Below, piece by piece: positions 1 through 64,000 of a stretch of 64,000 bases of DNA. Under the pieces are notes generated by a model. That model saw only the letters and a list, made by a program, of their open reading frames with translations. It had not been told where the DNA came from and made no database searches. The stretch's first letter is position 1. The number at the start of each line of letters is the position of its first letter. The stretch lies in the NCBI RefSeq assembly GCF_014643175.1, contig NZ_BMJH01000001.1:372001-436000 (forward strand), given 5' to 3'. The DNA comes from Hoyosella rhizosphaerae. Its GTDB lineage: Bacteria; Actinomycetota; Actinomycetes; Mycobacteriales; Mycobacteriaceae. The translations under genes were made by a program, and so were the position numbers.

Positions 1-445
1 CTACAATTTGATCCTCCTCTAGATGCTCGCGGAGTGTTTTCACCATGTCTTCGGTCACTGTGACGGGGGAGTCTGTCATCGCTTCTGCATATGCGATTGC
101 CGCCCGTTCAAGATCGGTGTAGACGTCACTGTCGCGCCAATGTGGCAACTCGTCGAGCTTGCGTGGGTCGATGCCGTCCATGCGGGCAATCCAGTACCCA
201 AAGTCCATGCACCATGCGCATCCGAGGCGTGCAGCGGAGGCTGCGACTGCGAGTTCCTTCACGTGCGAGTCGAGGCGGTCCCACTTTTCCACGGCCATCT
301 CCCAGCGTGCATTCGCCCGCAAAATGGCGGGTTGGTGGCCCATGGCGAGCGCTGGGGCCACAACCTTGCCGAACCTGCGTTGCGAGTACCACGATGCTAT
401 CTTCAGCGTGAGTGATCGTTTCGGCGCAAGCGATATGTTGGCCAT
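1..445 (-). CDS. Carboxymuconolactone decarboxylase / AhpD-like protein (C-terminus cut off)
   Basis: The frame is open from an ATG at 445 to the left edge, so 148 residues are visible and the stop lies outside the window. Residues 60-135 match the carboxymuconolactone decarboxylase (CMD/AhpD) fold, with a CxxC pair at Cys76 and Cys79 (GCAWC) followed by MDFGYW. In AhpD itself a His follows the second Cys by four residues. Here that position is Gly, as in a CxWCxDFGYW subgroup recalled from mycobacteria. Members are small helical oligomers acting as peroxidase reductants or decarboxylases; the substrate here cannot be told. The gene is divergent from the MFS gene at 580. Confidence 0.8.
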   Translation of the reverse strand, partial: MANISLAPKRSLTLKIASWYSQRRFGKVVAPALAMGHQPAILRANARWEMAVEKWDRLDSHVKELAVAASAARLGCAWCMDFGYWIARMDGIDPRKLDELPHWRDSDVYTDLERAAIAYAEAMTDSPVTVTEDMVKTLREHLEEDQIV

Positions 446-579
446 CGTTGATAGTCCTTCCTTGGAGGCGACACAATGTGATGCCGCTACATATACGACG
501 CCGCGCAATGGCCCCAATGTGACGTTATGTGACCTGAATCACATTCTAGCGGCGATTGGGTTCAACGAAGGGGGTCGAT

Positions 580-1812
580 TTGCATACGCAGGCGGTTCCA
601 CAACGTCGGATACTCACCATTCTCGTAATCGCGCAAATTCTGAGCGGTGCGGGGCTCGCGGCCGGAATTACCGTCGGCGCGCTTCTCGCCCAGGATGTGC
701 TGGAATCAACCAGTCTCGCCGGAGTCCCTGCCGCGCTGTTCACCGTCGGAGCTGCACTATCAGCCGTCGCGGTGGGCAGAATATCCCAGCGCCGAGGTCG
801 GCGAGTCGGGTTGTCCGTTGGTTACGCCACGGGCGCTGTGGGTAGCGCCGGTGTAGTTATCGCCGCAACAATCGCGTCGACGCCATTGCTGTTTGGCGCC
901 CTCCTAATCTATGGCGCAGGAATGGCAACAAACCTTCAGGCGCGCTACGCAGGCGCCGACCTCGCTACACCTGAGCGGCGAGGCACCGCGATCAGCATCG
1001 TCCTTGTGGCCACCACTGTCGGCGCGGTGATCGGACCAAACACCGTTACACTCACCGGCGATCTTGCGCAATTCTTCTCTATCCCACCGTTGGCGGGTCC
1101 TTTCCTTCTCGCGACCGTCGCCTATGGGGTGGCTGCACTCGTGCTGTGGATTTGGCTGCGTCCTGACCCGTTACTGCTAGCGCGCACTTTGCCAGTGGAG
1201 GACGAACCACCATCAGGTGCTGCAGCGAGTGTTTCGTGGCGAGGAATGGTGATCCTCGGCGCTGCTGTCATGGCTGTGACTCAGGCGGTGATGATTGCGA
1301 TCATGACCATGACGCCGATTCACATGCAACACCACGGGCATTCTCTCGGTGCGACGGGAGTGGTTATTGGGTTGCACGTTGCCGCGATGTATCTGCCTTC
1401 GCCAATCTCGGGTGTGTTAGTGGATCGCTACGGCACACGCCCCATCGCGGCGCTTGCGGCAGTGACGTTGGTTGGAGCCGGAATCGCGGCCGCCTTGTCG
1501 ACATCGGTCGTGGGACTGGTAGTGGCGCTCATGCTCCTTGGCCTCGGATGGAACCTGGGTTTGGTCAGTGGAACCACCATGATCACTGCGTATTCTCCGC
1601 TTGAGTCACGGGCTCGAATTCAGGGGAATGTTGACCTTTCCATCACTCTTGCTGGCGCGGGAGGCGGATTTGCCTCCGGCGCGGTTGTCGCAGCGACGAG
1701 CTACACCCTTCTTTCAGTGGCCGGTGGGATCTTGGCGATGCTAGTCATTCCGATGCTCATCTTCACCAAGGCGCGGAACCGTTCAATCCCCACTTCAACG
1801 CGTAGGGTCTAA
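580..1812 (+). CDS. MFS transporter (drug:H+ antiporter type)
   Basis: The protein has about 410 residues and twelve hydrophobic segments in two six-helix halves, separated by a polar loop around residues 200-215 (EDEPPSGAA). The first loop carries an arginine-rich RISQRRGRR stretch and the second half a DRYGTRP stretch, the usual MFS loop 2-3 and 8-9 signatures. I place the start at the TTG at 580 because GAAGGGGG sits about seven bases upstream. An in-frame TTG at 556 would add eight residues. It is probably an inner-membrane exporter of small molecules with unknown substrate. It is monocistronic. Confidence 0.85.
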   Translation: MHTQAVPQRRILTILVIAQILSGAGLAAGITVGALLAQDVLESTSLAGVPAALFTVGAALSAVAVGRISQRRGRRVGLSVGYATGAVGSAGVVIAATIASTPLLFGALLIYGAGMATNLQARYAGADLATPERRGTAISIVLVATTVGAVIGPNTVTLTGDLAQFFSIPPLAGPFLLATVAYGVAALVLWIWLRPDPLLLARTLPVEDEPPSGAAASVSWRGMVILGAAVMAVTQAVMIAIMTMTPIHMQHHGHSLGATGVVIGLHVAAMYLPSPISGVLVDRYGTRPIAALAAVTLVGAGIAAALSTSVVGLVVALMLLGLGWNLGLVSGTTMITAYSPLESRARIQGNVDLSITLAGAGGGFASGAVVAATSYTLLSVAGGILAMLVIPMLIFTKARNRSIPTSTRRV

Positions 1813-1968
1813 AGCCCTCTCGTGAGTGTCCGAAATGCCCTCCTTTTTGGGGACGAACATTTCTCACAATGTGTTGTAGATCACGCTAAGCTTGTGGGGC
1901 ATCTTGACGACAAGCTGCGTTGAAATGGGGACAGCAACGATGCATCCCCACGATGAGTGGAGCACCAC

Positions 1969-2487
1969 ATGCGGTCATCAACAAAGGTCGGCGCAGCAGT
2001 ATTCGCCACCGCAGCACTATTACTCCCCGGTGCTGTTGCACAGGCACAACTCGATTCCGGAAATACCATCGTTACTGCCGAACTGCTCGCGGGGGCGCTC
2101 ACCATTACGCCTCCCGTAGCCGCCACGCTAGTGCCCGAACTCGACGGCCTTTCCGCAAGCGGTCCAGTGCTAGCCATTCTCGTATCTGACTTGAGGCTTT
2201 CCAACGCGGGCTGGTCAACAACAGCGGTCATTACCGACTTCACGGACTCGCTACTAAGCCAAACGATCACCGCAAGCAACGTGACGTACACACCGGACTC
2301 GGCCATCACTACGGGCGTTGTCACCGTCACCCCATCCGGCACGGAGACCATCGATACCGCCAAAACAGTGCAATCGGCAACAGCATCAGGCGCAAACACC
2401 GCAACCTGGAATGCTGACCTCGTACTCAATACGGCAGGAGCCGCAGCAGGCGTCTACCTTGCAACATTGACGCACTCCGTTTTCTAA
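1969..2487 (+). CDS. Secreted WxL-like surface protein (first of cluster)
   Basis: This 172-residue protein begins with a Sec signal peptide ending near AVAQA-QLDS. The mature part has a WxL-like core: VSDLRLSNAGWSTTAVITDF in the middle and a C-terminus with TWNADL and Y-L-A-T-L-T-H-S-V-F. In Firmicutes, WxL domains bind peptidoglycan non-covalently and assemble with DUF916-type partners. The next gene is such a partner, which supports the assignment. The ATG at 1969 is preferred over a GTG twelve bases upstream because GTGGAG lies six bases before it and the signal peptide then starts correctly. It is the first gene of a three-gene operon. Confidence 0.7.
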   Translation: MRSSTKVGAAVFATAALLLPGAVAQAQLDSGNTIVTAELLAGALTITPPVAATLVPELDGLSASGPVLAILVSDLRLSNAGWSTTAVITDFTDSLLSQTITASNVTYTPDSAITTGVVTVTPSGTETIDTAKTVQSATASGANTATWNADLVLNTAGAAAGVYLATLTHSVF

Positions 2488-2514
2488 CCTCCACCACCAA
2501 CCTGAGAGAGTGCC

Positions 2515-3504
2515 GTGCGTAAGCTTCTCCCCGTCGCGCTTGCCGCGGCACTAGTCCTACCGGTGTCGGCTGTGTCAGCACAGCCGACACCGGAACTCGA
2601 TCGGGTGGAAAACCCCGGACTCGGAATCAGGCTTCTCGAAGCCCCAGAACACCTCAAAGACGATCCGCGTGCGCAGGTCTATGTCATCGACAGAGTCGAT
2701 GCCGGGACCTCCTTTGATCGGCGCATTGAAGTATCCAACCGCACCGGAGCCGACCAGGCCGTCGATGTGTATGTAGGCGCGGCCGATATCAACAGCGACG
2801 GTGCATTCACCGTGGGTGATGCCGACGCCGCGAACGAACTGACCGGCTGGATGGAACTCGATACCAACCAACTGACTCTGGACGACCGAGAAACCGCAGA
2901 GGTGACCCTGACTATCGACGTTCCCGAGGATGCCGAGGACGGCGAACGGTATGCAGTCGTCTGGGCGCAAATCGCAAGCGGCTCACCGGACGAAGGCGGC
3001 GCCATCGTCGTCAACCGGGTCGGGATCCGCACGTACCTCGCGGTGGGTGACGAGAACGCCCTACTACCCGACTTCGCCATCACCTCAGTAACACCACAAC
3101 GCAATGACGACGGCGTCGCTGAACTCGTCGTCTCATTCGACAACACCGGCGGGCGGGCTGTCGATGTCTCAGGTGAAGTCGAACTATCTGAAGGCCCAGG
3201 CGGTGTCAGGGCAGGACCATTCAACTCAGACCCAGTAACTGTGGCCCCTGGCGGTCAAGGCGCATCAGTCTTCACCCTCACGGCTGGTCTACCAAATGGA
3301 CCATGGCAAGCGGAGATCACGCTCCGCAGTGGCCTGCTTGAACGCACGTATAGCAGCGCAATCACCTTCCCCGACACAGGTGTGGGCGATGCAATAGCGA
3401 CAGACGAATCTCGACCAGCGTGGCTATGGGTCTCGATTGCGCTGCTGACTCTCGCTATCATCCTTGCCGCGGTCGTGGCATGGCGTAAGACAAGAAGCGA
3501 ATGA
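2515..3504 (+). CDS. DUF916-like (WxL-interacting) protein with C-terminal membrane anchor
   Basis: The 329-residue protein has a signal peptide (cleavage near VSA-QPT), a beta-rich region at about 30-150 resembling the DUF916 peptidoglycan-binding domain ([19 protein letters not shown], then [17 protein letters not shown]), and a second Ig-like domain at about 180-280. One transmembrane helix at about 303-322 is followed by a short basic tail (RKTRSE). Firmicute WxL-interacting proteins have this same order. It starts at GTG behind GAGAG and overlaps the next gene by four bases, so the two are translationally coupled. A perfect 15-bp inverted repeat lies over the signal-peptide end of the gene. 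Confidence 0.7.
2560..2593 (+). other. Perfect 15-bp hairpin inside coding sequence
   Basis: The arm at 2560-2574 (CCGGTGTCGGCTGTG) is the exact reverse complement of 2579-2593, with a four-base TCAG loop. It lies about 45 bases after the start codon, over the signal-peptide cleavage site. In the mRNA it would be a very stable stem without a U-tract. It might pause ribosomes or tune expression of this surface-protein gene. Confidence 0.6.
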
Positions 3505-4538
3505 TGAAGCGCACGAAATTGGGGATGGGGATTGCGATCTGCGCAGCCAGCGCGTTATTCGCTTCCACATTCGCGGCTGCAGAACCAATCGGTGACGTGC
3601 CATGCCCACCCGGTACCGCCACCGTTGTTGACGGTACCGGTGGCGCGGAATGCGTAACGGAAACACCACCAGCACTTGAACCCGAGCCGGTGGTGGAACC
3701 CGAGCCGGTGGTGGAAACAGAACCCGTGGTGGAACCAGAACCCGCACCACCGCCACCCGAACCCACAACGGAAATCGCGCCGGAACCCGAACCGGATTTG
3801 CCACCTGAGCCTGAGCTACTGCCACAACCGGAAACTGAGCCCGAACCAGAAACAACGCCGGAACCAACCTTTGAGCCAGAACCAACACTTGAGCCCGAAG
3901 CGGCAGTCGAACCTAATCCTGAACTTGAGGCCGAAGACACCTCGGAAGATGAAGGATTGGCGCTGAATGAAGACGCCGAAACTGAAACCGACGATGTCAA
4001 CGACGACGAGTCCCGCGACACTGACGCCGCCACGGAGGACAGTGACGCCGCCGTAGATGACCCCGCAGACGAAGCTGTTAGAGACGAGGACGAAGCTACC
4101 GAGGACGAAGCTGCTGACGAGGCAACTACCGACGACGAACCAGTCGAGGACGAAGCGTCCGGTTCGTTGACGATCGCGGTCGGCCCGTTCGTGGCGTCGG
4201 GGGTCATGCGTATGGGTGATGTCTATCGGGGACGAGTTGCGGTCGAGGTCGCCGACGCGCGGACGGACAGCCCCGGGTGGACGGCCTATGCGCGGCTCCA
4301 ACCTTTTGAAGGTAGGTCAGGCTCGTCGTTTGCGCCGGTCAGTGCTACTTACAGGTCGTCTGACACGCATTGCAGCAGTTCGACCGGCCCCCAGAAGCTA
4401 AGCGACGCAAACTCGGCGGTGCATGTTGCGACGCAGCCGTGCACCGCGACCTGGGACGCCGACGTCGCTTTCCTGATTCCTAGCGACGGACTGGTGGCTG
4501 ATACCTACACCGCAGTGATTAGTCACTCGGTGTACTAG
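3501..4538 (+). CDS. Secreted WxL-like protein with Glu-Pro repeat and acidic linker
   Basis: The 345-residue protein has a signal peptide (FAAA-EPIG), a short segment with two Cys (CPPGT...AECV), a Pro/Glu-rich region at about 55-140 built on an EPEPVV repeat, a strongly acidic Asp/Glu/Ala stretch at about 140-220, and a C-terminal WxL-like domain ([21 protein letters not shown], ending ISHSVY). The ending resembles the THSVF ending of the first gene in the cluster. The Pro/Glu region probably spans the cell wall. It overlaps the previous gene by four bases. Its last 20 bases overlap the 3' end of the convergent PucR gene. Confidence 0.7.
3678..3749 (+). repeat. 18-bp tandem coding repeat (EPEPVV units)
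   Basis: Four consecutive 18-base units lie at 3678, 3696, 3714 and 3732. The first two are identical (GAACCCGAGCCGGTGGTG) and the next two increasingly diverged. The array encodes EPEPVV-type hexapeptides in the extended wall-spanning part of the surface protein and is a likely site of length variation between strains. Confidence 0.8.
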
Positions 4539-5757
4539 ATAGCAGCCAGTCGATTCCGAATGTGTCGAGGCACCGCAATGCGAGTTCAATGGCGACGTGA
4601 TCGGATCGCCGACCTGGGTTGATCAGGTTGAATGCTTGTTCGACGCGATATCGAACAGTGTTTTTGTGCACGTGCAATTCTTCGGACGCGCGGGCTGGAC
4701 TCGCGCCGCACATGAGGTACGCCCGCAGTGTTTCGCGTAGGCGTTCAGCGGTTTCGGTGTTGTCGGCGAGCCCGCCTAGTGTGCGACGAATGAACCGACG
4801 GCACGCTGTGGCGTCGCGTCCCAACAAGTAGGCCGTTTCGACGTCAGCGAATGACGTCACTGCAATGCTTGGTCGTGACATGTTTGCCACGTGTTGTGCG
4901 GCGATTGCTTCGTTATGTGACTGCCGGAAACCGTCGCGGCCGCGTAGGCACGTGCCCAGTGCAACATGAACCCCGGGCTGGGTGCTGAGTTCGGGTAGTC
5001 GAGTGATCTCGGCCGGAGTGGAAATCCAAGTCCATAGTCCACGTGCTCCTGACGGGATGCTTAAGGATCCCGATCCGCGAATGGCGTGCGTGAGTCGCGC
5101 GGCGATCGCCTCCATGTTGGTGAAGGATCGTAGATCATCTTGGTCACTCCAGAGGACTACTGCTGTGTGCCACCGCCGGAGGGAATATTCCAATCGTTGT
5201 GACGCCGTGTCAGTGTCAATGGAGTCGCCAGCAAGAATTGCATGTGCCGTTTCTGCGCGACGGGCACTGGTGCCGCGGAGAAGTGCTTCGCGTTCTTGTG
5301 TGAAGGCACTGAGGAGCACGTCGGTCGATAGTTCTAGCCATTTCACAGCTGATTCCCACAACTGCACGAGAGCGGCCATTTTTTCTTCGGGATCGACAGG
5401 TGCGGATTGAACGATCTCGTTGAGAATGCTGATCGCGGTGGTGCGCCCCGAGCCGTACACGCGCAGCAGAACTTGGACATCCATGCCGCGTCGGGCAACG
5501 GTGCGCGCTAGCGCTACTGCCTCGGCGGGCGGCTGATACGCGGTGTCCTCGGTGGTGGCTGCGGCAATGAATGCCCTGACCTGCCCTCGGGTACTGGCGT
5601 CGAGATCGCGCCTAAACTCGTCGTCACTGCTCAACTCAGGTAATGAATCAATGATTGTGGTGTTTATTCGCTCGACGATGGCGGACATCGAGGCGGGTGT
5701 GAGCATCTGCGAGGTGATACGTCCGATCCAATCAGAGAGCTCATCGGCTTCCATCAC
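4519..5757 (-). CDS. PucR/CdaR-type helix-turn-helix transcriptional regulator
   Basis: The 412-residue protein has a helical N-terminal sensor-like half (about 1-160), a middle GGDEF-like/CdaR region and a C-terminal PucR HTH (about 350-405: [35 protein letters not shown] shows its usual pattern). Proteins of this family usually control neighbouring catabolic genes in response to a metabolite. It is divergent from the SDR/aldehyde dehydrogenase pair, with a 19-bp palindrome in the shared upstream region. GGAGGT precedes a GTG at 5757, and an ATG follows directly at 5754, so either may be used. Confidence 0.85.
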
Positions 5758-5777
5758 AACCCACCTCCAACGATGTT

Positions 5778-5796
5778 TTTGTATTCAGAGTACAAA
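5778..5796. promoter_or_regulatory. 19-bp palindrome, likely operator between PucR regulator and SDR operon
   Basis: The sequence TTTGTATTCAGAGTACAAA is an inverted repeat with 8 of 9 arm positions matching around a central A. It lies in the 132-bp divergent region, 21 bases from the regulator start. The position fits autoregulation by the PucR-type protein and control of the downstream operon. Confidence 0.5.
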
Positions 5797-5889
5797 GATT
5801 GACGAAAACTTCGGCACCGAATACCTATCCGCAGTCTGCCACCGAAGGCCATAGTTGAGGTACTTCAACATCTGGACTTTAGGAGCATC

Positions 5890-6717
5890 ATGGGACACTC
5901 ACTCGCCGGCCACGTCGTCGCGATCACAGGCGGTGCTCGCGGCATCGGTCTTGCTACAGCAACTCACCTTGCCGGACTTGGCGCAAAGGTAGTCATCGGC
6001 GACATCGACGAGGCGCAATTGCCAGAGGCAGCGCTACAGTCAGGCGCAGTGGGGTTCATCCGAGTTGACGTCACCGATCCCGCGTCGTTCGAGGAGTTTC
6101 TGGAGTTCACCGAACGTACCGCAGGCCCACTTACTGTCCTGGTAAACAACGCGGGAATCATGCCCGTTGGGCTGATCGTTGATGAGCCCGAAGCAGTGGC
6201 GCGACGGATGTTCGAAATCAACGTATTCGGAGTCATTACCGGTACCAAACTTGCCCTGAAGCGGATGATTCCGCAGCGCCGCGGCCACATCATCAACATT
6301 GCGTCACTCGCCGGCGAATATCAGTTCCCCGGGCTCGCTAGCTATTGCGGCACGAAGCATGCAGTTCTTGGTTTCACCGACGCCGTACGCAAGGAAGTGC
6401 GATCCGAAGGCGTCCACGTTGGTGCCGTCCTCCCAACATTGACGAACACGCAGCTCGCATCCGGAGCCAAAGGAATCCGTGGCGTACGCACCCCGGAACC
6501 TGAAGAGATCGCAGCTGCTGTGGCGCGACAGATCACCCACCCCACACCACGCGTTCGCGTGACGTTGCTGGCCGGTTTGCTTGTGCAGTCTCAACACTTC
6601 CTGCCCCGGTTTGTGTTCGAAAACATCAGCAAGGTCCTTGGCGCAGAAACACAGTTCGTCAGCGAACTCGACGCGGAGGTTCGCAGCGCATACGAGCAGC
6701 GCGCCCGCACCAGCTGA
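5890..6717 (+). CDS. Short-chain dehydrogenase/reductase
   Basis: The 275-residue protein carries the classical SDR signature: TGGARGIG nucleotide-binding loop near residue 14, NNAG at about 91, and catalytic Ser with Y-C-G-T-K near 155-159. Asp at the end of the second strand (VIGDID) suggests NAD(H) preference. The C-terminus is longer than the 250-residue norm. AGGAG precedes the ATG. It is the first gene of an operon with the aldehyde dehydrogenase 33 bases downstream. An alcohol-to-aldehyde-to-acid route is a reasonable guess; the substrate is unknown. Confidence 0.85.
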   Translation: MGHSLAGHVVAITGGARGIGLATATHLAGLGAKVVIGDIDEAQLPEAALQSGAVGFIRVDVTDPASFEEFLEFTERTAGPLTVLVNNAGIMPVGLIVDEPEAVARRMFEINVFGVITGTKLALKRMIPQRRGHIINIASLAGEYQFPGLASYCGTKHAVLGFTDAVRKEVRSEGVHVGAVLPTLTNTQLASGAKGIRGVRTPEPEEIAAAVARQITHPTPRVRVTLLAGLLVQSQHFLPRFVFENISKVLGAETQFVSELDAEVRSAYEQRARTS

Positions 6718-6750
6718 CAACATCCCACCAACTACAGAGGAGTACCAACT

Positions 6751-8304
6751 ATGGCTGCGCCATCCACAGAAACTTTTGACCGTCTAGCGAAACTCATCGC
6801 GATTGATGACGTCGATCAGCGTGAAACCCGCGAAATCCGCGAAATCTTCACCGGGCAAACCCTGGCCAAGATCCCCATCGGCACCGCAGCCGACGCACGT
6901 ACCGCTGTTGACCGCGCCCGAATCGCCCAAAAGGCGTGGGCCGCAAAACCTGCCGCGGAACGAGCTGCGGTGTTCTCGGAGTACTACAAGCTTGTACTCA
7001 AGAACCGTGAAGCCCTGATGGACATGGCCCAGGCCGAAACCGGCAAGGCGCGCGTGTCAGCCCAGGAGGAAGTACTCGACATCGCACTGAACGCCCGTTA
7101 TTACGCCAAACGTGGCGCCAAACTTCTCGCACCACGCGCCGCGCAAGGAATCTTCCCGGGACTGACAAAGACGATTGTCCGCCACATCCCCAAGGGTGTT
7201 GTCGGTGTCATTTCGCCGTGGAACTACCCGATGACGCTGGCTGTTTCGGATGCCATCCCAGCGCTTATTGCGGGCAACGCCGTCGTGATCAAGCCTGACA
7301 GCAATACCCCGTACTGTGCTTTGGCCTGCGCGGACCTCCTGTATCAAGCGGGTCTGCCCAAGGAACTCTTCGCAGTCGTGCCCGGACCTGGCGCGGTGGT
7401 GGGTGGCGAACTTCTCGCCAGCACCGATTACGTCATGTTCACAGGCTCCACCGAAACAGGTAAGGCACTCGCACAACAAGCAGCTGAGCGACTCGTTGGG
7501 TTCTCCGCTGAACTCGGTGGGAAGAACGCCATGATTGTCACAGAGGGCGCAGACCTCGCCAAGGTGGCAAGCGCGGCGACTCGTGCGTGCTTCTCCAACT
7601 CAGGGCAACTGTGTATCTCGATTGAACGCATCTACGTTGAACAAACTGTTGCCGACGAGTTCATGGCACTGTTCGCCAAAGAGGTGAACGCGATGAAACT
7701 CGGCGCCGAGTACAAGTTTGGTTACGCGATGGGCAGCATGGTGTCTCAACCCCAGCTCGACACAGTGCGTTCGCACGTCGAGGACGCCGTGTCCAAGGGT
7801 GCGACCGTCGTCGCTGGCGGCAAGCCGCGTCCCGACCTCGGACCGCTGTTCCATGAGCCAACCGTGCTCACCGGCGTTACCGAAGACATGGTGTGCGCCA
7901 ACGAAGAGACCTTCGGACCACTCGTGTCGATTTACCCTGTCGCCACCGTCGATGAGGCGATCGCCCGGGCAAATGACACCGAATACGGACTCAACGCAAG
8001 TGTGTGGGCTGCCACCACCAAAGAAGGTGAAGAAATCGCTGCCCGGATACATGCGGGGACGGTCAACGTCAACGAGGGTTACGGTCCGGCGTTTGGTTCG
8101 ACTGACGCACCGATGGGCGGAATGGGCACCTCCGGTATGGGGCGTCGCCACGGAAGCGAAGGCCTCTTGAAATACACCGAGGCGCAGACTGTCGCGACCC
8201 AGAGGTTGATCGACCTTGGCGGACCATCCTGGCTTCCCTCAGCGGCATGGTCAGCGGTACTTCCACACGCGGTACGGGCACTTAGCCTGCTTCCAGGCAG
8301 GTAA
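6751..8304 (+). CDS. NAD(P)+-dependent succinic-semialdehyde-dehydrogenase-like aldehyde dehydrogenase
   Basis: The 517-residue protein is full length for the aldehyde dehydrogenase superfamily. Visible motifs are the NAD-binding PWNYP near 150, FTGSTETGK near 230, the general-base Glu in AELGGKN, and the catalytic Cys in SGQLCIS near 289. The sequence is closest to the actinobacterial succinic semialdehyde dehydrogenase group (GabD2-like), recalled from the family. It has GAGGAG before its ATG, is co-transcribed with the SDR gene and ends just before a strong bidirectional terminator. Substrate specificity is inferred, not shown. Confidence 0.8.
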   Translation: MAAPSTETFDRLAKLIAIDDVDQRETREIREIFTGQTLAKIPIGTAADARTAVDRARIAQKAWAAKPAAERAAVFSEYYKLVLKNREALMDMAQAETGKARVSAQEEVLDIALNARYYAKRGAKLLAPRAAQGIFPGLTKTIVRHIPKGVVGVISPWNYPMTLAVSDAIPALIAGNAVVIKPDSNTPYCALACADLLYQAGLPKELFAVVPGPGAVVGGELLASTDYVMFTGSTETGKALAQQAAERLVGFSAELGGKNAMIVTEGADLAKVASAATRACFSNSGQLCISIERIYVEQTVADEFMALFAKEVNAMKLGAEYKFGYAMGSMVSQPQLDTVRSHVEDAVSKGATVVAGGKPRPDLGPLFHEPTVLTGVTEDMVCANEETFGPLVSIYPVATVDEAIARANDTEYGLNASVWAATTKEGEEIAARIHAGTVNVNEGYGPAFGSTDAPMGGMGTSGMGRRHGSEGLLKYTEAQTVATQRLIDLGGPSWLPSAAWSAVLPHAVRALSLLPGR

Positions 8305-8312
8305 ACAACCGA

Positions 8313-8352
8313 AAAGCGGGATGCACCTCACTCATGAGGCGCATCCCGCTTT
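8313..8352. terminator. Bidirectional terminator hairpin
   Basis: AAAGCGGGATGC at 8313-8324 pairs perfectly with 8341-8352. An inner CCTCA/TGAGG pair extends the stem, and A/T runs lie on both outer sides. It lies between convergent genes ending at 8304 and 8360. Confidence 0.85.
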
Positions 8353-8359
8353 GTGGTTT

Positions 8360-9040
8360 CTAGTCAGTCTTGTGGAGTGCGAAGAAGCCGATCTTCAAGT
8401 ATTTGCCCTTGACCCGGAACAGGATCTTGCCGAGGTACACGCCGGGAACAAGTTCGACGAGTTCGTCACGCACACTGCGGATGAGGAGGCGCGGGTTGGT
8501 CTCGATCGACTTGTAGTCGATGACCAACACTTCCTGATCCTGGCCATCTTTGTCGCGGCTAGCCTCAACGTGGGTTTTGAAGTCAAAGGCCAACTTGCCA
8601 TCGTCGGTTTGCGTCATGTTGTAGAGCGGCCACAGAAGACGTAGCGGCATGGATGCGCGTGACGAGATGCGGTTTGACCCTGTTCCCGCGGACCCGAATC
8701 GTTTGCCCTCCCACGGCATCCAGAGGTCTGTGACGGCGGTGACCGTCCGGTCAAGGATGGGTAGCGTCGTCGTCATGACAAGCAGACCCTCAGTTTGGCC
8801 TTCCAATGACGCTGGGGGAGAACTGGCGCGGAACATCGCTTCGAGGTCACTTGCTGCGCGGTCGTAATCCTTGAGATCACTGTCGCGAAGTGACTTGACC
8901 AATTCCCACGCCTCATTGGCGGCTCCGGCGGGGTCTGTTCCTGCGCGGTCGCGCAGTTCGGCAAGCCTCTGGGCTGTGTCAGCAGTGGTTGCAGTTACGT
9001 CGGACGTTGTGTCGTCATTCGGTGCCATCGCACTATCCAT
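8360..9040 (-). CDS. Conserved hypothetical protein (lipid/adhesion-like, function unknown)
   Basis: The 226-residue protein has no signal peptide or membrane helix. The first 70 residues are polar and helical (DTAQRLAELRDRAGTDPAGAANEAWELVKSL shows the pattern). The rest looks beta-rich, with conserved-looking LWMPWEGKRF and the C-terminal VPGVYLGKILFRVKGKYLKIGFFAL. I recognise similar hypothetical proteins in actinomycetes but no characterised family. The start is uncertain: ATG at 9028 (MAPND) is an alternative, and neither has a strong ribosome site. Confidence 0.65.
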   Translation of the reverse strand: MDSAMAPNDDTTSDVTATTADTAQRLAELRDRAGTDPAGAANEAWELVKSLRDSDLKDYDRAASDLEAMFRASSPPASLEGQTEGLLVMTTTLPILDRTVTAVTDLWMPWEGKRFGSAGTGSNRISSRASMPLRLLWPLYNMTQTDDGKLAFDFKTHVEASRDKDGQDQEVLVIDYKSIETNPRLLIRSVRDELVELVPGVYLGKILFRVKGKYLKIGFFALHKTD

Positions 9041-9146
9041 TCATCGGGGGTAAGCCTTAGGCAAGTCTACGACCGATCAGCGTCACATTGGCCCCTGAAG
9101 TGCAATGCGTGTCACATATTTGTGGTGGTTATTGTGAAGTTTATGG

Positions 9147-9177
9147 TTGACACGATTTGAGTGAACAGATGTACACT
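9147..9177 (+). promoter_or_regulatory. Sigma-70-like promoter of the alpha/beta hydrolase gene
   Basis: A perfect TTGACA lies at 9147-9152. TGTACA at 9170-9175 (17-base spacing) or TACACT at 9172-9177 (19-base spacing) can serve as the -10 element. The hydrolase start codon is about 50 bases downstream. Confidence 0.55.
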
Positions 9178-9229
9178 GAAGCCTGGGTTTGAACAAAGGC
9201 TCATCATCAACACTCGGGGAGACGATCCA

Positions 9230-10090
9230 ATGACGGACTACACACTGAAAGAAGCCACTTTCCACGGTGACGTACTTCGCTACGCAGACGTCGGCAAGGG
9301 CACACCCGTCATCCTCGTGCACGGCCTCCTCGGATCCCACCAATCATGGGGCACACAAATTGAGCGACTCGCTCAAAACCACCGAGTCATCGCCGTCGAC
9401 CTGTATGGCTGCGGAGAATCCGACAAGTACAGCGGCGACTACTCGCTCAGTGCGCACGCAGCGAGCCTCCGCGACCTCATGGACCACCTCAAGATCACCA
9501 CAGCAACCTTCGTAGGACACTCCTACGGCGGCGGCGTGATCATGCAATTCACCTACCTCTTCCCAGACCGAGTTGCGAAAATCTGCCTCGTCAACGCTGG
9601 TGGGCTCGGCCCCGAAGTGAGCGCACTTCTCCGCGCAGCCACCCTCCCAGGTAGTGAACTCGTCCTACCAGTCTTGGCATCAAACGTGGTCCGCAAACCC
9701 ATCGAAAGCCTCTGCCGCGCCATCGCCGCCGGGTCACCGCTTCGCCTAAGCGAAAGCACCATCGAAACCTGGCGGACCTTCGGCACAGTGTCCGACCGCG
9801 ACACCAGAAAAGCATTCCTCGCCATCACCCGCGGAGTCATCGGCCCCTTCGGGCAAAGCGTCAGCGCCGTTAAATTCTTCCCCGACTTCCAACACCTCGA
9901 CGCCATGGTCATCTGGGGCAAACACGACAACATGATCCCCATAACCCAGGCGGAACGTCTCCGCGATGTCATGCCAAAAGCGGAGTTCATCACCATCGAC
10001 GACGCCGGGCACTTCCCGCACCTTGACCAACCTCGCCAATTCCACCTCGCACTGTCGTCGTTCCTGGGGAAGGCGCAGCGAGCCGCCTGA
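9230..10090 (+). CDS. Alpha/beta-fold hydrolase
   Basis: The 286-residue protein has the oxyanion-hole HGLLGS near residue 33, the nucleophile elbow GHSYGG near 101, a likely acid in IWGKHDNMIP and the catalytic His in DDAGHFPH. Family members hydrolyse esters, epoxides or C-C bonds; the substrate cannot be inferred. The ATG at 9230 is preceded by GGGGAGA; an upstream in-frame GTG at 9161 overlaps the promoter and is rejected. The gene is followed by an 18-bp terminator stem. Confidence 0.85.
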   Translation: MTDYTLKEATFHGDVLRYADVGKGTPVILVHGLLGSHQSWGTQIERLAQNHRVIAVDLYGCGESDKYSGDYSLSAHAASLRDLMDHLKITTATFVGHSYGGGVIMQFTYLFPDRVAKICLVNAGGLGPEVSALLRAATLPGSELVLPVLASNVVRKPIESLCRAIAAGSPLRLSESTIETWRTFGTVSDRDTRKAFLAITRGVIGPFGQSVSAVKFFPDFQHLDAMVIWGKHDNMIPITQAERLRDVMPKAEFITIDDAGHFPHLDQPRQFHLALSSFLGKAQRAA

Positions 10091-10119
10091 TTTCGGCGAC
10101 CTGATGGCTTTCAGCTGGC

Positions 10120-10166
10120 AAGGATCCTGCATTTCGAACGCATTAAGGTCGAAATGCAGGATCCTT
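10120..10166. terminator. Terminator with perfect 18-bp stem
   Basis: AAGGATCCTGCATTTCGA at 10120-10137 is exactly complementary to 10149-10166 with an 11-base loop. It lies between the convergent hydrolase and secreted-protein genes. The T-run is short (TTTG). Confidence 0.75.
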
Positions 10167-10198
10167 TGTGCTTGGGCGGGTGTCGACCCCGCACACCG

Positions 10199-10810
10199 TC
10201 ACTCGAGCGTGCGGGCGAAGTTCAACACAGTGTCATACAGACGGTCGATCGTGTCGTCGATGCACAATCCCGCGCATTCCTTCGAATCGTCGGAAGCACG
10301 AGTGACACTATTTTCCTCGTCGTAGCTGTCCCACGTAAACGTCACGATTACGCTGGGGTTCACATTGTCGTCAGCCTCAGCGACTTCGTCACCAAACGAA
10401 CTGGAAAATGGTGCTCCACCAGCCGCAACGATGAACTGGGAATCGCCCTCTTCCGGCAGTGTGTGTACCGCAGACGCGCCACCTTCGCCGGGTTCAGCCA
10501 CAGAGATAAAAACCTCGCCCGTCGCATCAACTAGCTTGCTGATCGTCGTGGTGGCCCGGCCTAGAATTTCATTAGTTTCGTCGTCTACGAGGTGAGCGCC
10601 GGTGGCGGAAATGATCAGCGATTCAACACCTTCGGGTGCTTCAAACACGTGGCGACCTGGCTCATCGAAAATGCACATCACCACTTCGTTTACTTCTTCG
10701 CACACCTCATGGGTCTCACCAGCGGCTACGCCGGGGAATAGCACGACCGCGCCAAACGCAAGCGCACCAACTCCAGCGGACGCACCAAAAGGGCGCACTC
10801 GCTGCATCAT
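10199..10810 (-). CDS. Secreted hypothetical protein
   Basis: From ATG 10810 the product is 203 residues. It has a Sec signal peptide (MMQRVRPFGASAGVGAL..., cleavage near GVAAG-ETHE), two closely spaced Cys (VCEEVNEVVMCIF) and a late pair (ECAGLC), then beta-rich acidic sequence. An upstream GTG would add 17 residues, but the signal peptide favours this start. There is no recognisable domain. The two Cys pairs suggest disulfides in an exported protein. Confidence 0.7.
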   Translation of the reverse strand: MMQRVRPFGASAGVGALAFGAVVLFPGVAAGETHEVCEEVNEVVMCIFDEPGRHVFEAPEGVESLIISATGAHLVDDETNEILGRATTTISKLVDATGEVFISVAEPGEGGASAVHTLPEEGDSQFIVAAGGAPFSSSFGDEVAEADDNVNPSVIVTFTWDSYDEENSVTRASDDSKECAGLCIDDTIDRLYDTVLNFARTLE

Positions 10811-10974
10811 TGCCTGTCGACCACCCACAGAAACCACACTCCACCCATGTTCGAGCACCAAACGACGACAACTCGAACGCTAGAGCACCCCCACGCCGGA
10901 CCACGCCGCCGAAACCCACCCGAGACCTCATTGGGCACAACCTGCAACAAATCGCCACCGATGATTTTTCAACC

Positions 10975-11004
10975 CACTGTGAGTCCAATTCAAAACCCAC
11001 AGTG
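10975..11004. promoter_or_regulatory. Spaced inverted repeat upstream of the PPOX-fold gene
   Basis: CACTGTG (10975-10981) and CACAGTG (10998-11004) are exact inverted copies 16 bases apart, each preceded by ACC. They sit directly before the ribosome site of the next gene and may be an operator or a weak stem. Confidence 0.3.
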
Positions 11005-11017
11005 AAAGGTCTTGGAC

Positions 11018-11545
11018 ATGGACACCGCGACACACCCCACCCCTCAACTCGACGAGCGGTTCAGCGCCCCAGGTGCCACAGAGGCCGACTGGGACAGAAT
11101 CGATACCGCCCTCACTGACGCAGAGGTGTACTGGATATCGACCGTCCGGCCACCTGGTCAGCCACACGTGACACCGCTCATCGGAATCTGGCGCGAGAAT
11201 GAGTACTGGTTCTGCACAGGCGCTGACGAGCAGAAGGCAAAGAACCTCGCCGCCAACGCCCGTGCGACAGTAACCACCGGAACGAATGTGCTCGATCGCG
11301 GCGTCGATGTCGTCATCGAAGGCAAAGTCCAAGTGGAGACCAACGCGCCCCTACTCCAAACCATTGCGGCGCAATACATCGAAAAATACGGGTCAGGCTG
11401 GACCTTCGATGTCGTGGACGGCCACTTCGAACATGCGGACGGTGGACGCGCAGTTGTCTACCGTTTAACACCCACCACAGTCTTCGCCTTCACCAAAGGC
11501 GCGTTCAGCCAAACACGATTTACGTTTGAACGCGCACATCACTAG
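11018..11545 (+). CDS. Pyridoxamine 5'-phosphate oxidase-fold (split-barrel flavin/F420) protein
   Basis: The 175-residue protein shows the split beta-barrel pattern (YWISTVRPPGQPHVTPLIGIW, then KNLAANARATVTTGTN, then VDVVIEGKVQVET). This is typical of the PPOX family of FMN- or F420-binding reductases and oxidases in actinomycetes. GTGAAAGG lies eight bases before ATG 11018; an upstream TTG is less likely. The 3' end overlaps the convergent exporter by 26 bases. Cofactor and substrate are not determinable. Confidence 0.75.
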   Translation: MDTATHPTPQLDERFSAPGATEADWDRIDTALTDAEVYWISTVRPPGQPHVTPLIGIWRENEYWFCTGADEQKAKNLAANARATVTTGTNVLDRGVDVVIEGKVQVETNAPLLQTIAAQYIEKYGSGWTFDVVDGHFEHADGGRAVVYRLTPTTVFAFTKGAFSQTRFTFERAHH

Positions 11546-12787
11546 CCGTTGTTTTCCGACGCGCACTGGCCATGACTGCGGTGAGTGCGATGAGTCCGAT
11601 GAGTGATCCGGTGGTCATGGTGAGGGCCATGGCGGTGGCGGTGTTGCCGAGGATACCGACGACGGGTGCGACGAGTGCGCCGAGGCCGAATTGTGCTGCG
11701 CCGAGGAGTGCTGCTGCGGTTCCGGCTGCTTCGCCGTGGCGGGAGAGGGCCAAGGCTGGGGCGTTGGGTAGTACGAACCCGACTGACGCCAGGACAAACC
11801 AGAGTGGGATGAGGAATCCGATCAGTCCGCCGATGCCTGTGGTTGCGAGGATGAGCATGATTGTGCCGGCTGCGGTGGCGCTGGTGAGTCCTGCGAGGAC
11901 GATTTGCCGGGGCGAGTAGCGGCTTAGAAGTGGGACGTTGAGTTGGGACGCACCGATGATGGCGATGCCGCCGATGCCGAAGATGATGGCGAATTGTTGT
12001 TCGTTGAGGCCGTAGCCGTCTTGGAGGACAAATGAGGCGCCTGCGATGTATGCGAAGAGTGCGGACATTCCTGTTGCTGCGACGAAGGCGAGTACGACGA
12101 ATTGGCGGTCGCGTAGGAGTGTTCCGTAGGTCTTGAGGATGGGGATGAGTTCTGCTTGCCTGCGCCGTTCTGGTGGGAGTGTTTCTTTGAGTGACGTTAC
12201 GGCCAGGATGAGGAGGAGGACTCCCATGATGGCGAGTGCGGCGAAGACCCAGCGCCATGATCCTGCGACGAGGATTGCGCCACCGATGGTGGGGGCGAAG
12301 ATGGGTGCAGCTCCCATGACGAGCATGAGGCGGGAGAGGACTGTGGCTGCGGCGGTGCCGGAGAAGAGGTCACGGACGATGGCGAGGGCGACGACCATTG
12401 TTGCTGCCGCACCGAATCCTTGGAGCGTGCGCAGTGCGCCGAGGACGGCGATGTTGGGGGCAATGATGCACAGCAGTGATGCGGTGATGCGGTGATGTGG
12501 ATGAGGGTTCCGGCTATGAGTGGGCCGCGTCGTCCGAGTGAGTCGGAGAGCGGGCCGATAATGAGCTGGCCTACGCCTAGCCCGATGAGGGTTCCTGTGA
12601 GGGTGAGTTGAACCATCGCCGAGGTGGTGAGTAGGTCTGTGGTGATGGCGGGGAACGCGGGCAGGTACATGTCGATGGTGAGGGGCCCGAGTGCCACTAG
12701 TGCGCCAAGGACGATGATGAGGCGTAGGCGTTCTTTGGGTGTTAGTTCAGTGCGCGTTGGTTCAGTATCAGGAACTGTTGTGGTCAT
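11520..12787 (-). pseudogene. Bcr/CflA-type multidrug MFS exporter, frameshifted by an 8-bp tandem duplication
   Basis: Reading from ATG 12787, the N-terminal part (LGPLTIDMYLPAFPAI, then GPLSDSLGRRGPLIAGT) is a typical Bcr/CflA drug exporter up to LIHITAS. The frame then fails, and the remaining ten helices continue from about 12400 in another frame (VVALAIVRDLFSG onwards). The break coincides with TGATGCGG repeated twice in tandem at 12477-12492. Removing one copy restores an uninterrupted protein reading ITASLLCIIAPNIAVLGAL of about 420 residues. This is either a true recent inactivation, a phase-variable switch or a base-calling error. Confidence 0.85.
12477..12497. repeat. 8-bp tandem repeat causing the exporter frameshift
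   Basis: TGATGCGG occurs at 12477-12484 and 12485-12492, followed by a partial third TGATG. One unit is in excess for the exporter reading frame. Confidence 0.9.
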
Positions 12788-12896
12788 GTCGCCTACTCGT
12801 CGTGGGGGGAACCTGGGGTAGTCCCTGAGAACGACGCTAGTGGGTCCCCAAATATTCCTCCCATGAATTGTGTTGTGAGGATTGCCACGTTGTTTT

Positions 12897-14717
12897 CTAC
12901 GTAATTGAGAATGGCGGTGTTGGGCAGAGCGTATTTGTGTCCGGTAAGTACACAATGCGGTATTTACCTGCGGTGACTGTGTTGGGAATGGTCCACGCGA
13001 GCGTGACGAAGAGATCGCGTCGACGACGGTGGAACGTCACCTTGGTGTCCCAGTCGCCGTCATCGGCGATGCGCACCCAGCCTTGCTCGCGGTGTTGTTG
13101 TATTTCGCAAAAGTTTTCCAGCATGGTGGTGCGGGGATCGGTTGCGGTGAACTCTGCAGTGGCAGTGTCGCCAGGGGAGTAGCGCGGTTGAGGTTCGGCC
13201 ACGAGCTGCCCACCACTGCGGTGACGTACTAGCTGTGGAGCGCGCACAACGATGCGGGGCCGTCGGGGACGAGGTTGGCTTGGCGACGAAGCTTGCCCGG
13301 GCACATGGCCCCGCGACCGAACGAGATTGCTGAACTCCTGCTGGTACGCACACAGGGTGTACCGACCGAACAGGGTTGAGCCGCCTTCGTACTGCTGGGA
13401 GTCGTACTCTTCCGGGGTAGTGACGTACTGAGAGTAAGCGTTGGAATAGCCGACGAGAAGAACGTGGTCAAGTGACACCTTGAGTTCCGTCGCAACGGTC
13501 TGGCGCAGCCGCAACCCCGCCACGATAGTGAACTCCGCTGGCGCTGCGATGAGGTAAAGCCCGCCGATTCGCATCAGTTGCAGGGGCAGAACATTTGGCG
13601 TCCAACCAAGCCTGCCCGACGGTAGTACGACGATGCGGCGGTCGTGTGCCTTATATGGTTTGCGGAGGCCTTCTGGTAGTCCGATCCCAGGGCCGTCCTC
13701 CACGCTGCCGGAAAGGGTGGGAAGGCCGATGGCGCCCGAGCGTGTGCGCCGCGTTTTCCCATCCGGAGTGAAGCAGCCGTCGACGGTGATGCGCGAGAAG
13801 TCTGCGTAACGCAGCCAGGAATCGACACCACCGCCCACGGACGCAGCTGTCTCGTATGCGGCGAATGCGCTGGCGAACTGCCGCAGGCCAATGATTTGAG
13901 TGTTGGCGTATTCGTCGTCAGCGGGTCCCGATCCTGGGCGGAGGTTCAAGTTTGGTGACATATCTCCGGCGTTGGTTTGAGGAAACGCCGCAACAAACGG
14001 TGCACTGTCGTCGAGGTACCGCACCCCGGCCTGATCGTGTTCCCAGTGGTATGCCGCATATCCCTTGTTGTCACCGCTGATGAGGCGGTTCGTGTTGGTC
14101 ATGGAGGTGCCGTGGGTGGCGAAAAAGCTGATCGCCCCAACATCGGAGTTGGCCTGTCTGAATCGTAGGACCGTCATGGTGGGATCGATGGCGTTCGGGA
14201 AGTGTTTCTTGTCTGCCGCTGGATTTAGGTCGAACGCAGGCCTTGAGCGGTTGACGCTGGCGTCCCAAAGTTCGCTGTGTCCGAGTGCGATTGTGCCGGG
14301 ACGCATTTGGGAGTGTGCCCTGCTGACGGCAGCGACAATGCCGTTAACTGCGGCCTGGAAGGTGTGTTGGTGGAATCCAAGCGGCGCCAAGTTGTAGACG
14401 AGATGGTGGGAAAACCCGCCGGGTCCCGCATGGGTATGTGTCGCGGTGAGCAGCACGTTTTGCTCGGTGTAGACGTCGCCAAACAGTTCGCGAAGTCTAG
14501 CCATGACTGCTTGGTGGACGGAATGGAAGATCATGCCGAGATCTGCGCAGACGAACCCAACGCGGCGGTGTCCGTCGTCGACGATGAAGGCGCGGGCACG
14601 CAACCGCAGGTGAATCCCCGACGTGCGTTGTTGGGGCATGGAGTAGCCCATCATCCCGTTGCCATACGCCTTGCCGGTGATGTCGGCGATTCCGCAACCG
14701 ACCTTCATCCCCATCAT
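12897..14717 (-). CDS. Neutral/alkaline (non-lysosomal) ceramidase
   Basis: The 606-residue protein matches neutral ceramidases end to end. It has zinc-site histidines at 94/96 in TATHTHAGPGG, His202 in FATHGTSM and the nucleophile region NAGDMSPN (Ser254), plus the C-terminal region with VGYSNAYSQYVTTPEEY. It hydrolyses ceramides to sphingosine and fatty acid; in bacteria usually exogenous host or environmental sphingolipid. No signal peptide is evident, unlike many secreted bacterial homologues, so cytoplasmic action or non-classical export must be considered. Three nearby ATGs (14717, 14714, 14708) are possible starts. It follows the TauD-like gene by about 20 bases on the same strand. Confidence 0.9.
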   Translation of the reverse strand: MMGMKVGCGIADITGKAYGNGMMGYSMPQQRTSGIHLRLRARAFIVDDGHRRVGFVCADLGMIFHSVHQAVMARLRELFGDVYTEQNVLLTATHTHAGPGGFSHHLVYNLAPLGFHQHTFQAAVNGIVAAVSRAHSQMRPGTIALGHSELWDASVNRSRPAFDLNPAADKKHFPNAIDPTMTVLRFRQANSDVGAISFFATHGTSMTNTNRLISGDNKGYAAYHWEHDQAGVRYLDDSAPFVAAFPQTNAGDMSPNLNLRPGSGPADDEYANTQIIGLRQFASAFAAYETAASVGGGVDSWLRYADFSRITVDGCFTPDGKTRRTRSGAIGLPTLSGSVEDGPGIGLPEGLRKPYKAHDRRIVVLPSGRLGWTPNVLPLQLMRIGGLYLIAAPAEFTIVAGLRLRQTVATELKVSLDHVLLVGYSNAYSQYVTTPEEYDSQQYEGGSTLFGRYTLCAYQQEFSNLVRSRGHVPGQASSPSQPRPRRPRIVVRAPQLVRHRSGGQLVAEPQPRYSPGDTATAEFTATDPRTTMLENFCEIQQHREQGWVRIADDGDWDTKVTFHRRRRDLFVTLAWTIPNTVTAGKYRIVYLPDTNTLCPTPPFSIT

Positions 14718-14738
14718 CTAGTCGAGCGTATCTGTCCT

Positions 14739-15470
14739 CTAGACGGACTGGCGGACCGTTCGGTGAAGTGCCCCAGCAGGAACGGCAGTGATGCCGTGCA
14801 GCACTCGACTGTTGTCGACGAGAAACACATCGCCTGGGGTCCAGTGGTGTGCCACGAATGTCGTTGAACCCCTGAGCTGTGTGTCGAGTTCTCGGAGGAC
14901 CTTGCGTGACTCGGCATCGTCGAGTCCGACCAGTCGAACTAGCCACGGAGGTGATGCGATATCCACTGGAAGTATCACGCGTAACGCCTGGCCTGCGGAA
15001 GTCTGCGTGAAAACCGGTCGCCGGAACCAGCTCTCGGGCAGGAACGGGAATGGGCGCCGGTCGGGGACACAGTATTCGAGCGGATGTTCGGTGAGTGTGT
15101 CCAGTAAGTCTTGGTCGATCTCGTTGATCGCACGCACAGTGTCAACAAGTTCGAGTAACCCGGTGGGTGTTTCAGGCGTTGTGTAGGACGACTGGAAACC
15201 AATGATTCGGGTCGGTCTGCCGATGAGGGCTGCGTCGCGATGCAAGGGTAGGGGGAACATGCCGGATGCCGCTTGCGGTTGCAGCGCATTTGCCTTCTCA
15301 AAGGCGTGCGGGTCGGTACGGCCCTGGTGATCGCCGTGGATTGCGCTCACCAGCGCGGCAAGTCCCGCGTCGCTAAGCCCGGCACCAGTAATCAGTGCGG
15401 CGCCGGACTCAGCGAGCGCGGTGCGTGCGTCGTGCACGACGTCGTCGGTGAAGCTGACGGTAGGGAACAT
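14739..15470 (-). CDS. TauD/TfdA-family Fe(II)/2-oxoglutarate dioxygenase
   Basis: The 243-residue protein has the iron-binding H-x-D at His77 and Asp79 (PLHRDA), the distal His225 in VDNSRVLHGI and 2-oxoglutarate-binding arginines near 237-240 (HRTVRQSV). This is the TauD/TfdA/clavaminate-synthase arrangement, slightly shorter than TauD. The substrate is unknown. It lies between old yellow enzyme upstream and ceramidase downstream with very short gaps, so the three probably form one operon. Confidence 0.8.
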   Translation of the reverse strand: MFPTVSFTDDVVHDARTALAESGAALITGAGLSDAGLAALVSAIHGDHQGRTDPHAFEKANALQPQAASGMFPLPLHRDAALIGRPTRIIGFQSSYTTPETPTGLLELVDTVRAINEIDQDLLDTLTEHPLEYCVPDRRPFPFLPESWFRRPVFTQTSAGQALRVILPVDIASPPWLVRLVGLDDAESRKVLRELDTQLRGSTTFVAHHWTPGDVFLVDNSRVLHGITAVPAGALHRTVRQSV

Positions 15471-15476
15471 GGCTAG

Positions 15477-16541
15477 TTATTGTTCCTTGAGTGTGGGGTA
15501 GTCGGTGTAGCCTTCTGCCGACCCGCCGTAGAACGTCGCTGGGTTTCCAGGTGTGAGGGGCGCGTTTGCCTTCAGTCGTTCGACCAGGTCGGGGTTGGAG
15601 ATTGCGTCAGTAGCAATGGGGAATACGTCGGCGATATTGTTTTCCAGATCGCGTTCGATGGACTCATAGTCGCGGCCGGCTCGGACGAGCAAAAGTGGAG
15701 TGTTGAGTGAACTGCGGATCTCGCGCAGGAACTCTTCGTCGCCGAAGTAGAACAAGTGAATGTAGGCCAGCCCTAGTTTGTCGAGTTCAGCGAGAACGTA
15801 CCGGTAGTTGTCCTTGTAGTTGGGGCCTTCGTCGTATCCGTTGAAGTTGACGTTCGGGGAGAGTCGAACCCCCACCCTGTCGGCGCCGATTTCGCTGGCT
15901 ACCTGCTTTGTTGTTTCGAGAAGGAACCGCGCGCGGTTTTCCACCGAGCCGCCGTACTCGTCGGTGCGCTTGTTTGATTGTTCGGTGAGGAACTGCCAAA
16001 ACAGGTATCCGTTGGCTCCGTGAAGTTCCACTCCGTCAGCGCCCGCCGCGATAGCACTGGCGGCGGCGTCGACAAACTCTTTCTGGACGCCCGGTATTTC
16101 CGCCAACGCCAATGCGCGTGGTTCGGGTGCGTCTTTCATTCCTTCGGGGGTGAAGACGTCGTGGCCAGCTTTGATCGCGGAAGGTGCCACTGATCGGCGC
16201 CCCTCAATGTGGTTGTCGGGGTGCGCGACGCGCCCAACGTGCATGAGCTGGATGTAGATCGACGCTCCGGCGTTGTGGACCGATTCAATGACTTTCCGCC
16301 ATCCGGCGATGTGTGAATCGGTGTAGATGCCTGGTGTGTTTGGGTAGCCCTGTCCGTCGTCGGACGGTTGCGTTCCTTCGGTGATGAGCAGGCCGAGTGA
16401 GGCGCGTTGGGTGTAGTACTCGGTGATGAGCTCGTTTGGAGTGCCGTCGGCGTCGGCGCGTGATCGTGTCATGGGCGCCATGGCGAGTCGGTGTGGGAGC
16501 TCGATTCGGCCGATACGGATGGGGTTCCACATGGTTGTCAT
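15477..16541 (-). CDS. Old yellow enzyme family NADH:flavin oxidoreductase
   Basis: The 354-residue protein is an FMN-binding TIM barrel of the NemA/OYE class: PHRLAMAPMTRSRAD near the N-terminus, IQLMHVGR near 100, VELHGANGYLFWQFL with the substrate-binding region near 175-190, and NKRTDEYGGSVENRARF. Such enzymes reduce activated alkenes, nitro compounds and N-ethylmaleimide. ATG 16541 has AAAGGA upstream. A -35/-10 pair overlaps a palindrome next to the divergent marR gene, a common arrangement for MarR-controlled ene-reductases. Confidence 0.9.
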   Translation of the reverse strand: MTTMWNPIRIGRIELPHRLAMAPMTRSRADADGTPNELITEYYTQRASLGLLITEGTQPSDDGQGYPNTPGIYTDSHIAGWRKVIESVHNAGASIYIQLMHVGRVAHPDNHIEGRRSVAPSAIKAGHDVFTPEGMKDAPEPRALALAEIPGVQKEFVDAAASAIAAGADGVELHGANGYLFWQFLTEQSNKRTDEYGGSVENRARFLLETTKQVASEIGADRVGVRLSPNVNFNGYDEGPNYKDNYRYVLAELDKLGLAYIHLFYFGDEEFLREIRSSLNTPLLLVRAGRDYESIERDLENNIADVFPIATDAISNPDLVERLKANAPLTPGNPATFYGGSAEGYTDYPTLKEQ

Positions 16542-16557
16542 GTGTGTCCTTTCAACG

Positions 16558-16589
16558 ATAATCCCGTGAGGTAGTTGAGATATCAACTA
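16558..16589 (-). promoter_or_regulatory. Promoter of old yellow enzyme operon with overlapping MarR-type operator
   Basis: On the minus strand TTGATA (16586-16581), a 17-base spacer and GATTAT (16563-16558) form a good promoter. The 18-bp palindrome TAGTTGA-GATA-TCAACTA at 16572-16589 covers the -35 element. This is the size and AT-rich style of MarR operators, so a repressor bound here would block the promoter. Confidence 0.65.
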
Positions 16590-16649
16590 GTATCATCCTG
16601 GCATTAATGCTTGATGGTGTCAAGTATTGAAGTAGTGGATAATGGAGGC

Positions 16650-17066
16650 ATGAACACCCCACCAGAATTCGACGAAGCTCGAACCCTCGGATTCAAGCTT
16701 TTCCATGTCTCCGAACGGATGTCGCAAGAATTCGACGCCATCGCCGCGTCAATGAACCTCACACCCACAAACGCCCGAACTTTGCTTGAACTGCGCGAAC
16801 CAAGCCCCATGCGCGTCGTCGCCCAGGCACTCGTCTGCGATGCATCGAACATCACCGGGCTTGCAGACCGCCTGGAAAAACAAGGCCTACTCGAGCGTGT
16901 GACAGGGCAGGACCGCCGCGTGAAACTACTGCAACTCACCGACGAGGGCGAAAAGGTGCGCGAAGAACTAGCAAGCCGAATCGCCAAAGACTCGCCGGTG
17001 ACGGCACGGCTTACCCAATCAGAGCGCGCCACCCTAGAAGGGCTGCTCGACAAGCTCCTGTTATGA
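16650..17066 (+). CDS. MarR-family transcriptional regulator
   Basis: The 138-residue protein has the MarR winged helix: a recognition-helix region MRVVAQALVCDASNITGLADRLE at about 55-75 followed by the wing VTGQDRRVKLLQLTDEGE. It is divergent from the ene-reductase gene with an 18-bp palindrome between them, so it is probably a ligand-released repressor of that operon and itself. The start is uncertain: GGAGG lies almost on top of ATG 16650, and in-frame ATG 16614 or GTG 16635 are alternatives. Confidence 0.85.
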   Translation: MNTPPEFDEARTLGFKLFHVSERMSQEFDAIAASMNLTPTNARTLLELREPSPMRVVAQALVCDASNITGLADRLEKQGLLERVTGQDRRVKLLQLTDEGEKVREELASRIAKDSPVTARLTQSERATLEGLLDKLLL

Positions 17067-17086
17067 GAACGGGTCGCCTGTCGTCA

Positions 17087-17144
17087 GTTGTGTGCACAAA
17101 CTCGCGGTGTGGCGACCGAAATCGTGCGAGTTTGTGCACACGAC
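17087..17144. repeat. 58-bp inverted-repeat element, copy A
   Basis: Left arm GTTGTGTGCACAAACTCGC (17087-17105) and the right arm at 17126-17144 are complementary at 18 of 19 positions around a 20-base loop. Its right end lies 66 bases before the NUDIX start. It has the same length and layout as the copies near 50.6, 51.6 and 52.9 kb. Confidence 0.9.
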
Positions 17145-17210
17145 CGGCAAAGGCAGCTATCACCGTTGATCTATTGTGGGTCTCAACGGCCGCGAGGGGA
17201 GTTGATTGCT

Positions 17211-18056
17211 GTGGCAGACAGCCCAGTAGCAGGCAGTGCGGTGCCCATTCGTGACGCGGCGACGGTGATGCTTATTCGCGATGCCTCCAAGAGGTTGGAG
17301 GTGTTTCTCCAATGTCGAACTGCGACAATGCCGTTTGCTCCTGGGATGACGGTGTTTCCGGGCGGAAGCGTTGACTCCGATGATTACCGGGCCGATGTTG
17401 CGTGGCACGGTCCGTCCACGGAGGATTTCGCGCAGTTGCTCGGTACGACGTCGGATCTTGCTCGTGCGCTTGTGTGCGCGGCGGTGCGGGAAACATTTGA
17501 AGAATGCGGCGTGCTTTTGGCGACATCACATGATGGTTCGCCGATTGAGAAGCGGTGGTTCGATGACCACATGCACCGAGCGCGCTCCGATCTTGCTGAC
17601 CGGTCCATTTCACTCGCTGATTTGCTCAATCGGCACCGCTTTATTCTGCGGGCGGATTTGTTGGCACCTGTGTCTACCTGGATAACTCCGATTGGCAACG
17701 CGCGCAGGTACAACACGCGGTTTTTTCTTGCGGCACTGCCGGAGGGGCAGGAGGCGGACGGGCACACGACCGAAGCGGACCGTTGTTACTGGTGTGCGCC
17801 GAGCACGGCGCTGGAGGAATGGACCGACGGAAAAACCATTCTCCTGCCGCCGACGTGGACTCAGATACGAACCCTTGCTGGGTATTCCGCTCTCGCGGAC
17901 TTACCGATCCCGTTTGATACCACAACAAATGAACCGATTCCCGTGATTGAATCAGCGCCCATGAATGACGCAACGGGGTGGCGACTGGGGTTCCCGCATT
18001 GCGAGGAGTATTTCGAAGGGCTCCCAGAAGGCGCAAAGCGTGGCCTGCGCCCGTAG
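17211..18056 (+). CDS. NUDIX hydrolase (NUDT19-like)
   Basis: The 281-residue protein has a split Nudix box: FPGGSVD followed, after an insertion, by AAVRETFEECGVLLA. This is characteristic of the NUDT19/RP2 branch that hydrolyses CoA-like or nucleoside diphosphate substrates. The start is GTG 17211, with GGGGAG nine bases upstream. Longer readings run into the 58-bp repeat and are rejected. It ends two bases from the end of the convergent SRPBCC gene. Confidence 0.85.
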   Translation: MADSPVAGSAVPIRDAATVMLIRDASKRLEVFLQCRTATMPFAPGMTVFPGGSVDSDDYRADVAWHGPSTEDFAQLLGTTSDLARALVCAAVRETFEECGVLLATSHDGSPIEKRWFDDHMHRARSDLADRSISLADLLNRHRFILRADLLAPVSTWITPIGNARRYNTRFFLAALPEGQEADGHTTEADRCYWCAPSTALEEWTDGKTILLPPTWTQIRTLAGYSALADLPIPFDTTTNEPIPVIESAPMNDATGWRLGFPHCEEYFEGLPEGAKRGLRP

Positions 18057-18058
18057 GG

Positions 18059-18520
18059 TTATGAGTCCCATTCGGCTACTCGTTTGAGGGTGGCGAGTCC
18101 TTGGTCAAGTTCGGCGCCAATATTGCGTTCTACACGGTTAGTGAAGGGGAGACGCATTGTGCGTTTGCCGACCACAATCCATGTCACTGTGCAGGTGTCA
18201 TCGTGTGCGGCGAGCGCGAATGATGTTGTGCAGCTTCCGGTGTGAAGGCCTTCTGAATCGAACGCGATACGAAGATAGTGGGATGGTTTCGCGTCGGTTA
18301 TTTCCATTCGCCCCGTTCCTGCGAGTCGGTTACCTGCCCACGCGTACACGGCACCTTCGCCGCGTGCGGAGCCGCTGAATGACCGTTTGAGGTTTGCGTC
18401 GCGCCCGTCCCACGGTGACCACTGGCGCCAGGATCGGAAGTCAGCAAGCAGTGGATACACGAGTTCTCGAGGCGCATTGATGGCGATGCTGCGGCGCACG
18501 GTGTACGAACGGTGTTTCAT
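18059..18520 (-). CDS. SRPBCC-family (START/polyketide cyclase-like) protein
   Basis: The 153-residue protein has the Bet v1/SRPBCC pattern: TVRRSIAINAPRELVYPLLADFRSW at the N-terminus and the SPWDGRDANLKRSFSG segment common in polyketide-cyclase-like actinobacterial members. Such proteins bind hydrophobic ligands in a helix-grip cavity. It starts 14 bases after the upstream saccharopine-dehydrogenase-like gene, so the two are probably one transcript. No specific ligand can be proposed. Confidence 0.8.
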   Translation of the reverse strand: MKHRSYTVRRSIAINAPRELVYPLLADFRSWRQWSPWDGRDANLKRSFSGSARGEGAVYAWAGNRLAGTGRMEITDAKPSHYLRIAFDSEGLHTGSCTTSFALAAHDDTCTVTWIVVGKRTMRLPFTNRVERNIGAELDQGLATLKRVAEWDS

Positions 18521-18534
18521 GTTGCTCGTCCCCA

Positions 18535-19602
18535 CTACCGCCCGCTGCGGCCCTGCACCGGCCCGCGTTGCACGTTGGCGCCGGGGATGGTGGTGAGGAA
18601 GTCTCGCCCAAAGGCCTGGGAGGGTGACCAGGCACCGTACGGGATGCCGCCAGCCATGAGCCGATGGACTGCGTGGATGGTGCTGCGCGCAGTGAAGTCG
18701 TAGGTATTGGATACGGTGAGCGAGCCGCTGACGCACCGCCCAGTGCTATCGCGCAGTTCTGCCCATGCTTCGCTGCGGGTGTTCTCCCGCGTGTGGTCGT
18801 CGGGGCCCGCGATGGTTTTCGACAGTAGTTTCATCCCGGCGGCCCGCACGGGTGACCAGGCGAACGCCCGCCCTAGGACTCTTGCTCCCGCTTTGGTGGA
18901 CCGGGGTGATCCGAACTCTGTGAATGTGGTGATGGTTCCTATGCCGTAGGCCCGGTATGCACTACTGACGTCGCCGAGTGGTGCGCTGAGCACGGTGGTG
19001 TCCCCGGTGCTTAAGGGGATTGTGCGCGATGCGTGGCATGACGGGACTGTTGCCAATGCGCCGTTGATACGAATGGTGTTTCCCAGCACTAGCCCTTCGA
19101 GGGCAGCTTTTAGGGTTCCGGCACTGAAGCCGCCCCGGCTTACGACGGCAATGTCTGCTTCAGTGGCGTCGGGGAAATCGGCGACCAGTGTCGCGACGAG
19201 ATGATCGGACGGAACGACGTCGAATCCAACTCCTGGCACGAGGGTGATGCGCGCCGCTCGGGCGGCGTCATGGCATGCATAGATCGCTTCAAAGACGTCG
19301 ATCTCCCCGGTGAGGTCAACGTAATCAGTGCCTGCGGCCAGGCAAGCGGCGACCATGGGTGCGGCCGTCGCCGAGAATGGGCCCGCACAGTAAGCTACAA
19401 CGTCCACGCTTGTGAGTGCGTGTTCGAGGTCAATCTCGTCGTTGAGGTCCAGGATGCGGTAGTCGAGGCCAAGTTCGGTGGCTAGTTTTTCGATCGCTGC
19501 TGCGGAACGGCCAGCGAGCAGCGGTGTGTCACCCATTGCTGCGGCCATGCGGGCAATCAGTTCTCCGGTGTACCCGTTGGCGCCGTAGATCATCCAACTC
19601 AT
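18535..19602 (-). CDS. Saccharopine dehydrogenase-like NAD(P)-binding protein (trans-acting enoyl reductase type)
   Basis: The 355-residue protein begins with a Rossmann motif (YGANGYTGELIA), followed by LAGRSAAAIEKLA. A later VPGVGFDVVPSDHLVATLV is typical of the saccharopine-dehydrogenase-like/enoyl-reductase group found beside polyketide and mycobacterial lipid genes. It lacks a clear lysine-pathway context. A role in reducing unsaturated lipid intermediates is possible but only family-based. It is the first gene of a two-gene unit with the SRPBCC protein. Confidence 0.8.
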   Translation of the reverse strand: MSWMIYGANGYTGELIARMAAAMGDTPLLAGRSAAAIEKLATELGLDYRILDLNDEIDLEHALTSVDVVAYCAGPFSATAAPMVAACLAAGTDYVDLTGEIDVFEAIYACHDAARAARITLVPGVGFDVVPSDHLVATLVADFPDATEADIAVVSRGGFSAGTLKAALEGLVLGNTIRINGALATVPSCHASRTIPLSTGDTTVLSAPLGDVSSAYRAYGIGTITTFTEFGSPRSTKAGARVLGRAFAWSPVRAAGMKLLSKTIAGPDDHTRENTRSEAWAELRDSTGRCVSGSLTVSNTYDFTARSTIHAVHRLMAGGIPYGAWSPSQAFGRDFLTTIPGANVQRGPVQGRSGR

Positions 19603-19642
19603 ACTGCAAGCATCTCAGGTGGGGTGAAGTCTCCTGGCAACT

Positions 19643-21454
19643 TCAGCGAATATCGCTTTGCCGCTTCGCCTGTTGGTGAGTGGAGTAGTACTGGGCGTAT
19701 TTAGTTCCAGCGAACAGTAGAAGCAAGCCGACGAGAAGGAACGCAACCACTCGGTAGGCGCCGTCAAGGGCGGCGAGGTCGAAGATGAGCAGCTTCAGTA
19801 CTGCCGCAGCTGCGAGGACAAGTCCGATGACCACGATGCTTGGTGTGCGCTGCCCGCTTACTCCCTCGAGGAGTAGAGCTATTGCCGTGATCATCCATCC
19901 CACGGTGGTGACGGTGTGACCTGCGAGGAAGCCGATGCTTTCGCCGGCGATCAGAATCCCTGCGGTGACTGTGCCCATGCTGAATGCGTAGAGGCCGACA
20001 AGTCCGCACACGGTTCGCACAATTTCGACGTTCTCCGACGAAGCGTTGGTGCTTCGGATGACCACGCCTATGGTTACCACTACCGCTAGCAGGATTGCGG
20101 CAGCTACTACGACTGGGGTGCTTGCGAAGGTCAGTGCGCGACTCGGGTTGAGCAGTGCGGAAGGCGGACTTGCATCCATCAGGATGATCGTACCGACCAC
20201 CGTGTACACCCCACTGATTGCGAGAATTCCACCACGTACGCGACTACCGTCGGGGGACACTGCCGCCGCAGCGACCAGCACCAAGGCGAGGCTTAGGATC
20301 ACCGCGGGACGAAGGCTTTGCGACGATGCCACTAACGCGGCTGCGAGAACTAATGCGGCACCGACACCGCCGAGCGCGACGCGTGCGTGGGCGGGTACAC
20401 CGCGAACCAGCAGAGCAGCAACTACGCAAGCAACAGCAAAACTGAGGCATACAGTGACGTACATTTCATCCGGTAGCGCATTAGTCGAGGCGAGTACGGG
20501 GAGTGCTACCGCGATGATGACGCCTGTGGGAGCGGCGCGGTGTGCGTGCGCAGTGCTGCGCATCAGCGCAAGTGAGGTGCCTACGCCGACGGCAAACAGG
20601 AATGCCAGGAGGGCGACGATGATGTACGACTCCGCGATGGTGCGTCCAGGTTCGGCGACTGCGATTGTCATAGCTAGCGTTGGAGGGGCGACTCGTACGA
20701 CGTGGAGCAGAGGCCAGTCGCGCTGATGTTGGACGACATAGCTCGCGGCCATCAACGTGATGAGGAATGCGATCAAGGTTGCCGACAGTCCACCGGTGAC
20801 GATCGGTGCCAAAATTGCTGTGCCGAGTAGAACGAAGACTGCCAGCGTGAGGGATTCCCATCGCAGTGCGAGCCCCAACCCGATTGCGGCGATAGCGAAT
20901 CCGACGGCAAGCCCGACGATTGCGGGAACGAACTCATAGAGCGCTGTGGCGGCGATGACGTCGAGGCACAAACCAGCTAGGCCTGTCGCGGCGAGCGCGA
21001 CTGCACCTACACGGCCGCCGGGTTTACTCGCCACCTTCCACGCGACTCCGAGAAGCGCTGCACTGAGGAGGCCTCCGACGACGACCCGACCAAGCGGACC
21101 GAGCATGCCTGCCTGAATTGCCAAAATCAGGAGAAGTGCGACACCGACGAGGGTTACAGCCGCGCCGGTGACGGCCAGGATGCGTCCGACTACGCCCTCG
21201 CGTTCAAACCACGCTTCAGGCTGGTCGTCAACTGACGCTGGTTGACCGGCTGGCGGCTGCATAGGTGGCGGCTGCACTGGTTGTTGTACGCGCGGCGACT
21301 GGTGTGGTTGCACCGGCGCGGGTGCGTCGTTGGCTTGGATTGAGCGTTGCAGCAGGTCTAGCTCTGTCCGGGCATACTGCACTTGTGTGCTGAGCTCCTG
21401 CAGTCGTGCTGCGAGCCGTGCCGCAAGCTCGCGATCACTTGGTGGGTACACCAC
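19643..21454 (-). CDS. DUF2339-like polytopic membrane protein
   Basis: The 603-residue protein starts with a short coiled segment (LAARLQELSTQVQYARTELDLLQRS shows the pattern), then a Pro/Gln-rich linker (about 45-75). The rest is almost entirely hydrophobic, with roughly 16-18 membrane helices and a C-terminal LKLLIFDLAALDGAYRVVAFLLVGLLLL, a signature of DUF2339 proteins. The function of that family is unknown. The start is GTG at 21454. A second membrane protein lies 40 bases upstream on the same strand. Confidence 0.75.
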   Translation of the reverse strand: MVYPPSDRELAARLAARLQELSTQVQYARTELDLLQRSIQANDAPAPVQPHQSPRVQQPVQPPPMQPPAGQPASVDDQPEAWFEREGVVGRILAVTGAAVTLVGVALLLILAIQAGMLGPLGRVVVGGLLSAALLGVAWKVASKPGGRVGAVALAATGLAGLCLDVIAATALYEFVPAIVGLAVGFAIAAIGLGLALRWESLTLAVFVLLGTAILAPIVTGGLSATLIAFLITLMAASYVVQHQRDWPLLHVVRVAPPTLAMTIAVAEPGRTIAESYIIVALLAFLFAVGVGTSLALMRSTAHAHRAAPTGVIIAVALPVLASTNALPDEMYVTVCLSFAVACVVAALLVRGVPAHARVALGGVGAALVLAAALVASSQSLRPAVILSLALVLVAAAAVSPDGSRVRGGILAISGVYTVVGTIILMDASPPSALLNPSRALTFASTPVVVAAAILLAVVVTIGVVIRSTNASSENVEIVRTVCGLVGLYAFSMGTVTAGILIAGESIGFLAGHTVTTVGWMITAIALLLEGVSGQRTPSIVVIGLVLAAAAVLKLLIFDLAALDGAYRVVAFLLVGLLLLFAGTKYAQYYSTHQQAKRQSDIR

Positions 21455-21494
21455 TACATTGTCGTATACCGGCGCCGTATGGGTGACTTAACGG

Positions 21495-22247
21495 CTACTG
21501 CGACATGTAGCGAGCGTGTTGTACCTGATAGACGCGCCGAGTCAGGACTTCTGCGAACACAAACATGAGCAAAGCTGCGATGAGCACGTTGGTGGGGGCG
21601 ACGGAATCGAATGCGAGTCCTGCCGTCAACACAAGTCCGACGATTACGCGGTAGCTGACGTACACGACTGCGCCCCAGAATCGAAACAACAGTGTCGCGC
21701 ATACAGCTACGACACCCACAGCGATGCCCGCCACGACAATAGGTAGCGGCAACAGGCCGATGATGATGTTGCGTGGTTCGGGGTCCATCGCCGCCAAGGC
21801 GCCAACGAAGAGGATTTCCGTGGCGAGGAGGAACCCTGCAAGTGTACGAATGCGCAATTCATCGGCGTGTTTGACCGGTACGGACCTGGTGACGGAGTAG
21901 TCGCGCATTTTCGACGCCATTAGTCCGGCAAGTGCAAGTATTGCTAGGGCGATGCCGAAACCAACATCGCTTCCTTCAATGAGGTAGCACATTAGTAGGA
22001 ACATGCGCACCGATACATAAACGTGTGCGGCCCACAACTTGTCGAAGAGAACGAAAAGCAGCAGCACCAGCGACATTGCGTATGTGGCAAGTTCGGTTAC
22101 CAGGAGCCAGGATGCTCCACCGTCCGGCCAGGATGTGAACAGCACCATGGCGATGAGCGCTTCGATGGTGAGAAGCACAACGACCAGTACGACCGGTTTG
22201 CGGCTGGTCGCAGCAGGGGATGAAGCGTGCGGGGGAGTTGCCGCCAC
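21495..22247 (-). CDS. Polytopic membrane protein of unknown function
   Basis: The 250-residue protein has about seven or eight hydrophobic helices, a short polar N-terminus and a C-terminal polar tail (TRRVYQVQHARYMSQ). It starts at GTG 22247 with AAAGG upstream. I recognise no family. It is probably co-transcribed with the DUF2339-like gene downstream, so the two may form a membrane complex. Confidence 0.7.
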   Translation of the reverse strand: MAATPPHASSPAATSRKPVVLVVVLLTIEALIAMVLFTSWPDGGASWLLVTELATYAMSLVLLLFVLFDKLWAAHVYVSVRMFLLMCYLIEGSDVGFGIALAILALAGLMASKMRDYSVTRSVPVKHADELRIRTLAGFLLATEILFVGALAAMDPEPRNIIIGLLPLPIVVAGIAVGVVAVCATLLFRFWGAVVYVSYRVIVGLVLTAGLAFDSVAPTNVLIAALLMFVFAEVLTRRVYQVQHARYMSQ

Positions 22248-22365
22248 CGAAGGCCTTTCGATAGGTGCGAGGCTGTCTGGTTCGGCACGAGAGTATCAGT
22301 GTTCAGTGGCCGCCGTAACTAGAGTGCGGGCGCAATTGGTTCTCAATCAGGCGCCCGATATCGAG

Positions 22366-22381
22366 TATGTTAGAGTGCATA
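22366..22381 (+). promoter_or_regulatory. Putative operator/promoter of the moaA transcript
   Basis: TATGTTAGAGTGCATA matches at 13 of 16 positions the perfect palindrome TATGCTAGATAGCATA upstream of the molybdopterin oxidoreductase. The right half merges with CATACT, a likely -10 element. A common regulator of the molybdenum genes is inferred. Confidence 0.45.
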
Positions 22382-22485
22382 CTAATGTCGAGGGTGGCGC
22401 CACTCCATGAACGCTATGTTTTGCCGTGACCCCGCCACAGCGTCTGTCGATGCACCACAAAGCATGACGAAAGAGCGGTGAAATT

Positions 22486-22707
22486 ATGGCTGAGAGTTCA
22501 CTCCGGGTGGGAATCGCTGGTTCCGGTCCGGCCGGAATTTACGCCACTGATGCGCTTACGAAGTCCGATGTATGTACCGAGCATGGTGTCAGCATCGACA
22601 TCTTCGAGCGTATGCCCGCACCGTTTGGTCTCATTCGTTACGGCGTGGCACCGGACCACCCCCGCATCAAAGTCGTCGAACGCGACGAAATGCTCCGCGC
22701 TTCTTAG
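22486..22707 (+). pseudogene. fprA: Internally deleted fprA (ferredoxin-NADP+ reductase) remnant
   Basis: The 73-residue product begins exactly like FprA ferredoxin/adrenodoxin reductases: [12 protein letters not shown] for FAD binding, then [23 protein letters not shown]. The normal protein has about 450 residues. After PRIK the sequence reads [11 protein letters not shown] and stops, which resembles the C-terminal end of FprA proteins rather than random tail. It therefore looks like an in-frame deletion of some 380 codons joined at a short PR(I/V)K homology. It lies 19 bases before moaA and could still act as a translated leader for it. The C-terminal match is from memory of the family. Confidence 0.7.
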
Positions 22708-22726
22708 GGCAAGTAAGGACACTGCC

Positions 22727-23779
22727 GTGCCCATCACCCCGCTGGGTCTACCAAGCGTGACCCCCCACATTGCTGAGCGGCCCCGCGCGTCTGAACTTAT
22801 CGACCGCTACGGTCGGGTCGCCAAAGACCTTCGGGTATCGGTGACTGATCGATGTAACCTCCGGTGCACCTACTGCATGCCAGAGGAAGGGCCAGGTTGG
22901 CTGCCCGGCGGACAACTCTTGTCCACCGATGAACTTGCGCGCCTGCTCACGATCGCGGTGCGTGATCTCGGAATCACTGAGATTCGCTTCACCGGCGGCG
23001 AGCCCCTGTTGCGCCCAGACCTACCGGATCTCATAGCTACTGCGGCCTCGCTGCTGCCCCGGCCCGAGTTGTCTATCACCACGAACGGAATCGGCCTCGC
23101 GGAGAAGGCGCACGCTTTGGCAGTCGCAGGTCTTGACCGCGTGAATGTTTCACTTGACACTATTGACCGTGAAACATTCAGGGTAATTAGCCGCCGTGAT
23201 CGCCTTGCTGACGTGCTGCGCGGCCTCGAATCGGCCAAGCATGCGGGCCTTAAACCCGTCAAAGTTAATGCCCTGCTGCAACGAGGAATCAATGATGCAC
23301 ATGCGGCAGACCTCCTCGAATTCTGTCTCAATCACGGATACGAGCTCCGAATAATCGAACACATGCCACTCGACGCTGGACATCTGTGGCGTAGCGACGA
23401 GATGGTCACTGCCAATGAGATTCTCGCGTCCCTGGCAGAGCGTTTCAGTTTGACACCTGACCCACAGCTTCGCGGAGCAGCCCCCGCACAGCGCTGGCTG
23501 GTTGACGGAGGCCCAGCTACTGTCGGAATTATTGCTTCGGTGACGAAACCATTCTGTGGTGACTGTGACCGTGTCCGGCTGACGGCGGACGGCCAGGTCC
23601 GCAATTGCCTCTTTGCCAGCGACGAGACAGATCTGCGGTCCTTGCTTCGAGGATCTGCCGACGACGAAGAGATCGCTGATCAGTGGCGCATGGCCATATG
23701 GAATAAGAAGCCGGGTCACGGGATCAACGATCCTGATTTTCTTCAGCCATCCCGACCGATGAGTGCAATCGGCGGCTGA
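22727..23779 (+). CDS. moaA: GTP 3',8-cyclase MoaA (radical SAM, molybdenum cofactor synthesis)
   Basis: The 350-residue protein has the radical SAM motif in RCNLRCTYCMPEEG, the FTGGEPLLR loop, and the C-terminal second cluster motif FCGDCDRVRLTADGQVRNCLF. It ends in the Gly-Gly dipeptide that is required for MoaA activity. It makes (8S)-3',8-cyclo-7,8-dihydro-GTP, the first step to molybdopterin. The start is GTG 22727 with AAGGAC seven bases upstream. No other moa gene is in the window. A molybdopterin oxidoreductase lies downstream on the opposite strand. Confidence 0.95.
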   Translation: MPITPLGLPSVTPHIAERPRASELIDRYGRVAKDLRVSVTDRCNLRCTYCMPEEGPGWLPGGQLLSTDELARLLTIAVRDLGITEIRFTGGEPLLRPDLPDLIATAASLLPRPELSITTNGIGLAEKAHALAVAGLDRVNVSLDTIDRETFRVISRRDRLADVLRGLESAKHAGLKPVKVNALLQRGINDAHAADLLEFCLNHGYELRIIEHMPLDAGHLWRSDEMVTANEILASLAERFSLTPDPQLRGAAPAQRWLVDGGPATVGIIASVTKPFCGDCDRVRLTADGQVRNCLFASDETDLRSLLRGSADDEEIADQWRMAIWNKKPGHGINDPDFLQPSRPMSAIGG

Positions 23780-23811
23780 AGACACCGTTCGCCGGAGGCT
23801 AGTGGCACGAA

Positions 23812-23849
23812 AAAGCAGCCCCTCGGTACCGTTTCCGAGGGGCTGCTTT
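23812..23849. terminator. Bidirectional terminator between moaA and ferredoxin gene
   Basis: AAAGCAGCCCCTCGG (23812-23826) pairs perfectly over 15 bases with 23835-23849 around an eight-base loop, with A and T runs at the outer ends. It serves the convergent moaA and ferredoxin genes. Confidence 0.9.
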
Positions 23850-23859
23850 CACACGTCTT

Positions 23860-24180
23860 TCACTCGGCCTTTTGGGGCAGTGCGGCGACAAAGGGTGCGT
23901 CGTGGGAAGTTTTGCCTACCTTCGCGGCGCCTCCTGGTGAGCCGAGTGCGTCAAAGAAGTCCACGTTCGCCGCGATGTAGTCCGCCCACTCCTCCGGGGT
24001 GTCATCTTCATAGAAGATCGCCTCGACCGGACAAACCGGCTCGCAGGCTCCGCAATCGACGCACTCGTCTGGATGGATGTACAGCATTCTGTCGCCCTCG
24101 TAAATGCAGTCGACAGGGCATTCTTCGATACATGCCTTGTCAAGAATGTCGACGCACGGTTCGGCGATGATGTAGGTCAT
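23860..24180 (-). CDS. 7Fe ferredoxin (FdxA/FdxC type)
   Basis: The 106-residue protein has the seven-iron ferredoxin pattern: Cys9, Cys17, Cys21 and Cys25 in the first part, and CVDCGACEPVCP (Cys40, 43, 46, 50) in the second. It binds a 3Fe-4S and a 4Fe-4S cluster and carries electrons in the cytoplasm. AGGAAA precedes ATG 24180. It starts ten bases after the molybdopterin oxidoreductase gene, so it is probably that enzyme's electron partner. FprA-type reductases normally reduce this ferredoxin class, but only an fprA remnant is present here. Confidence 0.92.
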   Translation of the reverse strand: MTYIIAEPCVDILDKACIEECPVDCIYEGDRMLYIHPDECVDCGACEPVCPVEAIFYEDDTPEEWADYIAANVDFFDALGSPGGAAKVGKTSHDAPFVAALPQKAE

Positions 24181-24190
24181 CGGTTTCCTG

Positions 24191-26683
24191 TCAGGTAGTG
24201 AGGGGTTCGAGCCGGGCGGGAACATACTTGTGCCACGGGGTTCCAGCGAACTCGTCCCTAAGATCGGCAGTGGTGAGTTCGTTGGGGGCGACACCGGTGA
24301 TCGCGGTGCCGTCGGCATCAGGAAAGTCCACACCAAGGCCGTTAGGCAGTGCGATGTTGCCGGGTTGCATCATGTCGCTGTATTCGACGAGGACTTCCGC
24401 AGCACCACCGCTGGTAACCAATCGTGCGCGATCGCCGTCTGCAATCCCCAGTGTGGAAGCATCGCTGACGTTCACGCGGAGTGCACCGTCGCGGTCTCGG
24501 CGACGCCAGTCTGGGTTGCGGATGATTGTGTTCGCGGTAAATGCCCGGCGTTCGCCAGCAGCGAGTACCAACGGGAATTCGTCAGTGGTCCAGGAGGACC
24601 GTGCGGTGGCCAGGTTGCGGGTCTGCTCCAGCAATTCGTCGATAACAATGGTGAAACGTCGGTCTTTGCGCGTCACGTAGTTCCACACGGTGTCCCAGGT
24701 GTCAGATGTGAACACCACGCCGGAGTCTGATTCGAGGATCCGATCAAACAGTGCGTTACCGGGTGCCAGGCCAACTCCGGTGAATCCCGCTCGGGCGACA
24801 GCCTCGGGGTTGGCGGCAGCACACATTTGGGCAGCTCCCCAGAGCACCGCTGCTCCGCGCATGTTTTCTGGCAGAGTGTCGCCGAGGGTTTCGTACAAAA
24901 TATATGGAGCGAGCTGAGCGAACCGCGGTTGCGCCAGGGTAAGTGCCATAAAGGTGGCACCAAAAGTGTTTCGACCAGTGTGAGCGGCGGTCCGCAGTTT
25001 GGCTAGCGTTGCCTTGTCGATGACGTCCATGCGGCGGATGATTTGAGCATAGATTTCCGGTTCGGCAAGCGTTCCCGGCAACGGTTCAAACACTGGTTTA
25101 CGGAGGTGGAAGACGTTGTGGGGGAACTCGAAGTTGAAAAAGGTTGCTTCAGGCTTTTCGAACTGGCTTGCTGCGGGAAGTACGTAGTCCGCGTTACGTG
25201 CGGTTTCAGTGAACGCGACATCCACAACAACAGTGAGGTCGAGTTGCCGCATCGCCTGACGAAATCGTTTCGAATCGGGGAGTGAATGGGCCGGGTTGGT
25301 GCTGTCGAGCCACATCGCCCGGAACCGTTTGGGGTGGTCGGTGAGGATTTCCTCTGTGATCGAGTTGCACGGGATGAGCCCGCCGATGATGCGTGCACCA
25401 GTGACGGGTGTTCGTCGAGCTCCACCGGCTGAGTTGCTCACCTTGGGTGGGCCACCAACTAGTGGGGAAAGTACGTCGACGAGTGCGCGGGAGCCACGTT
25501 CGACTCCTTTGCTCATACCTGGTGTTCGTGCGGCAGTGGGAATCAGGTCCGCAGCGGTTGCCGCAGCTATCTGCATTGCTTTTGCGATCACACGTCTTTG
25601 TGCACGCTGCATCGTTGTCGGGTTTTTCTTGCCGCCTCCCGAGCCACCTCCGGCTAGAGGCACAAAACTTGAATGCAGAAACATCGTTCCTGGACGGGCG
25701 AAGTTGCCGGTGAGCATCCACAGCATTTTGTTGAGGTATGACACCAGAGTGCTGTTGGGTGCCTGTTGAATACCAAGGTCTTCGTAGACACATACGCTGC
25801 GCGCGGTGCCAATTCGCCGTGCAGCTGATCGTATCTGCTCCTCGGGCACACCACAGATGTCGGCAAAGGCGGGAACATCTATGGTCGAGAACACCTCCCG
25901 AACCTGTTCGTATCCTGTTGTGTGTTCATTGATGAACTGCTGATCGACGAGGTTCTCCTGCACGAGAACAGCAACCATGGCAGCGATCAGCCAAGCATCA
26001 CCACCTGGCCTGACTTGTAAGTGGTGGTCAGCGAGAGCGGCAGTTTCGCTAACCCGGGGATCCACAACCACCATCGACTTGTTCGGATCCTTCGACACTG
26101 CCTTCAGCAGGGGTCGTGCGCGCGGAAAGCTGTGTGACTGCCACGGGTTTTTACCGATAAACACCAGTACTTCAGCGTTCTCGAAGTCGCCTTTGGTGTG
26201 GCCGCCGTAAAGCTTGCCGTCCACCCACATCTCGCCCGTCTTTTCTTGGGCGAGTGCGTTTGAGTAGAACTTCGATCCGAGCGCGGCGCGTAGTGCCACA
26301 GCGTTCGCCGAGCCAAGGTGATTTCCTTGCCCACCGCCGCCGTAGAAAAAGATCGTCTCGCCACCATGCTGTTCCTTGATCCCGAGAAGCTTGGCGGTGA
26401 TTTCGTCGAGAGCGGTGTCCCAGTCGATTTCTGCGTAGCTGCCATCAGGCTCGCGCCGCATGGGGGTGGTGATTCGGTGTGGGCCATTTTGGTAAAGGTC
26501 GAGGCGCATTGCTTTTTCGCAGGTATACCCCTCTGACGCTGGATGATCCTTGTCGCCACGAACTTTTGCGATCCGTCCTCCGTCAAGGTCGAGGATTACT
26601 CCGCAGTTGCATTCGCACAGAATGCAGGCGGATTTCTTCGACAGAACCGGAACGCTCCGGTTTTTCGTGTCACCAGGATTCAT
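24191..26683 (-). CDS. Molybdopterin-dependent oxidoreductase (formate dehydrogenase/nitrate reductase superfamily)
   Basis: The 830-residue protein has the N-terminal 4Fe-4S motif (Cys20, Cys23, Cys27, Cys55). The bis-MGD binding region follows (FYGGGGQGNHLG, FIGKNPWQSHSFPRARPLL, VVVDPRVSETAALADHHLQVRPGGDAWL), and the C-terminal dinucleotide-binding domain starts near 690 (FPLVLAAGERR...). It has no Tat signal, so it is cytoplasmic. It belongs to an actinobacterial branch (NALAQEKTGEMWVDGKLYG) of unknown substrate. It forms an operon with the ferredoxin and has a 16-bp palindrome upstream of its start. Confidence 0.9.
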   Translation of the reverse strand: MNPGDTKNRSVPVLSKKSACILCECNCGVILDLDGGRIAKVRGDKDHPASEGYTCEKAMRLDLYQNGPHRITTPMRREPDGSYAEIDWDTALDEITAKLLGIKEQHGGETIFFYGGGGQGNHLGSANAVALRAALGSKFYSNALAQEKTGEMWVDGKLYGGHTKGDFENAEVLVFIGKNPWQSHSFPRARPLLKAVSKDPNKSMVVVDPRVSETAALADHHLQVRPGGDAWLIAAMVAVLVQENLVDQQFINEHTTGYEQVREVFSTIDVPAFADICGVPEEQIRSAARRIGTARSVCVYEDLGIQQAPNSTLVSYLNKMLWMLTGNFARPGTMFLHSSFVPLAGGGSGGGKKNPTTMQRAQRRVIAKAMQIAAATAADLIPTAARTPGMSKGVERGSRALVDVLSPLVGGPPKVSNSAGGARRTPVTGARIIGGLIPCNSITEEILTDHPKRFRAMWLDSTNPAHSLPDSKRFRQAMRQLDLTVVVDVAFTETARNADYVLPAASQFEKPEATFFNFEFPHNVFHLRKPVFEPLPGTLAEPEIYAQIIRRMDVIDKATLAKLRTAAHTGRNTFGATFMALTLAQPRFAQLAPYILYETLGDTLPENMRGAAVLWGAAQMCAAANPEAVARAGFTGVGLAPGNALFDRILESDSGVVFTSDTWDTVWNYVTRKDRRFTIVIDELLEQTRNLATARSSWTTDEFPLVLAAGERRAFTANTIIRNPDWRRRDRDGALRVNVSDASTLGIADGDRARLVTSGGAAEVLVEYSDMMQPGNIALPNGLGVDFPDADGTAITGVAPNELTTADLRDEFAGTPWHKYVPARLEPLTT

Positions 26684-26722
26684 TTCTTCTCCTCACCGCC
26701 GAACCCACAAAAGCTTCGGGAC

Positions 26723-26738
26723 TATGCTAGATAGCATA
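26723..26738. promoter_or_regulatory. Perfect 16-bp palindrome upstream of the molybdopterin oxidoreductase
   Basis: TATGCTA-GA-TAGCATA lies 40 bases upstream of the oxidoreductase start. On the minus strand its end overlaps CATAGT, a possible -10 element. The same motif with 13 of 16 positions recurs before moaA. Confidence 0.55.
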
Positions 26739-26992
26739 TTGGTGGACCTAACAATGTCAATGGCAACACGGTCAAAATGGGAGCATCGGCAATTACCGCC
26801 AAATGCCCAACGCTTATCCGTCACGACGAAATCTACGGGGCGTCAGGTTCCCATTCATCAGCGCGCCCGGCGACACGCATTAGTGTGATGTGAGCCGTCG
26901 GGGTGGTCGAAACCGCGACGGCGGCGTTACCCTTGGCGGTGAATCTAATTTTGCGACCTCGGCATCGAACCGGGCTCTGAAGGAATGTGACT
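26739..26992. other. Divergent intergenic region before the PBP gene
   Basis: About 250 bases separate the palindrome from the PBP start. An 88-codon frame on the minus strand (26833-27099) overlaps the PBP start and has no recognisable domain or ribosome site, so it is not called. A GAAGGA ribosome site at 26979-26984 serves the PBP gene. I see no RNA structure here. Confidence 0.5.
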
Positions 26993-29149
26993 GTGAGTTC
27001 TGACCACACCGGGAAGCCGAAGAGATCCGGCGCTGGACAAAATAAGCAAAACGGTGGAAAACGGCCGCAGGGGCGCAAGCGCTCACGTGGCCGTGTCATT
27101 AGACGTACGTTGTTGCTGCTCCTGATCGTTTTCCTGGTGGTCCCCGCAGCATTGTTTGGGTACAGCTATTACAACTCGGAAGTGCCGCATCCGGCTGATT
27201 TACGGAACAGCCAAATCGCCACAATTGTTGCTGCCGATGACGCGACCGTAATCTCGCGGATGGCATCTGCTGAGGGCAATCGAGTCAATGTGACACTGGA
27301 TGATGTTCCGGTCCACGTGCGTACCGCGATCCTGGCCGCAGAGGATCGAACCTTTTACGAAAACCCTGGCTTTTCGGTTCGTGGCTTTGTGCGCGCCGCG
27401 CGCGACAACATTACTGGCCGAGAAGACGCCGGCGGTGGGTCGACCATTACTCAGCAGTACGTCAAGAACACGGTCGTGGGTTCAGATCGCAGCCTTGAGC
27501 GCAAATGGCGGGAACTTGTCCTGGCAGCTCGGATGGCACGAGAATGGTCAAAGGACGACGTGTTGCTGGCGTACCTCAACACCATCTACTTCGGTCGTAA
27601 CTCCTATGGGATCGCGACCGCTGCGCAGTCGTATTTTGGAAAGCCTCTCGCTGATCTCACCGTGGAGGAAGGCGCCGTCATTGCCGCGGTAATTACTCGG
27701 CCATCTGCGCTAGACAATGCCAATGACTCTGACGCTCTTCGGGCCCGATGGAACTATGTTCTTGACGGCATGGTGGAAATGAACGCACTGCGACCGTCTG
27801 AGCGCAGTGACATGGTTTTCCCCACCATTCTGCCGTTCGACCAGGTGCCAGACCCCAACGCTGCCACCGGCAACGAGGGTTTGATTCGTGCCCAGGTGGT
27901 GCGGGAGCTAGAGCGTGTCGGGGTGGATCAGGAAGCGTTGGATACTCGTGGCGTCCGAATCGTCACCACCATTGACCCCAAGGCGCAGGATGCCGCGTTG
28001 ACCGCCGTGAGCGACATCATGACCGGGGAACCAGAGCGATTGCGCACTGCCGTGGTGTCGATCGATCCCCAAAGCGGCGCAGTCAAGGCGTACTACGGTG
28101 GCCCGCAGGGCCAAGGGTACGACTTTGCGCAAGCTCCGCTGCAAACAGGATCTTCATTCAAGGTGTTCGGACTTGTCGCGGCGTTGCAGGAGGGCATTCC
28201 ACTGTCTGCTCGCTACGACAGCTCACCCGTCAACATTGGCAATTTGCGCATCACCAACGTGGCAGGCGAATCGTGCGGGGTGTGCAACATCGCGGAGGCC
28301 CTGAAACGGTCGCTGAATACAAGCTATTACCGTCTCACGTTGTCGATGAGCAACGGCGCACAAAAGATCGCTGATGCCGCGCACGCCGCGGGTATACCCG
28401 CGGAGATCCCGGGCCTACCGGGCAAGTCACTCTCTGAGGATGGCGGGGCACCGGAAACAGGCATTGTTCTCGGCCAATACCAAGTTCGCCCCATCGATAT
28501 GGCGTCCGCATATGGCACACTCGCCGCGTCGGGTATTTACCACGAGCCGTACTTTGTGCAACGCGTCGTCGCCGCAGATGGCGAAGTGCTCTACGAACGC
28601 GCAGCATCTGAGGGTGAGCAACGTATCGAGAAAGCCGTCGCGGAGAACGCGACGCAAGCGATGCTTCCCATTGCGGCTTACTCCCGTGGAAACAGCCTTG
28701 CCGGAGGTCGTCCGTCCGCAGCGAAGACGGGTACCACCCAGCTCGGCGATACGGGTCTGAACAAGGATGCATGGATGGTGGGCTACACCCCATCGCTGTC
28801 GACCGCTGTGTGGGTTGGGTCGGAGAACTCGGAAGCGATCCTCAACCGCTGGGGGTCAAGCATCTACGGCTCAACATTGCCGTCGTCGATCTGGAAAAAC
28901 ACCATGGACGGCGCACTATCTGGCACTGAAGTGGAATCCTTCCCGTGGCCAGATCCCATTGCAGGCCAGGCTGGTGTGCCCACCTATGAGCCGCCAGCGC
29001 CTGTGCAGCGGGCACCGCAGCGTCAATCTCCGTCGCAACCAAGTCCAGTGTCGCCGCCGCAAGTTCAGATTCCGCAACTACCTCCGCCGCCGCAATTCCA
29101 GGAGGTCGAAATCTTTCCAGGCATTCGTATCCCACTGCCGGTGCGGTAA
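26993..29149 (+). CDS. Class A penicillin-binding protein (transglycosylase/transpeptidase)
   Basis: The 718-residue protein has a basic cytoplasmic tail and one transmembrane helix (about 38-60). The GT51 glycosyltransferase follows (EDRTFYENPGF near 117, GGSTITQQYVKN), then the transpeptidase with nucleophile SSFK near 387, SLN near 440 and KTGTT near 578. It ends in a Pro/Gln-rich tail. It polymerises and cross-links peptidoglycan at the membrane exterior. The start is GTG 26993, with AAGGA eight bases upstream; a GTG at 26987 is too close to that site. The proline-rich C-terminus resembles mycobacterial PonA proteins. Confidence 0.93.
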   Translation: MSSDHTGKPKRSGAGQNKQNGGKRPQGRKRSRGRVIRRTLLLLLIVFLVVPAALFGYSYYNSEVPHPADLRNSQIATIVAADDATVISRMASAEGNRVNVTLDDVPVHVRTAILAAEDRTFYENPGFSVRGFVRAARDNITGREDAGGGSTITQQYVKNTVVGSDRSLERKWRELVLAARMAREWSKDDVLLAYLNTIYFGRNSYGIATAAQSYFGKPLADLTVEEGAVIAAVITRPSALDNANDSDALRARWNYVLDGMVEMNALRPSERSDMVFPTILPFDQVPDPNAATGNEGLIRAQVVRELERVGVDQEALDTRGVRIVTTIDPKAQDAALTAVSDIMTGEPERLRTAVVSIDPQSGAVKAYYGGPQGQGYDFAQAPLQTGSSFKVFGLVAALQEGIPLSARYDSSPVNIGNLRITNVAGESCGVCNIAEALKRSLNTSYYRLTLSMSNGAQKIADAAHAAGIPAEIPGLPGKSLSEDGGAPETGIVLGQYQVRPIDMASAYGTLAASGIYHEPYFVQRVVAADGEVLYERAASEGEQRIEKAVAENATQAMLPIAAYSRGNSLAGGRPSAAKTGTTQLGDTGLNKDAWMVGYTPSLSTAVWVGSENSEAILNRWGSSIYGSTLPSSIWKNTMDGALSGTEVESFPWPDPIAGQAGVPTYEPPAPVQRAPQRQSPSQPSPVSPPQVQIPQLPPPPQFQEVEIFPGIRIPLPVR

Positions 29150-29211
29150 ACCTGCTGCGTTTTTAATGAACTGGCTCACATACTGTGGTGAGCTCAGCGA
29201 CACTTGCCATC

Positions 29212-30954
29212 ATGGCGAAACGTGGCGTGATCCGAATCCGGCCCGGTGATGGGGATGAGAACGCACCGGAAGCACTCGGATTTGATCCGGAATCCCTCGA
29301 TGATGTTGTCGAAGCCCCGGAAGATGTGAGCCTGCCAAGCCGAAACCCGGTTTTGGCATTGCAGCATATGGAAGCCGCTCTAGCCCGAGGCGACGTTGAA
29401 CACCCTGAAGTTCTCACTCGGCGCGAGTTTCGTGAGCTGCGATATCTCGTGTCGTTTGCGCGCCTTACCGTCTTTGAACCTGGCGCGGCAGGCCCTGGGG
29501 GTTCGAAGGGGCGCGGCGACGTGGATGTCACTGACGAAGTGCGGGGGTTCCGCGCTCGCGTCCTTTCGCAACTTCATGATGCGCTGCGGACAGAACCGGA
29601 CACGAAAAAGCGGTTGATCAATGCGAAGCAGGCTCTCCCGGCGCTGAAGGATCACCTCGATGAGGCCAGGGAGTCGCTTGTCGAACGGTTTAGCAATGAT
29701 TTTTCACGTGAAGAACTGGACGCCGAGGTGGGCTACAAGGCGCTGGTTTGCGTGATGGGTGGTGGTGGCGGCGCTGGGTACGTGTACCTCGGCGGGATGC
29801 GCACCCTCGTTGAGAATGACCTCACGCCTGATTACATGCTGACGACGTCGTTTGGGAGCATCGTTGGCAGTGTTGTTGCACGCTCATTGCCGGTTCCGGT
29901 CGACGACTACATCGATTGGGCTAAAACTGTCACCTACCGAGGGATCCTTGGCAAAGCGAGATTGCGTCGGCGGCACGGTTTGACGGGACTCTTTTCGCTG
30001 CACTTCGACCAGTTCGCTGACGACCTGTTTCGCCGCGAAGACGGTGAGCCCATGCAGTTGCGTGATCTTGACATTCCGTTCGAAACGGTAGTAGCCGGAG
30101 TGCGTAAGCAGTCTTTTGATCGGTTGCCTGCCAGGTTTCGTCGCACCGAGCTTGATGCGCTTCGCACCCGAACGATGCCACGCACTCGGTGGGGGATCGG
30201 CAATGCAGTTGCGGCACGGATGTGGCAAGCTGCCGCCTTCTTCGACACACGAGTTGTTAAGCCGATTGTGCTCGGCGCCGATGATCTGACAGCGGGACTG
30301 AATGTGGTGGATGCGGCGAGCTTCTCCTCCGCGATCCCGGGGGTGCTCCACCACGAGTCGAGTGATCCGCGCATGGTGCCGCTGCTCGACGAGTTGATGG
30401 CCGTTAAAGATGTAGGTGCGTTGATCGACGGTGTCGCTGCGAGCAATGTTCCAATCGAACTGGCTTGGCGTCGGGTTCAGGACGGAAGGCTTGGTACCCG
30501 GAACGCGTGCTTTTACGGTTGGGATTGCTTCCATCCGCAGTGGAACCCGAAACATTTGTGGATGGCTCCGATCACTCAATCTATTCAAGTGCAGATGGTG
30601 CGCAACGCACCGTACGCCGATTGCGTGGTTCGTTTCAGTCCCACCCTGTCAGCGTTGACGTTGGCGGCATCGTCAGATGCGATGGATCGTTCCATCGGCT
30701 GGGGTGCGGCGTCGGTGCGACAAACATTGCCGATGATCAAGCGTCTCACTGAACCGGTGTGGTGGGACGGTGATGGTCCGCCGAAGGTTATGCGTGGACC
30801 GGTGACGATCACTTCGGAATCACGGCCGCGTGCTCGATCGATGTCGAAGGTCCTCGCTCGCACTCGGGCGGTGGCAGCCCGGTTGTCGGATAAGGCGCGG
30901 AGGAATCGAACGGATATGTTCGCACCGCGACCCAGGATGGTCGAGGACGAGTGA
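29212..30954 (+). CDS. Patatin-like phospholipase with altered nucleophile motif
   Basis: The roughly 580-residue protein has a patatin domain from about residue 180: glycine-rich oxyanion loop GGGGGAGYVYLGGMRTL, nucleophile region TTSFGSIVGS and the Asp dyad segment LIDGVAASNVP. The usual GxSxG reads T-S-F-G here, so the first Gly of the motif is Thr while Ser and the second Gly remain. It is probably a lipid acyl hydrolase. There is no signal peptide. TACTGT at 29181 looks like a -10 element, which argues for ATG 29212 over the GTG at 29185. The N-terminal 180 residues match no family I know. Confidence 0.75.
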   Translation: MAKRGVIRIRPGDGDENAPEALGFDPESLDDVVEAPEDVSLPSRNPVLALQHMEAALARGDVEHPEVLTRREFRELRYLVSFARLTVFEPGAAGPGGSKGRGDVDVTDEVRGFRARVLSQLHDALRTEPDTKKRLINAKQALPALKDHLDEARESLVERFSNDFSREELDAEVGYKALVCVMGGGGGAGYVYLGGMRTLVENDLTPDYMLTTSFGSIVGSVVARSLPVPVDDYIDWAKTVTYRGILGKARLRRRHGLTGLFSLHFDQFADDLFRREDGEPMQLRDLDIPFETVVAGVRKQSFDRLPARFRRTELDALRTRTMPRTRWGIGNAVAARMWQAAAFFDTRVVKPIVLGADDLTAGLNVVDAASFSSAIPGVLHHESSDPRMVPLLDELMAVKDVGALIDGVAASNVPIELAWRRVQDGRLGTRNACFYGWDCFHPQWNPKHLWMAPITQSIQVQMVRNAPYADCVVRFSPTLSALTLAASSDAMDRSIGWGAASVRQTLPMIKRLTEPVWWDGDGPPKVMRGPVTITSESRPRARSMSKVLARTRAVAARLSDKARRNRTDMFAPRPRMVEDE

Positions 30955-30961
30955 CCGAACG

Positions 30962-31693
30962 CTAGTTCTGGTGGCTGATGCGTATGGCTTGTGTGCGCGT
31001 CGCGATCTCAACGATGAGGTCGTCGCCCCGCGTTGCTGCCTCGAATGTCACCGATTGGCGCGTGGTGTTGTGCCGCAATTCGATGTTGATGGTTCGGGAA
31101 TTGCCACGGATGTCGTGCCCTCGTGCGGTCCAGTCATCAGCCACGCTGACGGTGGTGGCGGTTAGGCGTCGGTCATCAACTTCCACAGTGATGGACCCTG
31201 CTCCGCCGAGGGGATAGGTTTGTGGTGCGTCGGGGGCAGGGCCTCGGAGCGTGAGGTCTGTGTCGAACTGCCGGTCTTCAACTTCAATTTCGAAGGTGAT
31301 GGTGCTGCTGTCGCTTCGAATTTCGATGTCGAATTCATTTCCGTCTTCGTCGAAGTCGTGAATGCTCCAACCTTGATTTAGTGCAGTGCTGTGCAGGGTG
31401 ATGTTGTCCGGTGCCACGTCGACCGTGATGGTGCCTGCGGGGCCGACCGACAGTGTGTAAGTGCCTTCGAAGACTACTTCGTCAAGGGGTGGTTCGACAG
31501 GGGTGGTCGGGGCCGTTGGCGCGGTTGTGGGTGGTGTGGTCGGCGGGGTCGGGACTTCGACAGTCGGCGATGGTGTAGCGGGTTCGGTGGGTGACGTATT
31601 GGGCGCGGAACATGAAGTAGTGGCAATTGTGACGGCGAGGACTGCGCCGACAAGCGCTGTGTGTGCGGGTGGTGTTGGCTTGGATATGCGCAT
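30962..31693 (-). CDS. Lipoprotein with two tandem beta-rich repeats
   Basis: The 243-residue protein has a lipobox (IATTSC-SAP) and a Pro/Thr-rich linker at about 35-70. Two alignable domains of about 75 residues follow: TYTLSVGPAGTITVDV... and TYPLGGAGSITVEV..., each continuing with a W and an EIR/ELR strand. It is predicted to be attached to the outer face of the membrane. The domain is not one I can name. It is convergent with the patatin gene, eight bases apart. Confidence 0.75.
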   Translation of the reverse strand: MRISKPTPPAHTALVGAVLAVTIATTSCSAPNTSPTEPATPSPTVEVPTPPTTPPTTAPTAPTTPVEPPLDEVVFEGTYTLSVGPAGTITVDVAPDNITLHSTALNQGWSIHDFDEDGNEFDIEIRSDSSTITFEIEVEDRQFDTDLTLRGPAPDAPQTYPLGGAGSITVEVDDRRLTATTVSVADDWTARGHDIRGNSRTINIELRHNTTRQSVTFEAATRGDDLIVEIATRTQAIRISHQN

Positions 31694-31880
31694 GCCGTCC
31701 TCGTGGTGCGAATGGAAGTGTGTGGTGTGCCTGCCATTGTGATCCTACTGAGGGGCACCTGACGGCGAGGGTCACCGGTCGGCGAGGCTCAGTGTTGGGC
31801 GGGGCTCAGGGTTGGGCGGGCGACTAAGCTCACATTGTTGTTAACCGTCTGGTCGGTATAGTTTGCGGTGGAGGTTAACA

Positions 31881-32411
31881 ATGTTGTGGACAGAATTCGC
31901 CGCGATCGCCGGTGTCTTTATCGGTGGTGCGGCACCATGGCTCGAAGCAATCATCGTCATTCCTGCCGCCATCGTCGCAGGCATGAATCCAGCGGTGGCA
32001 TTCATTGCGGCAGTGACGGGCAATCTCCTCACCGTTGCTATCGCCGCATGGTTCGGGGAAAGCCTTCGCGCATGGTGGGTTGCCCGCAAAGAACGGCGTA
32101 GGGCCCACCAGGCTGCTAGCGACCCCGGTGACTCCGCAAGCGCACCCGACAGGGGGTCCGCTGAAATGGATCATCCCGTTAAGTCCCGCCGCCGCACCCA
32201 GATCGAGAATGTCATCAACAGATGGGGGATGCCTGCGCTCGCCGTGCTGGGGCCCATCGGGCTCGGTACCCAACTTTCGGCAGTTGTTGCCGTCGGAATG
32301 GGTGTCACAGCGCGGGTCGCATTCTTGTGGATTGGTGTCGCCACCGTTGTGTGGTCGATCATCGCCGTAGCGGTCACCCTTGGTGGGCTCAGCGCGTTCG
32401 GCGTCGGGTAA
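31881..32411 (+). CDS. Small multidrug-export-like membrane protein (COG2426 type)
   Basis: The 176-residue protein has hydrophobic helices at about 5-30, 33-60, 120-145 and 148-172, and a long charged cytoplasmic loop (RKERRRAHQAASDP...). The GMPALAVLGPIGLGTQLSA segment is characteristic of the putative small multidrug export family PF06695. GTGGAGG lies six bases before ATG 31881. Transport function is only annotation-based in this family. Confidence 0.7.
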   Translation: MLWTEFAAIAGVFIGGAAPWLEAIIVIPAAIVAGMNPAVAFIAAVTGNLLTVAIAAWFGESLRAWWVARKERRRAHQAASDPGDSASAPDRGSAEMDHPVKSRRRTQIENVINRWGMPALAVLGPIGLGTQLSAVVAVGMGVTARVAFLWIGVATVVWSIIAVAVTLGGLSAFGVG

Positions 32412-32519
32412 TCGTGGAGCTTGCTGAGCCGTGGTCTGTGGAGTTGGAAAATAAGTAGCTAAATTCCGTCCGATAGTGGAAGACTCACATCATCACTTCC
32501 TTACGGAAAGTAGGAAATT

Positions 32520-32702
32520 ATGGCGGCACAAGGCAAAAAGATGAGCGACGAACAGCGCAAAAAGTTTGAAGAAGCACTCGCGCACAAAGACGCCCACAAC
32601 TCTGATCCGCATCGCAACAGTCCACACGGTTCAGGCAAAGCGAATGAAGCACATCGGGCGGAAGGCACGCGTTCGATGTTCCGCCGCAAGAGCGGTGGAT
32701 AA
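32520..32702 (+). CDS. DUF5302-like small charged protein
   Basis: The 60-residue protein is highly polar, with a helical start (MSDEQRKKFEEALAHKDAH) and a C-terminus ending MFRRKSGG. This matches the short actinobacterial family DUF5302, which typically ends in FRRKSG. It has a good ribosome site (AAGTAGGAAA) and its own strong terminator. The family function is unknown. Confidence 0.75.
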   Translation: MAAQGKKMSDEQRKKFEEALAHKDAHNSDPHRNSPHGSGKANEAHRAEGTRSMFRRKSGG

Positions 32703-32716
32703 CCCAACAAAACAGC

Positions 32717-32756
32717 ACTGGCCGCAGCGTCTTCAACGCTGCGGCCAGTTTTTTTT
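32717..32756. terminator. Strong rho-independent terminator
   Basis: ACTGGCCGCAGCGT (32717-32730) pairs perfectly with 32736-32749 around a five-base loop and is followed by eight Ts. On the other strand a TGTTTTG tract follows, so it may also stop the convergent small gene at 32763. Confidence 0.95.
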
Positions 32757-32762
32757 GTCAGA

Positions 32763-32936
32763 TTACGGGATCAGCATCATCAATGAGTCAAGGTCAACAT
32801 CGGTGAGCAGTGGCAAGATGGCTTCGAGCACCTGCGGGCCAGCAAACCCACCGGCGATGCCGAGGAACAGCCCACCAAGTCCGAGTGCCGTGCCACCTAG
32901 GCTTCCGGCAAGAATGTTGGCAAGAAAGTCAGGCAT
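32763..32936 (-). CDS. 57-residue hydrophobic acidic small protein without Lys, Arg, His or Cys
   Basis: ATG 32936 has a strong AGGAG six bases upstream. The product is hydrophobic and glycine-rich in its first 35 residues (LGGTALGLGGLFLGIAGG) and ends with LTDVDLDSLMMLIP. It has no signal peptide, no Cys and not one Lys, Arg or His. Size, hydrophobicity and acidity recall the PorA/PorH porin peptides of mycolic-acid bacteria, but there is no sequence match I can assert. It is convergent with the DUF5302-like gene over a shared terminator. Confidence 0.65.
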   Translation of the reverse strand: MPDFLANILAGSLGGTALGLGGLFLGIAGGFAGPQVLEAILPLLTDVDLDSLMMLIP

Positions 32937-33078
32937 TAAGGCTCCTAGGGTTCTGCACGAATCAGGCGTGAGCGCTCTGTGCGCTTCACGTAATTGAAAC
33001 ACACCGTTTGTGGTCGCACTCACAATGTGTCGTTACTGTTGTGCTGTGGGCGCGGGCACAACATCGGAGGTATCGGGC

Positions 33079-33513
33079 ATGGATCGACGGCAAGCGATCA
33101 AGACTGCATGTGTGTTGTGCGCCGGAACTATGGTGGCAGGCTGTGGCCGAACTGGCAGCGGAGCCGACGACGTTGAATCACTTCCCCCGGCGACCTTCGA
33201 CCCTGACGGGCAAGCCGAGGAAAACGGGTTCGCTATCGCAAATGTCGAGGACGTCCCTGTTGGTGGTGGCATCGTCCTCTTCGCTGAACAAGTCGTAATT
33301 ACGCAGCCTTCAGAAGGAAACTTTTTCGCTTTCTCTGCGGTATGCCCCCACCAGGGGTGCATGGTCCAAGAACCAGAAGACGGCCGTATCGTCTGCCCTT
33401 GTCACGATTCCAGGTTCGAACTCGACGGCAGCCGGATCGCGGGCCCCGCAACTTCCGGGTTACGGCCTCGTCAGATTTCGCTGAATGGCACATCGATCGT
33501 CCTGGCCCAATAA
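33079..33513 (+). CDS. Rieske [2Fe-2S] lipoprotein
   Basis: The 144-residue protein has a twin-arginine-like start (MDRRQAIK) and a lipobox VAGC. Its Rieske domain has box 1 C-P-H-Q-G-C (Cys89, His91, Cys94) and box 2 C-P-C-H (Cys106, Cys108, His109), so cluster ligands and the structural disulfide are all present. It is predicted to sit on the outer membrane face as an electron carrier. It is not next to cytochrome bc genes. GGAGG is eight bases before ATG 33079. Confidence 0.88.
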   Translation: MDRRQAIKTACVLCAGTMVAGCGRTGSGADDVESLPPATFDPDGQAEENGFAIANVEDVPVGGGIVLFAEQVVITQPSEGNFFAFSAVCPHQGCMVQEPEDGRIVCPCHDSRFELDGSRIAGPATSGLRPRQISLNGTSIVLAQ

Positions 33514-33660
33514 AGGTGGCCCTTTAGGTCGGTGGCCCAGAGATAACTGTAGGCATCGCTTTGGTCGCGATTCGAGTGCACCACTTTCGACATCGTGCGC
33601 AGTGAAGTGTTGTGGCCTACAGTAACTGCGAACACGATAGCCACAACAAGGAGACACAGC

Positions 33661-33852
33661 ATGGACATGCCGGAACTTGCGATGCTCGACACGATGGGCA
33701 TGATCTTGCCAATCTGGTTGGAGTTTTTCTTCCAGGAGCAGGTTGACCTCATCAACAGCCTGACAGTCCCGTATGGCTCAGCGCCAATCGCTGACGTCGA
33801 CTTTGGTTTGGACTACGACCTCGACAACCTCGAGAGCGCCAGCATTATCTAG
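33661..33852 (+). CDS. 63-residue acidic small protein without Lys, Arg, His or Cys
   Basis: ATG 33661 follows AAGGAGA at ideal spacing. The product is MDMPELAMLDTMGMILPIW followed by an amphipathic stretch, and ends in IADVDFGLDYDLDNLESASII. It contains no Lys, Arg, His or Cys and no signal peptide. It shares the composition and a DVD(F/L) motif with the 57-residue protein at 32763..32936. A porin-like or envelope-associated role is a hypothesis only. A terminator follows at once. Confidence 0.65.
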   Translation: MDMPELAMLDTMGMILPIWLEFFFQEQVDLINSLTVPYGSAPIADVDFGLDYDLDNLESASII

Positions 33853-33872
33853 CCGATAGCCGCAGGATGACG

Positions 33873-33916
33873 GGCCTTCCTTGTGCGCAGTTCGCCGTGC
33901 AGGGAAGGCCTGTTTT
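33873..33916 (+). terminator. Terminator of the 63-residue protein gene
   Basis: GGCCTTCC (33873-33880) pairs with GGAAGGCC (33903-33910) around a long loop and is followed by TGTTTT. It ends about 20 bases before the S4-domain gene start. Confidence 0.6.
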
Positions 33917-33935
33917 GTGTGACATGATGACGCCC

Positions 33936-34154
33936 ATGCGTGATGTAACTATTAGAGACGAATCGATCCGTCTCGGCCAGTTCTTGAAACTCGCCAACCT
34001 GATTGATTCTGGGGCCGACGCGAAGGCGAATATCAGCGACGGTGAAGTGGAAGTCAATGGGGAAATCGACTTCCGTCGTGGTCGGCAATTGCGGCACGGT
34101 GACCTCGTGCGAATTGGGGACGAAACTGTACGAGTCGTGTCCGAGATCGCCTAG
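33936..34154 (+). CDS. S4-domain RNA-binding protein (YaaA/RqcP-like small type)
   Basis: The 72-residue protein is a stand-alone S4 domain: IRLGQFLKLANLIDSGADAK, then the RNA-binding turn VEVNGEIDFRRGRQLRHGDLVRI. Short S4 proteins bind rRNA or tRNA in stalled ribosome complexes. ATG 33936 gives the canonical N-terminus. In-frame ATGs at 33924 and 33927 are alternatives, and no strong ribosome site is seen for any. It lies 34 bases before ppc. Confidence 0.8.
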   Translation: MRDVTIRDESIRLGQFLKLANLIDSGADAKANISDGEVEVNGEIDFRRGRQLRHGDLVRIGDETVRVVSEIA

Positions 34155-34188
34155 CAACCAAGCAGTACGGTGATTTTGCGGCAATACT

Positions 34189-36972
34189 GTGATGATGGTT
34201 GCCGCGACAGAAAACTCGAAAACCCCGCGCGAAGCGACAGAACCGCTTCGGGAAGATATCCGCCTGTTGGGCGGCATTCTTGGCGATGTTGTGCGTGAAC
34301 AAGCGGGCGATCGCATATTCGATCTCGTGGAAAAGGCCCGCACTGAGTCGTTTCGATTGCGTCGGTCTGAGATTGATCGTGCCGAACTCGAGGAACTCTT
34401 TGACGGGATTGACCCTGCCGACGCTATCCCTGTAATCCGGGCGTTCAGCCATTTTTCGTTGCTCGCAAATCTTGCTGAAGATCTGCATCGCGAACGTCGC
34501 AGGCAGATTCATCGCAGGGCAGGCGAGCCACCACAGAACAGCACTCTTGCGGCAACGTATCGCAAACTCGACAACGCAGACATCTCGGCAGAGAAGGTCT
34601 CCGAGCTGCTCGATGGGGCGTTAGTTTCGCCCGTCATCACTGCGCATCCGACGGAGACGCGGCGCCGCACAATCTTCGAGGTCATCAAACGCATCACGGC
34701 TCTCATGCGGGAACGCAACCGCACCGGACTTGAGGATGACGAACGCGACGACATCGACTTAGCGTTGCGGCGTCAAATCCTGACGTTGTGGCAAACAGCG
34801 GTGATCCGGTTGACGCGTCCCCGGCTGGAGACGGAAATTGATGTTGGGCTTCGGTACTACGACATGTCGCTGTTTGATGTCATTCCCGATTTGAATGCTG
34901 AAATTCGAACGGAACTGCGGCGTCGGTGGCCCAACGCGGAGTTACTCGCGCAACCAATCCTACGAACAGGGTCTTGGGTGGGTGGTGACAGGGACGGCAA
35001 CCCGTTTGTCACTGCTGACGTTGTGCGGACTGCGACGCGGCGTGCCGCCTTCACCGCCATGTCGTACTACTTGGCGGAGCTTTCCGATCTGAAACAAGAA
35101 TTGTCGATGTCGGATCGTCTCGTCACGGTCACCCCTGAGGTGGCGGCGCTCGCCGACGCATCGGGCGACGATTCGCCGTTCCGGTCAGATGAGCCGTACC
35201 GCCGCGCCATCAACGGCATAGCGGCCCGCCTAACAGCCACCGCCCGCCAGGTGTTGGATGAGATTCCGCCGCACAGTCGTGACTCGAACCTCCCGCCGTA
35301 CCTACGGCCTGAGGAGATGCTTGCAGACCTCTCCGAGATCAGCGCGTCGTTGCGTGGCCACAGTGATGGGATTCTTGCTGACGATCGTCTGGAAAAGCTA
35401 CGGGAAGCAGTGCAGGCGTTTGGGTTTCACCTCAGTGGGCTCGATATGCGGCAAAACTCGGACATTCACGAAACCGTCGTCGCTGAACTGTTGGCGTGGT
35501 CCGGTGTGCACGAGAACTATCGTGGCCTGTCCGAATCCGAGCGGGTTGATGTTCTTGTTGCGGAGCTGTCGACGAGACGGCCACTGACCCGACCAGATGC
35601 CACGCTATCTGACCTCGCCACTAGCGAACTTGGCATTGTGCGTGCCGCAGCAACGGCCAATCAAGAACTTGGCCCAGATGCGGTTCCGCACTACATCGTC
35701 AGCATGTGCTCCTCAGTCAGCGACCTGCTCGAAGCTGCGGTGCTCCTCAAAGAAGTCGGCATCTTTGACCCCGGCAACGCTGACGAAGGTCCGACCTGCA
35801 GCATGCAGATAATCCCGCTGTTCGAAACGATCGACGACCTTCGCGGCGGTGCCGACATTCTCCGCGAAATTCTCGCAATACCGGTCTACCAACAGGTCGT
35901 GCGGGCGTGGGGCAACCGGCACGAAGTGATGTTGGGTTACTCCGACTCCAACAAGGACGGCGGCTATCTCACCGCCAACTGGGCACTGTACAAAGCCGAA
36001 CTGGACCTCGTCGCCGCGGCCCGTGATACCGGAATCCGGTTGCGGTTATTCCACGGGCGCGGGGGTACGGTCGGGCGCGGCGGCGGACCGAGTTACGAGG
36101 CCATTTTGGCACAACCTCCCGGGGCAGTGCGGGGATCGTTGCGCATCACCGAACAAGGCGAAGTGATCGCGGCGAAATATGCCGAACCTGGCCTGGCTCG
36201 TCGCAATTTGGAAAGCTTGCTCTCGGCAACGCTCGAATCGACACTCCTTGACGTCGAAGGACTGGGCGACGACGCTGACGACGCCTACACGATTCTTGAT
36301 GAACTCGCAGACATGTCCCGCGATGCGTACGCAGACCTGGTGCAACGCACACCCGGGTTCTTGGAGTATTTCCGCATGTCCACACCGCTGGCGGAAATTG
36401 GATCCCTCAACATCGGTAGTCGCCCAGCGAGCCGGAAGGCAACGAACTCGCTCAGCGACCTACGCGCCATTCCCTGGGTGCTGTCGTGGACTCAATCACG
36501 TGTCATGTTGCCCGGCTGGTACGGCACGGGCACGGCACTGCAGCAATGGGTGGGCGACAGTGACGAACGACTAGCACAGCTGACAGATCTGTATCGACGC
36601 TGGCCGTTTTTCCATTCCGTCCTATCAAACATGGCGATGGTTCTGGCCAAGTCCGACATTGGGCTAGCTGGTCGATACGCGAACCTTGTGCCGGACACTG
36701 CAGTGCGCGACCTGGTGTACGGAAAGCTACGAGACGAGCACGCACGCACCGTGGAGATGTACAAAGCGATCACCGGCTACGACGATCTTGCTGGCGATAA
36801 CCCTCAACTTCAGCGTTCAGTGCACAACCGGTTTCCCTATCTCGAACCGCTTAATCACCTGCAGGTGGAATTACTGACGAGGTATCGCTCGGGAGATGAC
36901 AGTGCGCTGGTTCGCCGGGCCATCCACATGACGATGAACGGTTTGGCGACGGCGCTACGCAACAGCGGGTAA
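34189..36972 (+). CDS. ppc: Phosphoenolpyruvate carboxylase
   Basis: The protein of about 927 residues is full length. Signatures include [11 protein letters not shown] near 155, [15 protein letters not shown] near 262, [11 protein letters not shown] near 585, [14 protein letters not shown] near 620 and the C-terminal [11 protein letters not shown]. It carboxylates PEP to oxaloacetate, an anaplerotic step. The gene begins with three consecutive possible starts (GTG 34189, ATG 34192, ATG 34195). Single copy and alone in orientation with the S4 gene upstream. Confidence 0.97.
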
Positions 36973-36976
36973 TGCA

Positions 36977-37309
36977 CTAATGGGTAGTGATTTTTTCTCG
37001 CAGTAGAGCGAGAACCCGCTGTGGGTCCGCAGGGCTGAATGCAGGCTTGATTAGATCGTCAACGTCGAGAATCACGAGAGTAGATTTTCTGCGGCGGTCA
37101 GGGTCGAAAGGCATCCACACGTTTGTGCCCCCGGAACCCCACCCGCGAGCCTTCCCTGTGAGCCAACCCATGCGCCGCGAACCGACCCGAACAATGCGGG
37201 TATAGGGAATGTATTTGGCAGCACCGGTGGGGAAGTAGTAGCGGCGTAAAGTCACTCCCGTGTCACTGAGCTGGACCAAGCCATCGTCGTACAACAGTTG
37301 TTCGGCCAT
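36977..37309 (-). CDS. Hypothetical protein (possible PH-like domain)
   Basis: The 110-residue protein from ATG 37309 is beta-rich (LLYDDGLVQLSDTGVTLRRYYFPTG gives the pattern). It has GSRRMGWLTGKARGWGSGGTNVWMPFD in the middle and a C-terminal helix (DPQRVLALLREKI). The layout resembles bacterial PH-like proteins, without a confident family. It is convergent with ppc, four bases apart. Confidence 0.65.
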   Translation of the reverse strand: MAEQLLYDDGLVQLSDTGVTLRRYYFPTGAAKYIPYTRIVRVGSRRMGWLTGKARGWGSGGTNVWMPFDPDRRRKSTLVILDVDDLIKPAFSPADPQRVLALLREKITTH

Positions 37310-37356
37310 GATGGTGAGTACACCACAGTTAGTGCGACATGGCATGAGGAGACTTT

Positions 37357-38838
37357 GTGCAGTTTGAGGACTACCGTCGCCACGATGCGACATCCTTGGC
37401 CGCTCTTGTTCGGGCGGGAGAGGTGCGCCCGCGCGAACTGCTTGACGTGGCAGCCGCGCGCGCAGATACCGTTGATCCATCGCTTGGGGCATTGCGCCGC
37501 ACCATGATGGGTATCGCGAGGCGACGCTGCACCGAACGCCTCACCGGTACGTTTGCTGGTGTTCCTTTCCTCATCAAGGACCTGATGCAGGAGTACGCGG
37601 GGATGCCGTCAGGAGAGGGGACTAGCGCTTTACAGGACAAAACAATCGATGAGCACAGTGCGATTGTGAAGCGGTGGCTCGACGCCGGGCTGGTGATTTT
37701 TGGTCAAACGAACACCCCAGAATTTGGGCTGAAGGGCGTCACCGAACCCAAAACAGGCGGCATTACCCGCAATCCATGGGACCTCTCGCGCACCCCCGGT
37801 GGTTCGTCGGGCGGTTCCGCGGCCGCCGTAGCTGCCGGTATCGTGCCGGTAGCGGGTGCCAATGACGGCGGGGGTTCGATTCGGATCCCGGCTTCTCTGT
37901 GCGGCCTCTTTGGGCTCAAACCAGGCCGTGGGATTGTTGCCGACGGCCCCTACTACGACGAGTACCTGCACGGGGCGTCCGTCAACGGTGTGGTCTCACG
38001 ATCCGTCCGTGACTCTGCCGCGATGCTCGACGTCATGTCCCGACCAACGGATCCACGCAGGTCCTATAAGGTTTCGATTCCAGACACACCGTTTGCCACA
38101 CTCGCCGCGCAAGCACCGCGACCACTGCGTATTGGTTTCAGCGTCGACTCACCGATTGGTACCCCCGTTGACCCAGAAGCGGTAGCCGCCGTGATGGATG
38201 CGGTAGAATTTCTCACCGCCTTAGGGCACCAGGTGGAACCGGCCCGTCCGAGCGTCGACGGGCATCAACTTGCCCGGGACTTCCTCACCTTGTTCGCAAC
38301 TCACGCCGCAGCCACAATGGCGAATATTCGGACAAAGACTGGTGCATCAACAGCAGAATTTGAACCGGACACACACGTTCTTGCTGCGGTCGGCAGGAAC
38401 ATCAGCGCAGCCGAATACCACCAAACACTTGACCGGCGCGGAGCACACGGGCACGCACTCGCTGAGTTTCACGGCAAGTACGACTTGCTACTGACTCCCA
38501 CCACGGCGCGTCCAGCCTGGCCGATAGGGGAGTTTGACACCCCGCGCGCACTCGAGGCTGGTGTGAAAGCGCTGGTGCGTTTAGGCCAGGTCGACAGGGT
38601 AGCGAAGACGTCGCTGTGGCGTAAACACGCATTGGAAAGCATGTCCGCCGTCCCCTTCACACAGCTAGCGAACGTTACCGGCAGGCCCGCGATGACCGTA
38701 CCGACGTACTGGACCCCGCAAGGGTTACCGCTGGGTGTGCAATTTGTGGGGGACACCGGAAGCGAAGGGCTACTACTAGCCTTAGCAACCCAGATTGAGC
38801 ACGCACGGCCCTGGGCGCACAAAACGCCACCTATATAG
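37357..38838 (+). CDS. Amidase-signature family hydrolase
   Basis: The 493-residue protein has the Ser-cisSer-Lys triad of amidase-signature enzymes: Lys in FLIKD near 74, the [14 protein letters not shown] loop and the nucleophile in GGGSIRIPA. It is closest in style to 6-aminohexanoate-cyclic-dimer hydrolase/NylA-like amidases. The substrate is unknown. GTG 37357 follows AGGAG by five bases. The last eight bases overlap the convergent membrane-protein gene. Confidence 0.88.
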
Positions 38839-39307
38839 AAATAAGCCACACAGCCAACGCTATTGCTCCGATTCCGAAAATGGCGGCAGTGACCACCAAC
38901 GAACGCGGGCTTGAGGTGGTCAAACCGAGACGAACAGCCAGCATCACGGCGACACCGCCGAGCAGGCCGCCACCGACGGGGACGAGCATCGCGAACACAC
39001 ACGCAACCACGCCGATGATGATGGCAAATTTGGCCGGTGCATGAATGGGTGCGCTCTTCGGGCGCTTCGACACCTCAGGTGCAGACAGGCTGTCAGGGTT
39101 TGACTGTCGTAACACAGCCGCGACGGCCCGGTCATCGTCAATATCAACACCGCTGCTGGCGACAACTTCACACACCCTCTCGGCCTCATCGAGAAGCATC
39201 TCCGCACGTTGGGATTCGTCCACACCGGCCAACGCGTGGCGAAGTCGCTGCAAATGTCCGCGCACCACAGCAGACCGCAGTACCTCTTCGTCGCGGGCAT
39301 TCGGCAT
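38831..39307 (-). CDS. Small membrane protein of unknown function
   Basis: The 158-residue protein has a soluble helical N-terminal half (about 1-85) like the anti-sigma-like or DUF1700-type N-termini, then two or three membrane helices at about 92-155. AAGGG precedes ATG 39307. No family is recognised. It shares an upstream region with the gene behind the DosR-type box, but on the opposite side. Confidence 0.6.
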   Translation of the reverse strand: MPNARDEEVLRSAVVRGHLQRLRHALAGVDESQRAEMLLDEAERVCEVVASSGVDIDDDRAVAAVLRQSNPDSLSAPEVSKRPKSAPIHAPAKFAIIIGVVACVFAMLVPVGGGLLGGVAVMLAVRLGLTTSSPRSLVVTAAIFGIGAIALAVWLISI

Positions 39308-39418
39308 GGTCCATCCCTTCTGGCGTCCGCTTTCTGGGGGCCGCAGTCAACCTATCTGACGCGCACCACCGTCATGCTCAAACCTAGCCGATACGACCAT
39401 GTGACACATGCTGCCCGC

Positions 39419-39466
39419 ATAGGGACTTTAGTCCCTATAGCCGTTGCGGATTCACTGGCTTAATAG
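39419..39466 (+). promoter_or_regulatory. DosR/DevR-type operator and promoter
   Basis: ATAGGGACTTTAGTCCCTAT at 39419-39438 is a perfect 9+2+9 palindrome. It contains the full GGGACTWWAGTCCC core of the published DosR consensus TTSGGGACTWWAGTCCCSAA. TAATAG at 39461-39466 is a plausible -10 element at the distance expected when DosR replaces the -35 contact. It points to hypoxia/NO-type control of the next gene. Confidence 0.8.
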
Positions 39467-39496
39467 GTCGAGAAACCTCGTCTGATGGGAGCGACC

Positions 39497-39823
39497 ATGG
39501 CAGTTACTAAAGAGAAGTCGACGCAGCTCACGTCGCCGTGTGAATCGTGCGTAGCTTGCGCACAACGACTCAGCGTCGATTTCAACGTCGACTTTTCGCC
39601 ACGGGTCATAGCTCGTGTCCTCAGCGGTTGCATTTCAGATCTTGCAGGCACGCCTCGTGATGATCTACCAGAGTTGAGCGAACGACTGGCTCGTTATCGC
39701 CTGGAAGACGCGCAAAAAAACCACAGCGTCGGGACAAGCTGGGTACGTGCCGACGATGGGTTGTGCCCCGTCATCACCCGTGTCAATGATGAGCTCTCAG
39801 CTTGCGCGCTGCGTCGACGATAG
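39497..39823 (+). CDS. Small hypothetical protein, predicted DosR-controlled
   Basis: The 108-residue protein has a Cys-rich N-terminus (SPCESCVACAQRL) and helical segments resembling a three-helix-bundle domain (SPRVIARVLSGCISDLAG, then LPELSERLARYRLEDAQ). GGGAG lies five bases before ATG 39497. It is preceded by a DosR-type box and ends four bases before the convergent permease. Function unknown; the four N-terminal-half Cys could serve redox sensing or metal binding, which is speculation. Confidence 0.7.
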   Translation: MAVTKEKSTQLTSPCESCVACAQRLSVDFNVDFSPRVIARVLSGCISDLAGTPRDDLPELSERLARYRLEDAQKNHSVGTSWVRADDGLCPVITRVNDELSACALRRR

Positions 39824-39826
39824 AAA

Positions 39827-41122
39827 CTACCCGCGCAAGGCATCAATCGGTTCCACTGCTGCGGCCCGCCACGCCGGGTACGCCCCGGCTATCGCTCCCA
39901 CAGCCGCGCCGATCAGAGGTGCTGCGAGCGCTATCCGCATATCGAGCAACGGCGTCCAATCACGGACCGCCGACACCGCCACAATGCTCAGCACAGCCAC
40001 AGCAGACCCAATCAGACCCCCCAAAACTCCGACAATCACCGATTCGCATAGGAACTGGCCAGCGATCGAGCGTCGCGTTGCTCCCACAGCGCGACGCAAA
40101 CCAATCTCGGACGTGCGCTCAGCCACCGAGAGGAGCGTTACGGCCGCGATCCCGACTGCGCCGATAAGAAGCGCCACAACTCCAAGTGCAAGAAACAGGG
40201 CGTTGATGTCCGTCGTCACCCCAGCACGGAGTGCGCTCGGGGAGGGAGGAGCACTGACCTGAACAAGCGCTGGATCATTCGGGTTGATAGCGACGCCCGC
40301 TTGTTTACCAACCTGATGGGCGGCACCAAGCTGAGTTCGGATCTCAACGGCTGCGGGTGCGCTGATATCAAATTCACGCTGCGCCGTACTGTGCGGGATG
40401 ATCACCGAATCTTGCAGATCAGCCCGCCCAGACACAGTGTCAATGATGCCCACAACGGTGAACGGGCGTTCCCCGATAAACAGCGCAGGTTGAGTGTCGA
40501 CCCGATTGATGCCCAACCGTTCCGCCGCATACTTGCCGACAACAGCGATATCATCGGCCCGCTCGTCGTGACCCGAATCAAACACTCGACCAGCAGACAC
40601 CGACACCTGCATGGCGTCAAACAGACCCGCGGACGCAGCGACGACAGGAAGAGCCGTCATCGGGGGTGCGGACGGATCCACAATCGGAACGCTCCGGATG
40701 GTCTCGTCACCGATATCAACCCGCGTGTACAGCCCTGCAGACTCCACACCGGCGAGGCGCAGAACGCGCTGTTCACTATCCGAAGGGAGGACCATCGCCT
40801 GCACCTCACCGCCGCGCGAGGGCCGTTCCATGGGTTCAACAACCACGCGCGTAGCCGTTGCCGCGTCGAAGCGTTCCGAAATCTGCCCCGACGCTGTTTG
40901 GCCTAGTCCAATCGTCGTTACGAGAGCCGCGATGCCAACCACAGTGCCAAGTGTCGTGAGTGCAAACCTGCCAGGCCGTGCGGCAACCCCGGCGACAGCC
41001 TCGTCCAGAAGATCACGGACCGCAATCCCGGTGTGACGGCGACGAGCCAGCCTAGATGTGAGTCGATTCCACCGACTCGGTGGTCGAACACGTTCCGTCG
41101 CGAACATGTCATCAACGGTCAT
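39827..41122 (-). CDS. MacB/FtsX-type ABC transporter permease
   Basis: The 431-residue protein has an N-terminal membrane helix (about 52-75), a large extracytoplasmic MacB core domain (about 80-290) and three C-terminal helices with the FtsX signature (ERTSEIGLRRAVGATRRSIAGQFLCES region). It forms the membrane part of a MacAB-like efflux or envelope transporter. It overlaps the ATPase gene by four bases, indicating coupling. Confidence 0.88.
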   Translation of the reverse strand: MTVDDMFATERVRPPSRWNRLTSRLARRRHTGIAVRDLLDEAVAGVAARPGRFALTTLGTVVGIAALVTTIGLGQTASGQISERFDAATATRVVVEPMERPSRGGEVQAMVLPSDSEQRVLRLAGVESAGLYTRVDIGDETIRSVPIVDPSAPPMTALPVVAASAGLFDAMQVSVSAGRVFDSGHDERADDIAVVGKYAAERLGINRVDTQPALFIGERPFTVVGIIDTVSGRADLQDSVIIPHSTAQREFDISAPAAVEIRTQLGAAHQVGKQAGVAINPNDPALVQVSAPPSPSALRAGVTTDINALFLALGVVALLIGAVGIAAVTLLSVAERTSEIGLRRAVGATRRSIAGQFLCESVIVGVLGGLIGSAVAVLSIVAVSAVRDWTPLLDMRIALAAPLIGAAVGAIAGAYPAWRAAAVEPIDALRG

Positions 41123-41796
41123 GCTGCCACCTCATGCAGGGTGCCGTCGGTGATCTGCACCCGTCGTTGCGCCCGTGCACTCACGCTCTCGTCGTGAGTA
41201 ATCACCACCACCGTCAAACCAGCGGTATGGAGTTCGTCAAACAGCTCCATCACAGCGTGCGCATTGTCGCCATCGAGGTTGCCGGTGGGCTCATCCGCCA
41301 GCAGCAAACTCGGCTGGGTTACCAGCGCCCGCGCGATTGCGACGCGTTGACGCTCGCCACCCGACAACGTGGTCGGTTCAGCGTGCATCCGGTGCGACAA
41401 CCCCACCCGCTCCAACGCTGCTTCGGCGCGACTGAGGCGGTCAAGACGCGGGATGCGCTGATACAGCATCGGCATGACCACGTTTTCAGTCACCGAGCGG
41501 CGAGGGATCAGGTGGAAGCTCTGAAACACGAACCCAATCCGGTGACTACGCAGCGCAGCCCTCTCGCCCTCAGAAAGGCCGCCAGCATCAACGCCATCAA
41601 GCCGATACGTGCCAGTCGTAGGGCGGTCAAGCAACCCCAACAGATTGAGCAAACTCGATTTTCCAGCACCCGACGGACCCACGATGGACAAATATTCGCC
41701 TTGATCTACACGCAGTGTCACCTCCCGCACGGCGACCACCTCCGGCGGGCCCGGAAATGAGCGTCCCACCGAGTCCATATCCACCACCGGAGTCAC
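41119..41796 (-). CDS. MacB-type ABC transporter ATP-binding protein
   Basis: The 225-residue protein has Walker A GPSGAGKSS, Q-loop VFQSFHL, signature LSGGERQR, Walker B LLLADEPTGNLD and the H-loop VVITHD. It is of the MacB/LolD ATPase class. It overlaps both neighbours by four bases and works with the permease and adaptor beside it. Confidence 0.93.
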   Translation of the reverse strand: MTPVVDMDSVGRSFPGPPEVVAVREVTLRVDQGEYLSIVGPSGAGKSSLLNLLGLLDRPTTGTYRLDGVDAGGLSEGERAALRSHRIGFVFQSFHLIPRRSVTENVVMPMLYQRIPRLDRLSRAEAALERVGLSHRMHAEPTTLSGGERQRVAIARALVTQPSLLLADEPTGNLDGDNAHAVMELFDELHTAGLTVVVITHDESVSARAQRRVQITDGTLHEVAA

Positions 41797-43016
41797 CGGC
41801 CGACCACCACAAGATCACCAGCGTCGAATCGTGGTTCGCCCTCAGCTGGTGTGACTTCGGCGAAGCCCTGTGCCGACAAACCAACATTCACTCGAACTAA
41901 CGTGGTGACACCGTCATCGTCCTGTAGTTCAATGCGGGACTCTCCACCGGGTCCGGCTGTGAGCGCAGCCAACGGCACCACGAGCACCTCACCTTCGGTG
42001 CTGGCCACCGGGATAGTGACCCGCACGTTGCTGCCGCGCAATGCATCTACCTGCTCCGGCGTCAGCTCACCAGGTTCAATTGACACCTCGTAGCCGCCAC
42101 TCCCAGATGCGTCCCGAACATCAGTGACGGTACCCGTGGCTGTTCCACCTCGCGGAAGATCAAAAATCGCCTCGTCACCCTCCGCGATGAGTTCACCCGA
42201 CACGTCATTGATGCGAGCAGTGAGCACCATGTCCGCCCCGCTGGCCGTCATCACTGGGGCCGATTCGAGAACGTCGCCGCGCCGCACCTTCACGTCGTCA
42301 ACACGGCGGGGCAGGGTGGGGAAGTACTGCACCTCCGAGATAGGCAACGGAGTCCCAGCCTGGGCCTGAGCTTCGCCAAGGCGCGCACGAGCTTCGTCCA
42401 AGACGTCGCCCGCATCCTCCATTCGTTCCGCCTCACGAACAGCCTGCCGGGCTGCGTCGAGTTCAGCTTCGATATCCGGACTCATCGGCGGCGCTGCGTA
42501 CCCGATCCTTTGATACATACCAGCGACAGCCCGGGCGGTGTCACCGGTGTACACATTGTCGATATACCCGGGATTCAAACCAAGGCGTGACAATGCTTGC
42601 TCCAGTTGCAGCACATCTGGCCCCCGCATACCAGGGCTCAAGGTCCGGTACATAGGAAGTTCACCCTCAAGTGCAATGACGGGACGCCCCACAACCTCCA
42701 GGACAGCGGCACCTTCATTAAGTTGATCGCCGGCCTCCGGCACCTGGCCAGTAACGACTGCCTTGGCGCCGGCCTCGCCCGGTTCGATCAGTACGTCGAT
42801 GGCCCCCTCAAACGACGCATCAGCCCGTGCGACAACCTGATTGACCAGTGCGCGGCGCTCCACCGGTACCGCAACGTCGGTTGCGTCCGGAGGTGCCGTT
42901 CGGCTCGCGGCATCAGCAGGAGACGTAATCTGCATGCCTGCCACGAGCCCGACGACCAGCGCTAGGACCGCGATTGAAGCCACGATTAATACCGTATTTT
43001 TACGTGAGCTTCCCAC
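41793..43016 (-). CDS. Efflux adaptor (HlyD/MacA-like) with peptidoglycan-binding domain
   Basis: The 407-residue protein has an N-terminal membrane anchor (about 8-30) and a lipoyl-like beta region. A peptidoglycan-binding_1 domain lies at about 130-165 (LSPGMRGPDVLQLEQALSRLGLNPGYIDNVYTGDTARAV pattern), then a short coiled hairpin (about 180-215), then beta-barrel domains. It links the ABC transporter to the wall. It is first in line after the lipoprotein of the same operon, 27 bases apart. Confidence 0.85.
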   Translation of the reverse strand: MGSSRKNTVLIVASIAVLALVVGLVAGMQITSPADAASRTAPPDATDVAVPVERRALVNQVVARADASFEGAIDVLIEPGEAGAKAVVTGQVPEAGDQLNEGAAVLEVVGRPVIALEGELPMYRTLSPGMRGPDVLQLEQALSRLGLNPGYIDNVYTGDTARAVAGMYQRIGYAAPPMSPDIEAELDAARQAVREAERMEDAGDVLDEARARLGEAQAQAGTPLPISEVQYFPTLPRRVDDVKVRRGDVLESAPVMTASGADMVLTARINDVSGELIAEGDEAIFDLPRGGTATGTVTDVRDASGSGGYEVSIEPGELTPEQVDALRGSNVRVTIPVASTEGEVLVVPLAALTAGPGGESRIELQDDDGVTTLVRVNVGLSAQGFAEVTPAEGEPRFDAGDLVVVGR

Positions 43017-43043
43017 GTTCTTCCCCCCGTGTAGCCGACTTGC

Positions 43044-44099
43044 TTAGTTGACACCGAGTTGTTCGCGAAGCTGGTCGAGCTGCTCACTGTTAGCGGCGAT
43101 GAACTCTTCCTCAACCTCAAGCTGAGCTGCACGAAAATCGTCCTGGACGTGCTCGGTGTAGCAGTTCAGATCTGCGCGGGCAACATCGATTTCGAACTCT
43201 TTCAGCTCTTGCAATTCAGCCTCGTCTGGTTCTGAGCCGGACATCTGGGCATCAAACGCTTCAGGATCAAAGGACTCAACGTCGAAGCTCTCGATGTCAG
43301 GCATTCCGCTGGCGGCTTGGAATCGTTGCTGCACATCATCGGATGGATCATTGAGCTGTGAATACTCCGGGAAGCCCGCATCAGCCATACACGATGCCCA
43401 TTCGCGTTGTGCCTCAACAATCTCGGGTCGGGTCAGGATCCGTTCGTTGAGATTCCACATTTCAGAGCCGAGTTCGTCAAACGCCTCCATGTCACCAAAC
43501 TCGCTGCTCAGAGCGCGGCCATGGCAGCTTTCCTTGAATGCTTCATCTGCCGCATCCGATGCTGCTGGGTCGTCGAGCATGGCTGGATCAGGCATGTCCA
43601 TCGGACCAAAAAGTGCCTCGTAATAGGCTTCAGTTTCCGATTCTGACAGCGAGTCCACAATCGCCGTGTTCGGGTCTTGGGCCATCGCCTCATCCATGTC
43701 GAAATCAACATCAAGCGTGGTAAACCCATAACCGTATTTGTCGACAAAAGCAGCGGTGTCAAGCGAAAATGCGTCCTGCAGTTCAGGTGGCATCATCTCG
43801 GTATAGTCCTGGGCGTTTGGAATATATTCGAAACCCTCTTGGGACATACATTCCGCGATCGCATTTTCAATAGCTTGCTGCTGCTGAAGATCGGACTCGG
43901 ACATTTCGAACGTGCCACTTCCCGTGAACCGAAAAGAGGGGTGGCCGAACTGCGGTGCGAATTGTCCCAACTTGTCCGCTAGCGGCGAATCAAATTCTGC
44001 GGCAACATCATCACTACTGTTAGAGCAAGCGCCAAGAGCTAGTGTGCCCACGATCAGAAATGTGGGAACGGTGAACTTACGAGTGCGAAAGGAAGTCAT
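43044..44099 (-). CDS. Acidic Cys-containing lipoprotein of the MacAB-like operon
   Basis: The 351-residue protein has a lipobox (TLALGAC-SNS). The mature protein is very acidic and has Cys motifs IAECMSQEGFEY, ESCHGRAL, ASCMADAGFPEY and NCYTEHV, which may form two disulfides. Similar lipoproteins are often found beside MacAB-like operons in actinomycetes, recalled but unnamed. It is the first gene of the operon and probably acts outside the membrane with the adaptor. Confidence 0.75.
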   Translation of the reverse strand: MTSFRTRKFTVPTFLIVGTLALGACSNSSDDVAAEFDSPLADKLGQFAPQFGHPSFRFTGSGTFEMSESDLQQQQAIENAIAECMSQEGFEYIPNAQDYTEMMPPELQDAFSLDTAAFVDKYGYGFTTLDVDFDMDEAMAQDPNTAIVDSLSESETEAYYEALFGPMDMPDPAMLDDPAASDAADEAFKESCHGRALSSEFGDMEAFDELGSEMWNLNERILTRPEIVEAQREWASCMADAGFPEYSQLNDPSDDVQQRFQAASGMPDIESFDVESFDPEAFDAQMSGSEPDEAELQELKEFEIDVARADLNCYTEHVQDDFRAAQLEVEEEFIAANSEQLDQLREQLGVN

Positions 44100-44286
44100 T
44101 TCATATTCCTAACATGGCCAATGGCATTGTGCAGCGCAAGCAAAACACCCAAATCGCCCGTGTGTTTAAGAAAATGAATAGCGCTTTACGGTGTGCACGA
44201 AATACGGGGTCGTTGAGAGTTGAACAACAGAGCAATCCAGAAGCCCCTAAGCGCAGGTAATATTGCCCCAAAAAGGAGTGATCACA

Positions 44287-45474
44287 GTGGCCAAAGCGCT
44301 AGTGGTAGGCGGGGGAATCGGCGGTCTAGCTACCGCGGTCGGACTCTATCGGTTGGGCTGGGACGTCAAAGTCTATGAAAAGTCGCAACACCTCGGCGAA
44401 GTCGGCGCTGGCCTCAGTCTGTTCCCCAATGCGCTGACCGCCCTTGAGTACCTCGGCGTGCTGTCCGCGATGCCTGTCGCGCACCGGACAATATCTGGGG
44501 GCATACGAACCGACACTGGGCGATGGCTTGCCCGCCAAGACATCTCAGACGATGGCCTTAACGGCAAGGAGTTCCGTGCCGTACACCGAGCGGAACTGCA
44601 CAATGCCTTGAGGGGTGCATTGCCTGAAGACGTTATCGTCACGGGCGCTCGAGTCCTGCACCTCAGCCCAATTGGTGGCGCAACCATCGAGATAGGCGGG
44701 AACACAACTCGCGTAGACAGAGTCGAAGAAACCGCCGATGTCATCATCGCCGCCGACGGCATCCACTCAACTGCGCGCCGAATCCTCTGGCCGATGGTCA
44801 GTCCGCCGGAGTACACCGGCATCACAGCGTGGCGCGGAATCTCAGCTACCCGGCCCGGACACGACTATCCCCTCACACAATCGTGGGGTCGAGGATCAGA
44901 ATTCGGGATCGTCCCACTCGCGGACGGCCGCACCTATTGGTACGCAGCCACTCACTCGGTACCAGGGATAACCTATCCGAACCATCGCACCGAAGTGCTC
45001 ACCCGGTTCGGAAGTTGGCACCAACCGATCCCAGACATCGTGACTGCCAGCGCGCCCGACGACATCGTGCATCACGACCTTTTTCACGTTCGTCAACAAC
45101 CGCAGTCGTTTGTGTCAGGGCGAGTTGTGCTGCTGGGCGATGCGGCCCACGCGATTCCGCCATTTTTAGGGCAAGGTGCCTGCCAGGCGCTCGAAGACGC
45201 GGCCACACTTGCCGCACTGCTTGGTCCGGCCGATACGTCTGCAGGTGCGTCAGTGGAGAGTGCTTTGCGGACGTATGACACCCTGCGGGTCCCGCGGGCG
45301 CGGCAGATTGCACGAGCCACCGCGCTGGCGGCGCAAATCGGCATTCGCGCCCGCGGTCCAATCACAAACCGTGCACGCAATGCCGCTGTGTGGCTCACCC
45401 CGCCAATCCTTGCCCAACGCGCGATGTCACGGATTGCACAATGGGAAGTACCGAGGGACGTACCAACGCGTTAG
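44287..45474 (+). CDS. FAD-dependent monooxygenase (salicylate hydroxylase / HpxO-like class A)
   Basis: The 395-residue protein has the FAD motif VVGGGIGGLATAVGL at the N-terminus, the DG motif region IIAADGIHSTARR near 155 and the GD motif VVLLGDAAHAIPPFLGQGACQALEDA near 280. These are class A flavoprotein hydroxylase hallmarks. The substrate is unknown. A 5-hydroxyisourate hydrolase gene lies 300 bases downstream, so a urate hydroxylase role (as HpxO) is worth testing. GTG 44287 follows AAAAGGAG by eight bases. Confidence 0.85.
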   Translation: MAKALVVGGGIGGLATAVGLYRLGWDVKVYEKSQHLGEVGAGLSLFPNALTALEYLGVLSAMPVAHRTISGGIRTDTGRWLARQDISDDGLNGKEFRAVHRAELHNALRGALPEDVIVTGARVLHLSPIGGATIEIGGNTTRVDRVEETADVIIAADGIHSTARRILWPMVSPPEYTGITAWRGISATRPGHDYPLTQSWGRGSEFGIVPLADGRTYWYAATHSVPGITYPNHRTEVLTRFGSWHQPIPDIVTASAPDDIVHHDLFHVRQQPQSFVSGRVVLLGDAAHAIPPFLGQGACQALEDAATLAALLGPADTSAGASVESALRTYDTLRVPRARQIARATALAAQIGIRARGPITNRARNAAVWLTPPILAQRAMSRIAQWEVPRDVPTR

Positions 45475-45704
45475 AACGGCCAGACGGTGCCCGGAGGTAG
45501 CAAGAACCGGAAGTCGCCCCACGGGGTGTAGCAGGCGATGGTCGTTGGCGGCGGCGGGTATATCAAAATCATCGGCAGCATCTCGCAGTACGGCAACGGC
45601 CGATTTGGTTGATGATCTGCTGCAGCAACACCTGGAACCGTAACTGCCAGCGCGGCCGCGACCATTCCCGTGACCGCCGCACGGCGTAAACTACTTCGCT
45701 TCAT
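45471..45704 (-). CDS. Small secreted protein with Cys pair (member 1)
   Basis: The 77-residue protein has a signal peptide (cleavage near GVAAA-DHQP) and a mature peptide of about 48 residues with YCEMLPMILIYPPPPTTIAC, then GDFRF and a C-terminal VWPF. AGGGGG precedes the ATG. It resembles the product of 48217..48453 in the YCE...C.T..GD..F pattern. It overlaps the 3' end of the convergent monooxygenase by four bases. Confidence 0.7.
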   Translation of the reverse strand: MKRSSLRRAAVTGMVAAALAVTVPGVAAADHQPNRPLPYCEMLPMILIYPPPPTTIACYTPWGDFRFLLPPGTVWPF

Positions 45705-45776
45705 GGAGCCCCCTGCGTGGTGTCGTCCGTTACTGTGTGAGTTTAATTCTAGTTCGTGACAGGAAGGTGACTACCG

Positions 45777-46100
45777 GTGGCGACGATCAGTACTCACGTA
45801 TTAGACACCACACAGGGGCTACCAGCTACAGGGGTCACTGTCGTTCTCCAAGCGCAGGACGGCGCCGAAATCGCCTCCGTTGTCACTGACGGCGACGGCC
45901 GCGTCAGCGACATAGCAGGCGATGATTTACCGACCGGCGTTTTCCGCCTCGTATTCGGAACGGGGCCGTACTTCTCCGCACGCGGGGTGCAGGCATTTAA
46001 CCCCGAAATTGTGGTGTCAGTGGTGCTTCCCGAACACAAGCACTACCACGTACCACTTCTCGTATCGCCGTACTCCTACACCACTTACCGAGGAAGCTGA
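45777..46100 (+). CDS. uraH: 5-hydroxyisourate hydrolase
   Basis: The 107-residue protein matches the transthyretin-like UraH family: N-terminal STHVLDTTQGLPA, the FGTGPYFSARG segment and the diagnostic C-terminal YRGS. It hydrolyses 5-hydroxyisourate to OHCU in urate breakdown. No uricase of the classical type, OHCU decarboxylase or allantoinase lies in the window. The nearby flavin monooxygenase is a candidate urate oxidiser. Confidence 0.93.
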   Translation: MATISTHVLDTTQGLPATGVTVVLQAQDGAEIASVVTDGDGRVSDIAGDDLPTGVFRLVFGTGPYFSARGVQAFNPEIVVSVVLPEHKHYHVPLLVSPYSYTTYRGS

Positions 46101-46103
46101 CCG

Positions 46104-46131
46104 CTGGCCCCGCCGCATAAGGCGGGACCAG
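46104..46131. terminator. Hairpin between uraH and htpG
   Basis: CTGGCCCCGCC (46104-46114) pairs at 10 of 11 positions with 46121-46131 around GCATAA. There is no T-run. It sits between two convergent stop codons and probably acts as a bidirectional terminator. Confidence 0.6.
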
Positions 46132-46144
46132 AACTCCAAGGCCG

Positions 46145-48088
46145 CTAGCTTTCGCCGCCGATGGTGTTCGCGAGTGTGTCCGCAAGCACCTTCGTGAACC
46201 CGGCTGGGTCCTTCAACTCGCCACCCTCAGCTAGTACCGCCATACCGTGCAGCAACTCGGCGGTCGCCTTCACATTATTGCCCTCCGCGTCGCGGGAGTG
46301 GAGAGTCCGCAGCGTCGTCACCAACGGGTGGTTGGGGTTGATTTCCAGAATCCGCTTGATGTGCGGTACCGGTTGACCGGAGGCACGGTACATCCGCTCC
46401 AGCGCAGGGGTGATGTCAAAGTCATCACCAACGAGGCAAGCTGGCGAGGTCGTCAAGCGTGACGACAACCGAACATCCTTGACGTCCTCAGTCAAGGTTT
46501 CCTTCATCCAGTTGAGAAGTTCAGCAAAATCTTTTTCGCGTTGTTCGCGGTCGGATTCGTCGGCCTCCTTCTCTTCCTCGGAGTCGAGATCAACGTCACC
46601 CTTGGCGATGGAGTGGAACTGCTTGCCGTCGAACTCCCGGACCGACTCCACCCACATCTCGTCGACAGGGTCCGTCAAGATCAGCACTTCCAACCCCTTG
46701 GCCTGGAACGCTTCCATGTGCGGTGAGTTTTCCACCAGCTGACGAGTTTCCCCCGTCATGTAGTAGATGCGGTCCTGGCCGTCCTTCATACGGTCGACGT
46801 ATTCGCGCAGTGTTGTCCACCGGTTCTGCTCGTCTTCCGTGTCTTCTTGTTTGCGCGTGGACACGAACGACGACACCTCAAGAAGTGTCTCGCGGTTGTC
46901 TACGTCAAACAGCAGCCCTTCTTTGAGGACTCGGCCGAATTCACCCCAGAACGTGCGGTACTTCTCGGGTTCATTCGCCATCATGTCCTTGATGGTGGAC
47001 AAGACCTTTTTGACGAGTCGCTTCTGAATCCGGGAGATTTGCCGGTTCTGCTGGAGGATCTCACGCGACACATTCAACGAGAGGTCCTGCGCATCAACAA
47101 CTCCCTTGACGAACCGAAGGTACTGCGGCATCAGTTCTTCGCAGTTGTCCATGATGAACACGCGTTTGACGTACAACTGAACACCGCGCTTGTGTTCGCG
47201 GGTGAACAAGTCATGCGGCGCATGCGTAGGCAGGAACAGCAGCGCCTGGTACTCGAAAGTGCCCTCCGCCTTCATGGAAATGACCTCAAGAGGCTCATCC
47301 CATGCGTGGCTGACGTGCTTGTAAAACTCCGCGTACTCCTCGTCCGTCACTTCACTCTTGGGGCGAGCCCACAGAGCCTTCTGCGAATTGAGGGTGACTG
47401 TTTCGGTAACGGTCTCCTCATCGACGGTAGATTCTTTGTCCATCCGGACTGGCCAGGAAATGAAGTCCGAATAGCGTTTGACGATCTCGCGAATTTTCCA
47501 CTCGGCTGTGTAGTCAAAGAGATGATCGTCGTCGTCACTGTCCTTCAAGTGCAACGTGATCGACGTACCCTGCGGAGCGTCCTCTACGTCTTCGATGGTG
47601 TAAGTGCCCGCGCCTTCGGACACCCAACGCGTTGCCGTCGTCTCGCCAACTTTCCGCGTCACCATGGTCACCTTGTCCGCAACCATGAATGTTGAATAAA
47701 ACCCAACACCGAACTGACCAATCAATTCGCTGGGGACTTCGCTGTTCTTTGCTTCAGCGAGAGCGCGGCGCAACTCGGCGGTGCCGGACTTGGCGAGTGT
47801 GCCAATCAAAGTGACCACTTCGTCCTTGGACATACCGATGCCGTTGTCACGCACGGTGAGAGTGCGTGCGTCCTTGTCCGGCGTGATCTCGATATGCAGA
47901 TCAGAGGTGTCAATGTCGAGATCTTTGTTGCGGTATGACTCCAGGCGCGCCTTGTCGAGTGCATCCGACGCATTCGAAATGAGTTCCCGAAGAAACGTAT
48001 CTTTGTTCGAGTAAACAGAGTGAATCAACAACTCGAGAAGTTGACGCGCCTCTGCCTGAAACTCACGTTCTTCAACCTGGGTGCTCAC
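46145..48088 (-). CDS. htpG: Chaperone HtpG (Hsp90)
   Basis: The 647-residue protein is full length, with the GHKL ATPase domain first (ELISNASDALDK, VRDNGIGMSKDE, IGQFGVGFYSTF). The middle domain (NRQISRIQKRL region) and C-terminal dimerisation domain follow. It starts at GTG 48088 with AAAGGA upstream. It is an ATP-dependent cytosolic chaperone, here as a single transcription unit. Confidence 0.97.
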   Translation of the reverse strand: MSTQVEEREFQAEARQLLELLIHSVYSNKDTFLRELISNASDALDKARLESYRNKDLDIDTSDLHIEITPDKDARTLTVRDNGIGMSKDEVVTLIGTLAKSGTAELRRALAEAKNSEVPSELIGQFGVGFYSTFMVADKVTMVTRKVGETTATRWVSEGAGTYTIEDVEDAPQGTSITLHLKDSDDDDHLFDYTAEWKIREIVKRYSDFISWPVRMDKESTVDEETVTETVTLNSQKALWARPKSEVTDEEYAEFYKHVSHAWDEPLEVISMKAEGTFEYQALLFLPTHAPHDLFTREHKRGVQLYVKRVFIMDNCEELMPQYLRFVKGVVDAQDLSLNVSREILQQNRQISRIQKRLVKKVLSTIKDMMANEPEKYRTFWGEFGRVLKEGLLFDVDNRETLLEVSSFVSTRKQEDTEDEQNRWTTLREYVDRMKDGQDRIYYMTGETRQLVENSPHMEAFQAKGLEVLILTDPVDEMWVESVREFDGKQFHSIAKGDVDLDSEEEKEADESDREQREKDFAELLNWMKETLTEDVKDVRLSSRLTTSPACLVGDDFDITPALERMYRASGQPVPHIKRILEINPNHPLVTTLRTLHSRDAEGNNVKATAELLHGMAVLAEGGELKDPAGFTKVLADTLANTIGGES

Positions 48089-48216
48089 GGACGAATCCTT
48101 TCCACACGTTATACGGGCAACAACGGCAAAATTTTACAATCTGTGCCCGACAAAAACGCACACCAACTTAACGCCGTGCGCGAAACGGTGGAATCACGGT
48201 TCGTACAAGTCAACCC

Positions 48217-48453
48217 TCACCAAGGGCGCGAGAACGTCAGATCACCAAAAAGCGTGTGGCAAATAATGATTGGACCGAAGAACGGCAAGGATGACTCCTC
48301 GCAGTACGGGATCAACACCATGTGCGCCGGTGTCGCGCCAGGAAGGTCGCGGGCGGGGGAGTTGGCCGAAGCCATCGCCGGTGCTGCCATTCCGAGACCC
48401 AAAGCTAGTGCTGATCCGGCGATTGCCGTCACGATTCGTCGTTGGATAGCCAT
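48217..48453 (-). CDS. Small secreted protein with Cys pair (member 2)
   Basis: The 78-residue protein has a signal peptide (cleavage near AMASA-NSPA) and a mature peptide with YCEESSLPFFGPIIIC, then GDLTF and a terminal RPW. It shares two Cys, the YCE start, a GD(F/L)xF motif and a terminal aromatic tail with the protein at 45471..45704. GAGGAGA precedes the ATG. It may be a secreted peptide family of this lineage. Confidence 0.7.
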   Translation of the reverse strand: MAIQRRIVTAIAGSALALGLGMAAPAMASANSPARDLPGATPAHMVLIPYCEESSLPFFGPIIICHTLFGDLTFSRPW

Positions 48454-48650
48454 CAGATTCTCCTCGCGCCGTGGTGTCGTACCAAGATGATCGTTCCACA
48501 GCCCACGCAGTTGCGGAAGAGGGTTTCGCTACCTTCATTTTGTGTCCCGTTAACTGAGGTGAAGTACCCCGCGGAACCGCAGGTAAACGGCGTGATCTGC
48601 GACAAGGGTAAGAACTCCGCGGCGCGTCAGAAAAACACGCCGTATTGGTC

Positions 48651-48678
48651 TTGTTTTTTGATGCGGAGATTGCATACT
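48651..48678 (+). promoter_or_regulatory. Promoter for a probably leaderless GNAT gene
   Basis: TTGTTT (48651-48656) and CATACT (48673-48678) are 16 bases apart. The ATG at 48685 lies six bases beyond the -10 element, where transcription would start. No ribosome site stands in front of it. Confidence 0.5.
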
Positions 48679-48684
48679 AATCGC

Positions 48685-49476
48685 ATGATTTCTCCGTTCG
48701 TGCCGGTGGCTGATCCACGGCCGGTGGACACTCCGTGGCCCGACATGGTCTGGCCATTGCCGAGTGGCACACACCTACACGGGGCAGTGGTTCAACTGTC
48801 CCCGCTACGTCCCGACGTAGATGCTCCGGCCCTGTTTGCGGCGCTCGACCATCAACACGTGTGGAACTTCATGCCCATCGCACGACCACAAACTGCCAAC
48901 GACCTGGAGGCCCTACTCCGTGCCCGCGCCGAGCTCCCGAACTGGCATCAATGGGTTGTTCGCACTGTGCAGGAATACCGGGGTGTACTCGCCGGGTCAG
49001 TCGTCGGAATGACCTCATTCGTCAACGCTTCCGTCTCCGACGCAAGGGTCGAGATCGGCGGAACGCTATACGCCCCCGAAGTGTGGGGTAGCGCGGTGAA
49101 CCCGGAAACGAAGCTATTGCTGTTGTCGACCGCATTCGACCACCTCAATGTTGGCCGCGTCGAACTGCGCACCGATACGCGCAACACCCGCTCACAGCTT
49201 GCGATCACTCGACTCGGCGCGATGTACGAAGGCACTCAGCGGCGGTACGCCCGCAGGCCTGATGGCACGGTACGCGACACAGTGCTGTTCTCCATCGTCG
49301 CCGAAGACTGGCCAACAGTCCGGCACAACCTGGTGAACCGCGTTTCGGCATTTGACAGCCAGGCAGGCGGGGCGCTTGAGGTACGCCACCGTCCACATCC
49401 TGATCCATCTCAAACCTCCAGCAACATCACCTCCAGTACAGCCGAGGTGATTCCCCAATCGCAGACCTGCGGCTAA
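48685..49476 (+). CDS. GNAT-family N-acetyltransferase (RimJ/RimL type)
   Basis: The 263-residue protein has the RimJ/RimL-like layout: a substrate segment (WNFMPIARPQTANDLEALL pattern) near 65-90, VGMTSFVNASVSDARVEIGGT, then ALL-STAFDHLNVGRVELRTDTRNTRSQLAITRLGA in the acetyl-CoA region. It probably acetylates a small amine or a protein N-terminus. The last 50 residues are a low-complexity tail. ATG 48685 seems to be leaderless. Confidence 0.8.
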   Translation: MISPFVPVADPRPVDTPWPDMVWPLPSGTHLHGAVVQLSPLRPDVDAPALFAALDHQHVWNFMPIARPQTANDLEALLRARAELPNWHQWVVRTVQEYRGVLAGSVVGMTSFVNASVSDARVEIGGTLYAPEVWGSAVNPETKLLLLSTAFDHLNVGRVELRTDTRNTRSQLAITRLGAMYEGTQRRYARRPDGTVRDTVLFSIVAEDWPTVRHNLVNRVSAFDSQAGGALEVRHRPHPDPSQTSSNITSSTAEVIPQSQTCG

Positions 49477-49669
49477 CCGGCTGGGCGGGTGCACGCGCCA
49501 TCCGCCCTGCTCACTGTCATGCCCGGGGCTTCCGGTAGGTAAGTCAGAGTTGTGTCCCCTTGTTCAAACGCGGGGTCTGCCGCGGGTTCAGGTTGCCATA
49601 ACAGCAAATAGTGTTGCCGTATTGGCTAGGGCTCCCTCACAATCGAGAGATATTCGATATGGGGAGGAA

Positions 49670-50623
49670 ATGATGGGAAATCAGGTGCTCGACCGCTACG
49701 ACGTAGTGGTCATCGGTGGAGGTGCCGCTGGGCTCAATGGGGCACTCATGTTGGGACGAGCGCGCCGCTCAGTCGTCGTGATCGACGCGGGCGAACCACG
49801 AAACGCACCCGCGGACGGCATCCATGGCCTACTCGGGCGCGAAGGAATGCCGCCCAGCGACCTGCTCGCCCTGGGGCGCGCTGAAGCGGAACAGTACGGC
49901 GCCGACATTGTTTCGGCAACAGTCACCAGGGTTCAACGCGATAACGAGGATTTTGTTGTCGAACTGTCGGACACCAGGTCGGTCCGAGCCAGCCGAATTC
50001 TGCTAACCACAGGATTGACCGACGAGCTTCCCGATATACCGGGCCTGCGGCAACGATGGGGCCGCGACGTTATTCACTGCCCGTACTGCCACGGCTGGGA
50101 AGTGCGCGATCAAGCAATCGGGGTATTGGCAACCAGTCCGATGACAGTGCACCAAGCATTGATGTTCCGCCAGCTCAGCGACGACGTTGTCGTCTTCCTC
50201 AACGGGACGCAACTCCCTGCTGAACAGGCCGAGCAGCTCGCGGCGCGCGGGATCACTACGGTGCCAGACCTCGTTGCCGGGGTAGAGGTTGTTGACGACG
50301 CGATCTCGGGCGTGCGACTCCACGACGGCACAGTCATCAAACGCCAGGTAGTAGTCGTCGCGACGCGCATGGTGGCGCGGGCGAATTTCCTCGACGCGTT
50401 GGGGCTGCAACCTCAAGAACACCCGTCAGGCATGGGCGAGTTCATTCCGACGGATGCGATGGGCCGAACCGAGGTCCCCGATGTGTGGGCTGCGGGAAAC
50501 GTCACCGATCTGATGGCGCAAGTGGGCGCATCGGCCGCGGCAGGGGCGGCGGCAGCAGCGCAGATCAACGCTGACCTCGTTCACTCGGACACGCTCGCAG
50601 CTGTTGCGCAGTACAGGCGCTAG
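49670..50623 (+). CDS. Thioredoxin-reductase-like FAD/NAD(P) oxidoreductase
   Basis: The 317-residue protein has FAD-binding VVVIGGGAAGLNGALMLGRARR and the redox region CPYCHGWEVRDQ. The usual TrxB CAxC becomes C-P-Y-C in this group. The NADPH motif is weaker than usual (GVLATSPM), and the C-terminal FAD segment DVWAAGNVTDLMAQVG is present. It is a class of TrxB-like flavoproteins common in actinomycetes, with unknown partner. GGGGAGG lies before ATG 49670. A 58-bp inverted repeat follows. Confidence 0.85.
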   Translation: MMGNQVLDRYDVVVIGGGAAGLNGALMLGRARRSVVVIDAGEPRNAPADGIHGLLGREGMPPSDLLALGRAEAEQYGADIVSATVTRVQRDNEDFVVELSDTRSVRASRILLTTGLTDELPDIPGLRQRWGRDVIHCPYCHGWEVRDQAIGVLATSPMTVHQALMFRQLSDDVVVFLNGTQLPAEQAEQLAARGITTVPDLVAGVEVVDDAISGVRLHDGTVIKRQVVVVATRMVARANFLDALGLQPQEHPSGMGEFIPTDAMGRTEVPDVWAAGNVTDLMAQVGASAAAGAAAAAQINADLVHSDTLAAVAQYRR

Positions 50624-50632
50624 AACCCGTCG

Positions 50633-50690
50633 GTCGTGTGCACAAACTCGCGGTTAAGCACCCGTAATTGTGCGAGTTTGCGCACACAAC
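50633..50690. repeat. 58-bp inverted-repeat element, copy B
   Basis: Left arm GTCGTGTGCACAAACTCGC (50633-50651) and the right arm at 50672-50690 pair at 17 of 19 positions around a 20-base loop. It lies ten bases after the flavoprotein stop and 46 bases before the AbiEi/DUF559 gene. Confidence 0.9.
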
Positions 50691-50736
50691 TGAGCGCACG
50701 GAATCCCTAGCGGCGTCGCATGCGTCAAAACGGGGC

Positions 50737-51594
50737 ATGACACATTTCGACCCGCGGACACCATTCAAGTCGGCCTGTCGTTCCATCCCGCACTACGCCG
50801 CGGGGCGCAAGTACCGGCGGCTGTTTGACGGTGTGTATGCCGACAAGTCGGCCCCGGTGACGCAGGAGTTGAAAGCCCGTGCGGCTTGGTTGTGGGCCGA
50901 CGGCAACTGTGTCCTGTCAGGTGTTTCCGCCGCGGCGGTATGGCGGGTGAAGTGGCTACCAGAAGAGGCACCACCCGAGATCGTGGTCAATAAGGTTGTG
51001 CGAGTTAAGGGCCTCATCGCGCATAGAGACTTGGTGGTGCCGCAGGATGTTGCCGTGCGCTCCGGAATGCGGGTGACCACTCCCGCGCGCACGGCGTTTG
51101 ATCTAGCACGCCGACTCAGTGAGGCCGAAGCAATTCCGTTGGTTGACGCGCTATACCAGGCCACGAATCTGTCCCCAGCTAGCTTGCGCACGTGGGCTGA
51201 GTCGCGGCCGGGATACAAGGGAATACGCAGGTTGCGCCGGGTAATCGAACTGTCGGATGCCGGTGCAGAGTCACCGCGCGAAACTCACCTTCGACTTCTC
51301 ATTATCGACGCTGCACTGCCTCGCCCGGTGTCACAGTATGTGGTTCTCGATCACCGAGGCGGATTCATCGGCCGTGCGGATCTGGCTTGGCCGCATTGGA
51401 AGGTGGCCCTCGAATACGAAGGTGCGCACCATTTCGACGACCCGGTGCAGGCGCGGCGTGACGCGTTGCGGGCGAACGCGTATATGCAGGCTGGGTGGCT
51501 GGTGATCCGTGTAATCAGTGGGATGGTTCGGCAGCCAGACATGTTGCTGAACCAGATCACTAGCACGCTCCGTGCCGCCGGCGCTCCAATCTGA
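50737..51594 (+). CDS. AbiEi-like winged-helix protein with C-terminal DUF559/Vsr-like nuclease domain
   Basis: The 285-residue protein has an N-terminal region like AbiEi-type antitoxin/HTH proteins (YRRLFDGVYADKSAP, then ARAAWLWADGNCVLSGVSAAAVW). The C-terminal domain reads GFIGRADLAWPHWKVALEYEGAHHF, followed by RRDALRANAYMQAGWLVIRV, the DUF559/Vsr-like PD-(D/E)xK pattern with Asp, Glu and a following His. ATG 50737 gives the usual N-terminus, as upstream readings run into repeat copy B. It sits exactly between two copies of a 58-bp palindromic element. No adjacent AbiEii-type toxin is present. Confidence 0.75.
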   Translation: MTHFDPRTPFKSACRSIPHYAAGRKYRRLFDGVYADKSAPVTQELKARAAWLWADGNCVLSGVSAAAVWRVKWLPEEAPPEIVVNKVVRVKGLIAHRDLVVPQDVAVRSGMRVTTPARTAFDLARRLSEAEAIPLVDALYQATNLSPASLRTWAESRPGYKGIRRLRRVIELSDAGAESPRETHLRLLIIDAALPRPVSQYVVLDHRGGFIGRADLAWPHWKVALEYEGAHHFDDPVQARRDALRANAYMQAGWLVIRVISGMVRQPDMLLNQITSTLRAAGAPI

Positions 51595-51599
51595 TAGCG

Positions 51600-51657
51600 G
51601 TTGTGTGCACAAACTCGCGGTGTATTCGCCGCAATTCCGCGAGTTTGTGCACACAAC
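51600..51657. repeat. 58-bp inverted-repeat element, copy C (perfect)
   Basis: The arms at 51600-51618 and 51639-51657 are perfectly complementary over 19 bases. Complementarity continues outward and inward to 23 bases (51598-51620 with 51637-51659). It starts six bases after the nuclease-like gene and precedes the CHAP gene. Confidence 0.92.
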
Positions 51658-51689
51658 CGACGAACCCATATCCCGCTAGACTCGCGAGA

Positions 51690-52289
51690 GTGCGGACGAC
51701 GCCGAAAGACCAAGCAAACAGAGCCTCCCGCCGCATCCCCGCTCTGGCGGCATCGCTCGTCGTCATCGTAGGGCTGGCCTGGGCTGTGGTTGCCTATTTC
51801 GACTTGTGGAACATGGTTGGCCCCCGCGAATTCCCCGCCGTTGAGACTGCCGAGCTTGACGACCGGCAGGCCGCAGTGATCGAGGTGCTGCGCCGAGAAT
51901 TCGCGGAAAATCCGCCGGGAGAAAAATATTCGGAAGGCTCAGACGAAGCATGGTGCGCCAACTTCGTCAGCTGGGTGATGCGGGAAGCCGAAATGCCTCT
52001 GGAGAATCCGAATTCCGGCTGGTGGCGAATACCCGGTGTGTACACGCTCGAGGAGTACTACCGCGCTGACGGACGATTCGAATCGCGTGAGTCAGGGTAC
52101 GAGCCGAAAGTTGGCGACGTTATCCTGTACGCACCGAGGAGCAAGTTCACCCAACACACGAGCATCGTTGTGCGCAACGACGATGGCGTTTTGACGACTG
52201 TCGGCGGCAACGAGTTCCTTCGCGGCGAAGTTGCTGCACGAAACGTCCGTACAAGCCACTCAGGAATTGTTGGTTATGGGGTGCTGTGA
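51690..52289 (+). CDS. Membrane-anchored CHAP-domain peptidase (peptidoglycan hydrolase-like)
   Basis: The 199-residue protein has an N-terminal membrane helix (about 20-42) and a CHAP domain with catalytic Cys in DEAWCANFVSWVM and His in FTQHTSIVV. Such domains cut peptidoglycan cross-bridges or amides. GTG 51690 is favoured: TAGACT at 51677-51682 is a likely -10 element, so transcription would begin almost at the start codon. Upstream readings would translate the 58-bp repeat. Confidence 0.8.
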   Translation: MRTTPKDQANRASRRIPALAASLVVIVGLAWAVVAYFDLWNMVGPREFPAVETAELDDRQAAVIEVLRREFAENPPGEKYSEGSDEAWCANFVSWVMREAEMPLENPNSGWWRIPGVYTLEEYYRADGRFESRESGYEPKVGDVILYAPRSKFTQHTSIVVRNDDGVLTTVGGNEFLRGEVAARNVRTSHSGIVGYGVL

Positions 52290-52413
52290 CGAGGCAAAGT
52301 CTGACGCCCTAGGTGTAAACGGCCGTCCTTACGGGTAACCAGATGGAGTAAGGCGCGATGCGCAGCGACGACAAGCGGACCGTGCAACATCATGCGAGCG
52401 TGAGGAACCATTA

Positions 52414-52839
52414 ATGGACACCACAACGATCGTTACCATCGTCATTATTGTTGTTGCGGTGCTCGCAATCGCTGCGATCATCGGCGTGGCTTTGCGAAGT
52501 CGAACCGATCGACGGCATCGCAGGGCGGAAGAACTACGACACAAGGCCGTGGCCCACCAACACGAGGTCGCTGAGCAAGAAGCTGAGGCGGAAGCCGCTG
52601 CCGCTCGGGCACGCGAGACAAAAGCGCGCGCTGAAGCGCAGGCCGCGGAGGCCGAAATGATGCAGCATCGCGCGACCGAGCAGCGCACTGAAGCGACCAC
52701 CGAACGCGCGAAATTGAATAAGGAATTTGAGCGCGCCGCTGAACTCGATCCAGATTCGGCGCGTAACCGGCCGGGTTCGCCTAACACGCCACGCTCAACA
52801 CACACCCGTGATGAAGGACCGCCGCGCGGAAAAAAGTGA
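52414..52839 (+). CDS. Membrane-anchored coiled-coil protein
   Basis: The 141-residue protein has one N-terminal membrane helix (about 5-28), then a long charged helix rich in Ala, Glu and Arg (about 32-115, probable coiled coil), and a disordered C-terminus. GTGAGGAA precedes the ATG. Similar actinobacterial proteins of this layout are unnamed. Function unknown. Confidence 0.7.
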   Translation: MDTTTIVTIVIIVVAVLAIAAIIGVALRSRTDRRHRRAEELRHKAVAHQHEVAEQEAEAEAAAARARETKARAEAQAAEAEMMQHRATEQRTEATTERAKLNKEFERAAELDPDSARNRPGSPNTPRSTHTRDEGPPRGKK

Positions 52840-52860
52840 GCCGCGCAAGCAAGCTCCACA

Positions 52861-52918
52861 GAAGTGTGCACAAACTAGCAATATTTATGGTGCTGAGCCG
52901 CTAGTTTGTGCACACAAC
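52861..52918. repeat. 58-bp inverted-repeat element, copy D (covarying arms)
   Basis: The arms at 52861-52879 and 52900-52918 again enclose a 20-base loop. The CTCGC end of the other copies is CTAGC here, and the partner arm changes from GCGAG to GCTAG, so pairing is kept. Only the two outer positions mismatch. The element overlaps the last codons of the MFS gene on the minus strand. Confidence 0.88.
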
Positions 52919-54108
52919 CGGGAGCGAGCGGACGAGCCCATCACTAGTGCAAGAGAAACCAAAACGTATGGCACAGCGAGCGCCGCGAAAGCTACCGAGT
53001 GGGACGAGACGGTAAAGACCCCGAGGTAGCTCAGTAGCACCACGAGTGTCATCACTTCGGCGCCGACGCCTGCGGCGGATGTCACTGTTGCCCGCGATTC
53101 CCCGCTGATTCGGTGCTGCAACCGTGCATCTGCGGCGACGCCAGCCGCCTGCAACGCCCCGAATGCAACGCCGAGCGCGATCCACCCGGCAGGCCCACCG
53201 GCGAGGGCTCCCACCGCCATCAAGGACGCGGCGACTGCTAGTAGTGCGCTGAACTGTCTCGACGATAGTCTCGCCGCAGGTCCGGAGAACAGGCCACCAC
53301 CGGCAACGCCCACCCACACGGTAAGCACAACCCAGGGGATCGCTTCGGTGTTTACTCCATGCTCGGATGCTAGCAGTGGCACATATTCTTCGAGGTTCTC
53401 CCAAATGGCCGGGATGATTGCGGCCAAGGCGACAGCGGCGAGTACGGCTTTGCTTCGAAAGACCTCTCGCATCCCAGCGCGCATTACGGTCCTAACCTCG
53501 TGGTCATCACGAGGCGCGGGTAACCGTAGTTCGGGCAACAGTAGGCCGATTGCGGAGCACACTACACACGCGAGCACGCTGCCTACTCCCACGGCCACGT
53601 AACCCCCGAGGGTCATCACTGGGATGGCAACAATGGTGGACAGTCCTACTGCGCAGACCTCATAGGTTCGGGCGATGCCCATGACGGTTGCGTATTGCGG
53701 GGCTGCACCCCGGTGGTCTAGTTCGGTGAAAACGAGCGCTTCGAGTGCACCGGAGGAGAGGGTTCCCCCGGCGCCCCAGAGGATAAAGCCGAGGGCGAAC
53801 GCCCAATAGTGCGGGAACAGTAGCCACAGGGAGAATGCGGTTCCTGCGAATAAGGGGGCTGCCGCGAGGAGGTAACGGCGGGGCACGATGTCTGCTAGCA
53901 CTCCCGAGGGGACCTCTAGGAGTACTGACGCGAGTGACCAGATCGCGAAGAGCGACGTAATCTGCGCGACGGATAAACCCGAGTCGGCGAAAAAGATCGC
54001 ATAAAACGGGTAGAGCAGGACGAACTCAGAGCTCAGCGAGTAGGCGTATAGCGGCCACGAAAGCCTGCGGACTTCCCTTGAGCGGGACTTGATCGGCATG
54101 GTGAACAT
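52885..54108 (-). CDS. MFS transporter
   Basis: The 407-residue protein has about twelve membrane helices and a loop motif DIVPRRYLLAAAP. The middle loop is at about 190-215 (PAPRDDHEV). It resembles MFS proteins with a LLYPFYAIFFADSGLS start, which are common in actinomycetes with unknown substrate. The last residues (SRLCAQTSGSAP) are encoded by repeat copy D, so the inserted element probably replaced the original C-terminus. The start may also be ATG 54099. Confidence 0.82.
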   Translation of the reverse strand: MFTMPIKSRSREVRRLSWPLYAYSLSSEFVLLYPFYAIFFADSGLSVAQITSLFAIWSLASVLLEVPSGVLADIVPRRYLLAAAPLFAGTAFSLWLLFPHYWAFALGFILWGAGGTLSSGALEALVFTELDHRGAAPQYATVMGIARTYEVCAVGLSTIVAIPVMTLGGYVAVGVGSVLACVVCSAIGLLLPELRLPAPRDDHEVRTVMRAGMREVFRSKAVLAAVALAAIIPAIWENLEEYVPLLASEHGVNTEAIPWVVLTVWVGVAGGGLFSGPAARLSSRQFSALLAVAASLMAVGALAGGPAGWIALGVAFGALQAAGVAADARLQHRISGESRATVTSAAGVGAEVMTLVVLLSYLGVFTVSSHSVAFAALAVPYVLVSLALVMGSSARSRLCAQTSGSAP

Positions 54109-54228
54109 GGAGGTCTTCTGGTTGTGCGGACAAGGGGTTCGGGGATGCCGATCCGGTGGGGGACCCCGAACTTGTGCCGCGCAACGACCTCTACGCAGGT
54201 ATCAATGTCGCCAATGCATACTTCAAAG

Positions 54229-54266
54229 TTTAGCGGCCCCTCCCGGAAACGGAAGAGGCCGCTAAA
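54229..54266. terminator. Terminator downstream of the fabH-type gene
   Basis: TTTAGCGGCC (54229-54238) pairs with GGCCGCTAAA (54257-54266), and inner CCG/CGG pairing extends the stem. It follows the stop codon at 54278 on the minus strand. Confidence 0.75.
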
Positions 54267-54277
54267 TGTTGAGGGGA

Positions 54278-55336
54278 CTAGAAGCTTGTTTCTGTCGGTG
54301 CGGGTGGTAGGCGCACGACCTGGCCCGCGTAGCTGAGTCCAGCGCCGAAGCCCAACAGGAGTGCGATTTGCCCACTCTTCGCCTTGCCGGTGACCAGCAT
54401 TTCTTCAATCGCCAAGGGAATTGAGGCGGCGGAAGTATTGCCAGTGTTCTCAATGTCGTTGGCGACGGGGACGTGGTCGGCGAGTCCGAGGTTCTTCTTC
54501 ATTAGTTCGTTGATTCGCGCGTTGGCCTGGTGGGGGACGAACACCTCAATGTCGTCGATGGAGACACCTGATTCGGTCAACACGTTGGAGAGCGCCTTCG
54601 GCAAGGTGATGGCAGCCCACCGGAACACGCGTGGCCCTTCCATGGTCACGACCATGCGGCCGACTTCTTCATCGTCCGGGTCCTTGCCTTGGAGTTCTTG
54701 GGCGCGGTCCATGTAGGCAGGCACGTCAAAGTTCTGGGTGATGGCGTCGGAGTTTTCACCGTCGCTGCCCCACACAGTGGGGGAGATGCCATTTTCTTCG
54801 CTTGGGCCGATTATTACGGCACCGGCGCCGTCACCGAAGATGAATGCGGTGCTGCGGTCGTGTGGGTCCAACACGACCGACATGGTTTCTACGCCGATGA
54901 GGAGTACGTATTCGGCGGCACCTGCGCGAATCAGGTCGGAGGCTACTGCTAGGCCGTACCCGAAGCCGCCGCAACCCGAGTGCAGATCGAATGCGGGGAT
55001 GCCGTTGATGCCGAGGTCGTAGGCAACTGCGGGGGCGCCGTGCGGGATAACTGTGCGCCAGCTACTTGTGGCGAGCAGGATGAGGCCGATTTTTGACTTG
55101 TCGATTCCGCTGTTGCGGATTGCCCGATCAGCTGCTGCTACAGCCATGCTGCGGGCGGACTCGTCGCCACTAATCCATCGGCGGTTGCGGATGCCGCTGC
55201 GTTCGAAGATCCACTCGTCTGACGAGTCGAGAACCTCGCACACTTCGTCGTTGCTGACCAGTCGTTGGGGTCGGTACGCACCGATGCCCAGCATCGATAC
55301 GTTGGGTGTCCCAGTCTTGGACGCGATTGTCACCAT
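54278..55336 (-). CDS. Beta-ketoacyl-ACP synthase III-like enzyme (FabH family)
   Basis: The 352-residue protein has the FabH catalytic Cys122 in HSGCGGFGYGL, His in VFVPHQANARI and Asn in ENTGNTSAAS. These enzymes condense acyl-CoA with malonyl-ACP to start fatty acid or secondary-metabolite synthesis. It lies alone and not beside other fab genes. The starter-unit preference cannot be told. Confidence 0.92.
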   Translation of the reverse strand: MVTIASKTGTPNVSMLGIGAYRPQRLVSNDEVCEVLDSSDEWIFERSGIRNRRWISGDESARSMAVAAADRAIRNSGIDKSKIGLILLATSSWRTVIPHGAPAVAYDLGINGIPAFDLHSGCGGFGYGLAVASDLIRAGAAEYVLLIGVETMSVVLDPHDRSTAFIFGDGAGAVIIGPSEENGISPTVWGSDGENSDAITQNFDVPAYMDRAQELQGKDPDDEEVGRMVVTMEGPRVFRWAAITLPKALSNVLTESGVSIDDIEVFVPHQANARINELMKKNLGLADHVPVANDIENTGNTSAASIPLAIEEMLVTGKAKSGQIALLLGFGAGLSYAGQVVRLPPAPTETSF

Positions 55337-55468
55337 TGGATCCGCTCCTTATTGCCTTGTGGTCAGCACTCTTACCTTAACGCGGCATCTCGCGCATTGA
55401 AGCCGTCATGACAGGCTCGTTTGTGCTATTCAGGGCAAATACCAGCCACATCGCGCATCGCTTTTTAG

Positions 55469-55966
55469 TTAATGTGAGATAACCGACATCGCGGTCTCGG
55501 CGTTGGATTTGCGGGCATGGGGTTGAAGGCGGACGTAAACCTGGCGGCGAACATGGGCAACGACGTCACCTGATTCGTCGGTGATGTCGCACTCGAACCA
55601 GGTGAGGGTGCGATCGCCGGAGGCGGCGCGGGCGCGAATGTCTTCCACCGTCGAGGCGGGCACGTGCATAACGGCGGTGAGTTTGCCTCGCCCTCGTTTG
55701 ACGAAATCTATTTCCGCTGAAGCGTCCCATACGTAGTAGTCCTCGCCGAGTTGTGGCATGAGGAGCAGTACGTAGAAGGGGTCGGTCATGGATGACAGTG
55801 ATCCGCCGAAGGCGGTACCGAGGGCGTTGCGGGTCAGTGAGTTCACGCGGAGGGTTACTTCCGCTCGCGACCAGTCGTCGGCGATGTGGCGAACGCTAAT
55901 GCCAGCGCCGAGAAATGGCGGCCAGGCGCGCATGCCGAGTTTGAGGGTTCGTGGTGTGAATTTCAT
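55469..55966 (-). CDS. DUF4442/YiiD-type thioesterase-fold protein
   Basis: The 165-residue protein has a hot-dog-fold pattern with NALGTAFGGSLSSMTDPFYVLLLM and KRGRGKLTAVMHVP. This is typical of DUF4442 proteins related to PaaI thioesterases. AAGGAGA precedes ATG 55966. It may hydrolyse acyl-CoA. It shares orientation with the FabH-type gene 130 bases downstream. Confidence 0.8.
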   Translation of the reverse strand: MKFTPRTLKLGMRAWPPFLGAGISVRHIADDWSRAEVTLRVNSLTRNALGTAFGGSLSSMTDPFYVLLLMPQLGEDYYVWDASAEIDFVKRGRGKLTAVMHVPASTVEDIRARAASGDRTLTWFECDITDESGDVVAHVRRQVYVRLQPHARKSNAETAMSVISH

Positions 55967-56086
55967 GGTTCTCCTTTGAATCATTTCCTCACACAATATC
56001 CACTATGACGGAATGCATAAAACTAAGTGTGGCCCGACTAACATGACCCGCGATGAGTTTTCACTCCTGCGCGAGTCAGTACCGGC

Positions 56087-56473
56087 ATGAGTATTCCCAC
56101 AATCAATAGCGCCCTACTGTCGAGCACCAACCCCGAACGGTTGCGTGACTTTTACGCCGCCTCGTTTGGTATTGCACCGGAAGCCACCCCCGACGGCGGC
56201 TACCACGTCATAACCTTCGGTGGCTTCTATCTGATGTTCGACAGCCGCGACGACGTCAGCGATACCGCCCCCGAACCAGGCCGCATCATCTTCAACATCG
56301 AGGTCGAAAACGCGCCGACAATCGCACAACGGCTCACCGACAATGGCGCCCGATGGCTGTCCCCGCTCGAAAACCGCGAAGGCAGTTGGTTCGGCACCGC
56401 CATCGACCCCGATGGAAACTACGTGCAAATCATTGAACCAAGCGATGAAATGCGCGCCATGATGAGCGAATAG
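56087..56473 (+). CDS. VOC-family (glyoxalase/bleomycin resistance-like) protein
   Basis: The 128-residue protein has paired beta-alpha-beta modules: NPERLRDFYAASFGIAPEA in the first and the C-terminal WFGTAIDPDGNYVQIIEP that is diagnostic for VOC proteins. Members bind a metal and act on varied substrates. It is convergent with the glutamate-synthase-like gene, four bases apart. Confidence 0.85.
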   Translation: MSIPTINSALLSSTNPERLRDFYAASFGIAPEATPDGGYHVITFGGFYLMFDSRDDVSDTAPEPGRIIFNIEVENAPTIAQRLTDNGARWLSPLENREGSWFGTAIDPDGNYVQIIEPSDEMRAMMSE

Positions 56474-56477
56474 GAAA

Positions 56478-58169
56478 TTACAGTGACACGCCGCCGAAAT
56501 TCACGCCGGACAACTCCGACATATCCCGTTTCCATGTAACGAGGTCGTTGTGGCTGAACCCTGACAGGCTGTCGTGTCCGCATGCGCGCGCCATGATCTT
56601 CATCAAGTCCACGGAGGAATCGAAGAATCGTCCGAGACGCTCTGCCGCTTCATCGACAGGGAGGCGTTTGCGCAGTTTTTCGTCCTGGGTGGCGATTCCG
56701 ACTGGACACTTGTTGGTGTGGCAGGCCCGCATACCGAGGCACCCGATTGCCTGCATGGCCGAGTTGGAGACAGCCACGACATCGGCACCAAGGGCGAGGG
56801 CTTTGACAAAATCGGCGGGCACGCGAAGTCCGCCGGTGATGATCAAAGTGACGTCACGAGCAGCGGAAGTGTCGAGGTGGCGGCGTGCCCGAGCGAGTGC
56901 GGGGATGGTTGGGACTGAGATGTTGTCGCGGAACAATGTGGGTGCGGCACCAGTTCCGCCGCCGCGGCCGTCGAGAATGATGTAGTCCACGCCGATTGCA
57001 AGAGCTGCGTCAATGTCGCGTTCGATGTGCTGGGCGGACAGTTTGACGCCGATGGGGATTCCGCCGGTGTTTTCACGCACTTCGTCGGCGAATTCGCGAA
57101 AGTCTGCGGGTGTGGTCATGTTGAGGAACCGAGATGGCGATACAGCGGATTCGCCGGGGGTGAGGCCACGAACTTCAGCGATCCTGCCGCGCACTTTGTT
57201 GCCGGGCAGGTGCCCTCCGGTGCCGGTCTTTGCGGCTTGTCCAAGCTTGAAGTGGAACGCTCGGCTAGCGGCAACGATATCCATGGAGAAACCGAACTGG
57301 GCGGATGCGAGTTCGTAGAAGTAGCGGCTGTTGGAGGCCTGTTCTTCAGGCAATACGCCGCCTTCGCCGGAACAGATACCTGTACCTGCGAGTTCGGCGC
57401 CTCGCGCGAGCGCAATCTTGGACTCTTCTGACAATGCGCCGTAACTCATGTCAGACACCATCAGTGGGATCGCGAGCTCGAGGGGACGTTTCGCTGCGGG
57501 GCCAACCGTGACGCTGGTGGTGACCGGGTCGTCGTCGAGCAGCGGTGGGGTGGCTAGTTGGGCGGTGATGATCTGGAGGTCGTCCCAGCTTGGCAGTTGC
57601 GACCGGGGGACACCCATGGCCTCCATCTGGCCGTGGTGGCCAGTGCGGGAGAGGCCTCGAGATGCCAAGTGCGAGATTGTGCCGACGTGCGGTTCGTCGG
57701 GTGTTCCTTTGAAGTCGGCGTAAAGACCTTGATACGAGTCGCGTGAGTACTTTTGAGGGTTCGCGCACTCCCACTGGGTGATCTCATCTTCGTCCACCCA
57801 TACTGCGCCGTCCTCGACCCAGGAGTGGAATTTATGAAGGTCGGCACCCTTGAAGTGGATATTCTTGCCAGTGCGTGAGTCATAGGTGGATCCGTGCAGG
57901 CTGCAGGACAGGCGATCACCGTGGACTTTGCCGTCGGAAAGCAGTGCGCCGCGGTGCTGGCAGCGTCCGTACATGACTGTTGCCTCGTCAGATTCAGGGT
58001 GACGTAACACGATGAGATCAACATTGGCGACGAGCGCGTATCCGGGCTGCGATGGTGTGAGTTCGTCGATGAGAGCGACTTTGTTGGCTCGCACGTGGGG
58101 GGTTCCTTCGGCTAGCGGGATCGGTCCGGGGCCCCGGCGGGCACCGGTGCGATTGGGGCGTGCTGACAT
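56478..58169 (-). CDS. Rieske domain fused to glutamate-synthase-like FMN/3Fe-4S domain
   Basis: The 563-residue protein has an N-terminal Rieske domain (Cys70, His72, Cys89, His92). A GltB-type FMN-binding barrel follows (VSDMSYGALSEESKIALARGAELAGTG pattern, then GHLPGNKV, ILDGRGGGTGAAPT), with the 3Fe-4S motif C-x5-C-x4-C in GCLGMRACHTNKCPVG. It lacks the glutaminase domain of GltB. The reaction is unknown; the pairing of a Rieske cluster with this flavin site suggests an electron-input module. ATG 58169 is preferred to an upstream TTG at 58202. Confidence 0.85.
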   Translation of the reverse strand: MSARPNRTGARRGPGPIPLAEGTPHVRANKVALIDELTPSQPGYALVANVDLIVLRHPESDEATVMYGRCQHRGALLSDGKVHGDRLSCSLHGSTYDSRTGKNIHFKGADLHKFHSWVEDGAVWVDEDEITQWECANPQKYSRDSYQGLYADFKGTPDEPHVGTISHLASRGLSRTGHHGQMEAMGVPRSQLPSWDDLQIITAQLATPPLLDDDPVTTSVTVGPAAKRPLELAIPLMVSDMSYGALSEESKIALARGAELAGTGICSGEGGVLPEEQASNSRYFYELASAQFGFSMDIVAASRAFHFKLGQAAKTGTGGHLPGNKVRGRIAEVRGLTPGESAVSPSRFLNMTTPADFREFADEVRENTGGIPIGVKLSAQHIERDIDAALAIGVDYIILDGRGGGTGAAPTLFRDNISVPTIPALARARRHLDTSAARDVTLIITGGLRVPADFVKALALGADVVAVSNSAMQAIGCLGMRACHTNKCPVGIATQDEKLRKRLPVDEAAERLGRFFDSSVDLMKIMARACGHDSLSGFSHNDLVTWKRDMSELSGVNFGGVSL

Positions 58170-58266
58170 CTTCAACAGGCCGCTAACTAGTTTAAACGTC
58201 AACCAATTGGTAATGGCTGTCCCGCCGGCCTAGTAACGGGAACCGCCATCGCCCATACTCGACTAT

Positions 58267-58707
58267 ATGAAACCTGAGGCGCGCAGTCCGATAATCCGTA
58301 CAGTCGCCCGCTGGATCCTCGGCGCGTTCCTGATCTCCGCTGGCATTGCACACCTCACGTGGGCGCGAGCAGAGTTTCTCGCTCAAGTCCCCGATTGGGT
58401 ACCGCTTGATGCTGACTTCGTGGTCATCGCCTCTGGAGTTGTCGAGATCGCCCTAGGGGCCGCGTTAATCCTGCTTGTGCGGTTCCGAGTGATCGTCGGG
58501 TGGGTAGTTGCAGCCTTCTTCGTAGCAATTTTCCCGGGAAATATATCCCAGTTCGTCACCCAAACCGATGCCTTCGGTCTCGACTCAGATCTCGCTCGTG
58601 GGGTTCGGCTGCTTTTCCAGCCAGTACTTATTGTGTGGGCGTTGTGGGCTACTGAGGCGTGGAAGTACCGGCCGTTCGTTCGTAACCCACGTCGCGAAGA
58701 GCATTGA
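58267..58707 (+). CDS. DoxX-family membrane protein
   Basis: The 146-residue protein has four membrane helices (about 15-33, 48-70, 73-92, 112-130) and the DoxX-like pattern RWILGAFLISAGIAHLTW. These proteins are linked to oxidative stress or respiration. It is divergent from the Rieske-glutamate-synthase-like gene. Confidence 0.8.
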   Translation: MKPEARSPIIRTVARWILGAFLISAGIAHLTWARAEFLAQVPDWVPLDADFVVIASGVVEIALGAALILLVRFRVIVGWVVAAFFVAIFPGNISQFVTQTDAFGLDSDLARGVRLLFQPVLIVWALWATEAWKYRPFVRNPRREEH

Positions 58708-58822
58708 GCACCCACTCAGACCCGGCAAGGAACTGCGACACAGTCAACGCAGGAACGGCGATGTACCGATAGACAAAGTCGGGACTGAAATCTCCAAATG
58801 TGCTCGCGGTGCGGTGGGGCGC

Positions 58823-59743
58823 TTATAGCTCGTGAGTCGTGCGCACCTGCGCTCGGTTCGCGATGGCGCGTAAGCGTGGGTCCGCCGACTCGGTTAAGCG
58901 TGCGAGGGCTATCTGGGATGTTGGTGTGGCGAAGTCAAAAAGGGCCATGGCTGCCGATAAGCGAACCTCGTCGTCGCTGTCATTGAGCGCCTCAGATAGA
59001 GCATCGGTGGTGGAGTCTGCGTCCGGGCCAAGTCGGCAAAGAACTTCGGCGGCGTGGCGGCGCAAGTGTGGCTCGCCCTTTGTCAGCGCCGCGAGAAGAG
59101 TGGGCACAGCGGCTTCACCAAAGGATGCTAGATCGCGGGTAAGGCCATTTCGAGTACTGTCGTCGCCGACTCCGAGGTGGGCCGCGAGGGCAGGGATTGC
59201 TCGAGGGTCGCCGATGCGAGTGAGCGCCCACCGAGCCTTCGCTGCGACATCGAGGTCGTCTGACGACGCCAACGGCAAAATTGCGTCCGTGGTCGCAGGG
59301 TCCGCGATCTTGCTCAGGACGTGAAGCGCTTGAACGCGGGCAGACGTGTCTGCTCCCGCCAGAGCGTTCAACAAAAGTGGCGTGGCTGCGTCGGCGACAC
59401 GAGTGACCGCCCAGGAAAGCGTCTCGCGAACAAAGAAGTCCTGTTCGGTCCATAGCCGAGCCACTAGTTCCGGTGTGGCAGCACGGTGAGCCAGTTTGCC
59501 AAGGGTCAGTGCCGCGGCCTGACGAACGTCGCGGTCTGCGTTAACGAGGCCGAGGAGGGCATCGTCCACTTCGGCGCTGCCGGTGGGCTCGAGCGGATCG
59601 GTCTCGAGTCTTGCAGCGTTAGGGCCCACGGCACGGTCTTCGATCCACGCGCCGCGGACTCGGGCGGTGTCAGAAACTATCGCGCGGGGGTTGTCGTCGA
59701 ACATTCTGTTGGCCTTGATGCAGGAGTGTTGTGCGTTACTCAT
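58823..59743 (-). CDS. HEAT-repeat protein
   Basis: The 306-residue protein consists from about residue 55 of repeated helical pairs of some 30 residues: DRDVRQAAALTLGKLA, SARVQALHVLSKIA, LDVAAKARWALTRIG, RRHAAEVLCRLG, EVRLSAAMALFDFA. These form a HEAT solenoid of about seven units that binds other proteins. The N-terminal 55 residues are unlike it. It is divergent from the TipA-type regulator. Confidence 0.85.
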   Translation of the reverse strand: MSNAQHSCIKANRMFDDNPRAIVSDTARVRGAWIEDRAVGPNAARLETDPLEPTGSAEVDDALLGLVNADRDVRQAAALTLGKLAHRAATPELVARLWTEQDFFVRETLSWAVTRVADAATPLLLNALAGADTSARVQALHVLSKIADPATTDAILPLASSDDLDVAAKARWALTRIGDPRAIPALAAHLGVGDDSTRNGLTRDLASFGEAAVPTLLAALTKGEPHLRRHAAEVLCRLGPDADSTTDALSEALNDSDDEVRLSAAMALFDFATPTSQIALARLTESADPRLRAIANRAQVRTTHEL

Positions 59744-59755
59744 GCCTCTGAGGCT

Positions 59756-59793
59756 AAAAGTTTCCGTAGCGAGAAGGTCAAGATGCTACTTTT
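59756..59793 (+). promoter_or_regulatory. Possible MerR-type operator
   Basis: AAAAGT (59756) and ACTTTT (59788), and within them GTAGC (59766) and GCTAC (59785), form a nested inverted repeat just before the start of the MerR-type gene. TipA-class regulators bind such dyads in their own promoters. Confidence 0.4.
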
Positions 59794-59798
59794 GGGCC

Positions 59799-60566
59799 GT
59801 GCAGTACTCGATCAGCCAGGTCGCCAAGATGGCCGGCGTCTCGGCCCGTACTCTGCGGCATTACGACGAGACTGAGTTGCTGCAACCGGCTGCGGTCTCA
59901 TCGAATGGTTACCGCTGGTACGGTCGGCGAGAGCTACGTCGGTTACAACGAATCTTGCTGCTGCGTGACCTCGAAGTTCCGCTTCCTCAGATCAAAGCCA
60001 TCCTCGCTGGGGATAACGACGAGGCCTCTGCGCTGCGGCGACACCTCATGCTTATTACCGCTGAACGCGACCGTCTCGACCGGATCGCCACCACAATCCG
60101 GCGCACCCTGGACGACCTTGAAGACCGTCACCGCCTGCCCGACGAGGAGTTCTTCCGAGGACTGCACGAGGGGCGCGCACAACTTGCCACCAGTCTTCAG
60201 GAGCGATTCGGCAACGCCGCTACCAACACCCTTGGCGCGGCTACCGACAGAACGGCACATTGGAGCAGAAGTCAGTACGACCGAGCCGCAGCCGAAGCGC
60301 AGGACCTCTACGGGCGACTATCCCGAGCGCGCCAGTCGGGTGTCGACCCCGCCTCGCCCGAAGCGCTCGACCTCGTCGCAGAACACTATGACGCCGTCCG
60401 TGCCATGTGGCCCGCCGATCCTGCGGCCTATCACGCCCTCGCTGATTTGATAGAGACCGACGAACATCAGCGAGGCACCGTCGCGGTCTATGATCCCGAC
60501 CTTCCCTCATGGCTGGCGGCAGCTATTCGTACCTACGCCACGCAGCGTCTTGCATACCGCAGATGA
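59799..60566 (+). CDS. MerR-family regulator with TipAS-like C-terminal domain
   Basis: The 255-residue protein begins with a MerR helix-turn-helix (YSISQVAKMAGVSARTLRHYDETELLQP) and the wing/second helix (YRWYGRRELRRLQRILLLRDLEVPLPQIK). A coiled linker (MLITAERDRLDRIATTIRRTLDDLE) follows, then a C-terminal all-helical domain (VAEHYDAVRAMWPADPAAYHALADL) like TipAS, which senses cationic peptide antibiotics. GTG 59799 is the likely start. It is probably autoregulated through the dyad upstream. Confidence 0.85.
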   Translation: MQYSISQVAKMAGVSARTLRHYDETELLQPAAVSSNGYRWYGRRELRRLQRILLLRDLEVPLPQIKAILAGDNDEASALRRHLMLITAERDRLDRIATTIRRTLDDLEDRHRLPDEEFFRGLHEGRAQLATSLQERFGNAATNTLGAATDRTAHWSRSQYDRAAAEAQDLYGRLSRARQSGVDPASPEALDLVAEHYDAVRAMWPADPAAYHALADLIETDEHQRGTVAVYDPDLPSWLAAAIRTYATQRLAYRR

Positions 60567-60722
60567 CCCGGGGGATTTGACGAGTTCCCCGCCAGCCTGG
60601 GTCTCCCAACTTGCAGCCACTTCGATATTTTCGACGAAAATCGACTGATGCAGGTTGGTGGGGGCTGAAGCGCCTTTCGTGGTGAGGTTGAGTCGAATGC
60701 CTTCTGTATCGCCAAGTTTCAC
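60507..60722 (-). CDS. Doubtful small frame in the gap before the ATPase pair
   Basis: A 71-codon frame opens at GTG 60722 with AGGTAG upstream and overlaps the 3' end of the MerR-type gene. The sequence has a protein-like stretch (IRLNLTTKGASAPTNLHQSI), but its C-terminus reads as out-of-frame shadow. I recognise no family. It may be a remnant. Confidence 0.2.
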   Translation of the reverse strand: MKLGDTEGIRLNLTTKGASAPTNLHQSIFVENIEVAASWETQAGGELVKSPGSSAVCKTLRGVGTNSCRQP

Positions 60723-60863
60723 AATCTACCTATGACACGTTTGACCACCCGTGAACGCTGCAGTGGGTGTCGATACGGTTTGTTTTGGCGCAGTTCGTTC
60801 ATCTCGCGTGGGCCCATCCGCGCAGTCGAAACATAAACCTGACAAATGGGTCACCTAACAACC
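60567..60863. other. Intergenic region between MerR-type gene and ATPase pair
   Basis: Apart from the doubtful small frame at 60507-60722, I see no gene, RNA structure or repeat in these 297 bases. The promoter palindrome of the ATPase operon begins at 60864. Confidence 0.5.
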
Positions 60864-60893
60864 CTGTCACATGACAGACCTGTCATCTACACT
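60864..60893 (+). promoter_or_regulatory. Promoter with palindromic operator for the ATPase pair
   Basis: CTGTCACATGACAG (60864-60877) is a perfect palindrome. A further TGTCAT follows at 60881. TGTCAC (60865-60870) and TACACT (60888-60893) are 17 bases apart and may be the promoter. The ATG at 60900 is where transcription should start, so the mRNA is probably leaderless. CTGTGACAG recurs at 63219-63227. Confidence 0.5.
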
Positions 60894-60899
60894 TAAGCA

Positions 60900-62060
60900 A
60901 TGGACACACCACTTCTGCGCCCCATCCCGCTCACCGTGGGAAGTGTCCCCGCCTTGGGTGACATTATCGGCCGTGACGCACAGGTTGGCCGCGTCCTCCG
61001 CCTGCTAGATACTCGGCAAACAGTGCTCCTGACGGGAGATCGCAGAGTCGGCAAGACATCAATTGCCCGACTCATTGAAGCGCAACTTGCCGCGCAAGAT
61101 CGCCGTTTTGTACGCACCTCAGCTGAACGAGTCAATTACGACGGGTTCGTCGCTGAACTCGCTCGAGCACTCGGTCGCGCAGTTCCGGCCGGAGCGGTTC
61201 GGGAGGAACTTCACCGCTGGGAGCTCACACTCAAAGCCGGGCCAGTGGGACTGAAGCGATCAGGGGACGAGCGGACTCTGGATGAACTTGTTTCCCTCGC
61301 GCTCCCACCCGAAGGGGATCCACCGCTCATCCTGATCATCGATGAAGTTCCGGTACTCGCTCTTGAGATGGAGCGGGAACAACCCGGTGCGGGAAAGGAA
61401 TTGCTCGTCACTCTTCGCCGCATCCGACAGCAGCACTCCACCAGGCTCGCGATGCTGCTTCTCGGCTCAATCGGCTTCCATCACGTCAGTGATGCTGCAC
61501 CCGGAAGCGTCAACGACGTGGCACCCGAACCTGTTGGGCCTCTCAGCGAACCCGATGCGGTGTACCTCGCACGCTGCCTGCTGCTCGGCGAAGAAGTGGA
61601 AACACCTGACCCACTCGGGGTGGCGATCGCTATCGTCAACGCTGCCGAAGCGGTGCCGTACTACATCCAACACCTCGTCAAGGCTTGCCGCGACACCGCC
61701 GATGCCACCGGCCCAGTGGTGGCAACACAGATCCCTGAGCTGGTGAACGAAGCGATGACGGACCCACACGACCCCTGGAACATGCGGCATTACCGCGAAC
61801 GCATCGCCCCGTACTACGGCAGGGCCCAGGCCGAACTCATCGAAACCGTCCTCGATCTGTACGCCGATCAGGGATCACTCACGGTGGACGAACTTGCACG
61901 GTTAATACCTGGCACCGGCATTGCAGAACCGCAGAACCGGCGTGCGCTCATACGGCTCATTGAGGACCTCGAACGCGATCACTACCTCACCAGAAGTGGC
62001 AAGGCCAGCAGCTTCCGAAGCTCACTTGTACAAACATTCTGGGAAACGAGCATGCGGTGA
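60900..62060 (+). CDS. P-loop ATPase with winged-helix-like C-terminus (first of pair)
   Basis: The 386-residue protein has Walker A G-D-R-R-V-G-K-T (46-53) and Walker B LILIIDE (Asp148, Glu149), followed by ASCE/AAA_16 or Orc1-like sequence (VTLRRIRQQHSTRLAMLLLGS, a sensor-1-like strand). The last 90 residues (AELIETVLDLYADQGSLTVDELARLIPGTGI) look like a winged helix. Such ATPases occur in STAND and Orc/Cdc6-like groups, often in defence or plasmid functions. No nuclease or TIR domain is visible. It overlaps the next gene by four bases. Confidence 0.75.
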   Translation: MDTPLLRPIPLTVGSVPALGDIIGRDAQVGRVLRLLDTRQTVLLTGDRRVGKTSIARLIEAQLAAQDRRFVRTSAERVNYDGFVAELARALGRAVPAGAVREELHRWELTLKAGPVGLKRSGDERTLDELVSLALPPEGDPPLILIIDEVPVLALEMEREQPGAGKELLVTLRRIRQQHSTRLAMLLLGSIGFHHVSDAAPGSVNDVAPEPVGPLSEPDAVYLARCLLLGEEVETPDPLGVAIAIVNAAEAVPYYIQHLVKACRDTADATGPVVATQIPELVNEAMTDPHDPWNMRHYRERIAPYYGRAQAELIETVLDLYADQGSLTVDELARLIPGTGIAEPQNRRALIRLIEDLERDHYLTRSGKASSFRSSLVQTFWETSMR

Positions 62061-63235
62061 CAACCCACTATGCTTACTCGCCAGAACTGCACCCGACTGA
62101 GTACCTCGACGAGATGACTGTCGGCGATGGACGCCTGGTCAAACGAATCGCCGAACGCATCCGTCTCGCCGCACGGTCCGGCACTCGCGCGCACACCTTG
62201 ATCACGGGAGCGCGCGGAACAGGAAAAACACACACCCTCGCCGTTGCCGTAGGACGGGCGTCTGCCAGCAGAACCGTTGCGAACAAGGTCAGTGTGGTGT
62301 GGCTGGGTGATGGTGCATTGGAAACCAATTCCTACACGGACTTTCTTGTCAACGCGATTACTCAGATTGACCCTCTAGTGGCGTCCGACATCGTCCTCCG
62401 CCGCGCCGACTACAACGCTGCGGCGTTGGAAGAAATGCTCACCACCGCGTTAAACGGCCGGGTACTTGTCCTGGTCATCGAATCGTTAGACGCGGTGTTT
62501 GATCGCATCGGAATCGCAGGAACTCGAGCGTTGCGCGGTTTCGTGGAAACACACAGCGACACACTCGTTCTCGCCAGTGCGCCCACACTGTTTCCGGCAG
62601 TGAGCTCCCGAACCCAACCGTGGTTTGGCAACTTCGACATCGAACGAACCAGGCAACTCACAGTGCGTGAATGCACCGAACTTCTCCGTCGACGAGGTAA
62701 TGACACAGCACTGGCCGCCTATCTTGACGGCGCCGAAAGTCGGGACGCTATCGATGTTGTGTACCAAGCACTCGGTGGGGCTGCAAGGGTCTGGCACCTC
62801 ATCGCAGATACGGCAACACCAGAAACACTCAGCGACCCTGCCGAAACAATAAACAAAGCACTCGACATGCTCACGCCTTCGTACCACGCAATTTTGAGCG
62901 AGCTACCCAATGTTGAACGCGCCGTTATCGTGACCCTTGGGCGGGGCAACGGTGACGCACACGCCTTCACCGTCGGGGAACTCGCCGCACACTCAGGCAT
63001 CACTGCTAATACGGCTGCCGTCACGTTGCGGCGCCTTACCGAACACAACTGGGTGGTGGGCGCCAAGCGGCCTGGAGCAGATCAGCGGCGAACCTACTAC
63101 CACCTCACCGACCCGCTTCTAGAAACGTACATTCGGCGGCAAACACCCCACCGCGCGGCAAGCACCAGTCGAGGTAATGATGAACAATTGCCCCATTCGT
63201 TCAGAAATCAAAAACCAACTGTGACAGGTCGCTAA
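62057..63235 (+). CDS. P-loop ATPase with MarR-like winged-helix C-terminus (second of pair)
   Basis: The 392-residue protein has Walker A G-A-R-G-T-G-K-T (51-58) and a Walker-B-like VLVIESLD (Glu142, Asp145). Its C-terminal winged helix (AFTVGELAAHSGITANTAAVTLRRLTEHNWVVGAKRPGADQRRTYYHL pattern, about 308-360) is DNA-binding in appearance. It starts at GTG 62057 overlapping the first ATPase, so the two are made together. Their low similarity but equal layout suggests a hetero-complex. The function is not known to me. Confidence 0.75.
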   Translation: MTTHYAYSPELHPTEYLDEMTVGDGRLVKRIAERIRLAARSGTRAHTLITGARGTGKTHTLAVAVGRASASRTVANKVSVVWLGDGALETNSYTDFLVNAITQIDPLVASDIVLRRADYNAAALEEMLTTALNGRVLVLVIESLDAVFDRIGIAGTRALRGFVETHSDTLVLASAPTLFPAVSSRTQPWFGNFDIERTRQLTVRECTELLRRRGNDTALAAYLDGAESRDAIDVVYQALGGAARVWHLIADTATPETLSDPAETINKALDMLTPSYHAILSELPNVERAVIVTLGRGNGDAHAFTVGELAAHSGITANTAAVTLRRLTEHNWVVGAKRPGADQRRTYYHLTDPLLETYIRRQTPHRAASTSRGNDEQLPHSFRNQKPTVTGR

Positions 63236-63325
63236 GGTGAGACGTGACACTCGGCGCGCGTTCGTCGCGTGTTGCACGAGTCGAATGTTCGACTGCGCCC
63301 GCACTGCACGCTAAGGGGACACACT

Positions 63326-64000
63326 ATGTCGCGTTCTACCACGACCGCACGCCACCACGTCGTTATTGTCGGCTCGGGGTTCGGTTCGATGTTTGCCGCC
63401 AGGCAACTCAAGAACGCGGACGTGGACGTCACCGTCATAGCCCGAAGCACACATCACCTTTTTCAGCCGTTGCTGTACCAGGTGGCAACAGGAATCCTGT
63501 CTGTTGGTGAAATTGCGGTACCGAACCGTGTGATTCTGCGCCGCTACAAGAACACCAGGGTGCTTCTGGGTGATGTCGTCGATATTGACGTACGCAACCA
63601 AACAGTGACATCTGAAGCAGCAGACCACGCCATCGTCACTTCCTACGACAGCCTTATCGTCGCAGCGGGTGCTGAGCAGTCGTATTTTGGCAACGACCAT
63701 TTCGCCAAGTACGCGCCCGGAATGAAGACCATTGACCACGCGCTAGAGTTGCGCGGCAAGATCATTGCGGCGTTCGAGCACGCGGAGTTGTCGCATGACC
63801 CCGAAGAGCAAAAACGCCTCCTCACCTTTGTTGTCGTGGGTGCTGGGCCGACAGGTGTTGAGATGGCCGGGCAGATCGCCGAACTAGCTAAACGCACCCT
63901 GACTGACGCGTTCCGCAACGCCGATCCTGCATCAGCGCGCATTATTCTGCTCGACGCCGCCCCTCAGGTTCTCCCACCGATGGGCAAGAAGTTGGGCAAT
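63326..64000 (+). CDS. ndh: Type II NADH dehydrogenase (cut off at right edge)
   Basis: The visible 225 residues contain the FAD motif VVIVGSGFGSMFAARQL, HHLFQPLLYQVATGILSVGEIAVP that is characteristic of NDH-2, and the second nucleotide-binding motif VVVGAGPTGVEMAGQIAEL. The enzyme passes electrons from NADH to menaquinone at the membrane without pumping protons. ATG 63326 follows AAGGGGA by six bases. The C-terminal half lies outside the window. Confidence 0.9.
   Translation, partial: MSRSTTTARHHVVIVGSGFGSMFAARQLKNADVDVTVIARSTHHLFQPLLYQVATGILSVGEIAVPNRVILRRYKNTRVLLGDVVDIDVRNQTVTSEAADHAIVTSYDSLIVAAGAEQSYFGNDHFAKYAPGMKTIDHALELRGKIIAAFEHAELSHDPEEQKRLLTFVVVGAGPTGVEMAGQIAELAKRTLTDAFRNADPASARIILLDAAPQVLPPMGKKLGN

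Follow-up and report, generated by a model that had tools for sequence, protein, structure and literature searches.

Actinobacterial AbiEi-like nuclease genes flanked by largely gene-specific palindromes: a possible counterpart of REPIN-RAYT systems with an unrelated enzyme

A nuclease gene in the window (the whole stretch of 64,000 nucleotides that was analysed) lies between two copies of a palindrome, and related genes were found in the same arrangement, each largely with a palindrome of its own. Two-sided flanking, palindromes that are largely gene-specific, dispersed copies, concerted lineage-specific change, occasional presence or absence at orthologous sites and conserved catalytic residues are shown. 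The best explanation, held with moderate confidence in the absence of binding or cutting data, is that nuclease and palindrome form a 'duo' that works like REPIN-RAYT with an unrelated enzyme of the Vsr/EDxHD type. As part of this explanation, the nuclease gene would be vertically inherited and held between two copies of its cognate palindrome of ~50–65 bp. Spreading of the palindrome by the nuclease is inferred and was not shown.

Features of the window were located by direct reading and by inverted- and direct-repeat searches and are listed in Table 1. The MFS assignment of the gene at copy D was made by Pfam; the ORF preceding copy A was judged MarR-like by eye only, without a family search. 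A first-pass annotation had placed the gene at 50737..51594 between two copies of a palindrome, and this held on direct reading and in the repeat search. It had described a 58-bp element 46 bases before the start, where a 62-bp span ending 44 bp before the ATG was found here, and had put the downstream copy six bases past the stop, where the actual distance is 3 bp. Its claim that copy C is a perfect copy of copy B failed: identity between them is 81% over 63 nt, with common arms and a different core of ~20 nt. Its suggestion of a REP/RAYT-like arrangement with a winged-helix and Vsr-like nuclease was supported, the winged helix resting on family knowledge.

Table 1. Coordinates of the nuclease gene and of the palindrome copies in the window
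Feature	Position	Strand	Basis or remark
Nuclease gene, 285 aa	50737..51594	+	ATG 50737, TGA 51592-51594 (direct reading)
Palindrome copy B, 5' of nuclease gene	50631..50692	+	inverted- and direct-repeat search; RNA-parameter fold z -5.18
Palindrome copy C, directly 3' of nuclease stop	51598..51659	+	perfectly complementary arms of 23 nt; fold z -9.44
Palindrome copy D, dispersed, between convergent genes	52859..52920	+	overlaps stop of MFS gene 52885-54108(-); repeat search
Palindrome copy A, dispersed	about 17087..17144	+	~20 bp past stop of 152-codon ORF

The palindrome matches in the window are not due to chance: GTGCACAAACTNGC was matched 10 times at ≤2 mismatches against a shuffle mean of 2.19, and 10 matches were reached in 0/100 shuffles. 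Hairpin z-scores of the four copies ranged from -4.75 to -9.44. In an alignment of 13 copies (nine from the genome containing the window, G000, two from G051 and two from locus L067), the arms GTGTGCACAAACT-GC and their complement were nearly invariant, and the core of ~20 nt was variable in sequence and almost constant in length. An Rfam scan of positions 45000-57000 of the window gave no match, and an RNA-family reading of the palindrome region was dropped for want of one.

Genome-wide, G000 contained 16 exact half-sites of the window palindrome against 0 for a reversed-pattern control; these resolved into 9 sites, all nine with an inverted repeat. The sole close paralogue in G000 (G000:C1:180219, 60% identical to the window nuclease) sits between two copies of another palindrome, GCATGTGCAGAAGAATGCA...TGCATTTCTCTGCAC(A/G)TGC, for which 41 half-site matches were counted when ≤2 mismatches were allowed (4 for the control), with an inverted repeat at 20/20 examined G000 sites. 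Dispersed palindromes in three related genomes amounted to 8–11 half-sites per strand with 0 control matches. The gene context of the dispersed G000 sites was taken from simple ORF calls only; on such calls, convergent neighbouring ORFs were recorded at 23/57 hand-chosen sites. At unrelated genes the window palindrome occurred mostly as single dispersed copies, with one other pair in G000, around a GNAT gene. At that place (G000:C1:693822-695028, L017 ~4318-5530) two inverted copies enclose the GNAT acetyltransferase gene together with a small ORF that has no Pfam match, a composite-like unit of ~1.2 kb without a nuclease.

Generality was assessed in the family and then at phylum scale. Homologues at E ≤1e-10 were present in 235/301 family genomes and 27/31 genera, some genomes carrying eight or more (no more than eight per genome were scored in the search). 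Eighty loci of up to 18.9 kb each were picked by protein-match rank and not by palindrome; five matches near contig ends were omitted, and L172 and L173 were taken from a genus search. Controls were 889 ORFs from the same stretches, defined by simple longest-ORF calls. The flanks shared a substring of at least 14 nt at 46/80 nuclease loci against 4/889 control ORFs (Fisher p = 6e-52) and of at least 12 nt at 55/80 against 26/889; strong palindromes (score ≥12) stood on both sides at 33/80 against 3/889 (Fisher p = 8e-36). The 80 loci are not fully independent, which qualifies both p-values. Fewer than 11 nt were common to the flanks at 23/80 loci, and at 7/80 no palindrome scoring ≥9 was found on either side; inverted repeats of that score on at least one flank were frequent even in controls (313/889). 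Where palindromes stood on both sides (52 loci, the window and L023 included), upstream and downstream copies matched (score ≥14) in 45/52, compared with 4.1% of between-locus comparisons. Of these 45 matched loci, 33 had the copies in direct and 8 in inverted orientation, with 4 ties. The upstream copy mostly lay ~30–165 bp before the gene start and the downstream copy abutted the stop codon. In the genomes of both L120 and L125 a separate long palindrome, GGCCGCGCGGGCACGTGCCCGCGCGGCC-like, was seen further upstream of the gene.

At phylum scale, homologues at E ≤1e-15 were found in 121/396 genomes and 86/237 genera. The distant set comprised 20 loci (L248-L267), three of them without a frame and one, L249, from the same family. 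At least 13 nt were common to the flanks in 6/17 (L249, L251, L262, L263, L264, L265), without a control, and the pattern is therefore weaker at distant loci; palindromes on both sides were found at L251, L263 and L265. The nuclease was matched by only seven plasmid records and, weakly, by two phage records, and a search of a viral collection confirmed no nuclease relative, so that plasmid or phage cargo was dropped as an explanation.

The palindromes are largely gene-specific. Among 60 loci with a usable palindrome, sharing (score ≥14) was seen in 1–6% of pairs at 35–60% protein identity, in 48% at 60–70% and in 73–77% above 70%, and only 1/23 same-genome paralogue pairs had a common palindrome. 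In tree order, neighbouring proteins tended to have common palindromes, and the arms drifted gradually; no region of the protein tracked the palindrome beyond overall identity in a regional correlation. The intact window palindrome (full form, no mismatch) occurred in G000 and G051 only among the 301 family genomes, and each encodes a close nuclease relative, that of G051 being 78% identical over residues 129-285 and apparently truncated N-terminally. In G067, whose relative is 76% identical, imperfect copies lie beside that gene and the strict form is lacking; the intact form was also absent from the same-genus genomes G001-G003, whose best homologues are 57–62% identical. The first-pass annotation had proposed a check for enrichment of the palindrome near such genes, with equal distribution next to unrelated genes as a refuting outcome. 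This sequence check was run: palindrome pairs were strongly enriched around the nuclease family, and the intact window palindrome was seen only where a close nuclease relative is encoded. The palindrome is also found next to unrelated genes, yet not equally.

The window protein matched the PADLOC AbiEi model (E = 3.7e-13) and, in Pfam, AbiEi_1 (2.3e-5) and DUF559 (0.0031, below the Pfam cut-off for this member). Its nearest named relative, from Hoyosella altamirensis DSM 45258, is 76% identical. In an alignment of 57 homologues, REase_MTES_1575 (PF18741) was matched by 55/57, DUF559 (PF04480) by 51/57 and AbiEi_1 by 12/57. The AbiEi-like portion makes up the N-terminal and middle parts of the protein, and in the window protein we take it to be a winged helix (wHTH) from family knowledge; the nuclease domain is C-terminal. 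Residue E182 was conserved in 57/57 homologues, D215 in 57/57, H232 in 56/57, D242 in 56/57 and E226 in 54/57. The order E-D-(E)-H-D is that of EDxHD nucleases, an assignment that is our own and is inferred from sequence alone. A profile search of the PDB returned the endonuclease-like protein 3hrl (E = 0.0012) and, weakly, the 'mobile intron protein' 3r3p (E = 0.89), which we take to be I-Bth0305I. dN/dS was 0.07–0.30 in 14 orthologue pairs (16 were listed, two having no value since one member was dropped). The family is thus under purifying selection with its catalytic residues conserved; catalysis itself is inferred. An AlphaFold model from a two-sequence alignment was poor (pLDDT 39.5), and the fold is backed by sequence profiles only. 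The anti-phage ProA model was matched weakly by 7/57 homologues (best E 0.001). The neighbours of the nuclease gene in the window encode Pyr_redox_2 and CHAP proteins. Residues 139-174 resembled a weak TAL-effector-repeat-like helical unit in the profile search (window 50737-51591); this likeness was set aside, being significant only on summing many weak repeats, with none of the single repeats shown being significant.

Change over time was followed in orthologous loci. In G031 and G111, whose orthologous loci are ~85% identical, compensated arm changes were present in both flanks. The arm variant AG was counted by hand in 14/22 half-sites of G031 against 0/23 of G111, and in 10/18 against 0/19 (p 1.3e-4) when the nuclease-flanking copies were left out; in these counts the two arms of a site are not independent, and some 2-mismatch matches may be fortuitous. 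In a set of 28 locus pairs with overlapping membership, within-locus similarity exceeded orthologous similarity in 12, the reverse held in 5 and 11 were mixed. Above 90% identity there were five pairs, four orthologous and one mixed; below 80% there were eleven, ten concerted and one mixed. From this change of pattern between close and divergent pairs it follows that palindrome turnover is real but slow. In G134 and G165, which are 94–96% identical at these loci, most listed dispersed sites were at matching positions (coordinates read by eye). An empty-site search of this pair, with five queries for four sites (one queried from both genomes), found the palindrome in both genomes at three alignable sites, one aligned on the right flank only; for G134:C1:1004072 the stretches examined gave no match.

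The corresponding search of G031 and G111 took in eleven dispersed sites, with palindromes removed from the queries, and gave clean empty counterparts at 2/11. At G111:C12:248644 an insert of 117 bp with CTAG at both ends is absent in G031, the palindrome also being missing there in G053 and G146; at G111:C34:111535 an insert between direct repeats of ~20 bp is absent in G031. In place of the palindrome at G031:1113392, G111 has ~12 nt of unrelated sequence. Where G111 has its copy at G111:C45:88305, G031 has the palindrome of another nuclease family, which scored 50/64 to the L108 palindrome against at most 32 in 1000 shuffles. The palindrome at G031:471843 is common to both genomes in a degraded form, the site at G031:1062823 is complex, G111 having two palindromes there, and the other five sites were unresolved. 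Insertion footprints were thus not uniform (CTAG at both ends, a direct repeat of ~20 bp, or replaced filler). In 30 aligned 18-kb locus pairs there were 28 clean indels of 35–110 bp, and no non-flanking one was clear enough as a palindromic insertion. The nuclease gene itself was found in syntenic loci of related genomes, and no empty site of the gene was established. Two further observations concern dispersed copies. Three in G111 (L273, L279 and L283; the latter two recognized by pattern, L273 by eye) have an extra tail of ~40 bp, TGAGTCATTA...CGCANTGGTC, adjoining the palindrome, a hint of a larger repeat unit. At L287 (G111:C23:355982) and L294 (G031:C1:2767591) the palindrome core is interrupted by similar sequence, 91% identical over 1378 bp from the interruption, as would be expected if an insertion sequence used these palindromes as targets in the way ISPpu9 uses REPs.

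The closest known likeness is to REP/REPIN-RAYT systems (TnpA-REP, REPtrons), in which a single-copy enzyme gene stands alongside its own palindrome family, a genome has several such enzyme/palindrome pairs, the palindromes are dispersed and extragenic, and inheritance is mostly vertical (PMC3116915, PMC8266576). Cognate flanking, extragenic dispersal and a separate palindrome for each paralogue are found here, and a Y1 HUH transposase beside the palindromes is not: the enzyme is an AbiEi-like protein with an EDxHD/PD-(D/E)XK-like nuclease in place of a Y1 HUH (IS200/IS605-like) transposase. The palindromes also differ, being ~50–65 bp with arms of ~20 nt and an asymmetric core, as does the copy number, which is roughly 10–20 sites here and runs to hundreds in REPs. 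In GTAG/CGTC REPs and TIRtrons, too, an enzyme gene is flanked by dispersed palindromes or terminal repeats, but their enzymes are tyrosine transposases (PMC3733652); Actinobacteria, Mycobacterium, Rhodococcus and Corynebacterium do not appear in the main text of that paper. Unlike in a classical IS or transposon, the enzyme gene does not appear to be multicopy or mobile, the nearest paralogue being 60% identical and the loci syntenic among relatives. EDxHD homing endonucleases such as I-Bth0305I have the same conserved residue order E, D, x, H, D by our assignment; the sequence link is weak only, the gene here is bracketed by palindromes, and no intron or intein was seen at the nuclease gene. 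The protein resembles AbiEi antitoxins (type IV toxin-antitoxin) in its N-terminal and middle parts, but has a C-terminal nuclease domain and, judged by the window neighbours only, no AbiEi-AbiEii bicistron; the nuclease domain is like DUF559/Vsr-like nucleases (PDB 3hrl; PF18741). A DUF559-type nuclease tied to dispersed palindromes was not found in the open-licence PMC literature searched.

If the duo does work in the manner of REPIN-RAYT, a nuclease dimer would bind the two palindrome arms, or the hairpin, and cleave the palindrome, its vicinity or a target; the palindrome would be copied as the break is repaired. Existing palindromes would be homogenized by such copying, and new ones would occasionally be seeded, frequently at the 3' ends of genes. 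The spreading unit would be the palindromes, the gene itself apparently not jumping, and the palindromes beside the gene would keep it within its own repeat population. I-Bth0305I has been described to dimerize on a target of nearly 60 bp (PMC3943268), which fits the palindrome length. Recognition and mobilization of the repeats by the protein, which the first-pass annotation had also suggested, remain inference without biochemistry.

Several other explanations were weighed against this one. The palindromes might be operators and terminators, the AbiEi-like part repressing its own gene through the upstream copy, the downstream copy serving as terminator, the dispersed copies forming a regulon and the nuclease domain having another role, e.g. 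defence. AbiEi is known to autoregulate negatively through inverted repeats (PMC7319586), the downstream copy abuts the stop codon, and convergent ORFs neighbour 23/57 of the hand-chosen sites on simple ORF calls. Against this, the upstream copy matches the downstream one and mostly in direct orientation (33/8/4), dispersed copies vary in presence or absence, another nuclease family's palindrome stands at one such place, and an AbiEii match was lacking among the four neighbouring products searched in the window; we regard this reading as unlikely. Still less credible is a role in protection or addiction, in which palindromes would buffer the toxicity of a selfish or defence nuclease, or shield its own locus, as decoy or self-marker, and loss of the pair would therefore be selected against. 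Conserved catalytic residues, purifying selection and syntenic loci are compatible with it, as are the weak ProA matches (7/57) and the PADLOC AbiEi matches, but by itself it leaves unexplained the dispersed copies at unrelated genes and the lineage-specific change, and no antitoxin- or methylase-like Pfam match was found among the four window neighbours.

Equally improbable in our view is that the palindromes are MITEs or REPs moved by another, unlinked transposase with the nuclease gene as a bracketed passenger. The extra conserved tail of ~40 bp on some G111 copies and the insert with CTAG at both ends, as in a larger MITE, speak for it; against it, gene-specific palindromes at many paralogues and genera would demand one transposase each, and a search of eight genomes for Y1 transposase (PF01797), the only type searched, found none in 7/8, G000 included, and one in G051. 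A RAYT acting in trans was rejected on the same search. Chance bracketing by ordinary hairpin terminators can be all but excluded: inverted repeats on at least one flank are indeed common at control ORFs (313/889), but the flank sharing (46/80 against 4/889, p = 6e-52, with loci not fully independent) rejects it for the group as a whole.

A bolder form of the REPIN-RAYT-like reading, on which taken as a whole we would not lean either way, is that these genes represent an undescribed, phylum-wide class in Actinobacteria, in which wHTH-EDxHD nucleases each recognize, homogenize and spread their own palindrome; that this would proceed by break-induced copying without a transposase, new palindrome specificities evolving with the protein; and that with this class the REPIN-RAYT way of life would have arisen independently a second time. 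A standing puzzle in REPIN-RAYT is that immobile, single-copy transposase-like genes persist with a private population of short palindromes. If the reading is true, the same architecture with another enzyme class suggests two origins and points to a common benefit or mechanism. The 45 matched enzyme/palindrome pairs form a natural set from which the DNA specificity of large-target nucleases might be decoded. On this reading, too, a widespread group for which DUF559, restriction-like and AbiEi models are so far the only matches would gain a function, and the dispersed palindromes of actinobacterial genomes would be accounted for.
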